A stretch of 64,000 nt of DNA. It comes from Rufibacter roseolus. Its GTDB lineage: Bacteria > Bacteroidota > Bacteroidia > Cytophagales > Hymenobacteraceae. Below the pieces are notes generated by a model. That model was not told the origin of the DNA. It saw nothing but the letters and a program-made list of their open reading frames with translations, and ran no database searches. The stretch lies in assembly GCF_017916365.1 (NCBI RefSeq), contig NZ_JAFMSU010000002.1, positions 1,426,001 to 1,490,000 of the forward strand, given 5' to 3'. Below are positions 1-64,000 of the stretch, piece by piece (position 1 is the stretch's first letter; every line of letters begins with the position of its first letter). The position numbers and the translations under genes were made by a program.

Positions 1-812
1 CCCGGATTGTCAATGGCGGCGGTGGCCACGTCATAGGCTTGCTGGAAATACCATTGAGCATTATGACCATCTGGATCGGTTCTGTTGGCCTCCGGGTAGG
101 TAGGGATGTTCCTTGGGTTCTCCAGCCACCAGGCATACGTTAGATAGGCTTTAGCCAGATACAGACGGGCCAGCGTTTTGGTGGCACCACCGGTCACCCG
201 GCCTCTCTCTGGTAAATCATTGATGGCCGTAAGCAGATCCGGGAAGATGGCTTTGGTGTAAACCTCAGGCACGGTGTTACGCACCGAGGTTCTGCCGGCA
301 TTGGTGTTGAACTTCAGTTCCCCGGCCCCTAAATCCAAAGGCACCCCTCCAAACGTCTGCACCAATTGAAAGTAGTCAAACGCCCGGAAAAACCTGGCCT
401 CAGCTATCAGGGCCTGCGAGATGGTTCCAACGGCGCCGGCATTCTCAATAATACCGTTGGCCGTGTTGATATTGGAGAAGGCGGCTCCCCACAGCACGTC
501 GGCCCGGCTGTTAGACGCAGTGATAATCCCCTGGTCAGACATGTCCATCACCTTGAAGTTCTCGTCCGCATCACGGCCGTAGGTAACTTCATCGGTACCG
601 GTAAGGGTGGCGTTGTAGTAGTAGGCCTGCCCGTAGATATAGCGCAGGTGGGCGTACATGGACGTTAATCCGCCGTTTACACCTCTCTCTGTTTGGAAAA
701 ACTCGGGTGTATAAGTGCTGCGTGGCTCTTCTTCTAAAATATCAGAGCATCCCGCCAGAAACAGCGTCACTACGGCGGTTCCTATTAAAGTCTTTATTCT
801 AAAACGTTTCAT
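1..812 (-). CDS. SusD/RagB-family nutrient-binding outer membrane lipoprotein (C-terminus outside window)
   Basis: This frame is open from an ATG at 812 to the window edge, giving about 270 residues of a protein that usually has 450-600. The start reads MKRFRIKTLIGT and leads into a lipobox LAGC with the lipidated Cys near residue 22, followed by SDILEEEPRS, the usual SusD mature start. Further on are features typical of SusD TPR helices, such as AEARFFRAFDYFQLVQTFGGVPL and LARLYLAKAYLTYAWW (long quoted stretches are split across helices). SusD proteins sit on the cell surface and hand oligosaccharides to the partner SusC. The gene begins 11 bases after the SusC stop, so the two are co-transcribed. 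Substrate is inferred as xylo-oligosaccharide from the neighbouring xylan enzymes. Confidence 0.95.
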   Translation of the reverse strand, partial: MKRFRIKTLIGTAVVTLFLAGCSDILEEEPRSTYTPEFFQTERGVNGGLTSMYAHLRYIYGQAYYYNATLTGTDEVTYGRDADENFKVMDMSDQGIITASNSRADVLWGAAFSNINTANGIIENAGAVGTISQALIAEARFFRAFDYFQLVQTFGGVPLDLGAGELKFNTNAGRTSVRNTVPEVYTKAIFPDLLTAINDLPERGRVTGGATKTLARLYLAKAYLTYAWWLENPRNIPTYPEANRTDPDGHNAQWYFQQAYDVATAAIDNP

Positions 813-823
813 TCTTCTCTTTT

Positions 824-3800
824 TTAGAAAGTGAGATTTAAACCAACCAGATAGGTGCGCGTGGCAGGTGCATTTGTACCTATGGTGAGCAAACGAGGCT
901 GGTAAGCACTGGTTACTGCCGCATTTTCGTTTCCGTAGGAGTTGGTTTCAGGGTCCATACCAGATTCTTTATGGTAAGGTGAGAACATTACAAATGGGTT
1001 CTGGGCGGTAGCGTAAAGCCGCAGTCTGCTTACCCCCACGCCTTTCAGCCAGGCGTTGTTGTCAAAGTTATAGCCCAGGGAGATGGTGCGTACTTTCAGG
1101 TAAGAGGCATCAAAGTAGCCCAGGGTGGTACCGTATTTAGGGTTGTCACCGCTCATCACCCCGCCTGGTTTGGGGTAGTCCGCATCCCTGTTCTCCGGGG
1201 TCCAGTAGTCTACTTTCACGTTACCCCGGCGTCCGCTCATCATATTGAGGTAACCAGAAGATCCGTAAAGCGTGCTGATCAGGATTCCGCCACTTTGGAA
1301 AGCACCTACTGCGCTCAGGTCAAATCCTTTGTAGGCCACGCGGGTATTGAAACCTCCCTGGAAATCTGGGTTCACATCCAGGATCTGGCGGTCCTGAGGT
1401 CCGATTGCTCTGGTTGGGGTACCATCCGGGTTGTATTCGCCGGTATATCTTACTTTGATCATCCCCGCGTTTCCTCCTGGCTCCAGAATGTTCCGGTAAG
1501 GATCCTCTTCCTGCCAAAGACCTATTTTCTCGTAGTCGTAGATCACGTTGATGGGCTCCCCTACAAACCACCAGTTAGCTTCGTCCCTGGTTGAACCGGA
1601 GGCCAGCGATACGATCTTGTTGCGGTTGCCGTACATATTGACTCCCGCCTCCCAGGTCCAGCCGTTAAGGTTGTCCAGGATCACGCCGTTTAATGAAAGC
1701 TCCACCCCTTTGTTCTGGGTAGCCCCAATGTTCTGCACCACGGTGTTCACCCCAGAGGTGCTGGGCAGGTTAACTCTCAGCAGGATGTCTTCTGTGTTGG
1801 TGACATAGTACTCAACCGTACCAGACAGGCGGTGATTAAATAAGCCGAAGTCCAGACCGAAGTTCCAGGTCTTGGAGAACTCCCACCCTAAGTTAGGGTT
1901 AGGCACCTCCGTTACGTACAGACCGGTTTCATAGTCATCCGGACCGAAGTTGTAAGGTCTAGTACCCAAACGACCAAGGGTGGCATAGGGGCTTACCGCC
2001 TGGTTAGAGGTTCTTCCGTAACCCACCCTTAGTTTGAGCATGTCAATCAACTTCACATCCTGCATAAAGGCTTCTCTGGCAATGTTCCAGCCAACGGATA
2101 CGGCAGGATACGTGTGCCATTTATAGCCAGGGGCCAGCCTTGAGGAACCATCTGAGCGCACGGTGGCGGTTAACATGTACCGGTCATCATAAGAATACAT
2201 GGCACGTCCCATCCAGGACATTAAACCACTCTTAAAGTAGTCACCAGGATTGGAGATCACGTTGATTTCACCGGCAGACTGGCCCAGGTTGTAGAACTGG
2301 AAAGCATCTGACGGAATATCCCTGGCAGTGATGGTGGCTCTGTTGAATTTGGTATCTGAAGCCGAGTACAACCCTACAACGTTGATCATATGCTTCTCAG
2401 CAAAAGTGCGGTCATAGGTTACCAGGTTCTCAATGGTCCAGTCAGTGGTGGTGGAGTTGCTGACAGAAGCCGTGGAAGGTGTGGTGGCAGTGGCGCTACC
2501 AATACCCATGGCGGTATAGGCGCCGTTATTACTCTGGCGATAGTTCAAGCCCAGGTTCACCCGGTACTTCAAGCCCTGGATCCCAGGAATCTGCACCTCA
2601 CCGTACAGCGTATTGTAGGTACCAAAAGCTCTGGTTTCATTCAGCCAGCTATCGCTTAAATCCTCCACTACATCCCTGGTATAAGCCCACTGCTCATCCA
2701 AAGGCATTCTGATGGTTCTTTTCAAGGTTCCATCTGGGTTATAAGGGTTGGCAATAGGCGACATGCTCAACACCCCGTACAAGCCCACGTTAGATCCTTC
2801 GGTCACGTTGTAGTTATTGTAGGTAGTGAACCCGAAGCGGAGATGTTTTCCCACTCCCTGATCCAGGGCACCACGTACTGAGTACCGGGTAAATTGCTGG
2901 GATGGAATCACCCCTTCTTCTTTATAATAACCCGCGTTGAAGTTGTAACTTCCCTGCTCTGTACCCCCTGAAACCCCTAAGTCATGGTTCATCTGGATAC
3001 CGGTTCTGTATAACAGGTCCTGCCAGTCGGTGTTCACTTCATCAGACTCATCCAGGGCATTGTTGTAGATTCCGGCTGTCTTGCGGAGCGCGGCAAACTC
3101 AGGACCGCTCATCATAGGATACTTGGCGAATAGTGTTTTAGCTCCCACAAAAGTGTTGTAGCTCACCTGGGCTTTCTGGCCTTGTTTTCCGCGGTGGGTG
3201 GTCACCAGGATTACCCCGTTGGCTCCACGTGAACCGTAGATGGCAGTAGCAGAGGCATCTTTCAGAATGTCCACACTGGCGATGTCATTGGGGTTGATAT
3301 CCCCTATTGAACCGGCAAACGGAATCCCGTCCAATACTACCAGTGGCTCGTTGCCGGCCGTAAGGGAACGCGTACCCCTGATTCTGATCTGGGTGGTGGC
3401 ACCTGGCTGGGAAGAGGATTGGGCAAACTCCACACCGGGCAAACGGCCCTGCAAAGCCTGCGAGATGTTGGCCGAGGGCACTTCGCGCAGAGCCTCTCCT
3501 TTGATGGAAGCCACTGAACCGGTCACCGCTTCTTCTCTTTGCACACCGTATCCCACTACCACCACTTCATCAATGGTCTGCTGGTCGGTGGGCAAGGTCA
3601 CGTTGATGGAGGTTCTGTTGTTGATGGCTACTTCCTGGGTAACGTACCCAATGAAAGAGTACACCAGGGTTCCGGTTCCATTGGGCACTGAGATGGTGTA
3701 GTTCCCTTCTACATCGGTAGGAGCAGCGGTGGTGGATCCTTTCAGCAGGACTGTCACGCCCGGCAGACCACCTCCGGCATTGTCAGTTACCCGGCCTTTT

Positions 3801-3937
3801 ACCGTTAAGCCGCCTTGGGCGAAGGAGGGCAAACTTGCCATGAGGGCCACCACCAGCAGGAACGCCAGTTTAAGGATTTCCAATTTCCGAAGGCGCAAAA
3901 TGGAAGATCTGGGGTTTTGGGTAATATTACCTTTCAT
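824..3937 (-). CDS. SusC/RagA-family TonB-linked outer membrane transporter
   Basis: The protein of about 1037 residues imports oligosaccharides through the outer membrane using TonB energy. After a signal peptide ending near SFAQ come a carboxypeptidase-regulatory-like domain (VKGRVTDNAGGGLPGVTVLLKG), a TonB box region (DEVVVVGYG), a plug domain with the family hallmark DILKDASATAIYGSRGANG, and a beta-barrel ending in a terminal aromatic (LNLTF). The frame extends upstream to 4078, but I chose the ATG at 3937 because MKGNITQNPRSS leads directly into the signal peptide. It precedes the SusD gene in one operon and diverges from the LacI-type regulator. The family is certain; a xylan-derived substrate is inference from context. 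Confidence 0.97.
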   Translation of the reverse strand: MKGNITQNPRSSILRLRKLEILKLAFLLVVALMASLPSFAQGGLTVKGRVTDNAGGGLPGVTVLLKGSTTAAPTDVEGNYTISVPNGTGTLVYSFIGYVTQEVAINNRTSINVTLPTDQQTIDEVVVVGYGVQREEAVTGSVASIKGEALREVPSANISQALQGRLPGVEFAQSSSQPGATTQIRIRGTRSLTAGNEPLVVLDGIPFAGSIGDINPNDIASVDILKDASATAIYGSRGANGVILVTTHRGKQGQKAQVSYNTFVGAKTLFAKYPMMSGPEFAALRKTAGIYNNALDESDEVNTDWQDLLYRTGIQMNHDLGVSGGTEQGSYNFNAGYYKEEGVIPSQQFTRYSVRGALDQGVGKHLRFGFTTYNNYNVTEGSNVGLYGVLSMSPIANPYNPDGTLKRTIRMPLDEQWAYTRDVVEDLSDSWLNETRAFGTYNTLYGEVQIPGIQGLKYRVNLGLNYRQSNNGAYTAMGIGSATATTPSTASVSNSTTTDWTIENLVTYDRTFAEKHMINVVGLYSASDTKFNRATITARDIPSDAFQFYNLGQSAGEINVISNPGDYFKSGLMSWMGRAMYSYDDRYMLTATVRSDGSSRLAPGYKWHTYPAVSVGWNIAREAFMQDVKLIDMLKLRVGYGRTSNQAVSPYATLGRLGTRPYNFGPDDYETGLYVTEVPNPNLGWEFSKTWNFGLDFGLFNHRLSGTVEYYVTNTEDILLRVNLPSTSGVNTVVQNIGATQNKGVELSLNGVILDNLNGWTWEAGVNMYGNRNKIVSLASGSTRDEANWWFVGEPINVIYDYEKIGLWQEEDPYRNILEPGGNAGMIKVRYTGEYNPDGTPTRAIGPQDRQILDVNPDFQGGFNTRVAYKGFDLSAVGAFQSGGILISTLYGSSGYLNMMSGRRGNVKVDYWTPENRDADYPKPGGVMSGDNPKYGTTLGYFDASYLKVRTISLGYNFDNNAWLKGVGVSRLRLYATAQNPFVMFSPYHKESGMDPETNSYGNENAAVTSAYQPRLLTIGTNAPATRTYLVGLNLTF

Positions 3938-4204
3938 ACATAAGATTGTTAGGTTGAATGTGCAGTTAAGGGTAAGGGAAAGTATATGTTCAAGTAAGAA
4001 TTGGGTATTCACTATGCTGCAAGGCGGGTCAGGTTTACCTGGCACCACCCCTCTCTTTCCGGGCCTGAGCACATCCACTTGGATTTTTAGGCTTTCTTGT
4101 TGGCTTAAGCCATGTTTTACTGCTTACTGCCGTCACCTTTGGGGATCTGAAATCCCCATCCTCTCCTATGCTCTTCACAAACTTGAATATAATTTTCTAA
4201 GATT

Positions 4205-4216
4205 GCAACCGATTTC
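4205..4216. promoter_or_regulatory. Candidate LacI-family operator (susC side)
   Basis: GCAACCGATTTC is an imperfect inverted repeat with the central CG typical of LacI-family operators. It matches the second site at 4481 in 11 of 12 bases, and the match continues into the flanking ATA. It lies about 270 bases upstream of the SusC start. Confidence 0.55.
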
Positions 4217-4480
4217 ATAATTTTTTTCAAAACTCCTTTCATGATTTAGCCCTTGATTTTAAAAATATGGAAACAAAAGACTTATTGTTTCTTTTTTACC
4301 CGCGCCATTAACCCTTCAAAATAGTTTACAGCCGCATTATTCTTCTTCATAAGCCAACTTTCCACCCTTACCTACCTCGTAATAGAGGTTTTAAAGCTAC
4401 TTTTCAGGCTTTGGCCTAAAAGAGGCAACCCCAATTCAGGCGTAAATCCCTATATTAAAATCTGATACTTTTAAATAATT

Positions 4481-4492
4481 GAAACCGATTTC
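4481..4492. promoter_or_regulatory. Candidate LacI-family operator (autoregulatory)
   Basis: GAAACCGATTTC is a near-perfect palindrome of the GAAANCGNTTTC type. It lies 31 bases before the regulator's ATG and abuts the TATATTTG octamer at 4494, a position that would block transcription. Autoregulation is inference. Confidence 0.65.
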
Positions 4493-4522
4493 ATATATTT
4501 GTTATCGAACGAAGAGAATAAC

Positions 4523-5575
4523 ATGGAGAAGGAAATCACCATTTATGATATAGCGCGGGAATTAGACCTTTCTCCCACCACGGTAAGCAGGGCTTTGAAT
4601 GACCATCCGGCGGTCAATCATAAGACCAAGCAGCGCATCTCAGAGGCGGCCACTCAGATGGGCTATCGTTCAAATATGTTCGCCAGCAACCTCCGGAAGC
4701 AGCGCACCAACACCATCGGCTTGATTGTCCCTAGACTGGATAGTCCTTTTCACTCTTCGGTGATTGCGGGGATGGAGAAAGTAGCCAACGAGGAAGGTTA
4801 TAACCTCATTATCAGCCAGTCACTGGAGACCATGCAGAAAGAGAAGGCCAACGCCAATGCCATGTTCAACAGCCGCGTTGACGGACTACTGGTGTCCCTG
4901 TCTTTTGAGACCGAGAACCTGGACCATTTTGAGAGCTTTATCTCCAAAGGCATTCCGGTGATCTTCTATGACCGCGTGGCCGACCATAAAGACTGCACCA
5001 GCATTGTGATAGACAACCTGCAGGCTGCCTACAAAGCCACCTCGCACCTCATTGAGCAGGGCTGCACCAACATTGTGCACATCACGGGTAATCTTAAACG
5101 GAACGTGTACGCAGACCGCCTCAAAGGCTACAAATACGCGCTGGTGGACCATGACCTGCCCTTTACAGACAGCAACGTGATCATCAGCCAGATGACGGAA
5201 GAAGCAGGGAAAGAAGCGGCCCAGCAGATTCTCCGCATGGACCCGCTCCCCGATGGCATCTTCGTCTCCAACGATCTCTGTGCAGTGAGCTGCATCAAGG
5301 CCCTGAAGAAAGCCGGGGTTTCTATCCCCAAGGACATCGCGGTGATCGGGTTTAACAATGACGCCATCTCGCGGGTGATTGAGCCCAACCTGACCACCGT
5401 CAATTACCCAAGCCAGGAAATGGGCGAAGTGGCCTTGAAGGTGCTGCTGGTACAGATGAACGGCACCGGCGAGCGGATTCCCGGCAACACCATCCACCTG
5501 CGGTCTGAACTGATCATCCGGGAATCATCCCTGAGGAGCAAAGCCAGTACCAAGAAAAAAGCGGTCATCTTGTAA
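4523..5575 (+). CDS. LacI-family transcriptional regulator
   Basis: The 350-residue protein has an N-terminal helix-turn-helix and hinge (ITIYDIARELDLSPTTVSRALNDHPAV, quoted in two halves: ITIYDIARELDLSP and TTVSRALNDHPAV) and a periplasmic-binding-protein-like sugar sensor domain, including the stretches NTIGLIVPRLDSPFHSSV and DIAVIGFNND. The frame opens at a TTG at 4499, but the ATG at 4523 gives MEKEITIYDIA, the usual family start. It probably represses or activates the flanking SusC/SusD and GH67 genes in response to a xylan breakdown product. Bacteroidota glycan loci more often use hybrid two-component or SusR regulators, so a LacI regulator here is notable but not unique. Confidence 0.95.
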   Translation: MEKEITIYDIARELDLSPTTVSRALNDHPAVNHKTKQRISEAATQMGYRSNMFASNLRKQRTNTIGLIVPRLDSPFHSSVIAGMEKVANEEGYNLIISQSLETMQKEKANANAMFNSRVDGLLVSLSFETENLDHFESFISKGIPVIFYDRVADHKDCTSIVIDNLQAAYKATSHLIEQGCTNIVHITGNLKRNVYADRLKGYKYALVDHDLPFTDSNVIISQMTEEAGKEAAQQILRMDPLPDGIFVSNDLCAVSCIKALKKAGVSIPKDIAVIGFNNDAISRVIEPNLTTVNYPSQEMGEVALKVLLVQMNGTGERIPGNTIHLRSELIIRESSLRSKASTKKKAVIL

Positions 5576-5656
5576 GCCTCCGGCGCCACCTCCTTCAAAA
5601 CAGTGGTTTGCAAAGGAACGGCGCCGGATTCTTTTCAATAGATAATGCTCTTACAA

Positions 5657-5687
5657 GCTGTTTTAAGCCCGATTTTCTTTAAACAGC
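5657..5687 (+). terminator. Weak hairpin after lacI-like gene
   Basis: GCTGTTTTAAG and CTTTAAACAGC can pair imperfectly around a 9-base loop. There is no long T-run after it, so it may attenuate rather than fully stop transcription into the GH67 gene 46 bases on. Confidence 0.35.
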
Positions 5688-5732
5688 CCAGAAACACCCC
5701 CTAAGCCAACCTAACAAACGCCCCCTTTGCCT

Positions 5733-7901
5733 ATGAACCTAAGCAAGAAGTTTTTCAGTCTCGCCCTGCTGGTGGTCCTCTTTCTTTGCCAACTTCCCTC
5801 CCGAGCCGAGGATGGTTACCGCCTATGGCAACGCTATGACCTGGTGCAGAACAAAGGCCTCCTGAAACAGTACCGCAAAAGCTTAGGCGAAGTGGTGGTG
5901 CAGGGTGCCTCCCCTACCCTGACGGTGGTGAAAGACGAACTGGAGATGGGTCTGGGCGGACTTCTGGGTTCAAAGGTGACCGTCTCTGACCAGGCCTCTA
6001 AAAAAGGAGGATTGGTAGTCGGCACACCCGCTACCTCTTCCCTCATCAAAGAACTGGGGCTGGACCAGAGATTGAAGGAAGTGGGCCAGGAAGGTTTTCT
6101 GCTGCTTTCACAGAAACACAAAGGAAACAACTACACCGTCATCGCGGCCAACTCTGAGAAAGGGGTTCTGTACGGCACTTTCCACCTGCTGCGCTTGCTG
6201 CAGACCCAGCAGAGCCTTGGGGCCCTAAACGTAAGCAGCAGCCCCAAGACCAAACTGCGCATCTTAAACCATTGGGACAACCTGGACCGCACCGTGGAGC
6301 GCGGCTACGCCGGATTCTCCATCTGGGACTGGCACAAACTCCCTGACTATATTGACCAGCGCTACATTGACTACGCCCGCGCCAATGCCTCCATCGGGAT
6401 CAACGGCACCGTGCTCACCAACGTGAACGCCAACTCGCTGGTGCTTACCCCGGAGTACCTGGTCAAAGTAAAAGCCCTCGCCGATACTTTCCGGCCGTAC
6501 GGCATCAAAGTGTACCTGACCGCCCGCTTCAGCTCGCCCATTGAAATAGGAAAGCTCAAAACTGCCGATCCGCTGGACCCGGCGGTTAGAGCCTGGTGGA
6601 AAAGCAAAGTGGACGAGATCTATACCTACATCCCAGATTTCGGGGGATTCACGGTGAAGGCCAACTCAGAAGGGCAGCCCGGCCCGCAGAACTACAAGCG
6701 CTCCCACGCCGACGGCGCCAACATGCTGGCCGAGGTACTCGCGCCCAGAGGCGGAATTATGATGTGGCGCGCCTTTGTGTATGACAACAACGTACCCGAT
6801 GACCGCCACAAACAAGCCTACACCGAGTTCAAGCCGCTGGACGGCACTTTCCAGGGCAACGTGCTGGTGCAGGTGAAGAACGGTGCCATTGATTTTCAGC
6901 CGCGTGAGCCGTTTCACCCGTTGTTCGGGGCCATGCCCAAAACGCCGCTCATGATGGAGTTCCAGATCACGCAGGAATACCTGGGCCAGGGCACGCACCT
7001 GGCCTACCTGGCACCTATGTTCAAGGAAACGCTGGCTACTGACACCTACGCCAAAGGCAAAGGCTCCACGGTGGGCAAGATAGTGGACGGCTCTCTGGAC
7101 AACCACCCCATCTCGGGCATGGCGGGCGTTTCCAACATCGGGAACGACAGGAACTGGACGAGCCATCCTTTTGGGCAAGCCAATTGGTACGCCTTCGGCC
7201 GCCTGGCCTGGGACCATGAACTGACCTCTGAGGGCATTGCCGAGGAATGGATCAAAATGACTTTCTCCAACGCCCCGGCCCAAATTAACCCTATCAAGCA
7301 GATGATGATGGGTTCGCGCGAGGCGGTGGTGAACTACATGACACCCATGGGCCTGCACCACCTCATGGGCTGGAGCCACCACTACGGACCCGGTCCCTGG
7401 ATCAAAGACAAACCCCGCGCCGACTGGACCTCGGTGTACTACCACCGCGCCGATGAGAAAGGCATAGGCTTTGACCGCACCAAAACCGGCAGCAACGCTT
7501 TGTCACAGTATGCCCCTGAGGTACAGGCCCAGTGGGGAAATCCCGCCAACTGCCCAGAAGAAGTGTTGCTGTGGTTCCACCACGTAGCCTGGGACGCGAA
7601 AACTAAATCCGGACGGACGCTGTGGGATGAGTTGTGCTACCGCTACTCTGGGGGTGTGGACTCCGTAAGAGCCATGCAGAAAACCTGGAACTCTCTGGCC
7701 GGACAAGTAGATAAGGAAAGGTTTGAGCAGGTGAAACAATACCTGGCCATCCAGGAGAAAGACGCCCGCTGGTGGCGCGATGCCTGCCTTTTGTACTTCC
7801 AAACGTTCTCCAAAAGGCCTATTCCGCAGGAGCTTGAGAAACCGCAGGGTACTTTAGAGGAGTTTATGAAAATAGAGCCCAAATTCGCTCCGGGCATCTG
7901 A
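5733..7901 (+). CDS. aguA: GH67 alpha-glucuronidase
   Basis: This 722-residue exported enzyme (signal peptide MNLSKKFFSLALLVVLFL) removes 4-O-methyl-glucuronic acid from the ends of xylo-oligosaccharides. It shows the GH67 signatures ERGYAGFSIWDWHKLPDY and GGFTVKANSEGQPGP. Candidate catalytic residues are Glu313 (acid), Asp387 and Glu415. Their spacing closely follows the known trio of the Cellvibrio enzyme (Glu292, Asp365, Glu393), offset by 21-22 residues. The start is the ATG at 5733; a TTG six bases earlier is less likely. The length is normal for the family. It heads a short operon with the SDR gene 23 bases downstream. Confidence 0.96.
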   Translation: MNLSKKFFSLALLVVLFLCQLPSRAEDGYRLWQRYDLVQNKGLLKQYRKSLGEVVVQGASPTLTVVKDELEMGLGGLLGSKVTVSDQASKKGGLVVGTPATSSLIKELGLDQRLKEVGQEGFLLLSQKHKGNNYTVIAANSEKGVLYGTFHLLRLLQTQQSLGALNVSSSPKTKLRILNHWDNLDRTVERGYAGFSIWDWHKLPDYIDQRYIDYARANASIGINGTVLTNVNANSLVLTPEYLVKVKALADTFRPYGIKVYLTARFSSPIEIGKLKTADPLDPAVRAWWKSKVDEIYTYIPDFGGFTVKANSEGQPGPQNYKRSHADGANMLAEVLAPRGGIMMWRAFVYDNNVPDDRHKQAYTEFKPLDGTFQGNVLVQVKNGAIDFQPREPFHPLFGAMPKTPLMMEFQITQEYLGQGTHLAYLAPMFKETLATDTYAKGKGSTVGKIVDGSLDNHPISGMAGVSNIGNDRNWTSHPFGQANWYAFGRLAWDHELTSEGIAEEWIKMTFSNAPAQINPIKQMMMGSREAVVNYMTPMGLHHLMGWSHHYGPGPWIKDKPRADWTSVYYHRADEKGIGFDRTKTGSNALSQYAPEVQAQWGNPANCPEEVLLWFHHVAWDAKTKSGRTLWDELCYRYSGGVDSVRAMQKTWNSLAGQVDKERFEQVKQYLAIQEKDARWWRDACLLYFQTFSKRPIPQELEKPQGTLEEFMKIEPKFAPGI

Positions 7902-7924
7902 TAAAGAACTTAACACAAGAAAAC

Positions 7925-8683
7925 ATGTACCACCACAACACCCCCCCCACCAAAACAGCCATTGTCACGGGCGGCGGCTCAGGCATTGGCCTGGCCATTG
8001 TAGAGAAATTCATTCAGGAGAACATCAAAACCATTGTCATTGGCCGCGATGAGCAGAAACTGGCCAGCGCCAGAGAGGCCTTCGGGGAACTGTGCGTGAC
8101 CATTTCCCATGACCTGAGCGACCTGGCCGGCATCCCGGCCCTGGTGGAGCAGATCAGTAGCGAGCACGGCAGGATAGACATCCTGGTGAACAACGCGGGC
8201 ATCAACCTGAAGAAGAACTTTGAGGAGGTAACCGATGAGGAGTTCCAGCGCATCCTGCTCACGAACGTGACGGCGGTGTTCGCCCTGAGCCGCGAGGTGG
8301 TGAAAACCATGTTGCCGCTGGGCGCCGGCGCCATCGTGAACATCAGTTCCATGGCCTCGCAGTACGGTTTACCCAAAGTGATTGCCTACACCGCCTCCAA
8401 ATCGGCGATTGAAGGCATGACGCGGGCCATGGCGACCGAGTTGTCACCCAACGGCATCCGGGTGAACTGCGTGGCCCCTGGGTTCATCGCCACCGCCATG
8501 TCGGCCAAAGCCCTGAACAACGATCCTGAGCGCAAGAACAAGGTCATGGGCCGCACGCCCATGGGCAAACTGGGCACTCCCGCCGATGTAGCAGATGCCG
8601 TGTACTTCCTCTCCACCGATGGCGCCAAATATGTAACGGGCACCGTACTTCCGGTGGATGGCGGCAATTCCATCGGGTTCTAA
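7925..8683 (+). CDS. SDR-family oxidoreductase
   Basis: The 252-residue cytoplasmic protein is a classical short-chain dehydrogenase: TGGGSGIG nucleotide-binding loop near residue 15, NNAG, an ISS...YTASK catalytic Ser-Tyr-Lys set, and the C-terminal VTGTVLPVDGG. Similar enzymes act on sugar acids or polyols. Sitting directly behind the alpha-glucuronidase, it could process glucuronate or a xylose derivative, but the sequence alone does not fix the substrate. It shares the GH67 transcript and is followed by a strong hairpin. Confidence 0.93.
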   Translation: MYHHNTPPTKTAIVTGGGSGIGLAIVEKFIQENIKTIVIGRDEQKLASAREAFGELCVTISHDLSDLAGIPALVEQISSEHGRIDILVNNAGINLKKNFEEVTDEEFQRILLTNVTAVFALSREVVKTMLPLGAGAIVNISSMASQYGLPKVIAYTASKSAIEGMTRAMATELSPNGIRVNCVAPGFIATAMSAKALNNDPERKNKVMGRTPMGKLGTPADVADAVYFLSTDGAKYVTGTVLPVDGGNSIGF

Positions 8684-8712
8684 ACCACAACTTCTTTAAA
8701 GCGAAACCTTCT

Positions 8713-8756
8713 ACCCGTTTCAGACCTGATTATTCAGAATCGGGCCTGAAACGGGT
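8713..8756 (+). terminator. Terminator-like hairpin after SDR gene
   Basis: ACCCGTTTCAG at 8713 pairs perfectly with CTGAAACGGGT at 8746, and the stem continues inward with G:U pairs to a short loop. A moderately T-rich stretch follows at about 8766. It separates the GH67-SDR unit from the xylanase gene. Confidence 0.75.
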
Positions 8757-8800
8757 GAGAATCACCTTCCTTTTAAAGAATGTTCGTTATTAATTTGCTT

Positions 8801-8816
8801 ATGCCAACGTTGGCAT
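8801..8816. promoter_or_regulatory. 16-base perfect palindrome upstream of xylanase
   Basis: ATGCCAACGTTGGCAT is perfectly self-complementary with a central CG, like LacI-family operators, and lies 42 bases before the xylanase start. An identical copy occurs at 39559-39574 near the other carbohydrate block. Its binding protein is not identified. Confidence 0.65.
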
Positions 8817-8857
8817 TTATTATTACAGAATATATAAGCTGATTGAATTCTAAGTCC

Positions 8858-9985
8858 ATGAGAAAGAACAGAATCATGTTTGCGGCCGGAGTTGCCTTTG
8901 CAGCCCTGGGCTGTGTGGCCGGTACGGTTAACCAGGGAGAGCCTTCCCTCAAAGAAGTGTTCAAGGATGACTTCTACGTGGGCGCGGCCCTGAACTACCA
9001 GCAGGCAAGCGGCAAAGACCCTAAAGCCGAGGCTATCATTGCAAAGCACTTCAGCACCATCACCCCCGAGAACCTGCTCAAGTGGGGAAGCGTGCATCCG
9101 CAACCAGATAAGTATAACTTCAAACCCGCCGATGACTACGTGGCACTGGGCAAGAAGCATAAGATGTTTATCGTGGGGCACACCCTCACCTGGCACCAGC
9201 AAACCCCAAACTGGGTTTTTGAAGCAGAGCCCGGCAAGCCCGCCACCAAAGAGCAGCTCCTAAAGCGCCAGACTGAGCACATCATGACCGTGGCCGGCCG
9301 CTACAAAGGTCAGATCAACGGCTGGGATGTGGTGAACGAGGCCCTGAACGATGACGGTACCATGCGGCAAAGCAAGTGGTACCAGATCGCAGGGGAGGAT
9401 TTCCTGTCCAATGCCTTTGCCACCGCCCAAAAAGCAGACCCCAAAGCCGAGCTTTACTACAATGACTACAGCCTCTGGAAGCCTGCCAAAGCCGATGGCG
9501 CTGTGAAACTGGTGAAAAGCCTGCAGGCGAAAGGCCTGAAAGTAACCGGGATTGGCATGCAGGGTCATTACGGCCTGGAACACCCTTCCATCCAGCAGAT
9601 TGAGGAAAGCATCATCAAGTTCTCCAAAGTTGGGAAAGTGATGTTCACCGAGCTGGACATTGACGTGCTTCCTAACCCTTCTAACCGCCAGGGTGCTGAT
9701 ATTGATGCCACCTTTGAGTTTGACCAGAAATACAACATTTACACCAAGGGCCTGCCTGAGGAGGTACAGCAGAAACTGGCCAAACGCTACGCCGACCTCT
9801 TTGCGCTTTTCCACAAGCATAGAGACAAAATCACCCGCGTGACCTTCTGGGGCGTCACCGATACGGATTCCTGGCTTAACGATTGGCCCATCAAAGGCCG
9901 CACCAGCTACCCGCTCATCTTCGACCGCAACTACCAACCCAAGCCAGCCTTCCAAGCCATTGTCAACACAGTGAAGAAATCGTAA
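8858..9985 (+). CDS. GH10 endo-1,4-beta-xylanase, lipoprotein
   Basis: The 375-residue enzyme cuts the beta-1,4 xylan backbone. The ATG at 8858 gives MRKNRIMFAAGVAFAALGC, a lipoprotein signal with the modified Cys at residue 19, so the enzyme is membrane-anchored. A TTG at 8843 is an alternative but less likely start. GH10 motifs are clear: WHQQTPNW, the acid/base Glu161 in WDVVNEAL, and the nucleophile Glu265 in FTELDIDV. There is one catalytic domain and no carbohydrate-binding module. It lies alone between two hairpins, with the 16-base palindrome in its promoter region. Confidence 0.97.
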   Translation: MRKNRIMFAAGVAFAALGCVAGTVNQGEPSLKEVFKDDFYVGAALNYQQASGKDPKAEAIIAKHFSTITPENLLKWGSVHPQPDKYNFKPADDYVALGKKHKMFIVGHTLTWHQQTPNWVFEAEPGKPATKEQLLKRQTEHIMTVAGRYKGQINGWDVVNEALNDDGTMRQSKWYQIAGEDFLSNAFATAQKADPKAELYYNDYSLWKPAKADGAVKLVKSLQAKGLKVTGIGMQGHYGLEHPSIQQIEESIIKFSKVGKVMFTELDIDVLPNPSNRQGADIDATFEFDQKYNIYTKGLPEEVQQKLAKRYADLFALFHKHRDKITRVTFWGVTDTDSWLNDWPIKGRTSYPLIFDRNYQPKPAFQAIVNTVKKS

Positions 9986-10022
9986 GGGAAGAAGTCAGGC
10001 TAGCATTTTAGCTTTATATATG

Positions 10023-10079
10023 AAACCCCTCTGTTTAGGGACTGTTTTAAGAGAAACAGCCCCTAAACAGAGGGGTTTT
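10023..10079 (+). terminator. Strong hairpin terminator after xylanase
   Basis: AAACCCCTCTGTTTAGGG at 10023 pairs with a perfect complement ending at 10079, and the stem continues inward with CTGTTT/AAACAG. It is one of the longest stems in the window. Confidence 0.85.
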
Positions 10080-10415
10080 CTTTTGGAAGCGGCAATGTGG
10101 GTAGCGAGCTACATAACTTATAAATGCGTCTCTTCAACTATATGACTCCCTTCAACGCGGATTCTCCCCTTGAGGGGAGATAAAGAGGGGTGGTTACACG
10201 GAGAGCACGCATTTCAGAGTTAATCGCAAATGGCATCTTTTTACTACAGAAGCAAAGCATTATCAGCAATGCGTAAACCGGCAGATGTAAACACCCTTAT
10301 TCGCTCCCCTCAAGGGGAGAATATGCGTTAATTGGCCACAATTGGAGTTACTGCAGCGTCCGCACTTTTAAAAAAAGTTTTCAACTTCCTAGGTTAAACT
10401 CAAGCTACAAGGCCC
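10080..10415. repeat. Gene-free region with long inverted repeat (10156-10192 / 10292-10328)
   Basis: No gene is apparent. Two inverted arms share the core TTCTCCCCTTGAGGGGAG, itself palindromic, with matching flanks GCGGA or GCATA on one side and A-rich then GGGTG on the other. The arms are separated by about 100 bases. This resembles a small palindromic mobile or REP-type element. No transposase is present. Confidence 0.5.
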
Positions 10416-11267
10416 CTACTCACGACTTGTCTGTGCCTCTTCCAATTGAATCAAGTCCCGCAGTAATTCCAGAGACACTTCACCAGGCTTACCGTTTCCT
10501 ACGGGTTTGCCGTCTACTTCCACAATGGGCAAGATGCGTTTGGTGGTGCTGGTCATGAAAGCCTCCTTTGCTTGGGCGATATTCTCCAGCGTCACAGTGC
10601 CCTCCTCCACTCGGTATTTCTTACTGGCCAGTTCCAGAACATTTTTGCGGGTGATGCCTTTGAGAATTTCTTTAGCGGGGGTCACGAGGGTATTGTCCGC
10701 CCGCACGATGAAGAAGTTGCTGCGCGGGAATTCTGATACTACGCCCTGCTGGTGGTAGAGCACGTCATCGGCGCCCAGGGCTTTTACTTTCTGGATGAGC
10801 CGGATGCCCACTGTGTAGTTGATGGTTTTGGCTTCGGCCAGTTCCCGCACGTATTCGTGGGTGATGATCTTGATGCCGGCGGCCTGTTGCGCTTCTGAAG
10901 GCAAGGTGAGCGGCTGCTCAATCATGATCAGGTTGGGCGGGCCGGGGTTATAGCCGTTCTCTGAGTAGCCACCGGTCAGAATCATTTTCACGCCCGAGTC
11001 TCCCAGTCCGTTCATCTGGATCAGGCGGGTAATGGAGGCTTTCAGGTCCTCGGCGGGCAGCGGTACTTCCAGGCCCATGAGTTGGGCAGAGTTGAAGAAG
11101 CGGCCCAGGTAACCGTCCAGGAAAAGCGGGTGGCCGTTCTGGGTTTTGAAGAAATCGAAAATGCCGTATCCGCGCTGGATGGCCAGGTCGCTTACGTGCA
11201 GGTACGTGCTATCCAGCGGCAGGAATTCCTCGTTGAGGTAGGCGTACAATCTATGGTCTGATGACAT
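10416..11267 (-). CDS. PLP-dependent class IV aminotransferase
   Basis: The 283-residue protein belongs to the branched-chain/D-amino-acid/aminodeoxychorismate lyase fold. It shows QRGYGIFDFFKTQNG near the N-terminus and the lysine region AEAKTINYTVGIRLIQKVKA, plus SEFPRSNFFIV and the late GITRKNVLELA. It makes or consumes an amino acid using pyridoxal phosphate in the cytoplasm; the exact substrate cannot be read from sequence. Its ATG lies inside the end of the upstream aminopeptidase gene (17-base overlap), which implies translational coupling. Confidence 0.9.
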   Translation of the reverse strand: MSSDHRLYAYLNEEFLPLDSTYLHVSDLAIQRGYGIFDFFKTQNGHPLFLDGYLGRFFNSAQLMGLEVPLPAEDLKASITRLIQMNGLGDSGVKMILTGGYSENGYNPGPPNLIMIEQPLTLPSEAQQAAGIKIITHEYVRELAEAKTINYTVGIRLIQKVKALGADDVLYHQQGVVSEFPRSNFFIVRADNTLVTPAKEILKGITRKNVLELASKKYRVEEGTVTLENIAQAKEAFMTSTTKRILPIVEVDGKPVGNGKPGEVSLELLRDLIQLEEAQTSRE

Positions 11268-12387
11268 GGTGTTTCTTTAGGATATCAAGGGTTTTATCTA
11301 CCGGCAAGGCCTCTACTTTGGTTTTGTCTTTGCCTAGGGTGGTCTCGGCTTTGAAAAGGGAGTTGAGGATGGCTTCCTCGGTGGCTTCAATAGTGGCCAT
11401 GAACAGCGGCGACATCTCATCGTTGCGCAGCAGTGTCACAGTCTGGGTTTTCTCTTTCGCCACGTGCGGTATGCGCAACGATGGGTTAGCTGAAAAAGCC
11501 ACCACGTAATCGCCGCTGCCGTTGGAGGCGATGCCGCCGGTCTTGCCCAGGCCTAGCATGGCGCGTTTGGCCATCCGCTCCAGGTTACGGGCATCCACGG
11601 GCGCATCAGTAGCCACGATGATCATGCAGGAACCGTCGGCTTTCTCCAGGATCTGCTGCCGGAAAGAGAACTTCTCCAGTTCCTCTCCTACCGGTGCGCC
11701 GGCCACCTGCAGCACACCCCCGAAATTGGTTTGCACCAGCACGCCCACGGTGTAACCGCCCAAACTGGCCGGCAGCTTGCGGGAGGAAGTCCCGATGCCG
11801 CCTTTGAACCCGAAGCAGATGGTGCCGGTGCCCGCGCCTACGTTCCCCTCCTCCACCGCGCCGCCTTTGGCTTTCTGGATGGCTTCCAGCACGTGCTTCT
11901 CGGTGACGTGCCGCCCCCGGATGTCATTCAGGCCACCATCGTTCGTCTCGCCCACTACCGCATTTACTGACTGCACCTTCTCGTTGCCCGACTGTTGCAG
12001 GGTGTGCGTAATGACACCGTTTATGGCAGTGGCTACACTCAGAGTATTGGTCAGGATGATGGGACTTTCCAGGTTGCCTAGTTCCATCACCTGTGTGGTG
12101 CCCGCCAGTTTCCCGAATCCATTGCCCACGAATACTGCCGCCGGCACTTTCTCCTGGAACAGGTTGCCGGTGTGCGGCAGAATGGCGGTGACACCCGTCC
12201 GGATGTCGTTGCCCTTGTTCAGGGTAACCTGTCCCACCTGTACGCCAGCCACATCGGTAATGGCGTTCTCTTGTCCGGTGGGCAGTACACCGATTTTTAT
12301 CCCGTATTCCCGGACCCGTTTGCGTTCCTGGCCCCAGGTTGAACTCGTGATTACCATCATTAGAAGCAATAGCAGAACAGGTTTCAT
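11251..12387 (-). CDS. P1-family (DmpA/BapA-type) aminopeptidase
   Basis: The 378-residue protein has a signal peptide (MKPVLLLLLMMVITSSTWG) and the Ntn-hydrolase organisation of DmpA/BapA enzymes. Autocleavage would occur before Ser291 in SNGSGDYVVAFS, the conserved maturation site. Further family stretches are NDIRTGVTAILPH, VNAVVGETNDGGLND and FGFKGGIGTSSR. Members remove N-terminal amino acids or beta-amino acids from peptides in the periplasm. Pairing with an overlapping aminotransferase suggests amino acid salvage from unusual peptides, which is inference. Confidence 0.93.
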   Translation of the reverse strand: MKPVLLLLLMMVITSSTWGQERKRVREYGIKIGVLPTGQENAITDVAGVQVGQVTLNKGNDIRTGVTAILPHTGNLFQEKVPAAVFVGNGFGKLAGTTQVMELGNLESPIILTNTLSVATAINGVITHTLQQSGNEKVQSVNAVVGETNDGGLNDIRGRHVTEKHVLEAIQKAKGGAVEEGNVGAGTGTICFGFKGGIGTSSRKLPASLGGYTVGVLVQTNFGGVLQVAGAPVGEELEKFSFRQQILEKADGSCMIIVATDAPVDARNLERMAKRAMLGLGKTGGIASNGSGDYVVAFSANPSLRIPHVAKEKTQTVTLLRNDEMSPLFMATIEATEEAILNSLFKAETTLGKDKTKVEALPVDKTLDILKKHHVIRP

Positions 12388-12550
12388 TTGCAGAAGAGAG
12401 TTGCCGGGGTAAATCTATCGGTTCTGCTGGAATAATACCTTCCTCTCCTTCAAATCAATCCCTGTTTAGGGTCCGATTTCCGGAAAAAGGCCCGAAAGAA
12501 GCTTTTCATTTTCCCGCCAGATGAAGTATCTTTCTACAAAATCCAAACGA

Positions 12551-14224
12551 ATGAACAGACGAAATTTCCTAAGAACCGGTTCTTTGGCCGGGATCACTTT
12601 ATCGGCTTTTGGGCTGGGCGCCTGCGCGGCTACCCCCTCGGCTACTGCTACCGCCACCACTGGCAACGAAACTCCAACAGATGCAACCAAAAGCGAAGCC
12701 GCTGCGGCCAATACTGACCCTGCCGATTTCCAACTGAACGAGGTGACCGTCCAGGAACTGCAGCGCAAAATGCAATCGGGTGAGCTTACCTCCAAAGCCA
12801 TTACCCAGTTGTACCTGGACCGCATTCAGGCCGTGGACAAGAGCGGACCTAAAATCAATTCGGTCATAGAGGTCAACCCAGACGCCATTCAGATTGCCGA
12901 AGCCATGGACCAGGAGCGCAAGGCGGGCAAAGTACGCGGACCGCTGCACGGCATTCCGGTGATGGTTAAAGACAATGTGGACACCCATGATAAAATGTCT
13001 ACCTCGGCCGGTACCCTGGCCCTCGCCGATAACAAAGCCAGCAAAGACGCTTTCATCGTGAGCCAGTTGCGGGCAGCGGGCGCGGTGATCATCGGGAAAA
13101 CCAACCTGAGCGAGTGGGCCAATTTCCGTTCTACCAACTCTTCCAGCGGCTGGAGCGGGCGCGGCGGTCAAACCAAAAACGCATATGTCCTGGATCGCAC
13201 GCCCTGTGGTTCCAGCTCCGGATCTGGGGTGGCCGTGTCGGCTAACCTGTGCGCCGTAACCGTAGGCACCGAGACCAACGGCTCCATCGTCTGCCCGGCA
13301 GCCGTGAGCGGCGTGGTAGGCTTCAAGCCGACCGTGGGCTTGGTGAGCCGCTCGGGTATTATCCCTATTTCGCACACCCAGGACACCGCCGGCCCAATTG
13401 CCAGAACGGTGACTGATGCCGCTATTCTAATGGGCGTGCTGGCCGGGGTTGATCCTAATGATGCGGTCACCAAAGAAAGCACCGGTAAAGCCTTTACTGA
13501 TTACACCCAATTTCTGGACGTGAACGCCCTGCAAGGAAAGCGCATCGGGGTGGAGAAATCTTTCCTGGAAGGCCACGTGGCCATTGATGCGTTGCTGCGC
13601 CAGGCCCTGGAACAACTCAAAAGCAAAGGTGCCACCATTGTGGAAGTGGAAGCCATGAAGAGCATCAGGGATGTTTCCAGAGACAGCTTCAAGATTCTGC
13701 AGTACGAGTTCAAGGATGGCGTGAACAAGTACCTGGCCACCGCCAATGCCCAGGTGAAAACCCTCAAAGACGTTATTGAATACAACAAGCGGAACGAGAA
13801 AACCTCCATGCCTTTCTTCAAGCAGGAGATCCTGGAGATGTCTGATAAACTGGGCGACCTGAACACGAAGGAGTACAAAGACGCCGTGAAGAAACAGGTG
13901 TCCGGCTCCCGGGCAGCCATTGACAAGCTTATGAAGGACAACAAGCTGGATGCCATCGCCGGCCCTACCTACGGCCCAAGCTGGTGTATTGATCTGGTGA
14001 ACGGTGACTCTTTCACCGGTTACGGCATGTCTACGCCGGCGGCCATCTCGGGGTACCCACACGTTACGGTGCCTTTGGGCCAGGTACAGGGTCTGCCGGT
14101 AGGTATTTCCTTCTTTGGGGGTGCCTACTCAGAGCCTAAACTGTTCGGGATTGCCTATGCCTACGAGCAAATCTCCAAACACCGGACCGCGCCTAAATTC
14201 CTGAAGACCACTAATCCGTCATAA
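12551..14224 (+). CDS. Amidase signature family protein, Tat-exported
   Basis: The ATG at 12551 gives MNRRNFLRTGSLAGI, a twin-arginine signal, and a Cys at the end of LSAFGLGAC suggests lipidation. After a low-complexity Ala/Thr linker comes a complete amidase signature domain with the Ser-cisSer-Lys triad: Lys140 in VMVKDN, Ser221 in PCGSSSGS and Ser245 in TETNGSIVCPA. These enzymes hydrolyse amides in the periplasm or envelope; the substrate is unknown. The length (557) is normal. The frame opens ten codons earlier but the Tat motif decides the start. Confidence 0.94.
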   Translation: MNRRNFLRTGSLAGITLSAFGLGACAATPSATATATTGNETPTDATKSEAAAANTDPADFQLNEVTVQELQRKMQSGELTSKAITQLYLDRIQAVDKSGPKINSVIEVNPDAIQIAEAMDQERKAGKVRGPLHGIPVMVKDNVDTHDKMSTSAGTLALADNKASKDAFIVSQLRAAGAVIIGKTNLSEWANFRSTNSSSGWSGRGGQTKNAYVLDRTPCGSSSGSGVAVSANLCAVTVGTETNGSIVCPAAVSGVVGFKPTVGLVSRSGIIPISHTQDTAGPIARTVTDAAILMGVLAGVDPNDAVTKESTGKAFTDYTQFLDVNALQGKRIGVEKSFLEGHVAIDALLRQALEQLKSKGATIVEVEAMKSIRDVSRDSFKILQYEFKDGVNKYLATANAQVKTLKDVIEYNKRNEKTSMPFFKQEILEMSDKLGDLNTKEYKDAVKKQVSGSRAAIDKLMKDNKLDAIAGPTYGPSWCIDLVNGDSFTGYGMSTPAAISGYPHVTVPLGQVQGLPVGISFFGGAYSEPKLFGIAYAYEQISKHRTAPKFLKTTNPS

Positions 14225-14260
14225 GGCGTTTCAGGGTTGATTTGATTAAGAGCTGGATTT

Positions 14261-14323
14261 AGCGCAGTTTGGTTTAAGGCTTGTGTTTAAGACACTGGCC
14301 TTAAACCAAACTGCGCTTTTTTC
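14261..14323 (+). terminator. Strong hairpin terminator after amidase
   Basis: AGCGCAGTTTGGTTTAAGGC pairs perfectly with its complement at 14298-14317 and is followed by a run of T. Confidence 0.9.
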
Positions 14324-14388
14324 TTGAAAACCGACCAGGTACTTTTCCCTAACTAAATATCGCTACCCTCCTGTATACCTCATCCATT

Positions 14389-14480
14389 TGTCATCTTGGA
14401 AAGATCTTGTGAGCGTACTAATAAGGCTTATAGTAAGCATAATTACCGTTCGCCCACAAGATCCTTTTAGGATGACAGAG
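14389..14480. repeat. REP-like inverted repeat
   Basis: TGTCATCTTGGAAAGATCTTGTG (read in parts: TGTCATCTTGG then AAAGATCTTGTG) is mirrored by CACAAGATCCTTTTAGGATGACA at 14455-14477, separated by about 45 bases. Such GTCATCCT...GGATCTTGTG elements are common dispersed repeats in relatives, as far as I recall. No gene lies inside. Confidence 0.5.
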
Positions 14481-14483
14481 AAG

Positions 14484-14598
14484 GGTGGGTCAGGATGAAA
14501 ATGGAGGGTGGGTTAGGACGGAAAGGGAGGGCTGGTCAGGATAGTAATGGAGAGTTGTTCAGGATGGTAATGGAGAGTTGGTCAGGATGAAAATAAAG
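14484..14598. repeat. Five tandem copies of a 23-base repeat
   Basis: The unit is roughly GGTGGGTCAGGATGAAAATGGAG (read as GGTGGGTCAGGAT plus GAAAATGGAG). Five consecutive copies start at 14484, 14507, 14530, 14553 and 14576, each differing at a few positions. The repeat is gene-free and lies between two terminators, next to the REP-like element. Confidence 0.8.
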
Positions 14599-14657
14599 GG
14601 TCAACAAGGTTTCCCAGGAAATGCAGTCCTATTAACATGACTTTGGTGAAAAAAACA

Positions 14658-14690
14658 AAACGGGCCTGAACATCATGTTCAAGCCCGTTT
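14658..14690 (-). terminator. Terminator of the PepSY gene
   Basis: AAACGGGC...GAAC and GTTCAAGCCCGTTT form a stem about 108 bases beyond the minus-strand gene's stop. On the minus strand it is followed by T-rich sequence. Confidence 0.7.
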
Positions 14691-14798
14691 GCATTTGACG
14701 CTAAAACTAAACTTATCTTAAGAGGCACAAGACCTAATCTGACTGAATCTATTTTGAAGCTCTTTTAAAAAAATCAGCACCAAAACAAGGCAGAAGCA

Positions 14799-16115
14799 TT
14801 ATGCTCTAGTCACCGCCGCTCTGGGGGCTACCTGGCTGCCTTTGGATTTCTTCTTCAGTTTGTTCCACCAGATGAGCGTGCCGGTGATAGGCAAACTGGT
14901 AGCGATGAGGCAGACGATGAAATAGATGATCTTGGAGAACGTCCCGAAAATCTCGCCTACGTGCAGACCTTTCACAGAGGCCGCGATTTTCTCGTTGAAC
15001 TTCTTGTCAGCAAATTTCTCCACTTTCAGGGCCTTGCCGGTGTACTGGTCCAGCTGCACTTTATCGGAAGCCGAGAGGGTGAAGAAGCCGCTTTTTGATT
15101 TGTTCACTACCACGGCACCGGTAGAATCAGCAGGCAAAGAGATGCGGTAATTCCCTTCGTAAGGCAGAATGCCGTTGGTGATATTCAAAATATCTGAAAT
15201 AGAAGGTTGCTGGGCTGTCTTACTGGCCAGGTCAGAGGTCATGGGTTTTTCTGTGCGCTGCTTGAAGATCTGGTCACCAATGACGGCACTTGCGCCTGCG
15301 CGGTACCAGTCAAAAGACCAGCAAAGGCCGGTGAGGGCCATGATGAGCAAGAAGAACGAGGAATAGAATCCCAGCGAGTTGTGCAGGTCATGGTTGATGC
15401 GTTTCCAGTTGCCGCTGGTTTTGATCTTTAGACCCTGTTTCCAGTTCTTCAGTTTCTTAGGGAACCAGATCACCAGACCCGTTAGGATGATGAACACGAA
15501 GATGATGGTAGAGGCGCCCACCACAATTTTACCGGGGTTGAGCGCACCGGGCTCACCTTTCACCAAGAGGGACCGGTGAATGGCTTCGGCGGTTTCAAAG
15601 AACTCATGGGCCGGGCCATCGGTGGTGCCTTTCACCTCACCGGTGTATTGATCCACCAAGTACGTTTTACCACGGCCACCGCCGCCACCTGGTCCGCCGG
15701 GACCACCCTTGCCGCCTTTTTGACCTTCGCCACCAGCACCAGGACCGGCTGCCATTGCTGGCTTAGCACCTTCGGCTTTGGCCTTCTCCCCTTCTGGTTT
15801 GCCTCCTTTGTCCCCTTCCTCTTTTTTAAGGGTGAAACGGTACGGCTTAGCTGGGTCCTGCGGAATCTGAAGGGCGGTCACTTTGCCTTTCTGGGCCTGC
15901 TGCAGTTTAATGATCAATTCATCCGGAGATAGAGCCACGGCATTGGCCGGTACCTGCACGCTGAATTTGCCGGGCTCCAGAGCTTCCTCAATCTCGGTGT
16001 GGAAGGTGAAGATGGTACCGGTGAGACACACCAGGAACAGTACCAGCCCGCTGGCCAGCCCTAACCAAAGGTGAATGTCATTGAACAATTTGCGCCAGGT
16101 GAACCCTTTTTTCAT
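14799..16115 (-). CDS. PepSY-associated transmembrane protein
   Basis: The 438-residue inner membrane protein has a first helix (HLWLGLASGLVLFLVCLTGTIFTF, read as an uncharged stretch after residue 15), a periplasmic PepSY-type region, a second helix near VVGASTIIFVFIILTGLVIWF, a third at LGFYSSFFLLIMALTGLCW and a fourth near the C-terminus. Conserved His residues in HLWLG and HDLHNSLG fit the PiuB/siderophore-iron-reductase-like group, which often acts in iron uptake. A Gly/Lys-rich low-complexity insert lies near residues 122-150. The upstream region has palindromes that could be an iron box. Confidence 0.88.
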   Translation of the reverse strand: MKKGFTWRKLFNDIHLWLGLASGLVLFLVCLTGTIFTFHTEIEEALEPGKFSVQVPANAVALSPDELIIKLQQAQKGKVTALQIPQDPAKPYRFTLKKEEGDKGGKPEGEKAKAEGAKPAMAAGPGAGGEGQKGGKGGPGGPGGGGGRGKTYLVDQYTGEVKGTTDGPAHEFFETAEAIHRSLLVKGEPGALNPGKIVVGASTIIFVFIILTGLVIWFPKKLKNWKQGLKIKTSGNWKRINHDLHNSLGFYSSFFLLIMALTGLCWSFDWYRAGASAVIGDQIFKQRTEKPMTSDLASKTAQQPSISDILNITNGILPYEGNYRISLPADSTGAVVVNKSKSGFFTLSASDKVQLDQYTGKALKVEKFADKKFNEKIAASVKGLHVGEIFGTFSKIIYFIVCLIATSLPITGTLIWWNKLKKKSKGSQVAPRAAVTRA

Positions 16116-16605
16116 GGATGCTTCTACTTTATGAATGTACTTGATTTCCGCTTTGGGGCTGTTTCTCAGGAATTGGGCTTTAAACCGGTACCTTGTTGAA
16201 AGGCTGGGAGGTATGACAATCCTTCTCCTTTACACGATGGCAAACTAACCATCTATTTAGATTAATTCCAAACTGAAGGAAAAAGAATCGGCACCAAATA
16301 TTAGATTATCTAGATGGGATTAAAAAATGGTCTCCAGCGATGCTGGCGTCGTTGTTTGAAAGGCGCAATCGGCACGTGGAATTATATTCAATTTTTCCTA
16401 TTTAAACTCATGGCTACGCCCACTTTCTTTAAGGAAAGAACTCAAGGGAAGGGGCATTTTGAGGAATTGGCAATCTGGTCCGATCCTCCAAACCAAAGGC
16501 CTCCATCTCCTCTGGAAAAACCCTAAAAAGGTTGCGGTAGCGGACTCCTTGCCTCTTTTATATCATGCAAGCTCTCCGTAACTTACTGCGCATTTCTACC
16601 CTTCT
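16116..16605. promoter_or_regulatory. Divergent intergenic region with TAGAT/ATCTA palindromes
   Basis: This stretch of 490 bases shows no believable gene. ATCTATTTAGAT at 16251-16262 and TAGATTATCTAGAT at 16302-16315 share a TAGAT/ATCTA half-site. TTTAGATTAATTCCAAA at 16256-16272 is an imperfect dyad that resembles an iron-repressor box. Both PepSY and tricorn-like genes start from this region. Confidence 0.45.
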
Positions 16606-19600
16606 ATGCTTAAAAGACTATTGTACACCGGGGCCTTGTTGGCCGGCACAGTAAGTGCGGCACAAGCCCAAAACGCACCCTCTTGGCTGCGTTACTCGTC
16701 TATCTCACCAGACGGCCAAACCATTGTCTTCACCTACAAAGGTGATTTGTACCGGGTACCGGCCAGCGGCGGTACCGCCCTGCCCCTCACCGTGCACGAG
16801 GCCCACGATTTCATGCCGGTTTGGAGCAAAGACGGCAAAACCATTGTGTTCGCCTCGGACCGCTACGGCAACTTTGACCTGTTCCAGATGCCAGCCACCG
16901 GCGGAGAGGCCAAACGCATGACGTTCCACTCGGCCAATGAGTATCCGTATGAGTTCAGCCCCGACGGCAAAACCGTTTACTTCGGGTCTACCCGCATGGA
17001 CATGGCCAGCAACCGCCAGTTCCCTACGTTTGCCTCCCCCGAGCTCTACAAAGTGGCGTTGGGCGGCGGCCGCGTGCAGCAGGTAATGACCACCCCCGCC
17101 GAGGAAGTGAAACTGAGCAAGGACGGCCAGATCATGCTCTACCAGGATAAAAAAGGCGGTGAAAACCAATGGCGCAAGCACCACGTCTCTTCGGTGGCCC
17201 GCGACCTTTGGAGCTTTGATACCAAAACAGGCAAGCACACCAAACTCACCACCTTCGCCGGCGAAGACCGCACCCCGGTGTTCACCGACAATGACAAAAC
17301 CATCTATTACCTGAGCGAGGAAAGCGGTACCTTTAACGTGCACCGCATGGCCGCCGATAAGCCCGGCACCTCTACCAAGGTAACCAACTTCACCAAGCAT
17401 CCGGTACGCTTCCTCACGGCCTCCAACAACGGTCTGCTATGCTTCGGGTTTGACGGAGACCTGTACACCATGCAGGGCAACGGCGCTCCGCAGAAAGTGA
17501 ACGTAACCATCGCCACGGATGTGAAATCCAACAACGAGCGCATTGTACCGGTAGCGGGCAACGGTGTGCAGGATCTGGCGGTATCGCCTAACGGCAAGGA
17601 AGTGGCCTTCATCTACCGCGGCGAGGTATTCGTATCGGCGGTGGAAGGATCTGCTACCAAGCGCATCACCAACACCCCGGAGCAGGAGCGCCACGTGAGC
17701 TTCTCGCCTGATGGAAAGACCCTGATCTACGCCACTGAACGCGGCAAAGGCTGGAAGATCTTCCAGACCCAGATCACTCGCAAGGAGGAGCCTTATTTTT
17801 ACGCTTCCACCCTGCTGGACGAGACCCCGGTCATCAACAATGACAAGGAAAACTACGAGCCCCAGTTCTCGCCAGACGGCAAAGAGATCGCGTTTGTGGA
17901 AGACCGCATGACCCTGAAGGTCTACAACATCAAATCCAAACAAGTACGCACGCTGCTCACCACCAATGAGCTGTTCTCCATGCGCGACAACGACCAGTAC
18001 TTCACTTGGAGCCCAGACAGCAAATGGATTGCCTTCGATTTCTCCGAGCCCGGTTTCGCCAACGGCGAAGTTGGCCTGATCTCCGCCGACGGCAAAAGCA
18101 AAAAAATCAACCTCACCGAGAGCGGCTACCAGGATGATTCTCCGCAGTGGATGGCCGGCGGCAACATGCTCATCTGGAACAGCACCCGCGAAGGCATGCG
18201 GGCCCAGGCCAACAGCGGCGGCGCCCAGTCAGATATCTTCGCCCTATTCATAAACCAGGCGGCGTATGACAAATTCCGGTTAAGCAAAGAGGATTATGCC
18301 TTGGTGAAGGAAGCCGATGAAAAAGCTGCCAAGGAGAAGGAAAAAGACAAAAAGAAGAAAAAAGACGAGGAACTGACCATTGACTGGGAAGGCCTCAAAA
18401 CCCGCAAAGCCCGCCTGACGCTGCATTCGTCCCAGTTAGGCGACGCCCTGGTGTCTAAAGACGGCGAGACGCTGTACTATTTGGCCCGTTTTGAGAGAGG
18501 CTACAACCTCTGGAGCACCAACCTGCGCACGAAGGAAACCAAAATGGCCGTGACCCTGAACGCGAACCGCGCCAGCATGGATTGGGACAAGGACATGAAA
18601 AACCTGTTCCTCTTAGCCGATGGCCGGGTGATCAAGCTGGACCCTGCCGCGAACAAACAGGAGAACGTAGCCATCAGCGGGGACATGAACCTGAACGTAG
18701 CCGCCGAGCGCGCCTTCATGTTTGAGCACGTGTGGCGCCGCACGCAGAAGACCTTCTACACCGCCGGTTTCCACGGCGCCAACTGGAAAGCACTGAAAGG
18801 CGATTACGATAAATACCTGCCGCACATCAGCAACAATTACGAGTTCTCCGAGATGCTAAGCGAACTGCTGGGCGAGCTGAACGTGTCCCACTCGGGCTCC
18901 AGCTTCTCTAACGTGCCAGTAAACGCCGATGCCACCGCTTCCCTGGGTATTTTCTATGACCCAAGCTTCACCGGAGACGGCATCAAGATTGACGAGGTGA
19001 TTCTGGAAGGACCGCTTCAAAGAGCCGGTTTTGATGTGAAGCCCGGCATGGTGATCGAGAAAATCGATGGGGAAACCGTTACCGCTGACCGCGATTACGC
19101 CCAGTTCCTGAACCGCAAAGCCGGCAAGAACACGCTCATCACCATCTATGACCCAAGCTCTAAAAAGCGCCGCGACATCACCGTGAAGCCTATTTCACCC
19201 GGCGAGGAAAGCAGCCTGCTCTACAAGCGTTGGGTACGCCGCAACGCCGAGGAAGTGGATCGTTTGAGCAACGGCCAGCTGGGCTACGTGCACATCCCGG
19301 GCATGAACGACCCGGCCTACCGCACCGTGTACGAAGAAGTGATGGGGAAATACGCCAACCGAAAAGGCATGGTGGTAGACACCCGCAACAACGGCGGCGG
19401 AGACCTGGTTGCCGATCTAGCCATGTTCCTGAGCGGTAAAATGTTCCTGAACTACACTACTGACAATCGCTCAACCGGTATTGAGCCCTCGTTCCGTTGG
19501 AACAAGCCCAGCATCGCGCTGGCCAACGAAGCCAACTACTCAGACGGCCACTGCTTCGCCTTCAGCTACCAGGACCTGAAACTGGGCAAGCTGGTGGGCA

Positions 19601-19827
19601 TGCCGGTACCGGGTACCTGTACCTTCGCAGGCTGGGAATCACTTCAGGACAACAGCGTACGCTGGGGCGTGCCGCCGCTGGGCGTGAAAGACGTGCAGGG
19701 CCGCTACCTGGAGAACCTGCAGACCGAGCCAGACGTGAAAGTGATGAACGAGTTTGAGCAGGTGAGCAAAGGCAAAGACCAGCAGTTGGAAGTAGCCGTA
19801 CAGGAACTCCTGAAAGAAGTGAAATAA
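16606..19827 (+). CDS. Tricorn-like S41 family peptidase
   Basis: The 1073-residue exported protein (signal MLKRLLYTGALLAGTVSAAQA) has repeated PD40/WD40-like propeller blades (for example SPDGQTIVFTYKGDLYRV and SPDGKEIAFVEDRM) across the first 550 residues. A Lys-rich hinge follows near 575-590, then a tricorn C1 helical domain, a PDZ domain around 775-850 and the S41 catalytic domain. Ser979 in ANYSDGHCF is the candidate nucleophile, preceded by DTRNNGGGD. Tricorn homologues break down oligopeptides; in Bacteroidota they are usually periplasmic. Length and domain order match the family. A terminator follows. Confidence 0.94.
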   Translation: MLKRLLYTGALLAGTVSAAQAQNAPSWLRYSSISPDGQTIVFTYKGDLYRVPASGGTALPLTVHEAHDFMPVWSKDGKTIVFASDRYGNFDLFQMPATGGEAKRMTFHSANEYPYEFSPDGKTVYFGSTRMDMASNRQFPTFASPELYKVALGGGRVQQVMTTPAEEVKLSKDGQIMLYQDKKGGENQWRKHHVSSVARDLWSFDTKTGKHTKLTTFAGEDRTPVFTDNDKTIYYLSEESGTFNVHRMAADKPGTSTKVTNFTKHPVRFLTASNNGLLCFGFDGDLYTMQGNGAPQKVNVTIATDVKSNNERIVPVAGNGVQDLAVSPNGKEVAFIYRGEVFVSAVEGSATKRITNTPEQERHVSFSPDGKTLIYATERGKGWKIFQTQITRKEEPYFYASTLLDETPVINNDKENYEPQFSPDGKEIAFVEDRMTLKVYNIKSKQVRTLLTTNELFSMRDNDQYFTWSPDSKWIAFDFSEPGFANGEVGLISADGKSKKINLTESGYQDDSPQWMAGGNMLIWNSTREGMRAQANSGGAQSDIFALFINQAAYDKFRLSKEDYALVKEADEKAAKEKEKDKKKKKDEELTIDWEGLKTRKARLTLHSSQLGDALVSKDGETLYYLARFERGYNLWSTNLRTKETKMAVTLNANRASMDWDKDMKNLFLLADGRVIKLDPAANKQENVAISGDMNLNVAAERAFMFEHVWRRTQKTFYTAGFHGANWKALKGDYDKYLPHISNNYEFSEMLSELLGELNVSHSGSSFSNVPVNADATASLGIFYDPSFTGDGIKIDEVILEGPLQRAGFDVKPGMVIEKIDGETVTADRDYAQFLNRKAGKNTLITIYDPSSKKRRDITVKPISPGEESSLLYKRWVRRNAEEVDRLSNGQLGYVHIPGMNDPAYRTVYEEVMGKYANRKGMVVDTRNNGGGDLVADLAMFLSGKMFLNYTTDNRSTGIEPSFRWNKPSIALANEANYSDGHCFAFSYQDLKLGKLVGMPVPGTCTFAGWESLQDNSVRWGVPPLGVKDVQGRYLENLQTEPDVKVMNEFEQVSKGKDQQLEVAVQELLKEVK

Positions 19828-19843
19828 CCAGCTTAACTACTAC

Positions 19844-19880
19844 AAGAAAGCCCCAGCCCAACCGCTGGGGCTTTCTTTTT
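19844..19880 (+). terminator. Rho-independent terminator after tricorn-like gene
   Basis: AAGAAAGCCCCAGC and GCTGGGGCTTTCTT form a perfect 14-pair stem with a 6-base loop and trailing T-run. It ends 15 bases before the next gene. Confidence 0.92.
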
Positions 19881-19895
19881 GCGTATTATTGAATC

Positions 19896-20441
19896 ATGAA
19901 TGATAAAGACATAAGCAAATTCCTGAGTCTGGTACTCCGGCATGAGCCACAAAAAATAGGGATTACCCTGAACCAAAATGGCTGGGCGAATGTAGATGAG
20001 TTGCTGACTAAACTGCAGCACAAACGAATGAGCGTTGACCTGGAGAGGCTAAAGCGGGTGGTGGAAACCAACAACAAACAACGGTTTTCCTTTAACCCAA
20101 ACCAGACTAAAATCAGAGCCAACCAGGGACATTCTGTGCAGGTAGATGTAGGCCTGTCCCCCACTACTCCGCCTGAGATGCTGTACCACGGTACATCCGT
20201 TACTACTGCAGAGATTATTCTAAAAGAAGGCATCAGGAAGCAATCCCGTTTACACGTACACCTGTCCTCTGATATTGCTACCGCTTTGCAGGTAGGTAGC
20301 CGGCACGGCAAACCTTATGTTTTCACCGTACTCAGCGGCGAGATGCACCGCAGTGGAATCCCCTTCTACCTATCCGAAAACAAGGTCTGGCTCACAAACT
20401 ATGTAGATCCTGCTTATTTATCAGAATATAAATTATCCTAA
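19896..20441 (+). CDS. kptA: Tpt1/KptA-family RNA 2'-phosphotransferase
   Basis: The 181-residue protein starts MNDKDISKFLSLVLRHEP, the conserved family opening with Arg and His ligands, followed by QNGWANVDELL, the YHGTS motif and HVHLSSD. The enzyme transfers an internal RNA 2'-phosphate to NAD+. Its bacterial role is unclear, as most bacteria lack the tRNA splicing pathway that needs it in yeast. It is complete and stands alone after a terminator. Confidence 0.95.
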   Translation: MNDKDISKFLSLVLRHEPQKIGITLNQNGWANVDELLTKLQHKRMSVDLERLKRVVETNNKQRFSFNPNQTKIRANQGHSVQVDVGLSPTTPPEMLYHGTSVTTAEIILKEGIRKQSRLHVHLSSDIATALQVGSRHGKPYVFTVLSGEMHRSGIPFYLSENKVWLTNYVDPAYLSEYKLS

Positions 20442-20721
20442 CCCGTAAAGGACAAGACAATACCCAAGCCCCATCCACAGTTTAATTTCAGAGGCACTTA
20501 CCGCCAGACATTTAAGGGTGTGCTTTCCGGAATCTTCCGTACAGCTACAAATTATCCTAAAAATACAATACCCCTTAGAAAGGATAACCGTATTATTAGC
20601 AACACCGGTGTTAATATACCCGGTGCATGCCCCTAGAGCGGGGTTTGGGCCTTTCTTTCAATAAGAAGCCCCTAAACACCCAATGCCAGCTTTTAACTTC
20701 TGAAAGAAAAATAACTGATTT
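20442..20721. other. Intergenic region with 12-base palindrome
   Basis: No gene is visible. AACACCGGTGTT at 20601-20612 is a perfect palindrome about 110 bases before the next gene and could be an operator. CCCCTAGAGCGGGG nearby can form a small hairpin. Confidence 0.4.
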
Positions 20722-22029
20722 ATGCAGGTGAAGGAAAAACTTACGACATATTACCACCATTATCAGGAATTAAAAGAGAAAGGCGGCCCTGAGGAGAATA
20801 CCGAATTATTTGAAGAGGTCATCCACCTGGAGGAGGAGATTATGGCCTCCTATGGCTTGCCTCCGTCCCACACCCACCTGCAGATTTTGTGGCAGTTCAC
20901 AGAAAAAGCGCCCTTAAGCGAGGAAGTCATTCAGGGTACCCAGGAGAAACTGGAAACCGCGGCTACTGAGCACCTCATGGCACCCGTGAAGACAAACCTG
21001 GAAGTTTTGCAGGAAGCAAAATCCGGGAAGATGAGCGCGTTCAACGTGCTGCCCGAGATTGGCCAACCAACCCATGATTATCCTATTTTCCTGTTTGAGG
21101 AAATGCTGCTGAAAGACAAAGCCACCCCCGAGGCCGTATTACAAGAGATGGAATCTGTGAAGGAGCTGGACTGCTACGGCGAGGTGGCAACTTTGCTTTA
21201 CTACCACCGCAAGACTTTCAGGAGAACCAAAATCTACAAGGCCCTGAAACCGCACCTGCAGTTCCTGGACACCTACCTGCAACAATTGAAAGCCCTGGGC
21301 GACAGCACGGAGCACAGCATTTTTGTGTCCAGCCTCGCCAAAGAGGCCCAGCAACTTTCACAGCCTACTACCCTGCCTGAGGACAAGATCATCTCCCTCA
21401 TTGGGGTAGACCCGGCTACCTACACGCCAGAATCTATCCTGCTCACGGATATCTTTGAAATGGAGGAGATTGTCTACGATGTGGACACGGCCATCACGGT
21501 TACCGGCAAACTGAACAAAGGGGATTCTTCAAAGGCCGTTTCGCTGGGGTTTGACCTGGGCGAACTTTGCGGCCTGCTTTCCCAATACCAGGAGCAGGGT
21601 CAGCAAATCCTGGCCTTTTTCCATAGAACCCCAGACCTCAACCTCCCGGACTCCCCCATTGTCATCAACCTGAAGGACTGCACCGGCAGCACTTTCCTGG
21701 CCGATGCACATTATTTCAGGGTATACAAACCCTTGGTGTTGGGCGAAGACGGTACCCACCAGATGATGCAGGAGGAGTTTTACCTGGTTGAGGAAATTCT
21801 GGAAAGAGACACCTTTGATGCGGAACAGCTTAAAAGAACCTCAGAATCGCTCAATGGTTTACTCCAGCACCTCAAAGGCAGCTACCAGGAATATGTGGCT
21901 TACCTTCAGGAAGGCGAAACCGAAAAGAAAGCCCGCCAGAAGACCGGATTGGATCACCCCACCACCTTTGAATTGGCTCGTCACCTGTACAACTATGAAA
22001 AGCACGGCGGCAAAGCCAGCTTTGATTAG
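20722..22029 (+). CDS. Hypothetical protein, 435 residues
   Basis: I do not recognise this protein. It lacks a signal peptide or membrane segment and is acidic and helix-rich in the first half (EENTELFEEVIHLEEEIMA), so it is probably cytoplasmic. The middle has IISLIGVDPATYTPESILLTDIF and the later part looks alpha/beta (GFDLGELCGLLSQYQEQGQQ, FFHRTPDLNLPDSP). Translation from ATG at 20722 is well supported by length and codon use. A terminator hairpin follows, so it is monocistronic. Confidence 0.8.
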   Translation: MQVKEKLTTYYHHYQELKEKGGPEENTELFEEVIHLEEEIMASYGLPPSHTHLQILWQFTEKAPLSEEVIQGTQEKLETAATEHLMAPVKTNLEVLQEAKSGKMSAFNVLPEIGQPTHDYPIFLFEEMLLKDKATPEAVLQEMESVKELDCYGEVATLLYYHRKTFRRTKIYKALKPHLQFLDTYLQQLKALGDSTEHSIFVSSLAKEAQQLSQPTTLPEDKIISLIGVDPATYTPESILLTDIFEMEEIVYDVDTAITVTGKLNKGDSSKAVSLGFDLGELCGLLSQYQEQGQQILAFFHRTPDLNLPDSPIVINLKDCTGSTFLADAHYFRVYKPLVLGEDGTHQMMQEEFYLVEEILERDTFDAEQLKRTSESLNGLLQHLKGSYQEYVAYLQEGETEKKARQKTGLDHPTTFELARHLYNYEKHGGKASFD

Positions 22030-22429
22030 GCTCATCTGGTTGCCACTGCACAAGCGGGAAGAAGATCAGGTACGAGAGGCAGCACACTACTGTTTTGAGT
22101 CTGTTTTTGTATAAATAACCTCAAAACAGGTAAGGTGAAAATGGTCTGTTTTAAGGTACCGAACTTTCTGCATCCTTTGCCTAGGCTAGTTTTCCTCTAG
22201 GGTAAGAACCCCAGCATGTACCTTTATTCGGGGTTTTAGAGCTGATTTAGAGAAAACGGTCAGGAAGCACGAAATTTTTTTTAAAGTTTAATCAGCTTGA
22301 TTTTTCTTCAAAATCAGACACTTAGAAGACAAAGGGGGAAAACTGATTAAAAAACAACACTTTTTTTCTGAGAGATGTTTTGCAGATCAAAATCATCCCT
22401 CTATATTTGCACCATCAAAACCGAAAGAT
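22030..22429. other. Intergenic region before tRNA-Glu
   Basis: A hairpin (CTGTTTTGAG 22090-22099, CTCAAAACAG 22120-22129) can end the upstream gene. The rest is AT-rich and gene-free until the tRNA promoter. Confidence 0.55.
22379..22409 (+). promoter_or_regulatory. Bacteroidota-type promoter of tRNA-Glu
   Basis: TTTG at 22379-22382 and TATATTTG at 22402-22409 are separated by exactly 19 bases, the textbook -33/-7 layout for this phylum. Transcription would start about 10 bases before the tRNA. Confidence 0.85.
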
Positions 22430-22501
22430 GGTCCGTTCGTCTAGGGGTTAGGACACCAGATTTTCATTCTGGTAACAGGGGTTCGATTCCCCTACGGACT
22501 A
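22430..22501 (+). tRNA. tRNA-Glu (UUC)
   Basis: The sequence folds into a full cloverleaf. The acceptor GGTCCGT pairs with ACGGACT (first pair G:U), the anticodon stem CCAGA/TCTGG encloses loop TTTTCAT with anticodon TTC, and the T arm GGGG-TTCGATT-CCCC is perfect. The 3' CCA is not encoded. Confidence 0.97.
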
Positions 22502-22503
22502 CT

Positions 22504-22540
22504 CAAAAGCCTCTCAGTTCATTCTGAGGGGCTTTTTTGC
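22504..22540 (+). terminator. Terminator of tRNA-Glu
   Basis: AAAAGCCTCTCAG and CTGAGGGGCTTTTTT form a stem directly after the tRNA. Confidence 0.9.
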
Positions 22541-22794
22541 TTTAAGGCTGTACACATGCACGTACAACTCTCTACTCCAACCTTTCTTTCTATTGAAGAC
22601 AGGCCCGAACGGGCATTCATCTCCCAATTCTCCTGCTGCTCCTTGACCTAGAGCATAGTTACCAATCCAGTTTTTGCTTAAAATCCAAATTGAAAAGGCC
22701 TTAGCTTTTAAATAGATAATGTATTTCAAATGCGCCTTTATTTGAATAACTTAAAGACAATCAACAAGTTATTCACAACATAAACTCTATGATT

Positions 22795-23268
22795 ATGAAA
22801 AAGGTGTTTTCCTTTAGCTTTCCAGTCATGGTTTGTTTGATTACTTGCCTGACCTGGAGTTGTTCCACAAAAGAGACAGATCCCTCCCCTTCCTTTCTTT
22901 TCGTAAAGGAAGCCTCCACCAAAACCGCTGATTTGAACAAGAAGGAACCTATAGTTTTCAATACCATCGCAACTTCATCAGAAGGTTCCACTTATTTCGG
23001 AACGGTGGCGGTATCTGGTGGAATTAATGCAACGGGCACCTACGTAATGCCCACAGAAACGCTTGGGATGGCGCTGCACTGCACCCTTATCCTCACCCTA
23101 CCTGAAGGCTCTATTACTATCCGGATGAACTGTAACATGAAAACTTCAGAAGGCCAGTGGAAGATTTTAGCTGGTTCTGGCAGTTACCAAAACTTAGAAG
23201 GTGGTGGTAGCCTTGTTATGCCAGATGACATAAGAGAGATTTTAACGGGATCCATTTCCTGGAAATAA
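22795..23268 (+). CDS. Small lipoprotein with possible AOC-barrel-like fold
   Basis: The protein of 157 residues starts MKKVFSFSFPVMVCL (ATG at 22795; MIM two codons earlier is possible) and has a Cys in the lipobox region LTWSCSTKE. The mature part includes GSGSYQNLEGGGSL, a pattern seen in allene-oxide-cyclase-barrel-like and DUF3224-like proteins, but this is a weak likeness. Its function is unknown. It is monocistronic, with a strong terminator after it. Confidence 0.8.
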   Translation: MKKVFSFSFPVMVCLITCLTWSCSTKETDPSPSFLFVKEASTKTADLNKKEPIVFNTIATSSEGSTYFGTVAVSGGINATGTYVMPTETLGMALHCTLILTLPEGSITIRMNCNMKTSEGQWKILAGSGSYQNLEGGGSLVMPDDIREILTGSISWK

Positions 23269-23289
23269 GACAGAATAAATTTGAGTTTG

Positions 23290-23338
23290 CTAAACAAGGA
23301 AGCCTTGAAGTACAAACCTTCAAGGCTTCCTTGTTTAG
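23290..23338 (+). terminator. Hairpin terminator after lipoprotein gene
   Basis: A 21-pair perfect stem (starting CTAAACAAGGAAGCC) encloses a 7-base loop. Confidence 0.85.
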
Positions 23339-23663
23339 GAGCCACAGCCTCTTACTCCATTCAACAACTGATCTGAATCCGCTTGGCAAATCCCTCCTGA
23401 AGTTCCCCCCCCAATGGTATTACAGTTACCCCCAGCCGTCCATTCATCCTCTGAAGGCCTTCTCCTCCAACTATCTCATGTTCTGAAAAGGACACATGTT
23501 AATATCATATGATTATCGGCTAAAATAAGCTTATAGAAACACAGGTACTCTCTCTAGTTTTAGAGAAGTGTAAAAGCGGAATCACCTCACCCTGCACACC
23601 TTGGTTTTCAGCAGGTTATCTTATAACCATCAGCCTTTAGGAGGAAAAAAACGGACTCTAAAT
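23339..23663. other. Gene-free leader of the GH127/146 gene
   Basis: I see no gene here. AGGAGG at about 23640 is a Shine-Dalgarno-like run, about 20 bases from the chosen ATG and therefore rather far. No clear promoter box is visible. Confidence 0.4.
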
Positions 23664-26600
23664 ATGAAAATGCAAAAAGTATTCTTTCAAGCCATTCTGT
23701 TTGTCTCTGTGTTAACCCAGTGTGTTTACACTTCTCAGGCCCAGAACGGTGACCAAATTTTAGACGGTATTGGTGAAACAGGAATGATTGCCCGCTATGT
23801 GTTCAACGGAGACCTGAAAGACTGGTCTAGAAATACGCTGCATGGTAAAATCCAAGGTTCCCAGGCTTCCTTTGCCAATGACAACAAGTTTGGAAAGGTC
23901 TTGTCGCTTTCCGGCGATAACAATGCTTTTGTAACCATTCCGGTAGAAGCATTAACAGATCTGGAATCATTGAGCATCTCAGGGTGGGTCAACTTGCGCT
24001 CAAAGCAAACCGGCCAAAGGTTCTTTGATTTCGGGAAGGATGCAGGCAGGCATTTCTTTGCGGCTCCGGTGGGTACCAAAACCCAGGAAGGCTTCCAGGC
24101 GCTCATTACTGCCGATAAAGGAAATAAAAAAGGAGCTGTCTCTCCGGCCATTGAGGTGAACAAGTGGGTGCACCTGGCCATAGTGGTAGATGTCCCGTCC
24201 AGGTCCTTGATTACTTATGTAGATGGTAAGCGTGCCGGTGAGGCAAGGGATATTCCCCAGGAGTTAACAGAGGTATTTGGCAAACAACCCGGAGGAAATC
24301 TGCTTTACATCGGGAAATCCCTAACACCCGGAGATCCCAACCTGAATGCTCTCCTACATGATTTCCGGATTTACCGCATTCCCCTGACGGGCAGGCAGGT
24401 CGCTGGAATCTACACCAATGCCCAGAAAGGTAGAGGCGTCAATGAAGGCATGGTCAATACTACGGGTAAGCAGGCCGAGGATGATCTGCCCCGCTTTTCC
24501 CCAAACCAGCCCCAGCTTTATAATGCCTATCTGGTTCAGGTGTCTGATGTGGAAGTAGAAACAGAGGTAGGAAACTTGCCCAGGTTGCCCAGTCATGTAC
24601 AGGGAACCTATAAAAACGAAATGCAGGGGAAAGGGCCCAAAGTGCGGGTAATCTGGCCGGCTGAAACGGACAATAGTCCTGTTCTGAAACCCGGGCGCTA
24701 TACCATTACCGGCCGGGTACCCGGCACCGCTTTTCAACCGAAGGCCAATGTCACGGTAAAAGCCTCTCAGAAATCCTCCAAACCAGATCTGAAGCTGGCC
24801 TCGTTTGATTTGGGAAAGGTTACCCTCAAAACCGATGCCCAGGGCCAGCAAACCCAATTCACCGAAAACCGCGATAAATTCATCAACACCTTAGCACAAA
24901 CAGACCCTAATTCCTTTCTCTACATGTTCCGCCATGCCTTCGGTCAGAAACAACCTGCCGGTGCAAAGCCCTTGGGCGTATGGGACAGCCAGGATACCAA
25001 ACTGAGAGGCCACGCTACTGGTCATTATCTCACGGCCATCGCGCAGGCCTACGCCGGAACAGGGTATGACAAGGCGCTTCAGGCCAATTTCTCCAAAAAG
25101 ATGGAGGAAATGGTAAACACCCTTTACGAGCTATCCTTGTTATCCGGAACACCGAAATCAGAAGGTGGCCCCCAGATGTCTGATCCGGCTGCGGTGCCGA
25201 TGGGCCCTGGTAAATCAGCGTACGACTCAGATCTGAGCGATGAAGGCATCCGGACGGATTATTGGAACTGGGGTGTAGGATACATCAGCGCGTACCCGCC
25301 AGACCAATTCATCATGCTGGAAAAAGGAGCCAAATACGGCGGGCAGAAAAACCAGGTCTGGGCGCCTTACTACACCCTTCATAAGATCCTGGCCGGTCTG
25401 ATGGATGTGTACGAGGTAAGCGGCAATAAAAAGGCCCTGGCTACCGCCTCCGGCATGGGAGATTGGGTATATGCCCGCCTGAGCAAGGTGCCCACTGACA
25501 CGCTGATTAAGATGTGGAACACCTACATCGCCGGGGAGTTTGGCGGCATGAATGAGGCCATGGCCCGCATGTACCGGCTTACCGGTAAACCCAATCACCT
25601 CAAAACCGCCCAGTTATTTGACAACATCAGGGTGTTCTTCGGCGACCCCAATCATTCGCATGGATTGGCCAAAAACGTTGACCTTTTCCGCGGTCTGCAT
25701 GCCAACCAGCACATCCCGCAGGTAGTAGGAAGCATTGAAACGTACCGGGTCACTAAAAATCCGGAGTACTACAACATAGCCGATAACTTCTGGTACAAGA
25801 TGGTCAATGACTACATGTACAGCATAGGGGGCGTGGCTGGTGCGCGTAACCCAAATAACGCAGAGTGTTTTGTGGCCCAGCCCGGAACCCTGTACGAAAA
25901 CGGCTTTGCGGCCGGCGGGCAGAATGAAACCTGTGCCACCTACAATATGCTCAAATTGACCAGTGACCTTTTTCTCTATGACCAGCGGGGAGAATACATG
26001 GACTATTATGAGCGGGCGCTGTACAACCATATCCTGGCCTCGGTGGCCGAAGACAGCCCTGCCAACACCTACCACGTACCGCTCAGACCAGGGTCTACAA
26101 AACAATTCGGCAACCCCAACATGACGGGCTTTACCTGTTGCAACGGTACCGCCATAGAAAGCAGCACCAAACTGCAGAACTCCATCTACTTCAAAAGCAA
26201 AGATAACCAGGCGCTTTACGTTAACCTATTCGTACCCTCTACCCTGGATTGGACAGAGCGCAAAGTAAAAGTGGAACAAACCACAACTTTCCCCAAGGAA
26301 GACCAGACCCGCCTGACGATTAAGGGTAATGGGAAGTTTGATGTCAATGTGCGGGTGTCCGGCTGGGCTACCAAAGGATTCTTCGTGAAGATCAACGGCA
26401 AAGAGCAAAAGGTTGACGCCAAGCCGGGCAGTTACTTAACCCTAAGTCGTAAATGGAAAGATGGAGATGTGATTGACCTGAAAATGCCTTTCCAGTTTCA
26501 CCTGGATCCGGTGATGGACCAGCCCAACATCGCCAGTCTGTTTTACGGACCTATTTTGCTGGCCGCCCAGGAACCCGAAGCAAGAAAAGAATGGCGTAAA

Positions 26601-26744
26601 GTAACCCTTGATGCTGAGGATTTAAGTAAATCCATCAAAGGCGATCCCCAGCAGTTACAGTTCACCATTGATGGAGTGGTGTATAAACCCTTCTACGAAT
26701 CATACGGCCGGCATTCCGTTTACCTGGATGTTAACTTAAAATAG
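23664..26744 (+). CDS. LamG-domain plus GH127/GH146-type (DUF1680) beta-L-arabinofuranosidase-like protein
   Basis: The exported protein of 1026 residues starts MKMQKVFFQAILFV. A concanavalin-type LamG domain (residues about 40-250, with MIARYVFNGDLKDWS and LHDFRIYRIPLT) comes first, then a short Ig-like section near 290-370, and the DUF1680 catalytic (alpha/alpha)6 region from about 390. The family signatures RGHATGHYLTAIAQAY, GGQNETCATYNMLK and FTCCNGTAIESS are present, with Cys825 or Cys826 the candidate nucleophile/zinc ligand. The family removes beta-L-arabinofuranose from plant glycans. A site equivalent to one of the three zinc Cys of the characterised GH127 enzyme seems not to be Cys here. 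The frame extends to 23601 but the signal peptide fixes the start. Confidence 0.9.
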   Translation: MKMQKVFFQAILFVSVLTQCVYTSQAQNGDQILDGIGETGMIARYVFNGDLKDWSRNTLHGKIQGSQASFANDNKFGKVLSLSGDNNAFVTIPVEALTDLESLSISGWVNLRSKQTGQRFFDFGKDAGRHFFAAPVGTKTQEGFQALITADKGNKKGAVSPAIEVNKWVHLAIVVDVPSRSLITYVDGKRAGEARDIPQELTEVFGKQPGGNLLYIGKSLTPGDPNLNALLHDFRIYRIPLTGRQVAGIYTNAQKGRGVNEGMVNTTGKQAEDDLPRFSPNQPQLYNAYLVQVSDVEVETEVGNLPRLPSHVQGTYKNEMQGKGPKVRVIWPAETDNSPVLKPGRYTITGRVPGTAFQPKANVTVKASQKSSKPDLKLASFDLGKVTLKTDAQGQQTQFTENRDKFINTLAQTDPNSFLYMFRHAFGQKQPAGAKPLGVWDSQDTKLRGHATGHYLTAIAQAYAGTGYDKALQANFSKKMEEMVNTLYELSLLSGTPKSEGGPQMSDPAAVPMGPGKSAYDSDLSDEGIRTDYWNWGVGYISAYPPDQFIMLEKGAKYGGQKNQVWAPYYTLHKILAGLMDVYEVSGNKKALATASGMGDWVYARLSKVPTDTLIKMWNTYIAGEFGGMNEAMARMYRLTGKPNHLKTAQLFDNIRVFFGDPNHSHGLAKNVDLFRGLHANQHIPQVVGSIETYRVTKNPEYYNIADNFWYKMVNDYMYSIGGVAGARNPNNAECFVAQPGTLYENGFAAGGQNETCATYNMLKLTSDLFLYDQRGEYMDYYERALYNHILASVAEDSPANTYHVPLRPGSTKQFGNPNMTGFTCCNGTAIESSTKLQNSIYFKSKDNQALYVNLFVPSTLDWTERKVKVEQTTTFPKEDQTRLTIKGNGKFDVNVRVSGWATKGFFVKINGKEQKVDAKPGSYLTLSRKWKDGDVIDLKMPFQFHLDPVMDQPNIASLFYGPILLAAQEPEARKEWRKVTLDAEDLSKSIKGDPQQLQFTIDGVVYKPFYESYGRHSVYLDVNLK

Positions 26745-26755
26745 GCTTAAAACCC

Positions 26756-26809
26756 AAAGGGGCTGATAGGGCCCTCACTCACGTGAGCGATGCCCCCATC
26801 AGCCCCTTT
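26756..26809 (+). terminator. Hairpin terminator after GH127/146 gene
   Basis: AAAGGGGCTGAT and ATCAGCCCCTTT pair, and an inner CTCACTCACGTGAG can also fold. The element ends the GH127/146 transcript. Confidence 0.8.
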
Positions 26810-26908
26810 AATTATCATATCAGGTTATTTCCCAGCACCCATTTGCTTAAGCAGTTCTATCACTGCATTGCAGCACTACCTCCTTTCCAGCTGGCGCCGT
26901 GAGAAATT

Positions 26909-26916
26909 TATCTTTG
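26909..26916 (+). promoter_or_regulatory. Candidate -7 box of the DUF5695-like gene
   Basis: TATCTTTG matches TAnnTTTG and lies 36 bases before the ATG. TTTC about 21 bases upstream is a poor -33 partner. Confidence 0.45.
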
Positions 26917-26952
26917 ACACCCCCTCTATAACTTTCTAAGTTAAAATAGACA

Positions 26953-29718
26953 ATGATGTTTACCCCAAAAACGACTGTTACCTTTAGAAGACTGTTTTTT
27001 CTAACCCTGCTTGGGTGGCAGTTCCTTTCCTGGCCGCTCTCCCTGTTTGCCCAATCATGGAAAGACCTTGCCCAACGCCCCTCCACCTTGGATGTAGAGC
27101 AGGGTACTATTTCCTTTCAAACTCCCTCTTTTAAGGTGGAATTGGTAAAAGCCTCTCAAACCGTATCAGGTTTGCACCCTAAGGCAGAACCGGCTTTTGA
27201 TTATACCCCCGGTGACCGATTGAAAGTGCGTAGCAGTAACGGCATGTATCACCTGGGCGATTTAAACTTGAGAATCCGGGAAGGTCAAGCAGGCCAGTGG
27301 AAGTCTTTTTCAACAGCCTCCCAACGAAAGCCAGTACAAACATTGGCGGCAAAAGGTATTGTTCTGGCGGCCGCAGATCTGGCCAATACTTTGCCGGCAG
27401 ACATACCCCTTACCGTAAAACGTTTCTGGCAATTAGAGCAAGGGCAATTGGTGCTACGCTTTGAATTGACCAACCGTACCGCAAACCCTGTGGAAATTGG
27501 GGCCTTGGGCATTCCCATGATCTTCAACAACATTCTGGAAGGGAAAGACCTGGTACAAGCCCACGCGCAAAGCGTTCTGTATGATCCCTACATTGGTCAG
27601 GATGCTGGGTATTTACAGGTAACCCGTCTGCACGGAAGAGATTCTTCCTTGTTGGTGCTCCCTTACGGAAATTCTCCTTTTGAGGCCTATAACCCTTTGA
27701 ATGATGATCCAACCCCCAGAGGAATTGCCTTTGAAGGCTTCCATGAGTGGATGGTACACAGCAAGGCCTTTGCAGAAAATGAATGGAAAAAAGCAGAGCC
27801 CTGGAACAAACCAACTTCCGTCATCCTAAAACCGGGAGAGTCAAAAAACTATGGGGTTCGCTTTGTGCTGGGAGGAACACCGCAAAACATTGAAAAGAAA
27901 TTACTGCAGAACAATCGTCCCGTAGCCGTGGGCATCCCCGGGTATGTGCTGCCCCAGGACGTGAACGGCAAGCTGTTTATCAGCTATAAGAGCAAAGTCC
28001 GAAGCATAAAGATGGAACCGGAAGGTGCTTTGATCATTACCCCAGCGCCCTCTACTAAAAATGGCTGGAAGGCCTATGCGGTCAAAGGCCAGAAATGGGG
28101 AAGAGCCAGGGTCACGGTTCAGTACGAAGATGGCCTGGTACAGACGGTACATTACAAGGTGATCAAGCCTGAAAAGGAAACCGTAGCCGATTTTGGAAAC
28201 TTTCTAACTACTAAGCAATGGTTTGAAAAAGAAGGTGACCGCTTTGGCCGAAACCCTTCGGTGATCAGTTACGACAATGAGAAGCAGCAGCAGGTGCTGG
28301 AAGATAACCGCGTCTGGATAGCTGGCCTCAGCGATGAAGCAGGAGCCGGTAGTTGGCTGGGGGCTATCATGAAGCAATCCGTTTTGCCTGATAAGAAAGA
28401 AATAGACAAACTCCAGCGGTTTGTAGGGGAAACCCTGTGGGGCCGCATACAGGTAGCAGAAGGCCCGGATAAATACGGGGTTCGCAAAAGCCTTTTCTAT
28501 TATGCGCCCGATTCCATGCCTGCTGGCACTTACAATATTCCTGCAAACCTGAAGGTATGGTCTTTATGGCCCAAAAAGGAAGCATATTCTCTGGGGCGCT
28601 CCTATAACTACCCCCACGTAGCAGCAGCGCATTGGGTACTGTACCGCTTGGCCCGCCACCACAAAGGATTGGTTTCCACCCAATCATGGAACTGGTATTT
28701 GAACAACGCTTATGAAACCGCCATGGCCATGGTTCGTCTGGCACCGCATTATGCTGAGTTCGGGCAAATGGAAGGAACTATCTTTTACATCATTCTTAAA
28801 GATTTAAAGGCCGAGGGAATGAGTGAGATGGCCGGTAAATTGGAGGCAGAAATGAAAAAACGGGCCATTCACTGGGCCTCCCTTTCCTACCCTTTCGGAA
28901 GCGAAATGCCCTGGGATTCAACCGGGCAGGAAGAAGTGTACATCTGGTCGCTCTTTTTCGGTTACGATGATAAAGCCGATGTGACGCTAAACGCCATCCT
29001 TGCCTACATGCCCACCATGCCCCACTGGGCCTACAACGGCAATGCCAGACGCTACTGGGATTTCTTATATGCCGGAGGTTTGCCCAGAGTAGAGCGGATG
29101 ATTCACCACTATGGCTCGGGCCTGAATGCCATTCCTGTGCTAACTGAATACCGCAGGCAACCTGATAATTTGTATTTACTGCGGGTTGGCTATGGCGGCG
29201 TTTTAGGGACGCTCTCTAATATCACAGAAGAGGGCTTTGCCCCCGCTGCTTTTCACAGTTACCCAGCCTCCCTGCACAACGACAGTTACTCCGGAGATTA
29301 CGGCCCAGGGTTCTTTGGCTACGCTGTGAACTCCGCTACTTACCTAACGCAACATCCGGACTTAGGATGGCTGGCTTTTGGCGGCAATGAAAGCTTACAG
29401 AACCAGTGGGTGGAAGTGCAGCCAACCACTGCTGGCAGATCTGCGGCGTTTATTGCACCTGCCGGTTTGTGGATTTCTTTACAGGCAGGAAAGATGAAAA
29501 AGATAGCCTACCATCCCTCTACCGGTCAGGTAAAGATCACCCTTGACGCAGCAGATACCTTTACCCCGGCAGCATTTCTAACCATAGAGCAGCCAGGCCC
29601 TGCAAAAGAAGGTCCAATCTATGGTTTAAAAACAAAAGCGACGAAGGAGAGAAATGGTTATGCCATCAACCTTTCCAGCAAAGAGACTGAAGTAATAATT
29701 GACCGTCAGAAAAAATAA
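26953..29718 (+). CDS. Exported DUF5695-like protein, possible glycan-active enzyme
   Basis: The 921-residue protein has a signal peptide ending near SLFAQS. A beta-sandwich-rich first half (GQLVLRFELTNRTANPVEIGALGIP) is followed by a helical region with repeated HW/YW motifs (YNYPHVAAAHWVLYRLARHH, NYPH, PFGSEMPWDSTGQEEVYIWSLFFGY, MPHWAYNGNARRYWDF), which suggests an (alpha/alpha) barrel. I recognise it as resembling DUF5695 proteins; no reaction is established to my knowledge. It follows the arabinofuranosidase-like gene with its own promoter, so a role on arabinose-containing glycans is inference. Confidence 0.8.
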   Translation: MMFTPKTTVTFRRLFFLTLLGWQFLSWPLSLFAQSWKDLAQRPSTLDVEQGTISFQTPSFKVELVKASQTVSGLHPKAEPAFDYTPGDRLKVRSSNGMYHLGDLNLRIREGQAGQWKSFSTASQRKPVQTLAAKGIVLAAADLANTLPADIPLTVKRFWQLEQGQLVLRFELTNRTANPVEIGALGIPMIFNNILEGKDLVQAHAQSVLYDPYIGQDAGYLQVTRLHGRDSSLLVLPYGNSPFEAYNPLNDDPTPRGIAFEGFHEWMVHSKAFAENEWKKAEPWNKPTSVILKPGESKNYGVRFVLGGTPQNIEKKLLQNNRPVAVGIPGYVLPQDVNGKLFISYKSKVRSIKMEPEGALIITPAPSTKNGWKAYAVKGQKWGRARVTVQYEDGLVQTVHYKVIKPEKETVADFGNFLTTKQWFEKEGDRFGRNPSVISYDNEKQQQVLEDNRVWIAGLSDEAGAGSWLGAIMKQSVLPDKKEIDKLQRFVGETLWGRIQVAEGPDKYGVRKSLFYYAPDSMPAGTYNIPANLKVWSLWPKKEAYSLGRSYNYPHVAAAHWVLYRLARHHKGLVSTQSWNWYLNNAYETAMAMVRLAPHYAEFGQMEGTIFYIILKDLKAEGMSEMAGKLEAEMKKRAIHWASLSYPFGSEMPWDSTGQEEVYIWSLFFGYDDKADVTLNAILAYMPTMPHWAYNGNARRYWDFLYAGGLPRVERMIHHYGSGLNAIPVLTEYRRQPDNLYLLRVGYGGVLGTLSNITEEGFAPAAFHSYPASLHNDSYSGDYGPGFFGYAVNSATYLTQHPDLGWLAFGGNESLQNQWVEVQPTTAGRSAAFIAPAGLWISLQAGKMKKIAYHPSTGQVKITLDAADTFTPAAFLTIEQPGPAKEGPIYGLKTKATKERNGYAINLSSKETEVIIDRQKK

Positions 29719-29735
29719 CAGCCAGGTAGAACATG

Positions 29736-29785
29736 AAAGCAGGAAGGGGCCATCAATTAAAGCATGATGGCGTCTTCCTGCTTTT
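29736..29785 (+). terminator. Hairpin terminator after DUF5695-like gene
   Basis: AAAGCAGGAAG and CTTCCTGCTTT pair, with an inner CCATCA/TGATGG stem and T-run after. Confidence 0.85.
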
Positions 29786-29883
29786 GCACCGCCTTGTAGC
29801 CCCTACCTTTCCATAGCCTTTTCTGCCGAATATAATCCCGGAGTATATACTGCTAAAAGTATTGCAAGCACCTGTTGATCCCA

Positions 29884-30648
29884 TCAATCCCAGACTTCAT
29901 TCATTTCTGTTAGGATGATCGGTTTGCCATCAGTTATTACAATGGTATGCTCATGTTGGGTCACAAAACCTCCCCTGTTGCCCACCAATGTCCAACCGTC
30001 TTTCATGGTGTTGGCGATGGTTGAATTGGTGGAAATAAAGGTTTCGATGGCCACTACAGAGTTCTTTCTAAATCTCTTTAAGTTCAACCTGTCATAATAA
30101 TTGGCGATCTCACTGGGTTCTTCGTGCAATTGTCTCCCGATCCCATGACCAGTCAGGTTTTTGATTACCTTATACCCAGCTTTGTTTGCTTCATTCTCAA
30201 TCAGCCGACCTATTTCTGCAATCCGTACGCCTCCCTTTATGTTTTCAATTGCCTTTCTCAAGATCTTCTTGGAAGCATCTACCAGGGGTTGATGGTGATG
30301 AATATCCTGCCCTAAAACGAAGGAGCCTCCATTGTCTGCCCAAAAACCATCTAATTCAGCAGAAACGTCAATATTGATCAAATCACCTTCCTGAAGCACC
30401 TTTTTATCTGAAGGGATGCCATGGGCGATTTCGTTGTTCAAACTGATACAGGTCCAGCCAGGAAACCCATAGGACAAGGCAGGGGCTGATTTGGCACCGT
30501 ATTGCTTCAGTAACGCGCCTCCAAAATTGTCCAGGTCTTTTGTTGTCATACCCGGTTGAGCATAGTTCCGCATTTGCTTCAGGGTTAATGCTACAACCTC
30601 ACTTATCCGCTGCATTCCAATAAGTTCAGATTCACTTGTGATTGACAT
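29884..30648 (-). CDS. map: Type I methionine aminopeptidase
   Basis: The 254-residue cytoplasmic enzyme removes the initiator Met. All metal ligands can be placed: Asp94 and Asp105 (INIDVSAELDGFWADNG), His168 (GHGIGRQLHEEP), Glu202 (VVAIETF) and Glu233 (TQHEHTIVI), with the substrate-binding His76 in NEIAHGIP. It stands alone among glycan genes, not with ribosomal protein genes, so it may be a second, accessory copy; this cannot be told from the window. Confidence 0.96.
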   Translation of the reverse strand: MSITSESELIGMQRISEVVALTLKQMRNYAQPGMTTKDLDNFGGALLKQYGAKSAPALSYGFPGWTCISLNNEIAHGIPSDKKVLQEGDLINIDVSAELDGFWADNGGSFVLGQDIHHHQPLVDASKKILRKAIENIKGGVRIAEIGRLIENEANKAGYKVIKNLTGHGIGRQLHEEPSEIANYYDRLNLKRFRKNSVVAIETFISTNSTIANTMKDGWTLVGNRGGFVTQHEHTIVITDGKPIILTEMNEVWD

Positions 30649-30897
30649 AGGCTTCTTGTTTAGACTTCATTTACTATTAGACCTAACCGATGGTGGCAGG
30701 AATTGTTGCTTTTGGCAGGCGATATGCTGTCAAGCCGCTGCACTGGAAGCAAGTTAACACCTTTGACGAACCTTCAATCAGCCTTTCCCTCATATCGCAA
30801 CTTAGCTAGTGAAAAGGTGGACTTAGTTCTAGGTGTCTTACAACTCAGGTGAACTTGTTGAATGAATCGGCGCTGCTTTTGGCAAAGTTTAAAAAAA
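30649..30897. other. Intergenic region without recognised features
   Basis: No gene or clear regulatory element was found between the map start and the GH9 terminator. Confidence 0.4.
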
Positions 30898-30944
30898 TAG
30901 CGCAAGAAATAAGCCGCAAACCGTTGGGCTTATTTCTTGCGCTA
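30898..30944 (-). terminator. Terminator of the GH9 gene
   Basis: TAGCGCAAGAAATAAGCC pairs perfectly with its complement at 30927-30944, and the minus-strand transcript ends in a run of seven T. Confidence 0.92.
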
Positions 30945-30964
30945 AACTGAAGAGAGAAATCCGT

Positions 30965-33499
30965 TTACTTCACTAAATTCTTGAACGCCGATCCAAAGAT
31001 CAGATAAGCGGTATTGCCACCAATGGTTCCTTCGTTCTGGCCCCACAGGAAAGGCCAGTCGTCGTAGTTCTCAAAGTGGTCGGGTTTTCTGAACAGGATA
31101 CCGGGGGCAACGTTGCCCGGGATAAAGGAGAAATCGGCCCGGTTGTTACCGTAGAAGACTGCTTTGGGGCGGGTAGCGCCCACGGTAGCCACTAGGGAAT
31201 AATTATGGTACGGATGCGCTCCGAACAGATAGTTTGTGGCTTTGAAAGCATGCTGCCCCTCAATGATCTCAGGGAAGTATTTGCTCGCAAAGCAAACGGT
31301 AGTCCCGAAGCTCATCACGTCCCCGCTGCCTGCCCAGTTGGTAAGGCCAATTGGCACGCCGTAGGGATTGTTCTTTTCAAGGCCGGCAATGTATTCTTTG
31401 TACTTCACCACGTACGGACGGAGCTTTTCTTTGTAGGAGGCGTCCAGGTGCGGGATGGCATCCAGGGCCGTTAATAGGTTTCCGCTCACGTTACGCTCCA
31501 GGGATGGCCATAGAAGCTCCTGGAACCTATCCAAATACTGCTTTTCGTTGGTGGCAATGTACAGCTGAAGGTTGGTGGCCATGTTGGCGGCGTTACCTCT
31601 GCCACTAGTATCCTGCTTCTGGTTGGCCAGTAAGGCAGTGGCCTCTTTCAACAGCCTTTTCGACTGGGTCAATGCTCTCGCCGAAAGGTCATCGTTGTAT
31701 CCTTTCAAAGCCCGACTGGCAGCGGCAAACATTGTGGCAGCCCTGAGGTCCAGTTCGGGTTCGCGGCTGGTGAAGGCCCACAGATCATCTTTCACGCCGC
31801 TGGAGCGACCGTCCTTGGCTACTTCATACGGACCGAGTTTGGGGTTGTAAGGAAGGCCATCTGTCAAGGAAGCGGCGTCACCCAGGTGGTGGTAGTTATC
31901 CAGCACCGAGTTAGAGAGCGTCTGGGCCATGTGGCCTATGATCTCTGCTTGGGCTACCAGGTTCAGAGTGCCGTGCTCAATAAACTGCAACACATCCGGG
32001 ATTCCATCGGGGCGGTGAAGGTCTACGTAACGCTGCTTCTGGTCAATAAACGTCTGGTCGCGCTGGGGTTTGAAGCTTTCCCAGGTTTTGACAAAGTTCT
32101 GCACCACGCTGATGTTCGAGCCGGTCTCGATGTCAAAATCCCCAGCATCAAAGAAACCTCCTACGTTCAGGCCAGGTATCAGGTCCAGCGCTTTGTATTT
32201 GGTATCTGTGGTTGGGCCCTGGGCATGAAGGTCGAAGTGATCGGTGTTAGGAGGGGCCTGGCGGTAACCTTCCTTGAACGGCTCGCCGTGCCACACCCGG
32301 TACGCTTCGTTCACGAACATATGGTTCATGTGGATGGGGATCCAGATGTCGCTGGTAGCATCGGTGATCTTGCTGTACACCTGCTCCCCGATCAGGAAAT
32401 TATTGGTCTTGGTGTCTCCGTACTGAATGTAGTAGATACCAGGCGTCTTCACGGATGAGAAATCGAACTTCACGTAGTGGTACTTAAAGTAGTCCCCCCA
32501 GGGTGCGATTTTGCCGGTGAATACCTTGGTGGCTTTGCCGTCATCGCCTACTTTAAAAATAGAGGCGCTCTTAGCGGGTTTATCTTTCTTGTCCAGTTCA
32601 ATGATAGAAACTTTGGGTTGCGCAGGAAGGTAGCCTACTTGGGAGAACCCGATGTTGGGATCTCTTACCCAGCCTTTGATAGCGTTCGGCTCCACAGTCC
32701 AGGTCAACACCTTGCCGGTTTTCCCGGCCGGAAGCAAGCTGCGCACCACAAACCAGCCGTTCTGGGCCAGCATACGGCCATCGAACAGCATCAGGTCGGC
32801 ATCTTGAGAGGTGATTTTTACCATCCGTTCTTGGGCATCGGGCGCAAACAGGAAGGTACGACCGGTTTCCAGCGGAAGCGGATCTATGAATTTGCCGGTT
32901 CCCCGGTCATCGGAAGTGACGTAGCCTTTGTATTGCTTCGGTTTCTGGCTGTTTGGCCGCGTAACGGTATTGCCTACCACATAGCGCGGGAAGAGATTAG
33001 GGCGACCATCCACCAAATAGTTCTTGGCCCAGTATTGCGAGGGCAGGAACTCCAGGTTAAACCCGGCGCTTCCTTCCAGTGCCTTGGGAACTGGTTTGTC
33101 CAGGTAAACGGCTATCTCTACGCCTTTGCCCTTGGCCGTCACTACTACCCGTGAATCAAAATTGTATTCTTTGTACCGTAACGTAGCCTCTACCGTTTTG
33201 GCGGCCCGGTCTACTTTCCGGTTGAGAATGTCAGGCACCAGGTCCCACTGCTCCGGCGTGTTGGAGAGCCGCACTGCACCGCCTTGCGCGGTTCTTACGC
33301 CATGGTGGATCAATTCTATCCCGGCGTTCTTCTCATCGTTGAAACCTCCGGTAAAAAGGTTGTTGTACACCAGCACATTGACGCCTTGCTGCTCAAAATA
33401 CTCACGGTCATTGAGCTTCAGATCCTGGCCCGAAGCATACTGGTATGCCCCAAGTAGTAGCATGGCTGCTGGTAAAAGTATCCGTCTTTTCATATTCAT
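30965..33499 (-). CDS. GH9-family glycoside hydrolase (endoglucanase-like)
   Basis: The exported 844-residue protein (signal MKRRILLPAAMLLLGAYQ) has an N-terminal beta-rich region of about 280 residues, a CelD-type Ig-like domain (GFSQVGYLPAQPKVSIIEL), then a GH9 catalytic domain. The candidate base lies in GGFFDAGDFD and the acid in WGQNEGTIGGN near the C-terminus. GH9 enzymes mostly cut beta-1,4-glucans; some cut xyloglucan or glucosamine polymers. It is the last gene of the minus-strand glycan block and has its own terminator. Exact specificity is not readable. Confidence 0.92.
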   Translation of the reverse strand: MNMKRRILLPAAMLLLGAYQYASGQDLKLNDREYFEQQGVNVLVYNNLFTGGFNDEKNAGIELIHHGVRTAQGGAVRLSNTPEQWDLVPDILNRKVDRAAKTVEATLRYKEYNFDSRVVVTAKGKGVEIAVYLDKPVPKALEGSAGFNLEFLPSQYWAKNYLVDGRPNLFPRYVVGNTVTRPNSQKPKQYKGYVTSDDRGTGKFIDPLPLETGRTFLFAPDAQERMVKITSQDADLMLFDGRMLAQNGWFVVRSLLPAGKTGKVLTWTVEPNAIKGWVRDPNIGFSQVGYLPAQPKVSIIELDKKDKPAKSASIFKVGDDGKATKVFTGKIAPWGDYFKYHYVKFDFSSVKTPGIYYIQYGDTKTNNFLIGEQVYSKITDATSDIWIPIHMNHMFVNEAYRVWHGEPFKEGYRQAPPNTDHFDLHAQGPTTDTKYKALDLIPGLNVGGFFDAGDFDIETGSNISVVQNFVKTWESFKPQRDQTFIDQKQRYVDLHRPDGIPDVLQFIEHGTLNLVAQAEIIGHMAQTLSNSVLDNYHHLGDAASLTDGLPYNPKLGPYEVAKDGRSSGVKDDLWAFTSREPELDLRAATMFAAASRALKGYNDDLSARALTQSKRLLKEATALLANQKQDTSGRGNAANMATNLQLYIATNEKQYLDRFQELLWPSLERNVSGNLLTALDAIPHLDASYKEKLRPYVVKYKEYIAGLEKNNPYGVPIGLTNWAGSGDVMSFGTTVCFASKYFPEIIEGQHAFKATNYLFGAHPYHNYSLVATVGATRPKAVFYGNNRADFSFIPGNVAPGILFRKPDHFENYDDWPFLWGQNEGTIGGNTAYLIFGSAFKNLVK

Positions 33500-33656
33500 T
33501 AAATCCGTCTCTTCATTTTTAAAAATATGTAATCCCTGCTAGTCAGCCCTCTTATACCAATTAATGATAAGCTTCTTCCTTATTTGTCTATCTTCCTGGA
33601 CTGTCCCCTGAAAAGCCAGGGCGTAATGGCCGGTTACTCTAGCTAGGTAACTTGCA

Positions 33657-33682
33657 CCAGGTCTGTCGGGTGACAGACCTGG
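33657..33682. terminator. Hairpin between GH43 and GH9 genes
   Basis: CCAGGTCTGTC and GACAGACCTGG form an 11-pair perfect stem with a 4-base loop. There is no T-run, so it may stabilise or attenuate the transcript rather than end it. Confidence 0.6.
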
Positions 33683-33773
33683 GAAGTGGCCTTTGGGTTT
33701 TGAGCCTAAAAATCAAAAATGTAGTCTAAACCACCGGTTAGCTACTGGGGTGAATCCCTGTTACTTGGTCTTC

Positions 33774-35534
33774 TTACTGCGGCTGTACATCATTGGCTGA
33801 CGTAGCGTACAAACCTATCAAAGTGCCCGTGAAACCTCCTGCCACATTGGTGGAGAGAATATCACCTGACACCGGGCCGCCCAGATTCACGAAGCTTTTC
33901 CCATCCGTTGAATAGCTGAACTGGTAGGCATCGCCCTCTGCCTTTACCCGCAGTTGTATTGGCTTATTGACATCAACTTTTTGGCTGGCTATGACTTTAG
34001 AGGCGCCTTTTTCGGTTCTTTCCAGAACCAGGTAAGCGTCTTTGCCTTTTCTGGTCAGGCCGAACACGTAGTTGAAGGCCTCGCTTTGCAGCAACGTAAT
34101 ACCCGCCAGATCCTTTTCTGAGGCAGGCTTGTAGTCTAAGGTGGTGGTATAAGTGAAACTGTTGTGCTGCTGACGGAGGAAGAGGGTAGAGGTGGGTTTT
34201 ACCTCCTTGATGTTTGCCGGGAACGGGTTAATCTGCAAACCTTTCTTTGTCTGGGAAATAAAAGCCTCGCGTGGGCCTCTTAAACCAACCCAGCGGTAGT
34301 CCAGGTTCTTGGAAGTAAAGTTGTCAGTGAAGGTGAAGTTGCCATTGGGGATGAAGCTTTCTTTTCCGGTTTTGTTTTCCACGCCGGCAGGTGTTTTCAG
34401 CTTTGGCTCCATGGGTACAAGTCCATTGACAAAAACCGGGAACTGGCCCGACCAATCAACAGGCAGGATAAAGGTTTCGCGCCCAATGTTGACGCGGTTC
34501 TTCTCGTTCGGCCGGATACCCAGGAACACGCCATAGTGTTTCCCATCGGGGCCTTCTACCAGATCAGCGTGGCCGGCCCAATCTACTTTGTTTGGTCTGT
34601 TCTGGCTAAGGTGTCTTTGTGACAGGATGGGATTGTTGGGAGCAGGTGTAAAGGGGCCTTTGGGGCTATCGCTTATAAACACCACCTCGCTGTGGTTTCC
34701 GCCGGTACCGCCCTCGGCGCACATCAGGTAATACTTTCCGTTTCTTTTGTAGATGTGGGGAGCTTCAATCCAGATCGGTTTTTTGGCGAGGTCTACCCCA
34801 CCGTTTACTATAATCTTGTCAGTTCCGGCAATGACCTGGTCTTTTTCAAGGTCATAGTCCCACACCTTGATCACCCGGTGCCCTTCATACAGTTCTGTCC
34901 CTTTATCCGGGGCATCATTGTGTACCACGTAGGCTTTCCCGTTGTCATCGAAGAAAAGAGAGGGATCTATCCCCTGGAAATTCAGCTTGAACGGGTCGCT
35001 CCAACCCTTGGCCGGGTCTTTTGATTTCACCACAATGTTCCCTGCGCCTCCGGCAAATGCCGTCACGATCATGTAGAACGTGTCATTGTTGGGGTTGTAC
35101 TCTATGTCCGGGGCATAGACGCCGGCGCTGATTCCCGTATCATGCACGTCCAGCTGCGATACGCGGTCCAACGCGTGTCCGATCTGCGTCCAGTTCACCA
35201 GGTCCTTTGAATGGAACACCGGTACCCCAGGGAAAATAGCGAAAGTGGAAGCTACCAGGTAGTAATCGCTGCCCTTGCGCGTGATGGCTGGGTCTGGATA
35301 GGCGCCTTGTAGAATAGGGTTATAGAACTCTCCCGGTTTTAGGGGATTATCACTGTAAACTTTGTCTTGGCCTTCGTAGACAGAATTGGAAAACACCGGG
35401 GCGTTTTTAGCCTTCTTTTTTAGATTCTGGCTATTCCCAGGTAGGCCCATAAATGAAAATAAGGCCACCAAAACACAGAGCATAGCTACCAGTCTTTTTC
35501 CCTGAGGAGCAGACCCAAATTTGATTCTCTTCAT
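33774..35534 (-). CDS. GH43 beta-xylosidase/arabinofuranosidase-like enzyme
   Basis: The exported 586-residue protein has a five-bladed propeller domain with the GH43 triad: Asp in GAYPDPAI, Asp in QGIDPSLF and Glu in WIEAPHIYKRNGKYYL. A C-terminal concanavalin-like domain of about 190 residues (SFTYTTTLDYKP, YQFSYSTDGKSF) is the GH43_C2/DUF1349 type found in xylosidases. It likely trims xylo-oligosaccharides in the periplasm. It lies between the GH9 and esterase genes in the same direction with gaps of 250-270 bases, so separate promoters or processing are likely. Confidence 0.93.
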   Translation of the reverse strand: MKRIKFGSAPQGKRLVAMLCVLVALFSFMGLPGNSQNLKKKAKNAPVFSNSVYEGQDKVYSDNPLKPGEFYNPILQGAYPDPAITRKGSDYYLVASTFAIFPGVPVFHSKDLVNWTQIGHALDRVSQLDVHDTGISAGVYAPDIEYNPNNDTFYMIVTAFAGGAGNIVVKSKDPAKGWSDPFKLNFQGIDPSLFFDDNGKAYVVHNDAPDKGTELYEGHRVIKVWDYDLEKDQVIAGTDKIIVNGGVDLAKKPIWIEAPHIYKRNGKYYLMCAEGGTGGNHSEVVFISDSPKGPFTPAPNNPILSQRHLSQNRPNKVDWAGHADLVEGPDGKHYGVFLGIRPNEKNRVNIGRETFILPVDWSGQFPVFVNGLVPMEPKLKTPAGVENKTGKESFIPNGNFTFTDNFTSKNLDYRWVGLRGPREAFISQTKKGLQINPFPANIKEVKPTSTLFLRQQHNSFTYTTTLDYKPASEKDLAGITLLQSEAFNYVFGLTRKGKDAYLVLERTEKGASKVIASQKVDVNKPIQLRVKAEGDAYQFSYSTDGKSFVNLGGPVSGDILSTNVAGGFTGTLIGLYATSANDVQPQ

Positions 35535-35567
35535 CTTAGAATTTTATTACTGATTTTTTAGTCTAGA

Positions 35568-35603
35568 CTCCTGTCACTTCTGATTCATAAGAAGTGACAG
35601 GAG
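35568..35603. terminator. Hairpin upstream of GH43 gene
   Basis: CTCCTGTCACTTCT and AGAAGTGACAGGAG make a 14-pair perfect stem with an 8-base loop. It lies 34 bases before the GH43 start and 180 bases after the esterase stop. It could end the esterase transcript or protect a processed 5' end. Confidence 0.6.
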
Positions 35604-35782
35604 AATGATGTTAGTGTTACTTTTTAAGTTTTCGTACCTGAAACCATCTTACATTCAGGAGGTCCCAGAATAAATTATTTCAACCCAAGAGCATCTGTTT
35701 TTCCGCATTTGCGGACTAAGCGGCATTTGCCTCTAAGCGGTTCGCCTCTTAGGTTAAATCACTCCCTTTACAGACTTTCTGA

Positions 35783-36745
35783 TTACTTCTTAGCCTGGGG
35801 CTTAAGGAATTTGTTAACCTCCAGCCAGTAAATAAAGGCATCGAACCAACGGTTACTGGTTTTGTCTGGGTTGCCCAGACCGAAACCGTGGCCGCCGTTC
35901 TGGTAGAGGTGGAACTCCACGGGGATGCCCGCCTTGAACCAGGAATCCACTACCCCAAATTGACCGCGGAACAGGAAATCATCGGAGGCAATGGCGTTGA
36001 ACATGGGCGGGGCGTTCTTAGGAACTTCCACCGGACCCATTCCGCCGTAGATCGGGCCGATGAAAGCCAGTTTCATGGTCTTGGAGTTAAGGGTAGAGTG
36101 CAGGGTGAGGCCGGCACCCGCCGAGAAGCCGATCATGCCTATTCGGTTTGTATCCACCCCCCACTCTTTGGAGCGCTTCAGGATCATGGCGTAAGCGGCC
36201 TCGGCATCTTCTAACTGGTTAGACAGGTCTAACTGCGGCATGCTGGGCGGAGTTGCAGTTGTACTGGCTGATGCGCTGGCGGAGGGAGCTGGGGCCGGGG
36301 CGTTGCGGGGCCGGTCCATCCAGGCCTTGAAATCCTCCAGCGTCTCCGGCGTGGGGTGCAAGCGGTATTTCAGCACGAAGGCAGCGATTCCTTTGTCCGC
36401 CAGGGCCTGGGCTACTTCCCAGCCCTCATTGCCCATGGAGAGCCACCGGTAACCGCCACCGGGCGCCACGATCACGGCCGTGCCATTCGCCTTTCCCGGA
36501 GCAGGCAGGAAGGGTGTGAGGGTTGCAGTGGAGATGTTCCGCGCCATAGGGTCTCCCCACTGCTTGAACCAGGTCTCAGGGGCTTTCTGCCCCTCCACCC
36601 CACCGGTACCCAGCGGAATGGCTTTTGGCTCAGCCGGGGCCTTGAGTGGATAGATGGTACCATCCTGCGCCATGGCAGGTGCAGCAGAGACTAATAAGAG
36701 GACCAGAACGGATCTTTTAGCCAGTTTTATAAAATTGTAAGTCAT
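35783..36745 (-). CDS. Alpha/beta-hydrolase, acetylxylan-esterase-like
   Basis: The exported 320-residue protein has an alpha/beta-hydrolase fold. The oxyanion region is VIVAPGGGYRWLS, the nucleophile Ser lies in GMIGFSAGAG, Asp in AIASDDFLF and His in NGGHGFGLG. An Ala/Pro/Ser/Thr-rich insert (about residues 166-190) interrupts the cap. Related enzymes deacetylate xylan or xylo-oligosaccharides, which fits the flanking GH43 genes. Specificity is inference. Confidence 0.88.
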   Translation of the reverse strand: MTYNFIKLAKRSVLVLLLVSAAPAMAQDGTIYPLKAPAEPKAIPLGTGGVEGQKAPETWFKQWGDPMARNISTATLTPFLPAPGKANGTAVIVAPGGGYRWLSMGNEGWEVAQALADKGIAAFVLKYRLHPTPETLEDFKAWMDRPRNAPAPAPSASASASTTATPPSMPQLDLSNQLEDAEAAYAMILKRSKEWGVDTNRIGMIGFSAGAGLTLHSTLNSKTMKLAFIGPIYGGMGPVEVPKNAPPMFNAIASDDFLFRGQFGVVDSWFKAGIPVEFHLYQNGGHGFGLGNPDKTSNRWFDAFIYWLEVNKFLKPQAKK

Positions 36746-36861
36746 GGAGAAATGATTTTAAATGTTCGTTAAAAGATTGGGTATGATTACAAGAGCATAG
36801 GAGTTTCCTTTTCTGCCTTGTTTGCGTTTTGCTAGCCAGGTCTTGCCCTATTTTTCAATGA

Positions 36862-38220
36862 CTATTGGGAGAATTTCCAGTAGTCGAAAAACAGGATATT
36901 GCTCGCTTCTTTTCCTTTGAAGACAAAATAGACATCATGGACGCCGGTTACTTTTTTAACATTTGTAGATACCAGGGCCCATCTGTCATTCCCTCCGGTA
37001 AGGGGTGCTTTCACACTTCCCAGTAATTCACCTTCCACGCTGCCCAACCTGATTTCCAGGGTCACTTCGCTGTTATGCGTGGTACCCAGGCGGGCGGTAA
37101 ATTTAGTAGCCCCCGTTTTTCGGAAATCAACGTCTTTTACTTTGGTGTAGGCGCCGCTGCGCAGGGCCGTCACGAATACGCCCACTTTTTCATTCTGCAT
37201 GGACTTAACCCCTTCAGACCACGCTATGGTTTCGGCTTCGTTTTTCACAAACGGGTTTAAAGGAGCCAGGCCTTTGGTAATTCCTTTGGTCATGTTCATA
37301 GGCTGCAGGGTACCGTCTTTTTTGAACGCCGCTTCTTCTACAGAAACAGAGCGGGTAAAGCCGCCGCCACCCGGCAAGGCTCCGTTGTGGTAGAAGAAGT
37401 AGGTTTTCCCTTTAAAGTCAATGAGGCCCGGGTGGTTGGTGAAACTGCCTCCCTGGGTAGGCATTAAAATGCCCTGGTATTTCCAGGGGCCGGTAGGGCT
37501 GGAACTGGTGGAATAGCCAATGTGCTCCGGAATGGGGCCAGCGGCAAAAAGCAAATAGTACAACCCTTTGCGTTTGTAGAGCCATGGGCCTTCTTCATAG
37601 GTGGTAGGCCTTTCAGGGTTGCCCTCGCGCTTGCCAAAGGCTTCTATGGTATTGGGTACCGGCACTACTTCTCCCTGGTAAGAGATCATGTCTTCGTTCA
37701 GTTTGACGTAGTAGCATTTGGGGTTGCCCCAATAAAGGTAGGCCTGGCCGTCATCATCTATAAAAACTGATGGGTCAATATCTCCGGCTCCGCTTTGGAT
37801 GAAGGGCTTGCCCAGTGGATCTTTGAAGGGCCCGTATGGGCTGTTGGCCACCGCTACCCCAATGGCCCCTTTGTTATCATGGGTGGTTAAGGGAACGTAC
37901 ATGTAAAATTTACCACCGCGTTCTATACATTGCGGGGCCCACGCATTTATTTTCGCCCAGCTGAAATCAGAATAGGAAAGTATGGTGCCATGATCCGTCC
38001 AGTTCACCATGTCATCAGTGGTATAGAGCTTCCAGTCATTCATGGTGAACCAGGTAGAGCCGTCTTCATCATGACTGGTGTACAGGTATAGTTTGTTATT
38101 GTACACCATGGGGGCAGGGTCTGCGGTATAGGCAGTCTGGATGATGGGGTTCTGGGCCTGAATTCCTTGCAGGGCGCAACACATGAGAAGAAGAAACCAG
38201 GCAATTTTTACCTTTATCAT
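36862..38220 (-). CDS. GH43 arabinofuranosidase-like enzyme with CBM6
   Basis: The exported 452-residue protein has a GH43 propeller with Asp in YTADPAPM, Asp in GDIDPSVF and Glu in [13 protein letters not shown]. The C-terminal 130 residues form a CBM6-like module ([13 protein letters not shown] at the start, ILFFDYWKF at the end) that would bind xylan-type chains. This layout matches arabinoxylan arabinofuranohydrolases. It lies 80 bases after the esterase-like gene 38301-39152 and probably shares its transcript. Confidence 0.93.
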
Positions 38221-38300
38221 GGGGTGTAGTACTCCTTTACTAGTGATTTGAAAATGTACCGTTGTTGAGGACCAGCGTATTTCTTCCCAGGTGTCTTTTG

Positions 38301-39731
<1,431 letters not shown>

Positions 39732-39802
39732 GCATAACAGCCTTGGGCATGAGGCGTGCCAACCCGGCGGCCGAAGCATGACCTATGCACCATGATGGAG
39801 GT
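39732..39802 (-). repeat. attC-like site 1, degenerate, distal end of array
   Basis: It begins GCATAAC and keeps the GGC...GGCC core, but the central part has drifted (CCCGGCGGCC). The outer box GATGGAGGT matches the expected complement of its cassette start (GTTGGTGGT) in 7 of 9 bases. Confidence 0.75.
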
Positions 39803-40680
39803 CAGTTGATTTTCTTATTTACTCTTTGAATTGACCTGGTTTCATAATAGAGGTAATTCTCAGTTGGATTCTTTTCAAGCTTCCTGATAAAATACTTTAG
39901 GAAGTATTCCTCTAGCTTGGCAGGTTTCAACATCTTCATCCTACCCAAATCATCTTGGTCCACACTGTTGAATAGTCCACCTGTGACAAAGGCCGTGGTC
40001 ACGCTGTCAAGCTTTATAGCCGTTCTGTCTGGGCCGAGCCTATAGATTTCTGCTGCTGCCTTCACATCTGCTTTCAAGTCTGGGATGTCAAAGTGAAGGT
40101 AATACAGAGAGTCTCCGCTATTACCCAGAAATGAGACAGTGTTGGTGTTAGCAGGGCTAAGTCTATTGAACACTTCCTCTTCGCTAAGGGTGAGAATGAA
40201 TAATTTGTCGGTATCTACCAGTATTTCTACTTCCTGCCTTTTTAGAGTGGTTGCGCAAAATGAGAATAAAGAAATAAGCGCGAGAGTAGCGGTAGTTAAA
40301 GGTTTCCTGTGGTTCTCATAACCACAGTTCCTATTCATGAAATAGCAGTAAGACAGGGGAAGTATAAATATTGCCAGCAAGTCTGTATAGTCGACAGTAC
40401 GGTTAGCAGCCACCCCTAAACTGTTGCAAAACTCAATCAATGGCTGAGAGATGGGTGATTTCCAGATAAAGAATACTACTGCTGTCGCCAGGTATATTGC
40501 GTTCTTTGATTGAGGTCTAACTGCGGAGAAAAAGTAGGGGAATATGAACAGCCCTGCAAAGTCTGACAGCTTGCCCGTTAGCTCATTGTGGAACTCATAC
40601 TTTAAGTAGAAGTCATTTACCAAAAGAATGACTAACCCCAAAAAGAACAACGGAGCTTTTATTTTCCCTATGTCAGACAT
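39802..40680 (-). CDS. Cassette 17: membrane protein with LTGKLSDFAGL motif
   Basis: This 292-residue protein is predicted to sit in the inner membrane, with about four N-terminal helices (APLFFLGLVILLVNDFYLK; LFIFPYFFSAV; AIYLATAVVFFIWK; TTATLALISLFSFCATTL), then a soluble C-terminal domain. The motif ELTGKLSDFAGLF defines a widespread family without known function, as far as I recall. It is the largest protein of a membrane type in the array and sits at its distal end. The cassette start and its degenerate attC are listed separately. Confidence 0.8.
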   Translation of the reverse strand: MSDIGKIKAPLFFLGLVILLVNDFYLKYEFHNELTGKLSDFAGLFIFPYFFSAVRPQSKNAIYLATAVVFFIWKSPISQPLIEFCNSLGVAANRTVDYTDLLAIFILPLSYCYFMNRNCGYENHRKPLTTATLALISLFSFCATTLKRQEVEILVDTDKLFILTLSEEEVFNRLSPANTNTVSFLGNSGDSLYYLHFDIPDLKADVKAAAEIYRLGPDRTAIKLDSVTTAFVTGGLFNSVDQDDLGRMKMLKPAKLEEYFLKYFIRKLEKNPTENYLYYETRSIQRVNKKIN

Positions 40681-40705
40681 TCATTGCATCCTTTCAATTA
40701 CAACT

Positions 40706-40778
40706 ACCACCAACGACATGGCTAAATAACAGGCGAGGCCGTCGGCCGTAGCTGCCGTTTACACCATGTTGTGTGTAG
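40706..40778 (-). repeat. attC-like site 2
   Basis: Outer boxes ACCACCAAC and GTTGTGTG flank a hairpin with core GGCCGTCGGCC. The right box is complementary to CACACAAC of site 3 across the cassette. Confidence 0.9.
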
Positions 40779-40784
40779 TATTTT

Positions 40785-41333
40785 TTATGTATGGTTATTG
40801 TAGGCCAAGTGAATTTTGTCTACCCATTCCTTACCCCACACGCATAATTCATAAGTCCAAACATATTCAGTCTTACCGTTTTCAGTCCATTTCTCTTCAT
40901 TGCTGTCAACTGAGAGCCCGTTCTTGAAATCTTTCTGAAATATATAGAATGAACTACTGTCTAGTTCTATTATCTCTTCCAGTTTATCTATGGCAAAAGA
41001 GCTGTCTAATCGTAGGAAAAATGAGTTAAAGAATCTTGCCGTGGCAAAATAGGTATCAGGGTCGCTTAGGTCTGGCTTTAAGCAAGAGAAGATTTCTCTA
41101 AATTTCTCAACCTACGTGAACGGGAATGTAAATCTGAATGTCGGTGCCTGAGATTCTCTGTAATGTACCTTGTCCGTTGCTGCATTTGTTTCTTCAAGCG
41201 TCAACACGGCAGCTTCAGGAATTACTTCTCCAATAATATTAGATAAAGCCATAATAAAGTCACCAAGAAAGTGTCTGCGTTCTTGCTGCTGTCTTAAATA
41301 TCCAATTCTTTCCTGACGGCTTGTTTCTTTCAT
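40785..41333 (-). pseudogene. Cassette 16: hypothetical gene split by an in-frame TAG
   Basis: An ATG at 41333 opens a frame (MKETSRQERIGYLRQQQERR) of 73 codons that meets TAG at 41112-41114. The same frame then runs on without a break for 108 more codons (VEKFREIFSCLKPDLSDPDTYF ... ELCVWGKEWVDKIHLAY, read in parts) to TAA at 40785-40787, six bases short of the attC box. The pattern is one nonsense mutation in a gene of about 182 codons, or possible read-through. I do not recognise the family. The second half alone has no good start codon. Confidence 0.8.
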
Positions 41334-41343
41334 ATCAATTTTT

Positions 41344-41414
41344 CACACAACGGACTAGTATAAAAGACGGAGAGGCCGTCGGTCGCTGCTGGCGTTTACA
41401 CGTTGTTGTGGCAA
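41344..41414 (-). repeat. attC-like site 3
   Basis: Outer boxes CACACAAC and GTTGTGGCAA flank a hairpin; the right box is a perfect 10-base complement of TTGCCACAAC at site 4. Confidence 0.93.
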
Positions 41415-41415
41415 A

Positions 41416-42321
41416 TTATTTTTGCTCATTATATAAGCTGTAGTATTTATTAGAATTTTCGAAATCTCCTTTCAATTTGTAGACAGAGGCAAGGTTCTTT
41501 AATTCTAATTTTATAAAAGAGGAATCTTTGAAATGTGAGATTTTAAACTCTGCTGCCTTTTTGAAGATGCTGATTGCACTTTCATAGTCTTTTTTCATTA
41601 CATAAGTAGCTGCCAAGAGGCTAAGACCATTGCCATATCCCTCTTTCTTATTGTTCCTACTAAAGTAGTTAGCTGCAAACAGAGCGTTTTCCGTTGTTGA
41701 GTCAAGCTTGCCGAGGTATAAATTCAGAAGAACCCTAGAGGAAACGGCATCAACAATCAAAGAAGAGTCTCCACTAGATTCTCCAAACCTGTGAATCTCA
41801 TCAATGAGTCCTGTTGCCTTTTCATATTCGAGATTAATTATTGATAAGTCGCAAAGGATGCTCTTTGCCTCATAAAAATCAGTACTATCTATGTCAGGTA
41901 ATGCCGTGTATTCTTGCAAGGCTCTGTTAATAGCAACAAGAGCAGAATCTTTCCTTCCAGATTCCCTGTAGATGCGGGCAAGAACTTTGTGTGTGTGTGC
42001 AGTCGTAATGCCCTTGGTTTTGTACATTGACAGAGCCAATTGAAAATAATGCTCTGCATTTCCATAATCCTTCATGTCCATGTAGACGTAGCCAAGCCTA
42101 TAATATGACTCTGCTAGAAACATGCTCTCAGGGAATCCCCTTTCACCAAAACTCACCTGCTCTTTGGCAATGGCTAAAGCTTTATTATAATCTTCGTTTT
42201 TAGAATATGTCCAATATTCCTCCGTTTTCATTGACCATTTGCTTTCAGTTGGCTCCCCAACAGGTTTACTACAACCAAAAGATGCCACTAAAACAAAAAG
42301 GGAAACGAAAATTCTTTTCAT
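41416..42321 (-). CDS. Cassette 15: TPR-repeat lipoprotein
   Basis: From the ATG at 42321 the 301-residue protein reads MKRIFVSLFVLVASFGCSKP, a lipoprotein signal with Cys17. The frame extends 14 codons into the attC, but the lipobox fixes this start. Tetratricopeptide-like repeats follow (AESYYRLGYVYMDMKDYGNAEHYFQLAL; HKVLARIYRESGRKDSALVAINRALQ; SLLAATYVMKKDYESAISIFKKA, each read as one repeat). It may form a protein-binding scaffold at the membrane. Partner unknown. Confidence 0.85.
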   Translation of the reverse strand: MKRIFVSLFVLVASFGCSKPVGEPTESKWSMKTEEYWTYSKNEDYNKALAIAKEQVSFGERGFPESMFLAESYYRLGYVYMDMKDYGNAEHYFQLALSMYKTKGITTAHTHKVLARIYRESGRKDSALVAINRALQEYTALPDIDSTDFYEAKSILCDLSIINLEYEKATGLIDEIHRFGESSGDSSLIVDAVSSRVLLNLYLGKLDSTTENALFAANYFSRNNKKEGYGNGLSLLAATYVMKKDYESAISIFKKAAEFKISHFKDSSFIKLELKNLASVYKLKGDFENSNKYYSLYNEQK

Positions 42322-42330
42322 ATTATTAAT

Positions 42331-42403
42331 TTGCCACAACGGTGTTGTACATAAGGTGAGCAAGGCGTAGCAGAAGCTTTGCTTATATACTGGGTTATGT
42401 AGT
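42331..42403 (-). repeat. attC-like site 4
   Basis: Outer boxes TTGCCACAAC and GTTATGTAGT flank a more divergent hairpin (ATAAGGTGAGCAAGGCG region). The right box pairs with CATAAC of site 5 over 6 bases. Confidence 0.85.
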
Positions 42404-42406
42404 ATT

Positions 42407-43105
42407 TTATTTCAGCCTTATCCTATTGACCACAGCACTTTTCAAGTTTGGAAACTCTAAGATGAAGGTATAGTCACTTAATCTATCACATGTGTCAATA
42501 TGCACTTTTTCTATTGTGTCTGCATACCTTTCCAAACCTCTTAAGCTTTTGAGATTTCTGGACCTATCTATGGTAATTTCACTCAAGCCTTTCATACCGT
42601 TCAATTTGGTTATATCATTAACGTTTGTCCAGTTGAGACCAAGTTTCTTAGCGTACCTCGGAAAGCTGAAGTCTGAGAAGGATTGATCTTTTGGCTTATG
42701 ATGCCACAGGTCAAATTTCTCTACACTTTCACAAGTATCTAAGCTTCTATCCTTCTGATGCCACTCAAGAACTAGGGTATTGAGGGAGGGGAAATGAGAA
42801 AAATCAATCATTGGTCTCTTTCCCATTACCCCGAAATATTCAGCATTTTCAAGATTATACAAACCCGTTACATCATTCACATTGATGTTCCAGAACCAAA
42901 AGAACTTTGCATCTCTGAAGTCTTTCACGAAATCGAAGTCTGCATTTTTGAACCCAAACGTTGAATTGCCAAAAATCCCATTAAAATTTTCCTGTTGGTA
43001 TTTAGAAATGCATTTCTCCAGCTTATCAGTAACTACTCCTAATGATTTATAGCCTCCCTGTTTCTCTTTATCAATGTAAACATCGTCTTCGGGTACAATA
43101 ACCAT
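42407..43105 (-). CDS. Cassette 14: leucine-rich-repeat-like protein
   Basis: The 232-residue protein has no signal peptide. Irregular LRR-like units are visible: LYNLENAEYFGVMGKRPMID, FPSLNTLVLEWHQKDRSL, LNGMKGLSEITIDRSRNLKSL and FPNLKSAVVNRIRL. Such solenoids usually bind proteins. It starts MVIVPEDDVYIDKE and is complete. Function unknown. Confidence 0.8.
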   Translation of the reverse strand: MVIVPEDDVYIDKEKQGGYKSLGVVTDKLEKCISKYQQENFNGIFGNSTFGFKNADFDFVKDFRDAKFFWFWNINVNDVTGLYNLENAEYFGVMGKRPMIDFSHFPSLNTLVLEWHQKDRSLDTCESVEKFDLWHHKPKDQSFSDFSFPRYAKKLGLNWTNVNDITKLNGMKGLSEITIDRSRNLKSLRGLERYADTIEKVHIDTCDRLSDYTFILEFPNLKSAVVNRIRLK

Positions 43106-43130
43106 TGTTTGTTTCTATAATTTAAAATGA

Positions 43131-43202
43131 GGCATAACTGTCTAGTGCATGAGGCGTGCAAGGCCGTTGGCCGTAGCATGGCTTATGCACCTTGTTATGC
43201 CA
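43131..43202 (-). repeat. attC-like site 5
   Basis: GGCATAAC and GTTATGCC are mutual complements here, and the hairpin GTGCATGAGGC...TTATGCAC surrounds the core. The right box matches site 6 across the cassette. Confidence 0.93.
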
Positions 43203-43674
43203 CGTTTTTTATTGCGCTTATTCTGATTATCCTAGTTAGCCTATTAAATACTTTATTTGAAATTAATCTAAAATTTAATTCCACGATAACAAACCTCACA
43301 AACAAGATTCCTAATAATACAGGAAGAATAAGTTCAATAGGTTTTTCTACTTCTTTTCGTAAAAGTGTCAACAAAATGGAAAGGATTGGAAGCAACATCA
43401 AAATTAAGGACAGTATTTTGTATGTAAGATGAAGTCTTATTTCAATTAAACCCACTTTTCCTTGAAAGTCACCACTTAGAACACAAAATGCTCCATACTT
43501 TGCAGATGAGATTACCTTAAACCTATTTTCCTTTATCTGCCCAATAAATGCCTTATCCGTCGACTCCAGAACAAGTAAGTCGGTAGGCTTTGTATTTTGT
43601 TGTAGATGATTTAAAGCTATTGTAGAATCGTCAGGTAACTCAATTTTGTAAACCCGTGAAGGAAATATATTCAT
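43195..43674 (-). CDS. Cassette 13: small membrane protein
   Basis: This 159-residue protein has a soluble N-terminal part (MNIFPSRVYKIELPDDSTIALNHL) and two predicted helices near residues 86-105 (ILSLILMLLPILSILLTLL) and 115-132 (LILPVLLGILFVRFVIV). The stop codon lies inside the attC-like site, a common arrangement in this array. No family recognised. Confidence 0.75.
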   Translation of the reverse strand: MNIFPSRVYKIELPDDSTIALNHLQQNTKPTDLLVLESTDKAFIGQIKENRFKVISSAKYGAFCVLSGDFQGKVGLIEIRLHLTYKILSLILMLLPILSILLTLLRKEVEKPIELILPVLLGILFVRFVIVELNFRLISNKVFNRLTRIIRISAIKNVA

Positions 43675-43688
43675 ATTATTTAAAATGA

Positions 43689-43759
43689 GGCATAACGTCT
43701 TGGCTAAACGACGGCGACAGCCGTCGGCTGGAGATGACGTTTAGCTCTTGTTGTATGGC
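43689..43759 (-). repeat. attC-like site 6
   Basis: Outer boxes GGCATAAC and GTTGTATGGC; hairpin GGCTAAACGACGGC...GACGTTTAGC. The right box is a perfect 10-base complement of GCCATACAAC at site 7. Confidence 0.95.
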
Positions 43760-43860
43760 GTTGTTCTTCTGCGCTTGCCACGAGCTTTATCTGCTTTTGA
43801 CCTGTTTTCAGAAAAAGGGCCGCTAATCACCTTCCCGAAGTTCAGTCAATTTTTATCCGT

Positions 43861-43900
43861 ACGTTTTTGGCCTTATTTCAGAAAAACAGGCCGAAAACGT
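43861..43900. terminator. Hairpin inside cassette 12
   Basis: ACGTTTTTGGCCT and AGGCCGAAAACGT pair over 13 positions (one G:U) around a loop containing TTTCAGAAAAA. The same loop motif recurs outside the array near gene ends, so this looks like a host-type terminator captured with the gene. Confidence 0.65.
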
Positions 43901-43940
43901 TAATGCGAGAAGTTAGATTATAGTCAGCCGTACAGTTCTT

Positions 43941-44204
43941 TTATTTAATTTCTTTCAAGTCCGTCTTCAAAATCCAAAGTGAGTTTGGCTTCTCATTGTG
44001 GCATTCAAGCCCGTGGCTATTTACATCAATGTCAAATTGGAATAAAACCCTGCTTCCATTCGGGAAGTTTAAGTCTTCTGCGTAATCAGTGACTGTCCCT
44101 TCCTCTTCGAGCAACTTCCAATAGTTTTCATTGTCGTCGCAATCTTCCTCTGGGATTCTTGTACCGTTGAAAGATTTAAGAACGTATTTTTTGCCTTTTT
44201 CCAT
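43941..44204 (-). CDS. Cassette 12: small conserved hypothetical protein
   Basis: From the ATG at 44204 the protein of 87 residues starts MEKGKKYVLKSFNGTRIPEE and contains ENYWKLLEEEGTVTDY, GSRVLFQFD and GLECHNEKPNSLWIL. It looks like a small beta-rich (SH3-like) domain; I recall similar short proteins but no function. An upstream ATG at 44219 is possible; longer starts would read through the attC and are unlikely. The gene is followed by 180 non-coding bases with a hairpin before its attC, unusual for this array. Confidence 0.75.
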   Translation of the reverse strand: MEKGKKYVLKSFNGTRIPEEDCDDNENYWKLLEEEGTVTDYAEDLNFPNGSRVLFQFDIDVNSHGLECHNEKPNSLWILKTDLKEIK

Positions 44205-44214
44205 TTCTATCAAT

Positions 44215-44287
44215 GCCATACAACGGATAGTATAAACGACGGCGAAGGCCGTCGGCCTTTGCTGACTTTTATACAATGTTGTACCAA
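44215..44287 (-). repeat. attC-like site 7
   Basis: Outer boxes GCCATACAAC and GTTGTACCAA; core GGCCGTCGGCC. The right box is a perfect complement of TTGGTACAAC at site 8. Confidence 0.95.
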
Positions 44288-44296
44288 GTGTTTCTT

Positions 44297-44821
44297 TTAG
44301 CTTATCCAAGGAGTTTCATAAAACGATTCTACATTGTTTGATTCATCAAAAAAGAATAAATAAATCACACCTGACGATCCTTCATCTCCTAACTTGCTAT
44401 AAGTCACATGGAGTAGAATGGTATTATTATCTAGTTTGGAAATGATGGTATTTTTGTGGCGGGACTTAGGCAAACAATCCAATTTTAATTTGGAACCAGA
44501 ATTAGTAGGCTTGTCTTCAAAAGATTTGAAAATTTCACCAATCTTGTCTTTGTCTTGGTTCCACAACTCTTCAAGCTTTACGTTCAGCTTCTTGGCTGTA
44601 TATATGTTAGCAATCGGGCCATCAAAGCCCCAACCGTCTAAAATCCGATTGTCGAACTTAAATTCAAAGCTTTTTAGGTTTTCATTGTGCTTTAGGTGCC
44701 ATATTGCCGCTCTAACCTGTTGGCAGGTTATTTCTTCGCTATGTTTTTTGGCAGCGACTTTCTGTCCAAAGTTTAATAAGGGAGTTAGGAGTAGAAGCAA
44801 AATGATAAAAGGCTTTTTCAT
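44297..44821 (-). CDS. Cassette 11: exported hypothetical protein
   Basis: The 174-residue protein has a clear signal peptide (MKKPFIILLLLLTPLLNFGQ). The mature part is charged with two Cys (ITCQQV, LDCLPK) that might form a disulfide, and ends ESNNVESFYETPWIS. I do not recognise it. Confidence 0.78.
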   Translation of the reverse strand: MKKPFIILLLLLTPLLNFGQKVAAKKHSEEITCQQVRAAIWHLKHNENLKSFEFKFDNRILDGWGFDGPIANIYTAKKLNVKLEELWNQDKDKIGEIFKSFEDKPTNSGSKLKLDCLPKSRHKNTIISKLDNNTILLHVTYSKLGDEGSSGVIYLFFFDESNNVESFYETPWIS

Positions 44822-44830
44822 TTTTTACAT

Positions 44831-44903
44831 TTGGTACAACGGACTAGTATAAACGACGGCGAAGGCCGTCGGCCGAGGTGACGTTTATGCCATGTTAGGC
44901 CAC
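44831..44903 (-). repeat. attC-like site 8
   Basis: Outer boxes TTGGTACAAC and GTTAGGCCAC; hairpin with GGCCGTCGGCC. The right box is a perfect complement of GTGGCCTAAC at site 9. Confidence 0.95.
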
Positions 44904-45379
44904 GTTGTTTTTATTTTGAATTCTTCCATTCTTGAAACCATGTTACCTAAGCCAATCAATATGCCATGATGATTTTCACAAACCAACCATTCATATTTTT
45001 TTGAGATAATGTAATATTCGAAATAAGGTAATTCTGCGATAACTTTCTGAATCGGCTTGATGTATCCTTGGAATAACCAAAACTTACTTGGGTCGTGGTA
45101 AGAGTCACACGCTACAAACCAGACCTTTTCTTCATAGTCAATTAGCTGGTCAAGAAATTCAAAGGCATTGTCTTGTTCAAAGCTAATTTGGAATTGAGTT
45201 CCTTTAAAGCTTTCCCACCACCAGTTAAATTTAGTATTAGAATTCTCTTTTTTTACGAAGGCCCGTTCAATTTTCTGCATGATTGCAGGCCATGCATAAA
45301 TTCCGACAGCTTCAAAGTCGTCAGATATAATACCTAAAGCATTTGCTATTTTTTGAGCATTTTCTTTGAATCCTGTCAT
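44885..45379 (-). CDS. Cassette 10: DUF6756-like cytoplasmic protein
   Basis: The 164-residue protein has no signal peptide. Aromatic-rich WWWESFKGTQFQISF and KVWFVACDSYHDPSKFWLFQGYI with EWLVCENHHGILIGLG resemble DUF6756-type proteins, whose role is unknown. The stop codon lies in the attC-like hairpin, so the last few residues are encoded by the recombination site. Confidence 0.75.
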   Translation of the reverse strand: MTGFKENAQKIANALGIISDDFEAVGIYAWPAIMQKIERAFVKKENSNTKFNWWWESFKGTQFQISFEQDNAFEFLDQLIDYEEKVWFVACDSYHDPSKFWLFQGYIKPIQKVIAELPYFEYYIISKKYEWLVCENHHGILIGLGNMVSRMEEFKIKTTWPNMA

Positions 45380-45387
45380 TTTTCAAT

Positions 45388-45460
45388 GTGGCCTAACGTA
45401 CTTGTGTAAACGACGGCAAGGCCGTCGGCCGATGCTGGCGTTTACACGTGGTTAGGTAAA
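45388..45460 (-). repeat. attC-like site 9
   Basis: Outer boxes GTGGCCTAAC and GTTAGGTAAA; hairpin GTGTAAACGACGGC...GGCGTTTACAC. The right box is a perfect complement of TTTACCTAAC at site 10. Confidence 0.95.
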
Positions 45461-45469
45461 GTTGTTTTT

Positions 45470-45838
45470 CTATTTTACAAGCATTCTCACTTTAGCCTCT
45501 AATTCTTTACTATTATAGAAGTCCATACATTTCATAATATCTAATCTTTCATCATGCTTGCTTGAATACTTTTTCTTACTGAATTCGAGTGCCATGCTGT
45601 CGATTGTTTCCATAGCGTCAATACCGAAATTCCCTGTTTCAAAATATCCTGCGGCACTTCCTTCATTTTCCCAATAGTCCGACTTTGGATTAGATTTATA
45701 TAGGCATGAGCAAAAAGCCACCCTCTTTAATTTTTCTCTACCCTCGTTTAATTTTCGTCGCTCCTTAATTGTAAACCCAGCTACAAAGAGTAATACAATT
45801 GCAAAGAAGATAAATGTCAGCTTTTTCATAATCTTCAA
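45470..45838 (-). CDS. Cassette 9: small membrane-anchored or exported protein
   Basis: The protein of 122 residues begins MKIMKKLTFIFFAIVLLFVAGF, one helix or signal peptide; MKK three codons on is an equally good start. The rest has FCSCLYKSNPKSDYW and DIMKCMDFYNS. The Cys pattern faintly recalls Tai4-type immunity proteins, which I would not rely on. Confidence 0.72.
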   Translation of the reverse strand: MKIMKKLTFIFFAIVLLFVAGFTIKERRKLNEGREKLKRVAFCSCLYKSNPKSDYWENEGSAAGYFETGNFGIDAMETIDSMALEFSKKKYSSKHDERLDIMKCMDFYNSKELEAKVRMLVK

Positions 45839-45839
45839 T

Positions 45840-45912
45840 TTTACCTAACGTACTTGTGTAAACGACGGCGAGGCCGTCGGCCGAAGCTGACGTTTACACG
45901 TTGTTCTGTGTT
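45840..45912 (-). repeat. attC-like site 10
   Basis: Outer boxes TTTACCTAAC and GTTCTGTGTT; hairpin GTGTAAACG/CGTTTACAC with core GGCCGTCGGCC. The right box pairs with ACACAGAAC at site 11. Confidence 0.95.
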
Positions 45913-46352
45913 GTTTTTGTTTCTTTTACTAATTTAATTAACTTTTCTATTTCAGATTTGTGTGTTTTAGGCCAGTTAATTTCTTCATACGATTTGTCGA
46001 TAAACTTTAGAATAGCGCGGTAAATCGGTAGAATCAACGAGTTAAAGCTTCCAGTTAGAACAAAGACCTTTCTTCTGTCGGATATATCAGAATTAGCAAA
46101 GTAAATACCGATACTATATTCGTTACCGATTCTTTCAAATTCAAAATAGTAGCCTTGGGGTTCTAGATGCCACCAAACTTCTGTTTTTATTCCTTTAATA
46201 ACATTCCTCAAAGAAGTAATCAACTGGTCAACCGGATTTGCTGGAACGTCCGAAGCTTCAAATTGTAAATCAAAGTTTTCAAAAGCCAAATTCACTGGAA
46301 GCCAGCCATGTTCAGGTGCTCCTAATTCTATTTTCAGCTTTTCTCTATTCAT
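45894..46352 (-). CDS. Cassette 8: hypothetical cytoplasmic protein
   Basis: The 152-residue protein starts MNREKLKIELGAPEHGWLPV and includes LQFEASDVPANPVDQLITSL, WWHLEPQGYYFEFER and INWPKTHKSEIEKL. There is no signal peptide. Its last residues (TTQNNV) and stop are encoded in the attC-like site. No family assigned. Confidence 0.75.
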   Translation of the reverse strand: MNREKLKIELGAPEHGWLPVNLAFENFDLQFEASDVPANPVDQLITSLRNVIKGIKTEVWWHLEPQGYYFEFERIGNEYSIGIYFANSDISDRRKVFVLTGSFNSLILPIYRAILKFIDKSYEEINWPKTHKSEIEKLIKLVKETKTTQNNV

Positions 46353-46362
46353 AATTTAAATT

Positions 46363-46432
46363 ACACAGAACGGCTTGGCTAAACGGCGGCGAGGCCGTCG
46401 GCCGATGCTGCCGTTTAGCTGTTGTTATGCGC
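46363..46432 (-). repeat. attC-like site 11
   Basis: Outer boxes ACACAGAAC and GTTATGCGC; hairpin GGCTAAACGGCGGC...GCCGTTTAGC. The right box is a perfect complement of GCGCATAAC at site 12. Confidence 0.95.
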
Positions 46433-46434
46433 TG

Positions 46435-46848
46435 TTATTCTTTCTTTTTCAAGCTCCCGAAGTAAGTAAACTTAAGGGTACATGCCCTTGGGTCAACAGG
46501 AATCAAATCTATTTTTCCTGCAGAACTTTTGCTTGGCTTTATAACTACTTTAGAACCAATAGAGAATTCGTTTGGAGAGTCGGCTCCTTTCTTTGTATTA
46601 CACAAATTTAAGACTCTTACTGTGTCTCCAGCCTCTGTTCTAACAAGACTTACTAAGGCTGTAGAAATCCGTCCACATAATACAGTTGGCTGTTCATTGA
46701 ACAAGACTGTTCCAACTATATCCTTCTCTAGTTTATTATACTTCCAGTCCGATTGACAGGATGTTTTCTCTTTACTCAGACTTTTACCTTGTCCGCCTAC
46801 TGCATTAAAGTGCAAAGCAGCAATCAGAATGAAATAAGGGATTCCCAT
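46435..46848 (-). CDS. Cassette 7: exported hypothetical protein
   Basis: The 137-residue protein starts MGIPYFILIAALHFNAVGGQG, a likely signal peptide. Later parts are TVLFNEQPTVLCGRISTALVSL, VRVLNLCNTKK and DPRACTLKFTYFGSLKKKE. Three Cys may form a disulfide. Unknown function. Confidence 0.72.
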   Translation of the reverse strand: MGIPYFILIAALHFNAVGGQGKSLSKEKTSCQSDWKYNKLEKDIVGTVLFNEQPTVLCGRISTALVSLVRTEAGDTVRVLNLCNTKKGADSPNEFSIGSKVVIKPSKSSAGKIDLIPVDPRACTLKFTYFGSLKKKE

Positions 46849-46872
46849 TAGTCCGTCTTTAATATTTTAATT

Positions 46873-46945
46873 GCGCATAACGGCTGGGCTAAACGACGGG
46901 CGAGGCCGTCGGCCGAAGTCTGATGTTTAGGTGTTGTTAGGGGAA
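46873..46945 (-). repeat. attC-like site 12
   Basis: Outer boxes GCGCATAAC and GTTAGGGG; hairpin GGCTAAACGACGGGCGAGGCC with GGCCGAAG and GATGTTTAG. The right box matches CCCCTAAC of site 13. Confidence 0.93.
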
Positions 46946-46954
46946 GGTTTTTCT

Positions 46955-47395
46955 TTATTCTTTTGGGATAATTGCTCCATACCAGTCGCATATTTCAATA
47001 TTGCTTACCGCCTTTGTAGCTGAAACTTTAAACTCTATCAACGTATGGTCTTTACAATTTACTGAAAGACCACAGGGTACCATCTTAGTGTAACCTCCGC
47101 TCGCTTTAGATTCATTTTTCCCATCACTGTCAGTAACAGTCTTTTCTACGGTGTATGCATAAGCAACATAATTACCTACAGGCACTTTGTTGAATTGAAA
47201 TGTTTTCTTGTTCTCTTTTATGAAAGTTTTGTAAACCTTCTTAGTGGTTGTGTTTTTTATGTATACAAACATCTGAGGGATGTAATGTCCTGGATAACAT
47301 AGAGTTCCTTTGATAGTCCCAAGTTTATTCCCCTTCTCAAATTTGGGCTTAGAATTGAAGATTAGTAAAACTGCAAGTATTAAAGTCAGTTTCAT
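46955..47395 (-). CDS. Cassette 6: exported protein with carboxypeptidase-regulatory-like domain
   Basis: The 146-residue protein has a signal peptide (MKLTLILAVLLIFNS) and a beta-sandwich pattern, GTIKGTLCYPGHYIPQMFVY then FQFNKVPVGNYVAYAYTVE, typical of carboxypeptidase-regulatory/SpaA-like folds. It may bind a ligand or protein at the envelope. Function unknown. Confidence 0.75.
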   Translation of the reverse strand: MKLTLILAVLLIFNSKPKFEKGNKLGTIKGTLCYPGHYIPQMFVYIKNTTTKKVYKTFIKENKKTFQFNKVPVGNYVAYAYTVEKTVTDSDGKNESKASGGYTKMVPCGLSVNCKDHTLIEFKVSATKAVSNIEICDWYGAIIPKE

Positions 47396-47432
47396 AGATG
47401 ATTTCTTAATTTTATATTAATAGTATAACTTA

Positions 47433-47505
47433 CCCCTAACGATTAGTATAAAAAACGTGCAAGGCCGTCGGCCGTAGCATGGTTTTTATACAGTGTTGGC
47501 GGGAG
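47433..47505 (-). repeat. attC-like site 13
   Basis: Outer boxes CCCCTAAC and GTTGGCGG; the hairpin uses TATAAAAAACGTGC and GCATGGTTTTTATA arms around AAGGCCGTCGGCCGT. The right box matches CCGCCAAC at site 14. Confidence 0.93.
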
Positions 47506-48021
47506 TTATTTTTCATTTTTGCTTGCAAGAGAATAATAGTCTATCACTTCTGTATTGGGCCTTTTGTACCCGAATGAAATAAAGAGCTCCTTAAATTTCT
47601 TAAAGTCAAAGTAGTTAAACTGGATGAGTTCATAACTTTTCCCCTCCCTTGTGTAAATCACGATGGAGTCCCAATTGGTTCTACCTAATTTTTTACTGGA
47701 CGGGAAGATGCTTGATATATCTGCTTTAGCAAGGAAATATTTCCTTTGAAGTATTAAGTTTCGGATTACAATTCGCTCGTCGGAAATTCTTATCCATAGG
47801 CACTCTGTTAGAACACCTTTTATCATTTGATAGGCCCCTAGAGAAAATAACCAAATAATGAAGAATGTATAGAAAACAAAAACTGCATCCTCTGAAATAC
47901 CCTCCCATTCTTTTTTTAATATCCAAGAAACCATGAGAATCACCATTCCAACTGAAAAAATGAGGAAGGCTATTCTAAGGATTGGAATCAGAAAATTGAA
48001 TTTAAGAGTATATTCTTTCAT
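47506..48021 (-). CDS. Cassette 5: membrane protein with PH-like domain
   Basis: This 171-residue protein has two helices near residues 11-33 (LRIAFLIFSVGMVILMVSW) and 47-67 (VFVFYTFFIIWLFSLGAYQM), then a soluble part with LWIRISDERIVIRNLILQRKY and WDSIVIYTREGKSYELIQF, which looks like a bacterial PH-type domain as in YcxB or STM3941-like proteins. Function unknown. Confidence 0.78.
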   Translation of the reverse strand: MKEYTLKFNFLIPILRIAFLIFSVGMVILMVSWILKKEWEGISEDAVFVFYTFFIIWLFSLGAYQMIKGVLTECLWIRISDERIVIRNLILQRKYFLAKADISSIFPSSKKLGRTNWDSIVIYTREGKSYELIQFNYFDFKKFKELFISFGYKRPNTEVIDYYSLASKNEK

Positions 48022-48034
48022 TAAGTTTTAATTA

Positions 48035-48106
48035 CCGCCAACGGACTTGGCTAAACGGCGGGCGAGGCCGTCGGCCGATGCTGGCGTTTAGCTGCTGTTA
48101 GCCGTT
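48035..48106 (-). repeat. attC-like site 14
   Basis: Outer boxes CCGCCAAC and GTTAGCCGTT; hairpin GGCTAAACGGCGGGC...GGCGTTTAGC. The right box is a perfect complement of AACGGCTAAC at site 15. Confidence 0.95.
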
Positions 48107-48139
48107 TGTGCATTCTTCTTTCTCAAAATCCTTCCCTAA

Positions 48140-48559
48140 TTAGTGACCTCTTAGTTGATGCAACAATGAAGACAAATCTTCATTCTCTTTGATAAACTCT
48201 AATAAATAAGATTCTGTGATAGTGAATTGCTCATTATTTTTTGTTTTAGTTCTAAGAACCTGTTCGTTATTTTCAGTTATCTGAAAACTATGAATTATCC
48301 TGTTTCTTTTACCGATTATTGATGAGAATAATACTGCAATTTTTGTGTCGGAATTTTTAGTTATGGTTTCTTTTACGGGTTGGGACAACTCTCCAGAAGT
48401 TCTATCTACTAGTTCATACCAATTATAAGTAGAGTTATCTATTCTCAATATATTTTCGATTACGAATTGATTATTGGAGTTAAACACACAGATTGCAGAG
48501 CCTAGCAATTCTCTATACCTTTTTGAAGGCAATGCTTGTCGGCTATATTCTTCGTACAT
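48140..48559 (-). CDS. Cassette 4: hypothetical protein with HEPN-like RxxxxH motif
   Basis: The 139-residue cytoplasmic protein starts MYEEYSRQALPSKRYRELLG and contains AICVFNSNNQFVIENILRI and GKRNRIIHSFQI. The RNRIIH stretch fits the R-x4-H motif of HEPN ribonucleases, although a short motif in a small protein is weak proof. I recall similar VFNSNN...ENILR proteins as conserved hypotheticals. A role in RNA cleavage or defence is speculation. Confidence 0.75.
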   Translation of the reverse strand: MYEEYSRQALPSKRYRELLGSAICVFNSNNQFVIENILRIDNSTYNWYELVDRTSGELSQPVKETITKNSDTKIAVLFSSIIGKRNRIIHSFQITENNEQVLRTKTKNNEQFTITESYLLEFIKENEDLSSLLHQLRGH

Positions 48560-48605
48560 ATTAATCTTCTTTTTTGATTTTACTTTTGGTGAGTTATGAT
48601 TGCAT

Positions 48606-48680
48606 AACGGCTAACGTACTTGGCTAAACGGCGGCGGAGGCCGTCGGCCGATGCTGGCGTTTAGCTGTTGTTAGTGCTTA
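48606..48680 (-). repeat. attC-like site 15
   Basis: Outer boxes AACGGCTAAC and GTTAGTGCT; hairpin GGCTAAACGGCGGCGG...GGCGTTTAGC. The right box pairs with AGCACTAAC at site 16. Confidence 0.95.
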
Positions 48681-49273
48681 GTTATTTTTACAGTTGGTGG
48701 CAAAAACTTAACACCTCCAAAACCTTCTTTCCAATTAACTGAGTCCGAATTATAGTTTCTGTTGTTCATTTTTGCTTCAAGGACCGCTAATTCCTCTTCG
48801 GTTGTTCTTCTGATGGTGTAGTATCTTAATTTTTTCTGTTTAATTACTTTATGAATTGTTTCAAAGTGTTCGTTGTAAATCGAGTCGGTTGGTGATGAGA
48901 TAGAAACAAATACCTTTTTACCAATGCTACTCGTGTCTTGCACTGTTTCATGTACAAAATCCTCAATAGTTTCATCTGCCAGAACGATAAGGTCGGTTGG
49001 CTTTAAGCCAATAAATTCAGGTTTAGAAAAGTCTACTCCATTTCCACATGCCCATAGTTGCATATTATGGCCGTGGTAATATGTTTTCCCAGCATTAGAG
49101 ATAATAAAGTTATGATGTCCGTAAAATAAGACTGGCGGTGGTGGTGGAGTTGAGCCTGTCGAATCAACAATAGGTTTTTTTATTATGTGATACACGACTT
49201 TCTCTTCTTTAATCGCTTTGCCGCATGTAGACAAACCGAGGGCAAAAAGAAAAAAAGTTATGTATCGCTTCAT
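48671..49273 (-). CDS. Cassette 3: lipoprotein, unknown function
   Basis: The 200-residue protein starts MKRYITFFLFALGLSTCGKA, with lipobox LSTC and lipidated Cys17. It has a Pro run (STPPPPPVLFYGHHNF), LWACGNGVDFSKPEF and a charged C-terminal half (TEEELAVLEAKMNN). The stop codon falls within the attC-like site. No family recognised. Confidence 0.78.
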   Translation of the reverse strand: MKRYITFFLFALGLSTCGKAIKEEKVVYHIIKKPIVDSTGSTPPPPPVLFYGHHNFIISNAGKTYYHGHNMQLWACGNGVDFSKPEFIGLKPTDLIVLADETIEDFVHETVQDTSSIGKKVFVSISSPTDSIYNEHFETIHKVIKQKKLRYYTIRRTTEEELAVLEAKMNNRNYNSDSVNWKEGFGGVKFLPPTVKITKH

Positions 49274-49286
49274 TTTAATTTATAAT

Positions 49287-49360
49287 TAGCACTAACGTAT
49301 TGGGCTAAACGACGGCGAAGGCCGTCGGCCGAGATGGCGTTTAGCTCTTGTTGGCGGGAG
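49287..49360 (-). repeat. attC-like site 16
   Basis: Outer boxes AGCACTAAC and GTTGGCGGGAG; hairpin GGCTAAACGACGGC...GGCGTTTAGC. The right box matches CCGCCAAC at site 17. Confidence 0.95.
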
Positions 49361-49371
49361 TGTTTCTTTTC

Positions 49372-49773
49372 TTATGCTTTTGCTCCTTGCCCAAGCCCAA
49401 AGATTCTTTTTTCTCCAATGATTATTTCCCAAGGTTCATATCCGCTTGAGTCTGTCAATATTTTAAAGGTTAAATTATTTCCGAATTCAAGGTACAAGTC
49501 GCCTGTATTTAGGTTTCTTTCTATTGAGTTCAGGCTACTGTTAAGGAGTGACTTTCTGATTTCGGTTTTTAAATCTATCGGGGTTCTATGCCCGTAAATT
49601 TGCCCGTTGTCCTTTGATGTCCATTTTATTCTTCTATTTTCTAATAGTCTCCAGAAGCTTTCAATTTGAACTCTCAAGTCATTTTCAAACACAAGAAGCC
49701 ACATCCCGCTTTCACTAAAGAAGATGAATTCAGTAAGAGCAAAGCTTCCCTGTAATAACGTTTCCTTATTCAT
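49372..49773 (-). CDS. Cassette 2: DUF6188-like hypothetical protein
   Basis: The 133-residue cytoplasmic protein starts MNKETLLQGSFALTEFIFF. It contains LYLEFGNNLTFKILTDSSGY followed by EPWEIIIGEKRIFG; the SGYE-W pattern recalls DUF6188-type proteins, with low certainty. It has no membrane segment. Confidence 0.72.
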   Translation of the reverse strand: MNKETLLQGSFALTEFIFFSESGMWLLVFENDLRVQIESFWRLLENRRIKWTSKDNGQIYGHRTPIDLKTEIRKSLLNSSLNSIERNLNTGDLYLEFGNNLTFKILTDSSGYEPWEIIIGEKRIFGLGQGAKA

Positions 49774-49784
49774 ATTTTACATTG

Positions 49785-49920
49785 CCGCCAACGGTCTCGG
49801 CTATGCGGTCGGCTGGGAGACTGAAACGCAGTTTCATGTCGGACGGCAGACCGCTTGCAGGCGGCGATGTAACGTCGGCCTGAATAAAACCCAGCTGCCG
49901 TATAGCTATTGTTAGGGTGT
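49785..49920 (-). repeat. attC-like site 17, enlarged
   Basis: Outer boxes CCGCCAAC and GTTAGGGTGT are intact, but the middle is about 136 bases rather than 72, with internal pairing such as GCGGTCGGCTGGG with CCCAGCTGCCG and GAAAC/GTTTC. It is the attC of the first cassette. Long attC sites are known in classical integrons. Confidence 0.88.
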
Positions 49921-49946
49921 GTTTTTCTTCTTTTACTCCTTTTCCA

Positions 49947-50159
49947 CTAACTGATTTCTTTTGTTAGTTGAGCAAATTTTCTTTTCAAGAATATTACAAT
50001 CAGGATTAATCCTGAAAGTACTAGCAACGATAGCCAAATAGAATCGGTCGTTTTTTCTGGAATTTTATGTCCAGAAGCCATAGCTAACATCCAGAAGAAC
50101 AAGTCCGCAATAGTTAATAGGATTAGAATTGTCAAAATTATGTTTAGAAGAATCTTCAT
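49947..50159 (-). CDS. Cassette 1: 70-residue two-helix membrane protein
   Basis: The protein begins MKILLNIILTILILLTIADL, has a short polar loop (ASGHKIPEKTTDS) and a second helix IWLSLLVLSGLILIVIFL with a basic tail. It is in the first cassette, nearest the integrase, so by analogy with integrons the most recently inserted. Function unknown. Confidence 0.75.
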   Translation of the reverse strand: MKILLNIILTILILLTIADLFFWMLAMASGHKIPEKTTDSIWLSLLVLSGLILIVIFLKRKFAQLTKEIS

Positions 50160-50212
50160 GAGAGACTTTTCATGTTGTCAGTTTTATGTTACTGTTTTTT
50201 TTTAATTTAAAT

Positions 50213-50374
50213 ACACCCTAACTACTGTGTATAAGGAGCAATTCCGGTTATTGGCACTTTGGATGGAGTCATGGATACTACTTCCCGCCGTCCCATCCTA
50301 CCAAATTTCGACCCTAAATCCTTTTGCAAAATACAACTTTCCACAATATACCTGCTGTTGAATATAGTAATTGC
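50213..50374 (-). other. attI-like junction and integrase 3' spacer
   Basis: ACACCCTAAC at 50213-50222 is the perfect complement of the box GTTAGGGTGT at 49911. On the minus strand the first cassette therefore starts G^TTAGGGTGT here, joined to non-cassette sequence. The 150 bases between this point and the integrase stop have no gene and no attC-type hairpin. GAGCAATT (50237) and AATTGCTC (50369) form a weak inverted pair that might bind the recombinase. Confidence 0.7.
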
Positions 50375-51844
50375 TCACAGATTGTCAAGCGGGCTTTTGA
50401 TCCCCTCAAGGCCGTAGCTGGTGATATGGGTATAAATCTCGGTGGTTTTGCTGCTTTGGTGACCTAGAAGCGCCTGAATGTAGCGCAGATCAGTTCCTTG
50501 CTCCAGCAGGTGCGTAGCGAAGGAGTGACGAAGCGAGTGAGGCGTCACCTTCCGGCCCACCCCCGACTTCTCCAGGCAACCATTGAACACGTGGCGGATG
50601 CTGTCGGCGGTGTACTGGCCGCCTTGCTGCCCCTCAAAGAGCCATATTTTGGGCCTGTATTTTCTGTAATACGCCCTGAGGCTCTCCAACAGCCTCTTGG
50701 AGAGCAGTGTGGTACGGTCCTTCTTGCCCTTACCGCCCCTGATGAGCAGCAGGTTCCGCTCAGATTGCACGTCTGTGACCTTAAGGTTAATGACCTCACC
50801 AATCCTAAGTCCCCCGGCGTAGAGCAGTTGCAGCAGACACCGGTGTTTCAGATTCTCAGTAGCAGAAAGAATCCGGGCTACTTCCTCCTTGCTCAGCACC
50901 GTGGGCAGCCGGTCCGGCTTTTCAGGGCGCTCTACCCCGTTTAACTCCAGGCTTTGGTGACCCAAAACCCGCTGGTAATAGAACTTGACCGCGTTAATGC
51001 TCTGGTTCACAAAAGAAAAAGAGTACGCCTGGCTCTGTACCATCTGCCGGTGGTATTGATTGATCTCCTCTGCCGTAAAAGTGTCTATTTTTCTCATGCC
51101 AGAATCGCGGTGGGCGTTAAGAAAACGCACCAGCAGGGAGTGGTAAGTCCGGATGGTGTTCAGGGAATAGTTCAGCAACTGCAGCTTCTCCAGGTAGGTG
51201 AGCGGGCAGCTTAGGTAATCACCGTCCTTGTGGTAAGACTGCTCCCAGAGCCTCCGCAGCACCGACATGTCTTTTACTTTCACTGTGGCGCTAAGCCATA
51301 CGAGGGCCACGCCTTGCAGTCTGTCCAGCAAGGCATGTATTCCCTGGGAGCCGGTATCCAGAGAGAAGCACATTTCCTTGGGTAACCACCTACAGGCACC
51401 ACTCTCCTTGAGCCTGGCGTAAAGCTCTCTATTATAAGTGAAACCTATATAAGTGAAACCTACTTGCAGCACCTCTTTACCTTCGTGCAACAGGGGTTGG
51501 AGTCGCACTACCGGCAAATTGGGCAACTTCCGCAGCGGTTCGGCCTGCCTGTTTTCCCCTGCCACTACGGTCCCCAGGTCTGGCCTAAGTCGCCGGGGCC
51601 GGTTCAGGTAACGAGTGTCTACCTGGGCAATCCCTTGGAAGGTCTGGTGCAGCCGCTCAATAGTGTGCTGGGTGCGGTGAGCCACGTAGCACTTATACGT
51701 TTTGCTGTACCTGGCCACCCTGGTCTCCTTCAATCTCCTGCTGATGCGTTTGTCCGGCTTGTGCCAGAGGCGGATGAATTGCTTTCCCCCGTGTTCCAGG
51801 GGATTGAGGTACAGGACAGGGATGGTTACAACTGGCTGATGCAT
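50375..51844 (-). CDS. Tyrosine recombinase, candidate integron-type integrase
   Basis: The 489-residue protein has a complete tyrosine recombinase catalytic set: Arg347 (GGLRIGEV), Lys372 (GGKGKKDR), His436 and Arg439 (HSLRHSF), His462 (LLGHQSS) and Tyr471 (EIYTH). A SAM-like core-binding domain spans about 215-300. Stretches such as RLPTVLSKEEVARIL and the tail GIKSPLDNL resemble IntI integrases, but the segment between the Lys and the HxxR box is short, with no IntI-specific insertion visible. Residues 8-72 and 113-180 look like two copies of a small domain (HGGKQFIRLWHKP / HEGKEVLQVGFTY) seen singly in many Bacteroidota recombinases. The gene reads toward the cassette array, the reverse of classical integrons. 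Confidence 0.92.
   Translation of the reverse strand: MHQPVVTIPVLYLNPLEHGGKQFIRLWHKPDKRISRRLKETRVARYSKTYKCYVAHRTQHTIERLHQTFQGIAQVDTRYLNRPRRLRPDLGTVVAGENRQAEPLRKLPNLPVVRLQPLLHEGKEVLQVGFTYIGFTYNRELYARLKESGACRWLPKEMCFSLDTGSQGIHALLDRLQGVALVWLSATVKVKDMSVLRRLWEQSYHKDGDYLSCPLTYLEKLQLLNYSLNTIRTYHSLLVRFLNAHRDSGMRKIDTFTAEEINQYHRQMVQSQAYSFSFVNQSINAVKFYYQRVLGHQSLELNGVERPEKPDRLPTVLSKEEVARILSATENLKHRCLLQLLYAGGLRIGEVINLKVTDVQSERNLLLIRGGKGKKDRTTLLSKRLLESLRAYYRKYRPKIWLFEGQQGGQYTADSIRHVFNGCLEKSGVGRKVTPHSLRHSFATHLLEQGTDLRYIQALLGHQSSKTTEIYTHITSYGLEGIKSPLDNL
51434..51463. repeat. 15-base tandem duplication inside the integrase gene
   Basis: ATAAGTGAAACCTAT is followed directly by ATAAGTGAAACCTAC, giving the five-residue duplication GFTYIGFTYN at residues 129-138. 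The frame is kept. Confidence 0.85.
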
Positions 51845-51911
51845 ACTTGTTTGGCTGAAAACACCAAAATAGCCTCTTACCTGGCCTTAGCCGTAAACTA
51901 CGCGTATATGT

Positions 51912-51956
51912 CCGTATGTATCCGGATGATACGGATATAACCGTATGTATTCGGAT
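51912..51956. promoter_or_regulatory. Direct repeats in integrase upstream region
   Basis: CCGTATGTATCCGGAT (51912) and CCGTATGTATTCGGAT (51941) are 29 bases apart with one mismatch; CCGTAT/ATACGG also forms an inverted pair. They lie between the divergent integrase and zinc-ribbon genes and may bind a regulator. Confidence 0.6.
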
Positions 51957-51966
51957 AAGAACGGGT

Positions 51967-52344
51967 ATGGAGAAAATCGGAAAAGTTTGCGGCCATTGTG
52001 GTGAGCCCCTTGTGGGCAGGGCAGACAAGCGGTTCTGCTCAGACCAGTGCCGGGCCAGGTCTGGGAACCAGCGCAAGCTGCAGGACCGGGGTGAACGGCT
52101 TATGCGGGAGGTGAACAGCGCCTTGCGCCAGAACCGGCAGATTCTGCAACGGTTTAGTCCCCAGAGAAAAACCACTCTCCGCCGCGAAGCGCTGGTGCAG
52201 GCGGGCTTTGATTTCCGCTACCTTACCAATCTTTACCGTACCCAGAAAGGAAACACCTATCATTTCTGTTAAGATTATGGCTACCTGCTACTGGAGGAGG
52301 AGAAGGTGCTTATTGTGAGTTGGCAGTCTTATATGGAAAGATAA
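51967..52344 (+). pseudogene. Zinc-ribbon protein gene cut by an in-frame TAA
   Basis: From ATG 51967 the frame gives MEKIGKVCGHCGEPLVG and CSDQCRARSGNQRK, a CxxC...CxxxC zinc ribbon, then FDFRYLTNLYRTQKGNTYHFC and TAA at 52270. The same frame continues as DYGYLLLEEEKVLIVSWQSY to TAA at 52342. Relatives, as I recall them, have FCYDYGYLPL at this point, so a Tyr codon probably became TAA, or the short form of 101 residues is still functional. Divergent from the integrase gene; such proteins may be DNA-binding, which is inference. Confidence 0.75.
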
Positions 52345-52452
52345 AGTGAATGGCAAGGTCCTTTAGACCAGAACTTCGGAATGGCTTTGGGGTTCAAAAC
52401 CGGCTTCTTATCTCCCCTACAGCATTCAACCACAGGGGACCTGCCCGGAAAC

Positions 52453-52494
52453 AAAAAAGCAGTACCCAATCTTTTGCAAGTCAGGGTACTGCTT
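52453..52494 (-). terminator. Terminator of the GH2 gene
   Basis: AAGCAGTACCC and GGGTACTGCTT form a stem, and on the minus strand a T-run follows. Confidence 0.85.
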
Positions 52495-52533
52495 CTGTGG
52501 TTTTTAACTCGTTTTTTGAGAAACTGCTCTAAA

Positions 52534-54957
52534 CTAACGGGTAGATGTCAGGCTTACCTTTCCGGTCTGCAGGCCTTTCCCTTTCACGGTCAGCTCCAGG
52601 TTTCCGGCTTCCTCAGTGGACTGCACCAGCACCACCAGCTTGCCGCTGAACAGTTTCATGGTGGGCAGGTGGAACTGCTCCAGAGAAGTTGGGTCTCCGT
52701 TAGCGGCGGCCCGGTAAGTGCCCTTGCCCTTCACGCTGAAGTCAAGCTGGTTTGTGGACGTGGGGCAAAGGTTACCGTCCTTGTCCACCACTGAGACTGT
52801 CACAAAGGAAATGTCTTTACCGTCAGCAGAAATTTGGGTTCTATCAGGCTGCAGCACGATCCGGTGCGGCTTCCCGGCGGTCTTCACCTCCCGCTCGGCC
52901 ACGGGCTTGCCGTCTTTCCCGAAGGCCACGACCTTCACCGTGCCAGGCTCATATTTCACGTCCGTCCACATGAGGCGGTAGCGGTTCTGCGGGGTGGCCG
53001 CGTGCTTCTTCTGCACGCCCATGCTCTTGCCGTTCACAAACAGCTCGGCGCTGTCGTAGTTCGTGTACACGAACACCGGGGTGGTCTGGCCCTCGCGGCC
53101 CTCCCAGTTCCAGTGCGGCAGAATGTGCAGGGTCTCCTGTTCCTTGTTCCAGCGGCTGCGGTAGAGGTAGAATCTATCTTTCGGCAACCCAGCCAGGTCA
53201 TTGATCCCGAAGTAGGAACTGCGCGAAGGCCACTTATCATCGTAAGGAGTGGGCTCGCCCAGGTAGTCGAAGCCCGTCCAGACGAACTCGCCTATAACCC
53301 AGGGCTTGTCGTCCTGCAGCACGAAATCATCATCGGGCAGGTTAGACCAGGAGCAGTACTCCAGGTCATAGGAGGAGCTCTGGAAATCGGGGTACTGCTT
53401 CTCCACGGCTTTCTCCACGGGGAATTTGTAGATGCCACGGGAGCTTACGGTTGATGCTGTCTCTGAGCCCAGGATGAAGCCCTGCGGGAAGGTTTTGTAC
53501 GCCTCCTCGTAGAGGTGCACGCGGTAGTTCAGGCCCGGGATGTCCAAAAGAGCCCCGAAACCCGAGGCCATGGTGGCTTTCACCTGGTCCATGCCAACCG
53601 TCACCGGGCGGGTAGGGTCCTCGCGGTGGAAGATCTCCTGCAGCCACTTGGCACGTTTCACGCCCTCGGCGCCCCACTGGTCGGGTACCTCGTTGCCCGA
53701 GCTCCACATCACGATGGAAGGGTGGTTGCGGGAGGCCCGCACCAGGTTCACGATGTCCTTCTCGGCATACTCCTCAAAAAAGCGGTTGTAGCCGTTCTTC
53801 ACCTTGGGCTTGGCCCACTCATCAAAGCTCTCGGCCAGGAACATGAAGCCCATCTCATCCGCTAATTCCAATTGCTCCATGGAGGGCATGTTGTGCGAGG
53901 AGCGAATGGCATCACAGCCCATGTCTTTCAAAATCCGCAGTTGCCGGCGCAGGGCGGCCTTGTTCACCGCCGCGCCCAGCGGACCCAGGTCGTGGTGCAG
54001 GCACACGCCCTTGAACTTGCGCACCTTGCCGTTCAAACTGAAGCCCACGTTGGGTTTGTAGCTGATCTCGCGTATCCCGAATCGGGTAGAGACCTCATCT
54101 TTGAGCACATTGCCCGCGTAGAGCCGGGTCACCGCGGTGTAGAGGTAAGGCGTCTCGGGGCTCCACAGCTGGGGGTTACTGACCGCGATGTTCTGCTCAA
54201 ACTCCTGCCCGAAGAGCTTGCCGGTGCTGTCGGTGGCCACGGTGTTGCCTTTGGCATCCAACACCTGGGTGACCATGCGCAGGTTGCTGCCTGAGACCCT
54301 GGTCTTCAAGTTCACCTTGGCCATGTCCTGGGAGATAAAGGGGGTGGTCACGAAAGTGCCCCACTGTTCAATGCTCTCGGGGTTCTTCACGATGACCTGC
54401 ACCTTGCGGTACAAACCGGCGCCGGGGTACCAGCGCGAGGACTGCCCCTGGTTGCTCAACTGCACGGCCAGCGTATTCTTCTTCCCCTCCTGGATTTGGT
54501 CCGTGACGTCGAAGTAGAAGTAGCTGTAGCCGTAGGCCCACTCCCCTACTTTCTGCCCGTTCAGGAATACCTTGGGCTCGCTCATGGCTCCCTCAAAGAC
54601 GATCAGTACTTTTTGCCCCTTTTTGTAATTCGGGAGCGAAAACTCGTTTCGGTACCAAGCTTCGCCTATGTAAGGCAGCGCGCCGGTGCGGCCGGTTTTT
54701 TCAGAGGCTTTCTTCTCATTGTTCTGCTCAATAGCCACTACCTGCTTATCAATTTCCTTGTCAAAAGGGCCGTAAATTGCCCAGTCGTGCGGAACCGTTA
54801 CCTTCTGCCAACTTCTGTCATTGAAATCTGTGCGGTAGGCCTGGTCATGCTTCCCTTTTCTGAATCGCCAGTTATCGCTTAGCTCCGTCACCACCCGCAC
54901 CTGGGCCAGGGAAATTTGGGAAACCAAAAGAGACAAAAGGAGCAAATACCTTTTCAT
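52534..54957 (-). CDS. GH2-family beta-galactosidase-like enzyme
   Basis: The exported protein of 807 residues starts MKRYLLLLSLLVSQISLAQ (an ATG five codons earlier is possible). It has the GH2 order: sugar-binding jelly roll (GEAWYRNEFSLP, RWYPGAGLYRKVQVIV), immunoglobulin-like domain and TIM barrel with GVCLHHDLGPLG, the acid/base Glu in MWSSGNEVPDQWG and a candidate nucleophile Glu in LGSETASTVSS. C-terminal Ig-like domains of the DUF4982 type follow (YTNYDSAELFVNGKS). It likely acts on plant oligosaccharides in the periplasm. Complete, monocistronic, with terminator. Confidence 0.93.
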   Translation of the reverse strand: MKRYLLLLSLLVSQISLAQVRVVTELSDNWRFRKGKHDQAYRTDFNDRSWQKVTVPHDWAIYGPFDKEIDKQVVAIEQNNEKKASEKTGRTGALPYIGEAWYRNEFSLPNYKKGQKVLIVFEGAMSEPKVFLNGQKVGEWAYGYSYFYFDVTDQIQEGKKNTLAVQLSNQGQSSRWYPGAGLYRKVQVIVKNPESIEQWGTFVTTPFISQDMAKVNLKTRVSGSNLRMVTQVLDAKGNTVATDSTGKLFGQEFEQNIAVSNPQLWSPETPYLYTAVTRLYAGNVLKDEVSTRFGIREISYKPNVGFSLNGKVRKFKGVCLHHDLGPLGAAVNKAALRRQLRILKDMGCDAIRSSHNMPSMEQLELADEMGFMFLAESFDEWAKPKVKNGYNRFFEEYAEKDIVNLVRASRNHPSIVMWSSGNEVPDQWGAEGVKRAKWLQEIFHREDPTRPVTVGMDQVKATMASGFGALLDIPGLNYRVHLYEEAYKTFPQGFILGSETASTVSSRGIYKFPVEKAVEKQYPDFQSSSYDLEYCSWSNLPDDDFVLQDDKPWVIGEFVWTGFDYLGEPTPYDDKWPSRSSYFGINDLAGLPKDRFYLYRSRWNKEQETLHILPHWNWEGREGQTTPVFVYTNYDSAELFVNGKSMGVQKKHAATPQNRYRLMWTDVKYEPGTVKVVAFGKDGKPVAEREVKTAGKPHRIVLQPDRTQISADGKDISFVTVSVVDKDGNLCPTSTNQLDFSVKGKGTYRAAANGDPTSLEQFHLPTMKLFSGKLVVLVQSTEEAGNLELTVKGKGLQTGKVSLTSTR

Positions 54958-55371
54958 CAAATACTTCTTCATAGAAACGCAATTATAGAACTTAGGCTTG
55001 ATAACGAGCCCACCCCCCTCTAACTGATTTCATAGTCTGGGGTAATGCTTCCGTTACAAGTATCCTACAAATCTACGCAATTGCTTTTCCAATAAAAGGC
55101 TGCTTTCCTGTTCAAACCTTCGGTAAGATGGGGTGCTCCATTAGTTGATCTTCCTGATGCAGCTTTGCCTGGCTACCCAGAGTTGCAACTACACCAGATG
55201 AAGTAAACCCACCGGCCAAAACCTAAGACCGTTTTGGGCTTCTTTTCATAAAATACCATCAGAAACAGCTTGTCCCGCCCATTCTTTTAAGAAAGACGCC
55301 AACCTATCTGTTCGCATATGTGCAACCTGGCTTTTACCTCCACGCCCTCAGGCTGGAAGGAACTACCAGGC
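54958..55371. other. Intergenic region without recognised features
   Basis: About 410 bases hold no gene, repeat or clear promoter that I can support. Confidence 0.4.
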
Positions 55372-57825
55372 TTAGTTCTTGGCCCGTTTGCGTTCTTCGG
55401 TGGAGCTGGTTTCCCGGCGGGCAGAGGCTTTCATGTTGCGGTTCCCGAAGTTGCGTGAGTATGTGAGCCGGACCACACGCGGATCAGAGAAAATCCCGTC
55501 AAAGCTGGAGTACAGGTTCAACTCCCTCATGTCAGACAATATCCTGAATCGGCTGGTCCAGAAAATATCTTCTATGGATAACCTGAAAACGCCTTTCTCG
55601 TCGTCCAACTCTTTCTGGATACCGGCATTGAGCGCCCCTAGAGCCTTAATGTAGGAGATCCCGAACGGCGTGCGGGTTTGGTAGAAACCGGAGAGTTCCA
55701 GGGTGAAGTCTTTAGGCAGTTTGAAGGTCTGGTTCAGGTTCACGTTGGCGAAGCCGCTTTTAAGGGTAACCTCCCGGCCATCGTACAGGCCGGTGGTATT
55801 GATCCAGGTGGCCATGAGGTTGCTCTGGATCTGCCACCACCGGGTAGGGTTAAATGGCAGCGACAAAGTGAGCGAGTAGTTGCGGCGATGTTTCAGGTTC
55901 TCTGCCCGGGCGTACTGCTTGTTCGTGGCCGAGTCCAGGTGGATCTGCCAGGCAATGATGGGCGTTTTGTCATAACTGTAGCCCAAGGTAATGAGGTAAG
56001 CGTCCTTGAATCGGTAGGTGGTCTGCAGGGCATCGGTGATGGTGGGCCGCAGGTTGGTGTTGCCAGACAGAAACGTGTTGGGGTCAATAAAGTAGACAAA
56101 GGGGGCCAGGTTGTCATAGGTAGGCCGCGTGATACGGCGGCTGTAAGAAACCTGCAGGCTGCTTTTCTTGGAAAAATCTCTGGAGACGAAAATACTGGGG
56201 AAGAGATTGCCGTAGCGCCGATCAACAATGGGTTCTTTCTCAATGGTGTGCAGGTCTGTGTGGGTGTATTCATAGCGCAGACCCGTCTGCAACTTCACCT
56301 TGAAAGGCAGTTGGTGAGAGAAATTCACGTAGGCCGCGCCAATGTCTTCCAGCATGCGAATGTACTGGCTGAACTCTGCATTGATGGTCCAGACGCCGTC
56401 TTTGTAGTCCTGCACCACCACCTGGTTCTTCAGTTGGGAAATGGTCGCCTTTACCCCGATTTCCAGCGTGGTGTTCTCCTTCAGTTTATACCGGTAATCG
56501 GCTTTGGACACCCACAGTTGGATGGGCGTGGTTTTCTTCATTGTCAACTGCTGGTCTTTGGTTTCTGCGGGAGCGTAAAAGGTAAAGGCATTGCTGTATT
56601 GGTGCGGGTTTCTGTCGTGGTAAAACAGGAGATCGGTATCCAGGCTGAATTCCTGGTTGGGTGTTAATTTGTGGCTCAGGTTCAGGTTTCCCATGAGGTG
56701 GCGCCAGTGGTTCACCTCTACGTGCCGCGTACTTACCGCCGATTCCAATACGCCGTTCACTACGGTCTGCGAGGATCCCTGCTCATCTCTGGGGCCTGTT
56801 TCCCATCTATCGCTGAATCCAGACACCAATCCGCTCAGGGTGGTTTTGGGAGAAATGGTATAGTCAAACCCCGCACGGGCCGTATGATTGGCGATGATGG
56901 GCTGGCGACGGTTGGCGCTGGTGGTCTGCTTTATTTGCCCTTCGTAAGAAACCTCCCTGAAGGTCTCAATGCGTTCATATGAATGGTTGCGCAGGAAAGA
57001 GTAGTCAGTGTACAGGTTCAGCTTTTCGGTGCGATGGTTCAGGTTGAAGGTACCCGCCGGTTTTTCATACCAGCCGTAGCCCATGGTAAGAGAATAAGCT
57101 CCGTTGGTGCCGTAGTCCTCGTTCTTTTTCAACACCAGGTTAATGATCCCGGCATTTCCCTCGGCATCATACTGGACCGAGGGGGTGGTGATGATCTCTA
57201 TTTTCTCAATGTTGCCGGCGTTCATCCCGCTCAGCATCTGGATCACCGCCGAGATAGGCACCCGGCTCTGCTTCCCGTTGATCATGACCACTACGCCATC
57301 TTTCCCGGCAATGCTCATGCTATTGCTTTGCCGGTTCACGGTAATGCCCGGCGAACGCTCCAGCACCTCCAGCGCCGTTGCTCCTGCAGACACAATACTC
57401 CCCTCCACATTCACCACCAGGCGGTCAAGCTGTTGCTCAAACAAGGGCTTCTGCCCCACCACTTTCACCTCCTTCAGGGTAATACCTCCGCCCGCCAAAA
57501 CCAGGTTGATCTCTTTTTGGCCGTTTTCAGAATTTGCCACCGAAAACGCCGGACTGAAGGTTTTCCCGTACCCCACCATGGTGGCGGCCACCATGTAATG
57601 GCCCGGCTTCACGTTCTCGAACAGGTAGGTGCCGTTTTCCCTGGCCAGCACACCTTTGACCAGCACCGAGTCCGTACCGTTCAGCAGCAGCACATTGGCA
57701 AAAGGCATGGCCTCACCGGTCTTCTCCCCTACTTTCCCTGAAATGGTGAACTGGCCCATAGCACTGTGGCACATCAGCAGAAAGGCCAGCAAAAAGATGA
57801 ACCTTGATTTGTAGAATTGTTCCAT
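55372..57825 (-). CDS. TonB-dependent receptor, OMP_b-brl_3 type
   Basis: The 817-residue outer membrane protein has a signal peptide (MEQFYKSRFIFLLAFLLM), a carboxypeptidase-regulatory-like domain (FTISGKVGEKTGEAMPFANV), a plug with LEVLERSPGITVN and MINGKQSRVPISAVI, and a long beta-barrel (QTGLRYEYTHTDL, VSYSRRITRPTYDNLAPFVYF). This type lacks a SusD partner. Ligand unknown; many members handle peptides, metals or unknown solutes. The C-terminus is basic (KASARRETSSTEERKRAKN). Confidence 0.92.
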   Translation of the reverse strand: MEQFYKSRFIFLLAFLLMCHSAMGQFTISGKVGEKTGEAMPFANVLLLNGTDSVLVKGVLARENGTYLFENVKPGHYMVAATMVGYGKTFSPAFSVANSENGQKEINLVLAGGGITLKEVKVVGQKPLFEQQLDRLVVNVEGSIVSAGATALEVLERSPGITVNRQSNSMSIAGKDGVVVMINGKQSRVPISAVIQMLSGMNAGNIEKIEIITTPSVQYDAEGNAGIINLVLKKNEDYGTNGAYSLTMGYGWYEKPAGTFNLNHRTEKLNLYTDYSFLRNHSYERIETFREVSYEGQIKQTTSANRRQPIIANHTARAGFDYTISPKTTLSGLVSGFSDRWETGPRDEQGSSQTVVNGVLESAVSTRHVEVNHWRHLMGNLNLSHKLTPNQEFSLDTDLLFYHDRNPHQYSNAFTFYAPAETKDQQLTMKKTTPIQLWVSKADYRYKLKENTTLEIGVKATISQLKNQVVVQDYKDGVWTINAEFSQYIRMLEDIGAAYVNFSHQLPFKVKLQTGLRYEYTHTDLHTIEKEPIVDRRYGNLFPSIFVSRDFSKKSSLQVSYSRRITRPTYDNLAPFVYFIDPNTFLSGNTNLRPTITDALQTTYRFKDAYLITLGYSYDKTPIIAWQIHLDSATNKQYARAENLKHRRNYSLTLSLPFNPTRWWQIQSNLMATWINTTGLYDGREVTLKSGFANVNLNQTFKLPKDFTLELSGFYQTRTPFGISYIKALGALNAGIQKELDDEKGVFRLSIEDIFWTSRFRILSDMRELNLYSSFDGIFSDPRVVRLTYSRNFGNRNMKASARRETSSTEERKRAKN

Positions 57826-58391
57826 TGATCAGCTACCAGAAGTCCCCATAAAGGAGGTGGATACAAATACCAGGAGCAGTTTATCTGAGGCCGAAGCACT
57901 CCATTGGGAATGAGCAATTAAAGTTCTGTTGAGATCTGATAGAACGGAAAGCCTGATGAAAGCTCAATGAAAACTGTTTTTCAGAAATGCATGCTCCCCA
58001 GAACTGAGACAGCATGAAACTGGGACAAGGCGGCCAATGCTTTTTGCCAGGCAACCAAACCCACCTTTGGCAAAAACGAAAAGTATAACTTACTCTAATA
58101 AAGTTAACATAAATTCAAAAATCTTCTACTTTGATTGGTAAAAAGATGACTGGGTACTTCAAAAGATAAGAGTCTCATGAGTTAAGGATAAGAATCAATT
58201 ACGAAGCCCTTATCAAGCCCAATCTGCTTTGTCCCACAGCCCAACCTTGTTTAGCCAGGAAGGTCTGGGTTGTGAAAGAAATCTCAGGCTGCATGGACCT
58301 AAAAACAAAAGACCTCCCAGGTAGAGAGGTCTTTTATTTGGTGATAGTATTTTGGGCCTGTTTTCCAGAAAAGGGCTCCTAAACGGAAAAG
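57826..58391. other. Intergenic region with terminator and a dispersed motif
   Basis: Gene-free. It contains TGTTTTTCAGAAATG at 57975, and AAAAGACCTC (58307-58316) with GAGGTCTTTT (58326-58335), a symmetric terminator hairpin that would serve the acylase gene. TGTTTTCCAGAAAAG follows at 58359. Confidence 0.55.
58307..58335 (-). terminator. Hairpin terminator of the acylase gene
   Basis: A perfect 10-pair A-rich/T-rich stem gives a T-run on either strand. Confidence 0.8.
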
Positions 58392-60608
58392 CTATTTGGT
58401 TCTAGTGGGTTTCTGGCCTGGATGATAGGTGGCTTCGGCGCGTTTCTCCACATCCTCGCGGTAGTAGGCCACGTCTTTGAACTGGACATCGGCGTAGCGT
58501 TGGGCCTGGTCAGAGAAGTGGGGCGATTTAGGGTCGCCGCTCTGGCCGCCGGCCAACAGGGTTTTGGCCTTCACTTTGTCGCCGAACTCCACCACTGCCA
58601 CAAAGCTGTTGCCAAGCGTGCCGTACAGGCGTTTGGTGTTGTAAGCGCTAGACCCGAAGGAAGCCAGCGCGCCCCAGTTCCCTGAAGCCATACCCACCGG
58701 AATGCTGGGCGCCGCGTCATTGAAGGGCTGCTTGATGTCGCCGGTGAGGCGCTGGTAACGGTTGATCTCGCCCCAGGGCGTTCTCCAGTTCCCGAAGTCC
58801 TTTTCCACCTGCGCCACGGTCTGGGAGAAAATCTCCAGGCGCTCTTTCTCGGGAGCAGTGTTGGCATAGTAGGTGATGCGGTCAATCAGACTCAGGCCCT
58901 GCGGCGCGCTGCCATTCTTGAACAGGTTGGTGGCGTAGAAATGCGCCAGGGACATAGGAACGGATTCTTTTGAAACGGCAAAATCCCAGTTGCGCATCAC
59001 GTCAAGGGCTTCCTTCAATCTGGGATCATTGGGTTTCTGGGCATCATAGGCTTTCACCAGACCTGGGATCAGGACCTCAAACGCGGGCAGGTACGGGTCA
59101 TAGGCCAGCTTGATGAGCTTGTCCAGGGTAAGGTCATTCGCTTTCTTCAGGAGACGCACCGCGTGGATACCCCGGAAATTCTCCGGCGACTGGCCCATGT
59201 ACACGGGGTAGTTTTCCTTTTTGGGACTGTATTCGCCGGCGCTGGTGAACGGGGTGGAATTGCAGTTCTGGATCCAGCCGTTGGCCGGGTTGGTGACAAT
59301 GATGGTTTCCTCCAGCGGGTGGATTCCCTGCCAATCGGTTTTGGGGTTTGAGCCATCCACCGGTTTGGTGTAGTCAAAAGCCGGGTCGCGGCGCGGGAAG
59401 AAGTTGCCGTGGTAATAGGCAATGTTGCCGTCGGCATCGGCGTAGACGGTGCCGTTGGAGGAATTCGTCCTGATCTTCATCATCTCGTTGAACTCCTTCA
59501 GGTTGCTTTTCTTCGTGCGGGTGTAAGATTGGGTCAGCGCCTCAACGGGTTTCCACATGAGGGCCGTGGCCACCCATTTGTCGCCGTTCTGGTGCGTGAT
59601 GGGCCCATGGTGCGTCCGGAACGTGGTGAAGGTTTTCTCTTTCACCTCGCCGCCGTCTTTATAGGCCAGGGTCACTTTAGACGAGGTCACCGGCCGCTTC
59701 TCACTGCCGTACTGGTAGAACAGCTTGCCGTTCTCCTTCACAATGGTTTCCTCAAACTCGTCAATCACATCGGCGTAGGCCGAGGTATGCATCCAGCCGG
59801 TTTTCTCGTTGAAGCCTTGGTAGATGAAGAACTGTCCCCAGGTCACGGCGCCGTAGGCATTGAGGCCTTCCTCACTTACGGCATGTACCTCGCCCCGGAA
59901 GAAGAAGGACGTATGCGGGTTGATCAGGAGCATGGCCTTGCCAGAGGCGGTGTGCTTGCCCGAGATGGTGAAGCCGTTGGAGCCTTTCGGCTCGGCCAGC
60001 AGCGCCGGGTGCTCCAGCCCGTCGCCGAAGGAGTTGTAGCCGAGTGATTTGTTGGACTCATAAAACGCCTTGATGCGGGCCGTGGACACGCTTTCAATAT
60101 CGCCGCCAATGGAGCCTTCAGAGAAGTACATGGGCATCCAGGGCTCAAAATGGGTGAGCAGTTTGGGTTTCACCTCGGGGTGCGTGTGCAGGTAATAGTT
60201 GATACCGTCGGCGAAGGCGTTGCAAAGTGTTTTGAGCCAGGCCGGGCTTTTCTCGTAGTTCCGGATGGCTTCCTCTTTGGTCATGTACAGGCGTGCCCGC
60301 AGGTCGCTGTAGAGCATCTCCTCGCCTTCCACCTCAGCCAGGCGGCCGATGGCCCACAGGTAGTTGCGCTCCACCCGGTTGAAGTCATCCTCGCACTGCG
60401 CGTACAGCAACCCGAAAACCGCATCGGCATCGGTTTTGCCGTAGATGTGCGGCACCCCGAAATCATCGCGGATAATGGTGACGCGGGCGGCCTGCTGCTC
60501 CCATTTCTCCACCTGTTTCGCGGAGACGGCTTTTTCACTGGAGGCGCAGGAGAAAAGCAGGGAAATGAAAAGGAATACCAGAGTTGTATTCTTTCTGAAG
60601 TAATGCAT
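58392..60608 (-). CDS. Penicillin-acylase-family (Ntn-hydrolase) lipoprotein
   Basis: The 738-residue protein starts MHYFRKNTTLVFLFISLLFS with lipidated Cys21 (a longer frame to 60683 is not needed). It is the penicillin G acylase/acylhomoserine-lactone acylase fold: alpha chain with DDFGVPHIYGKTDADAVFG, autocleavage before Ser210 in EPKGSNGFTISG, and beta chain with LLINPHTSFF and HHGPI. The family cuts amide bonds of beta-lactams, lactone signals or other acyl amides. The natural substrate cannot be told; quorum-signal degradation is one option. Confidence 0.93.
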   Translation of the reverse strand: MHYFRKNTTLVFLFISLLFSCASSEKAVSAKQVEKWEQQAARVTIIRDDFGVPHIYGKTDADAVFGLLYAQCEDDFNRVERNYLWAIGRLAEVEGEEMLYSDLRARLYMTKEEAIRNYEKSPAWLKTLCNAFADGINYYLHTHPEVKPKLLTHFEPWMPMYFSEGSIGGDIESVSTARIKAFYESNKSLGYNSFGDGLEHPALLAEPKGSNGFTISGKHTASGKAMLLINPHTSFFFRGEVHAVSEEGLNAYGAVTWGQFFIYQGFNEKTGWMHTSAYADVIDEFEETIVKENGKLFYQYGSEKRPVTSSKVTLAYKDGGEVKEKTFTTFRTHHGPITHQNGDKWVATALMWKPVEALTQSYTRTKKSNLKEFNEMMKIRTNSSNGTVYADADGNIAYYHGNFFPRRDPAFDYTKPVDGSNPKTDWQGIHPLEETIIVTNPANGWIQNCNSTPFTSAGEYSPKKENYPVYMGQSPENFRGIHAVRLLKKANDLTLDKLIKLAYDPYLPAFEVLIPGLVKAYDAQKPNDPRLKEALDVMRNWDFAVSKESVPMSLAHFYATNLFKNGSAPQGLSLIDRITYYANTAPEKERLEIFSQTVAQVEKDFGNWRTPWGEINRYQRLTGDIKQPFNDAAPSIPVGMASGNWGALASFGSSAYNTKRLYGTLGNSFVAVVEFGDKVKAKTLLAGGQSGDPKSPHFSDQAQRYADVQFKDVAYYREDVEKRAEATYHPGQKPTRTK

Positions 60609-60916
60609 GGGTTGTTGAAAGGTGGTATAGTCAGTCTGCCAATTTAGCCTCTTTTGCTGAAAATGCCCACAAAACGCCACCACCTGATGTAAATAACACT
60701 CCTAAAAAATAAGGTTAATTCATTATCATGAGTACCTGGTTCAAGTTTCCAAATGGGACCTATATTGGCCGGAAGTTTGCAACCTCCTTGAGGCAAAAGC
60801 ATCAACCTGCTTCGCTGATGTTATTACTCAAGCATACCAGAACTGCCCATACATTAGCCACAACCTAGTGAAGTCTTAAGGTTTGCGTTTCATGGCTGTT
60901 TTGTCAAAATATTGGT
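60609..60916. other. Intergenic region without recognised features
   Basis: About 300 bases upstream of the acylase show no gene or clear hairpin. Promoter boxes are not evident. Confidence 0.4.
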
Positions 60917-62245
60917 TCAGGCGCCTGGCGCATGGGAAGAATCTAGCCCTGGATGATCTTTGAGATGGCCATGGATCAAGGCTTTGGTATTGGCCTTGGC
61001 TAACATGTTGTCTGACTTTTGTTTTAGGGCTACCATGGTTTGCCGCAGTTCTTTGTATTTAACCCAATCAAACCTGATGAGAAAGTCAGCGGCGCCTTTC
61101 ACCCCCAACTCAAACAAGCGGAGTTTCTGCGCATCAGGCATCCGGAAGTCAAACCAGGTGAACTCGTCGGTATCCAGAAAGGCCACCAGGTGCCGGTAGT
61201 CTGGGTTACGGGCAATGAAGTCATAGTCGTGCACATGGCGGGCCGAGTCAAAGATGGCGCCTATTAGGTTCGTCACGGTTTTGATGCGCCTTGGTTCATT
61301 ACGGTCCACGCCCAGCTGCACCCCAAAGGTAGGCGCCTGCGGGACTTTGTTATGGTTGTGGAACAAATCAATGGGGAAGTTTGAGTTGATTCCGCCGTCA
61401 ATGAAATAGACTTCTTCCGGCACGTTGCCGGTGTAGCCCACTTTGTTCCACCTGTCCAGGGCCGCCAACCCCTTGGGCAGGTTTCTCACCACAAACGGCT
61501 GGTAAAACAAGGGAATGGCCATAGAGGCCCGCACAAAATCTGCCGGGTTCACCTGGCTGGGGTTTGCCCAATACAGATTGGCCATGGCCGGGAAATCCAC
61601 CTTGGTCTGGGTGGTGACATCGGCGGCCACTAAGGCCAGCCGGCCCGCGGAATCTGAGACATAGGGCGTGCCGTCGCGGTGGATAAGGCGTTCATTGCCC
61701 TGCGCCCTGAGGGCCTCCAGTTTGCCCCAGGTGTCTACCCCTTTCACCTTCAGCTGGGCCGTGAGCCATTCATGGAAATGCCGGCCGGGGTTCAGCCCGA
61801 AGTCATTCCGGAGGTTGTCTATGACCTGAGCCCCTTTCCAGGTGAGTTTCACCAGGCCGCTGCCTTCTACCCAAGCCTCAATAAAATCCCTGGCGTCTGA
61901 GTCGCCGTCTACAAAGTCATAGAAGTTCTTATTGGCCATGATCTGCAGAATCCAGTCGCTGGCCGGTTGGTATTTGGGTCCGGCCGCGGCCATAAGCAGA
62001 GCGTTGATAGATCCCGCCGAAGTGCCGCCCAAGCGCAGAAACCTGATGCCCATCTGCTCCAGCACATATACGTAACCCACCAAGGCAATCCCCAGCATGC
62101 CGCCGCCTTCCATGACCAGGTCCACGTACTGGTGCCCATCCCCGTCTACCACGTCTGAGAAGGTTTTATCTTTCACCCGCTCGCGCAGTTGGGTCAAGGT
62201 AGACTGCACCAGCCCATTCTCGGTTGTAAACTGTTCAATCCTCAT
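60917..62245 (-). CDS. Patatin-like phospholipase
   Basis: The 442-residue protein has the patatin set: glycine-rich VMEGGGMLGIALVGYVYVLE, Ser76 in GGTSAGSIN and Asp283 in FIDGGINSNFPID, forming a Ser-Asp dyad. No signal peptide is present, so it is cytoplasmic unless exported otherwise. Members cut acyl esters from lipids. The C-terminal 130 residues (AKANTKALIHGHLKDHPG) are helical. It stands alone. Confidence 0.92.
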   Translation of the reverse strand: MRIEQFTTENGLVQSTLTQLRERVKDKTFSDVVDGDGHQYVDLVMEGGGMLGIALVGYVYVLEQMGIRFLRLGGTSAGSINALLMAAAGPKYQPASDWILQIMANKNFYDFVDGDSDARDFIEAWVEGSGLVKLTWKGAQVIDNLRNDFGLNPGRHFHEWLTAQLKVKGVDTWGKLEALRAQGNERLIHRDGTPYVSDSAGRLALVAADVTTQTKVDFPAMANLYWANPSQVNPADFVRASMAIPLFYQPFVVRNLPKGLAALDRWNKVGYTGNVPEEVYFIDGGINSNFPIDLFHNHNKVPQAPTFGVQLGVDRNEPRRIKTVTNLIGAIFDSARHVHDYDFIARNPDYRHLVAFLDTDEFTWFDFRMPDAQKLRLFELGVKGAADFLIRFDWVKYKELRQTMVALKQKSDNMLAKANTKALIHGHLKDHPGLDSSHAPGA

Positions 62246-62395
62246 CTTTCAAACACTTAAGTTCTGGGTACCTGGTCTTTTGTTGGTGTCAGCACGGAGA
62301 TTCATAGATGTAATGATGCCTCTGTTGCTGAATCTAATATAAAGACCAGCAATGACTTATCTATGCCCTACTCTGATGAAACGAAGGATAAAAAA

Positions 62396-62430
62396 AAGCC
62401 TCTGCTTCCATGAAAGCGGAACAGAGGCTT
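62396..62430 (-). terminator. Terminator of the 62451-63482 gene
   Basis: AAGCCTCTGCTTCC and GGAACAGAGGCTT pair, and the minus strand continues in a T-run of eight. Confidence 0.88.
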
Positions 62431-62450
62431 ATGCGTTTTGAGGCTGTTTT

Positions 62451-63482
62451 TCAGAAAATGTACCTGATCTGGCACCACGGAATCACTTCCTGCTGCAGCT
62501 TTTTGAATTCAGAAATCCACTGGGCTTTGAGCTGGTATTGGTAGCGCACGTTGATGCCGCCAAACTGACTTTGCTTAGTCTCCTGAATGGCAGGGGCCCA
62601 GATCATGTCCTCGGCTTTAGGGTTGATAGACAGGTTGATCTCGTGCTGCCACTGGTTGTGGGTAAGGAAAATGACTTCGCAACTCATGGTCTCCTTCAGC
62701 TTGGGAGGCACCACCTCATTCAATTGCTCAAACAGTTCGCGGTAATCGTCCAGCCAGCCTTCATACACAATCACCGGCGAGAAATTTACGTGCACGTCAT
62801 AACCGGCCTGGTAGAAGTCGTTGATGGCGGACAGGCGCTTGGCCAGACTATCGGTGCGCACGTCTACCAGCTTGCTTACTTTCTGGGGCAGCAGACTGAA
62901 CCTGATCCGGGTCTTGCCCTGCGGATCATAGTCCAGCATCTGCGGGTTCACAAACTTGGTTGCGAAGGTGGCAAACGCTTTGGGATGGTCCCGGAAGAAC
63001 CGGATGGCCGTCTCCACACCATCAGAGATAGAAGCATCCACCGACACGTCTGAGTTACACCCGATGTCATATGTATAGAACTGAGCGTGCGTCTGGTTAG
63101 GGACCTTAGGCCAGGGCTGCTTCTGCACGTGCTTGTTTACGGCGGCCAGAATCTCCTCGGTATTGGTGAACAATGTGATGGGGTTGACGGTCTTGTTGCG
63201 GTCAACGTAGCAATAGGCACAAGCCCCCAGACACCCATTGGCCAGGCTAGGCGCGATGAAATCTGAGCTGCGACCGCTCTCCCTACACACCAACGTTTTC
63301 AGGCGGCCCAGCACCAACACATCTGATTTCACCTGGTAGTGGTTCCCCTCCAAAGCCGGCAACCGGTTATGCTGCGCAATGGCCTGCGGCACCGCGTCTG
63401 GATAGGTGAGCAAAGCCTTCTGCCCGCGCTCATTCAGGGCATCGGGGGTATAAAGAATAGTGGACGGATTGAATTTCTGCAT
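62451..63482 (-). CDS. Spore-photoproduct-lyase-family radical SAM protein
   Basis: The 343-residue protein has the radical SAM cluster motif CLGACAYCYVDRNK (Cys-x3-Cys-x2-Cys) and further SPL-family stretches: NTEEILAAVNKHVQKQPW, YDIGCNSDVSVDASI, FATKFVNPQMLDYDPQGKTRIRFSLLP (read in parts) and HVNFSPVIVYEGW. SPL-like enzymes repair thymine dimers in spores; non-spore-formers carry homologues with unproven tasks, perhaps DNA repair. It diverges from a second SPL-family gene at 63689. Confidence 0.9.
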   Translation of the reverse strand: MQKFNPSTILYTPDALNERGQKALLTYPDAVPQAIAQHNRLPALEGNHYQVKSDVLVLGRLKTLVCRESGRSSDFIAPSLANGCLGACAYCYVDRNKTVNPITLFTNTEEILAAVNKHVQKQPWPKVPNQTHAQFYTYDIGCNSDVSVDASISDGVETAIRFFRDHPKAFATFATKFVNPQMLDYDPQGKTRIRFSLLPQKVSKLVDVRTDSLAKRLSAINDFYQAGYDVHVNFSPVIVYEGWLDDYRELFEQLNEVVPPKLKETMSCEVIFLTHNQWQHEINLSINPKAEDMIWAPAIQETKQSQFGGINVRYQYQLKAQWISEFKKLQQEVIPWCQIRYIF

Positions 63483-63688
63483 ACCCTTTTACAACAGCTG
63501 CAACAGTGTTCCGGTTCAGGAAAATATATTTACAACCTATTGATAAATAACTATTTACAAATTTTTTACAGGCTAAAAATATGAATCAAAGGAGGTGAGT
63601 TTATGTTAGTTCTATAGCAGCAGAAAAGCCTTTTCATGCTGATGTGCTGCCTTAGAATCACCCATTATCTCAGCTATAAAACACGTAC
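63483..63688. promoter_or_regulatory. Divergent region between two SPL-family genes
   Basis: The 206 bases contain the promoters of both genes. No repeats or operators are evident. AGGAGG at 63590 is too far from a start to be a ribosome site. Confidence 0.4.
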
Positions 63689-64000
63689 ATGGAAGCAGTT
63701 CAGGAGATTGTAATCCCCAAAGCGGAGATCCGCTCTAAAATATGGATGCCCAAACAAGTGCTTATCACCCCGGCTGCCTTGGACGAACCCTGGGGCAGGC
63801 AGATCTACGAGCGGGTGCAGGCCTTGGGCTTGCCGGTGCAGGAACTGAAAAGCAACCGGCTCACAGGCTTGCGCGGCGAGGACGAGCGCGAAACTTACCG
63901 CAAGGCCAAAAGCACCCTGGCCATTGTTACCGCCCCACCCAGTGCCTTGAAACTGCAGCCCATACCGCCCTCCGCCGATTACCAGTTCCACCTGGCCGAG
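63689..64000 (+). CDS. Second SPL-family radical SAM protein (N-terminal part)
   Basis: From the ATG at 63689 the frame stays open to the window edge (104 residues): MEAVQEIVIPKAEIRSKIWM, then PKQVLITPAALDEPWGRQIY, LKSNRLTGLRGEDERETY, RKAKSTLAIVTAPP and PPSADYQFHLAE. The last words are those that precede the radical SAM Cys cluster in SPL-family proteins, so the cluster should follow just outside. Cut by the window, so the family is a strong but partial call. Confidence 0.82.
   Translation, partial: MEAVQEIVIPKAEIRSKIWMPKQVLITPAALDEPWGRQIYERVQALGLPVQELKSNRLTGLRGEDERETYRKAKSTLAIVTAPPSALKLQPIPPSADYQFHLAE

Follow-up and report, generated by a model that had tools for sequence, protein, structure and literature searches.

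The window, by which we mean the whole 64,000-nt stretch of Rufibacter roseolus DNA that was analysed, carries at 39732-52272 an array of 17 cassettes, an attI-like site and an insert-less tyrosine recombinase. Judging from the sequence, these three together very probably form a working integron, and in our reading the system belongs to a lineage of integrons that lack the I2 domain. The array layout, the folding of its sites and the exchange of its cassettes are all consistent with the integron interpretation put forward in an earlier sequence-only reading of this DNA.

Results

Sites and cassette ends

The earlier reading had described 17 hairpin sites alternating with minus-strand genes between 39732 and 50222, and all 17 were found again. 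A covariance model was trained on s2-s16, with s1 and s17 kept out of the training set, and it also recovered s1 (40 bits) and s17 (38 bits). End matching and the covariance model place the attC-like sites s2-s16 on the plus strand at 40708-40774, 41345-41411, 42334-42400, 43132-43200, 43690-43756, 44218-44284, 44834-44900, 45391-45457, 45843-45909, 46365-46430, 46875-46942, 47434-47501, 48036-48103, 48609-48676 and 49290-49356. The attC-like s17 (49786-49917, plus strand), a long form nearest attI, was located by end matching, folding and the covariance model, and the degenerate s1 (39732-39795, plus strand), at the distal end, by the covariance model. An outer AAC...GTT frame, ascribed to all sites in the earlier reading, is present in 16 of the 17; in s1 (39736) the GTT end is gone. 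The AAC-to-GTT span is 58-61 nt in the 15 sites s2-s16 and 124 nt in s17. The core said to be common to most sites occurs exactly, as GGCCGTCGGCC, in 11 of the 17, the other sites carrying variants, and the 17 cassettes measure 430-989 bp between AAC positions, in agreement with the sizes first given. Rfam at gathering scores matched only a tRNA in the whole window.

Within a cassette the two ends match over a mean of 9.2 nt, and the two ends of one site match over 4.1 nt. Summed cassette-end matching amounted to 147 nt, against a permuted mean of 66 and a permuted maximum of 107; 0 of 20,000 permutations reached as high. Better matching across the cassette than across the site is the signature of crossover at G/TT by circular cassettes.

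The sites are imperfect palindromes with AAC/GTT boxes that fold on the bottom strand, as attC sites do; a fold unlike that of attC had been named as evidence against an integron, and the plus strand gives attC-like hairpins. Changes on both sides of the stem were found in 12 of 24 pairs in the window, compared with 7.5 +/- 1.2 in shuffles. For 136 sites from 13 loci we counted 320 double-change cells versus 95 when shuffled (0 of 500 shuffles as high). Paired cells of the folded plus strand contained 225 G.T and 15 A.C, and the bottom (plus) strand gave the stabler fold in 126 of the 136 sites, with 4 equal. Stem covariation and the excess of G.T on one strand suggest that selection acts on a single strand in its folded form. 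In the predicted main stem of the window's site type, a symmetric mismatch was the only irregularity, and no single-base bulge column, as expected of extrahelical bases, was filled in more than 1 of the 136 sites.

The attI-like site and the recombinase

The recombinase (489 aa, 50375-51844, minus strand; Pfam PF00589, 8.9e-41) and the attI next to the array had gone unremarked in the earlier reading. Conservation in relatives defines attI at 50220-50262 on the minus strand, a platform ending at G/TT with AAC at 50220-50222 on the plus strand. In 40 distinct rows, of which 3 were misanchored, its counterparts are conserved up to the GTT crossover and variable beyond it. The first cassette begins at the attI crossover, and attI lies beside the recombinase gene with cassettes inserted there.

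Predicted models of the recombinase show two N-terminal b-b-a-b-b-a repeats (residues ~10-76 and 112-184) followed by core-binding and catalytic domains, and the protein ends in SPLDNL. Pfam gave no match on the N-terminal 215 aa. An insert of ~42 residues that is present in IntI is missing, and the protein lacks the additional (I2) domain of IntI. The spacing from GKGxKxR to HxLRHSF is 58 residues in the window and 58-62 in the insert-less rows (40/40), compared with 100 in IntI (14/14) and 60-66 in Xer (12/12). The recombinase scored 206 bits against the IntI model TIGR02249, under the cut-off of 265, and it also fell below the cut-offs of the curated Xer models NF040815 (210 bits against 220), TIGR02224 (190 against 335) and TIGR02225 (187 against 330). 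In our tree, for which the bootstrap had not settled and outgroup sampling was limited, IntI and the insert-less recombinases formed one clade against 12 Xer rows (support 100/97). The AU test gave p 0.62 for the insert-less rows as a single clade, and sister and nested placements both fit. The N-terminal extension was considered as an essential stand-in for I2 and rejected, since a 284-aa recombinase without it (locus L116) has a chain of 11.

Besides 50375-51844, the window genome encodes two intact tyrosine recombinases and one fragment, and a search of it with the IntI model returned no match at E 1e-50. A small divergent companion gene (118 aa, 51916-52272, plus strand), zinc-ribbon-like with a sub-threshold DUF2116 match, is conserved adjoining recombinases of the window's family.

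Cassette genes and their exchange

The cassette genes are minus-strand ORFs at 39802-40680, 41112-41333, 41416-42363 (TPR by Pfam), 42407-43105, 43195-43674, 43941-44309, 44297-44821, 44885-45379 (DUF6756), 45470-45838 (weakly Tai4-like), 45894-46352, 46435-46848, 46955-47395, 47506-48021, 48140-48559, 48671-49273, 49372-49773 and 49947-50159. For 41416-42363 and 43941-44309 the listed TTG starts fall outside their own cassette borders, and in-frame ATGs at 42321 and at 44204 (or 44219) bring each gene within one cassette. The distance between cassette start and start codon is 8-31 nt in 12 of 17 genes as listed and in 14 of 17 with these two ATGs, which leaves scant room for promoters of the cassettes' own. 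At E 0.01, 12 of the 17 cassette proteins had no Pfam match; only the TPR and DUF6756 proteins passed the curated cut-off (2/17), and PADLOC, applied to 10 of the 17, returned one weak DUF3644 match.

The comparisons show cassettes as discrete units that have passed from array to array and from host to host. Among the matches listed, the cassette at 40712-41351 (minus strand) is a 640-nt block with 92.8% identity to one in a genome of another genus (G004). This block runs from AAC to AAC, which are the predicted crossover borders. It adjoins an attI-like sequence in G004, where the recombinase frame is shortened to 338 aa, and is second from the distal end in the window. Duplicated units within arrays were also among the matches listed. 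Of 49 shared blocks, only 16 began and ended at AAC/GTT, where controls gave a mean of 5.2 and at most 14; among the 25 blocks shared between different loci, 7 did so. Identical cassette order and content in relatives would have told against an integron; the sister arrays compared share almost no cassette proteins with the window. When the genus arrays that adjoin a recombinase (L081-L086) were compared with the window, the sole protein match at E 1e-5 was of 28% identity. The GH43, SASA and GH2 genes flanking the array in the window turned up in none of the sister loci, where the sequence upstream of the recombinase extends for only 1-2 kb.

Distribution across genomes

Sites occurred in all 66 recombinase-bearing non-Hymenobacter genomes of Hymenobacteraceae versus 11 of 138 other genomes (Fisher p 2e-42, uncorrected for kinship); these 11 have sites and no matched recombinase. 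Relatives of the recombinase were present in 148 of 295 sampled Bacteroidia genomes, and comparable arrays adjoin related recombinases in further families of the class. Outside the family, a phased cassette start at the attI position, sought 20-220 nt past the recombinase stop, was found at 34 of 57 loci, which were not fully deduplicated, versus 156 of 1,790 control bins (9%; p 6e-22). Within Hymenobacteraceae the corresponding counts were 14 of 25 loci versus 117 of 962 control bins. On 5' flanks the count was 0 of 15.

The chain test was entered with 132 loci, and 50 of them were left out, 39 because the 3' flank was shorter than 3 kb and 11 because no recombinase frame was recognised. In its strict form it was negative at 10 of 25 Hymenobacteraceae loci and 37 of 57 others, and of the 20 other positives at least two (L178 and L189) look false by eye. 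A looser form was discarded because long chains arose in AT-rich shuffles too.

Discussion

The window system resembles a sedentary chromosomal integron (IntI, TIGR02249) in having attI next to the gene for the integrase, unidirectional single-gene cassettes, gene starts near the cassette border, phase-matched cassette ends, AAC...GTT attC hairpins with a bottom-strand preference, and integrase-less site clusters scattered elsewhere in the genome. It differs in that the recombinase is without the ~42-residue insert that includes I2, the window-type sites are without predicted extrahelical bases, matched ends often reach 8-10 nt, the boxes are looser than GTTRRRY, and many insert-less members have a long N-terminal extension. 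Treponema chromosomal integrons carry intI according to the available part of their description (PMC3607928), whereas the window enzyme fails the IntI model. Unlike XerA, XerC and XerD (NF040815, TIGR02224, TIGR02225), the window enzyme has an IntI-like SPLD tail, adjoins cassette arrays and clusters with IntI in the tree. The 'integron-like' tyrosine recombinases of Smyshlyaev 2021 (PMC8138268) are described, in the part of the article available, with an insertion called essential for integron function; that part mentions no insert-less cassette arrays of the kind found in the window. Among open PMC integron papers, a set with no preprints and few subscription journals, we found no description of an insert-less integron lineage. 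The suggestion of a poorly described Cytophagales lineage was too mild: the recombinase is without the domain by which integron integrases are defined and detected, and the system extends beyond Cytophagales.

In the mechanism we propose, the recombinase would bind the folded bottom (plus) strand of a cassette attC, crossover would take place at G/TT between this folded attC and double-stranded attI, and replication would resolve the junction. New cassettes would enter beside attI, and older ones would be displaced from it or scattered to other places in the genome. Recognition may come from the hairpin itself, which has a long stem free of bulges, a conserved G.T pair and a spacer that is asymmetric (5-6/3 nt), and the N-terminal repeats may help. 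Such hairpin-based recognition would replace the I2 helix and the extrahelical bases used by IntI. What counts against a working integron is that I2, missing here, is reported necessary for cassette capture in IntI; the same source, as far as its text was available, describes the domain as reported in no other protein and as key to single-strand recombination (PMC7790495). Since arrays adjoin insert-less recombinases in several Bacteroidia families, it is likely that integrons without the insert occur and that they function.

It is possible, but unlikely, that the system is convergent and arose from a Xer-like recombinase independently of IntI integrons. The unsettled choice between sister and nested placement, the limited outgroup sampling and the unsettled bootstrap leave it some room, but IntI and the insert-less recombinases group against all the Xer rows, and the two systems have in common the GTT crossover box and the attI/attC logic.

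If the same recombinase used ordinary double-stranded sites in two Xer-like strand exchanges, the hairpins would be inverted binding sites only. The Xer-like spacing, the missing I2 and the sites' lack of predicted single extrahelical bases fit such a scheme, I2 and extrahelical bases being the pair that the literature, in the parts available, ties to single-strand recombination. Double-strand exchange at inverted repeats would favour neither strand, however, and the compensatory stem changes with their G.T excess on one strand make this scheme improbable.

A fossil array, or one served in trans by Xer or by an IntI elsewhere while the adjoining recombinase has another job, would explain the 11 genomes with sites and no matched recombinase and the broken recombinase copies that occur. 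We regard it as very improbable, because sites accompany the recombinase in 66 of 66 genomes and a conserved attI follows its stop codon; an IntI acting in trans was rejected, as the window genome has no IntI-model match at E 1e-50. It is extremely unlikely that the hairpins act as terminators between genes, or as REP-like repeats, and take no part in gene exchange: although they are stable folds between same-strand genes, end matching spans the gene and not the hairpin, and an entire cassette with AAC borders is found again in another genus.

The integron reading bears on how such systems are counted. Integron surveys use the I2 domain to separate IntI, as the available text of PMC9024848 states, and probably overlooked many Bacteroidia integrons for that reason; from IntegronFinder 2 this text names one new complete integron for Bacteroidetes proper, that of Salinibacter, whereas recombinase relatives are in half of the Bacteroidia genomes sampled here (148/295). 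Two recombinase copies lie on plasmids, one of which was typed as mobilizable, and a plasmid of Rufibacter tibetensis with that typing carries an array, so this route of gene exchange may itself be mobile. On balance we lean towards the view that integrons predate IntI, and that this widespread, unannotated Bacteroidia lineage represents living intermediates whose integrases never gained I2 and whose attC sites are without extrahelical bases, single-strand cassette recombination having come first and I2 later. If so, the lineage would supply intermediates that the field has lacked.

Cassette units of the array

The window spans positions 1426001-1490000 of contig C2 in a 5.5 Mb genome (G000), and between 39732 and 50222 seventeen hairpin sites (s1, distal, to s17, nearest attI) occur in turn with minus-strand genes, as the sequence-only reading had claimed. 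An AAC...GTT frame, claimed for all repeats, was found in s2 to s17 and not in s1, which has lost its right end. The span from AAC to GTT was 58-61 nt in s2 to s16 and 124 nt in s17. In an integron cassette, the 5' end and the cassette's own attC derive from one circle and so match each other, while an attC junction within the array joins halves that originate from different cassettes. The right end of each site matched the left end of the following site over a mean of 9.2 nt (16 cassettes), while the two ends of a single site matched each other over a mean of only 4.1 nt. The summed cassette-end match of 147 nt compared with a permuted mean of 66 nt and maximum of 107 nt (0 of 20,000 permutations as high), upholding the proposed integron layout of gene plus attC in one direction. 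Most matches extended beyond the seven-base box, reaching 8-10 nt and in one case 14 nt. Two cassettes were weak, one with a 6 nt match and one (site 5) matching equally both ways.

Among the matches listed, s17 (49781-49946) has a 78% identical counterpart at 13507-13672 of the sister array L081, so that long and short attC forms coexist. One cassette (44885-45379) encodes a DUF6756 protein, as does a gene in the Rufibacter tibetensis plasmid array (L082/L286; 28% match), and the protein of another (45470-45838) matches the T6SS amidase immunity protein Tai4 below threshold (E 1.8e-5). On either side of the array (35783-39152 and 52534-54972) lie carbohydrate-active genes; they include a Pfam SASA esterase, and other frames there presumably resemble GH43 and GH2 enzymes.

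Folding and strand bias of the sites

Compensatory changes on both sides of the stem were present in 12 of 24 pairs among 15 window sites. Across 136 sites from 13 loci, double-change cells numbered 320 against 95 after shuffling; this alignment was fitted to the covariance model and is thus biased towards structure, with shuffles and slides serving as controls. The plus strand, which is the bottom strand with respect to the cassette genes, gave the more stable fold in 16 of 17 window sites (the exception being s3). In the larger set the bottom strand was more stable in 126 of 136 sites and equal in 4, so that attC-like folding of the bottom strand, named beforehand as a point on which the integron claim could fall, was confirmed. 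Paired positions of the bottom strand held 225 G.T against 15 A.C, indicating that wobble pairing is tolerated on just one of the two strands, and one G.T pair was conserved in 132 of 136 sites. In the predicted fold, each main-stem bulge column was occupied in at most 1 of 136 sites. The hairpin carries a symmetric mismatch, and its spacer is asymmetric, measuring 5-6 nt on one side against 3 nt opposite. Longer sites, of about 120-124 nt and with an enlarged apical part, were seen in other Bacteroidia families (L111, L113, L167, L169, L193, L244, L260), and the window's covariance model found few or no sites in L111 and L113.

Linkage of sites and recombinase

A covariance model built from 15 window sites had matches in 77 of 204 family genomes, and the recombinase (50375-51844, minus strand) in 83 of 204 (E 1e-40). 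With 17 Hymenobacter genomes excluded, their matches being core-only at 43-48%, sites were present in 66 of 66 recombinase genomes, some of which have divergent or broken copies only, versus 11 of 138 others. The association has p = 2e-42, a value that overstates independence because both traits vary by genus. The window's own genome contains 49 distinct sites at E <=0.001 (opposite-strand double matches merged by hand); the window array holds 16 of them, and the other 33 are dispersed on three contigs. The dispersed clusters (C1:1013957-1027305, C2:469886-492626, C2:124688-127311, C3:142025-155115 and others) have no recombinase copy and resemble clusters of attC lacking an integrase.

The attI platform and its neighbourhood

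The closest named relatives of the recombinase are from Rufibacter (77-79% identity), which places the window in Hymenobacteraceae (Cytophagales). Read onward from the stop codon, recombinase loci have in common a platform of roughly 40 bases that closes with TAG|TT; in the window this is attI (50220-50262, minus strand). The attI consensus, from 40 distinct rows, was strong as far as TAG|TT and then dropped, each genome having its own first cassette; the profile is blurred by L007, L072 and L099, which were anchored at the wrong GTT, the true attI site of L007 being without its GTT. In six loci from several species (L011, L024, L025, L027, L028, L098) the first unit past attI starts alike (CCGTCATTGGGATT / CCGTGATTG...), no gene being evident at that start, which suggests a shared ORF-less cassette or insertion. 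The platform of L012, L014, L065 and L098 includes an imperfect palindrome whose halves, by eye, appear to covary between species.

A small zinc-ribbon-like gene (51916-52272, plus strand; weak DUF2116 match, E 0.0044) is divergent to the recombinase. Such a gene was present at all 30 Hymenobacteraceae loci whose flank was long enough (loci not deduplicated) and at 10 of 60 others, and it is possibly a regulator or directionality factor.

Cassette exchange and plasmid-borne copies

The cassette proteins of the window were searched against up to 69 loci (E 1e-5). Cassette content differed from that of the same-genus arrays beside a recombinase (L081-L086), where a single protein match passed this threshold, at 28% identity (L082); the rest of the genus also gave one, of 27 residues at 67% (L042). 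Among the matches listed, the cassette at 40712-41351, second from the distal end in the window, recurs in a genome of another genus (G004) at 92.8% over 640 nt. The shared block has AAC at both limits, and its G004 copy adjoins an attI-like stretch, some 180 nt away from the match to the recombinase. Duplicated units were seen within other arrays. Both ends lay <=5 nt from AAC or GTT in 16 of 49 shared blocks, versus a mean of 5.2 and a maximum of 14 when the ends were moved; for blocks shared between loci, both ends were at AAC or GTT in 7 of 25. A noncoding stretch at 43693-43899 (behind s6 from 43757) resembles 563-783, 6246-6463 and 7808-8016 of L085 at 70-76%, among the matches listed, and is perhaps a cassette 3' region shared with three L085 cassettes.

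In Rufibacter tibetensis the recombinase is encoded on a plasmid of 235 kb that was typed as mobilizable; most of its neighbours there are annotated as hypothetical proteins, and an integron is not mentioned. By the model, seven sites stand beside it (L082; G145 C2), though the strict chain at this locus has a length of only 2. A Pontibacter kalidii copy is likewise plasmid-borne.

Arrays beyond Hymenobacteraceae

Of 390 genomes sampled from the order, 180 have a related recombinase, as do 148 of 295 sampled from the class (overlapping samples). A chain test for phase-matched cassette rows, independent of the site model and applied to loci with >=3 kb of 3' flank, was positive at 15 of the 25 loci from Hymenobacteraceae, the window among them, and at 20 of the 57 from elsewhere, of which L178 and L189 look false by eye; among 5' flanks, 0 of 15 testable ones were positive. 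The tested loci include a few from outside the class or duplicating one genome (e.g. L096, L242). Clear arrays in other families, their sites measuring about 60 to 124 nt, include L116, L117, L110, L113, L167 and L169, as well as Tangfeifania diversioriginum (L244, chain of 4) and Flavobacterium saccharophilum (L260, chain of 8). A phased cassette start 20-220 nt past the stop codon was found at 34 of 57 other loci versus 156 of 1,790 downstream control bins (binomial p 6e-22), and at 14 of 25 family loci versus 117 of 962 bins (binomial p 2e-7).

Relation to classical integrons

In a tree of 66 rows, for which the bootstrap had not settled, 14 classical integron integrases (IntI) and 40 recombinases without the IntI-specific insert, which includes the I2 domain, formed one clade against 12 rows of other tyrosine recombinases (Xer), with support 100/97, and IntI was monophyletic at 100/100. 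Constraining the insert-less rows together was not rejected (AU p 0.62), a value compatible with IntI as either sister to the insert-less group or nested in it. Of 247 genomes from the phylum, 70 have a classical IntI that passes its cut-off; 72 have an IntI match, and G551 alone among these is of the window's class. Insert-less relatives were also seen in other classes (L218, L224, L228). In this sample, these counts make IntI nearly confined to other classes and insert-less recombinases common in the window's class.

Earlier work describes I2 as necessary, as unique and as the step that gave rise to integron integrases (PMC7790495, PMC4792948), and integron detection depends on the extra domain (PMC9024848). 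Published listings also give integrons in general terms for both Bacteroidota and the Bacteroidetes/Chlorobi group, the latter by IntI. Insert-less relatives are already known as proteins; we found no account of their cassette arrays in searches of the open PMC integron literature.

At the level of sequence, our comparisons establish a cassette unit, a crossover box (G|TT), an attI, linkage between sites and recombinase, and a strand bias. The neighbouring insert-less recombinase would perform cassette recombination, probably acting on a single, folded bottom strand, and the junction may be resolved by replication, as in IntI integrons. Cassettes would be transcribed from the recombinase side, because most cassette starts leave scant promoter room. 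The window has the same cassette and attI logic as an IntI integron, whereas its recombinase is without the IntI-defining domain; judged from its sequence, the system behaves like an integron, yet fails the IntI domain test.
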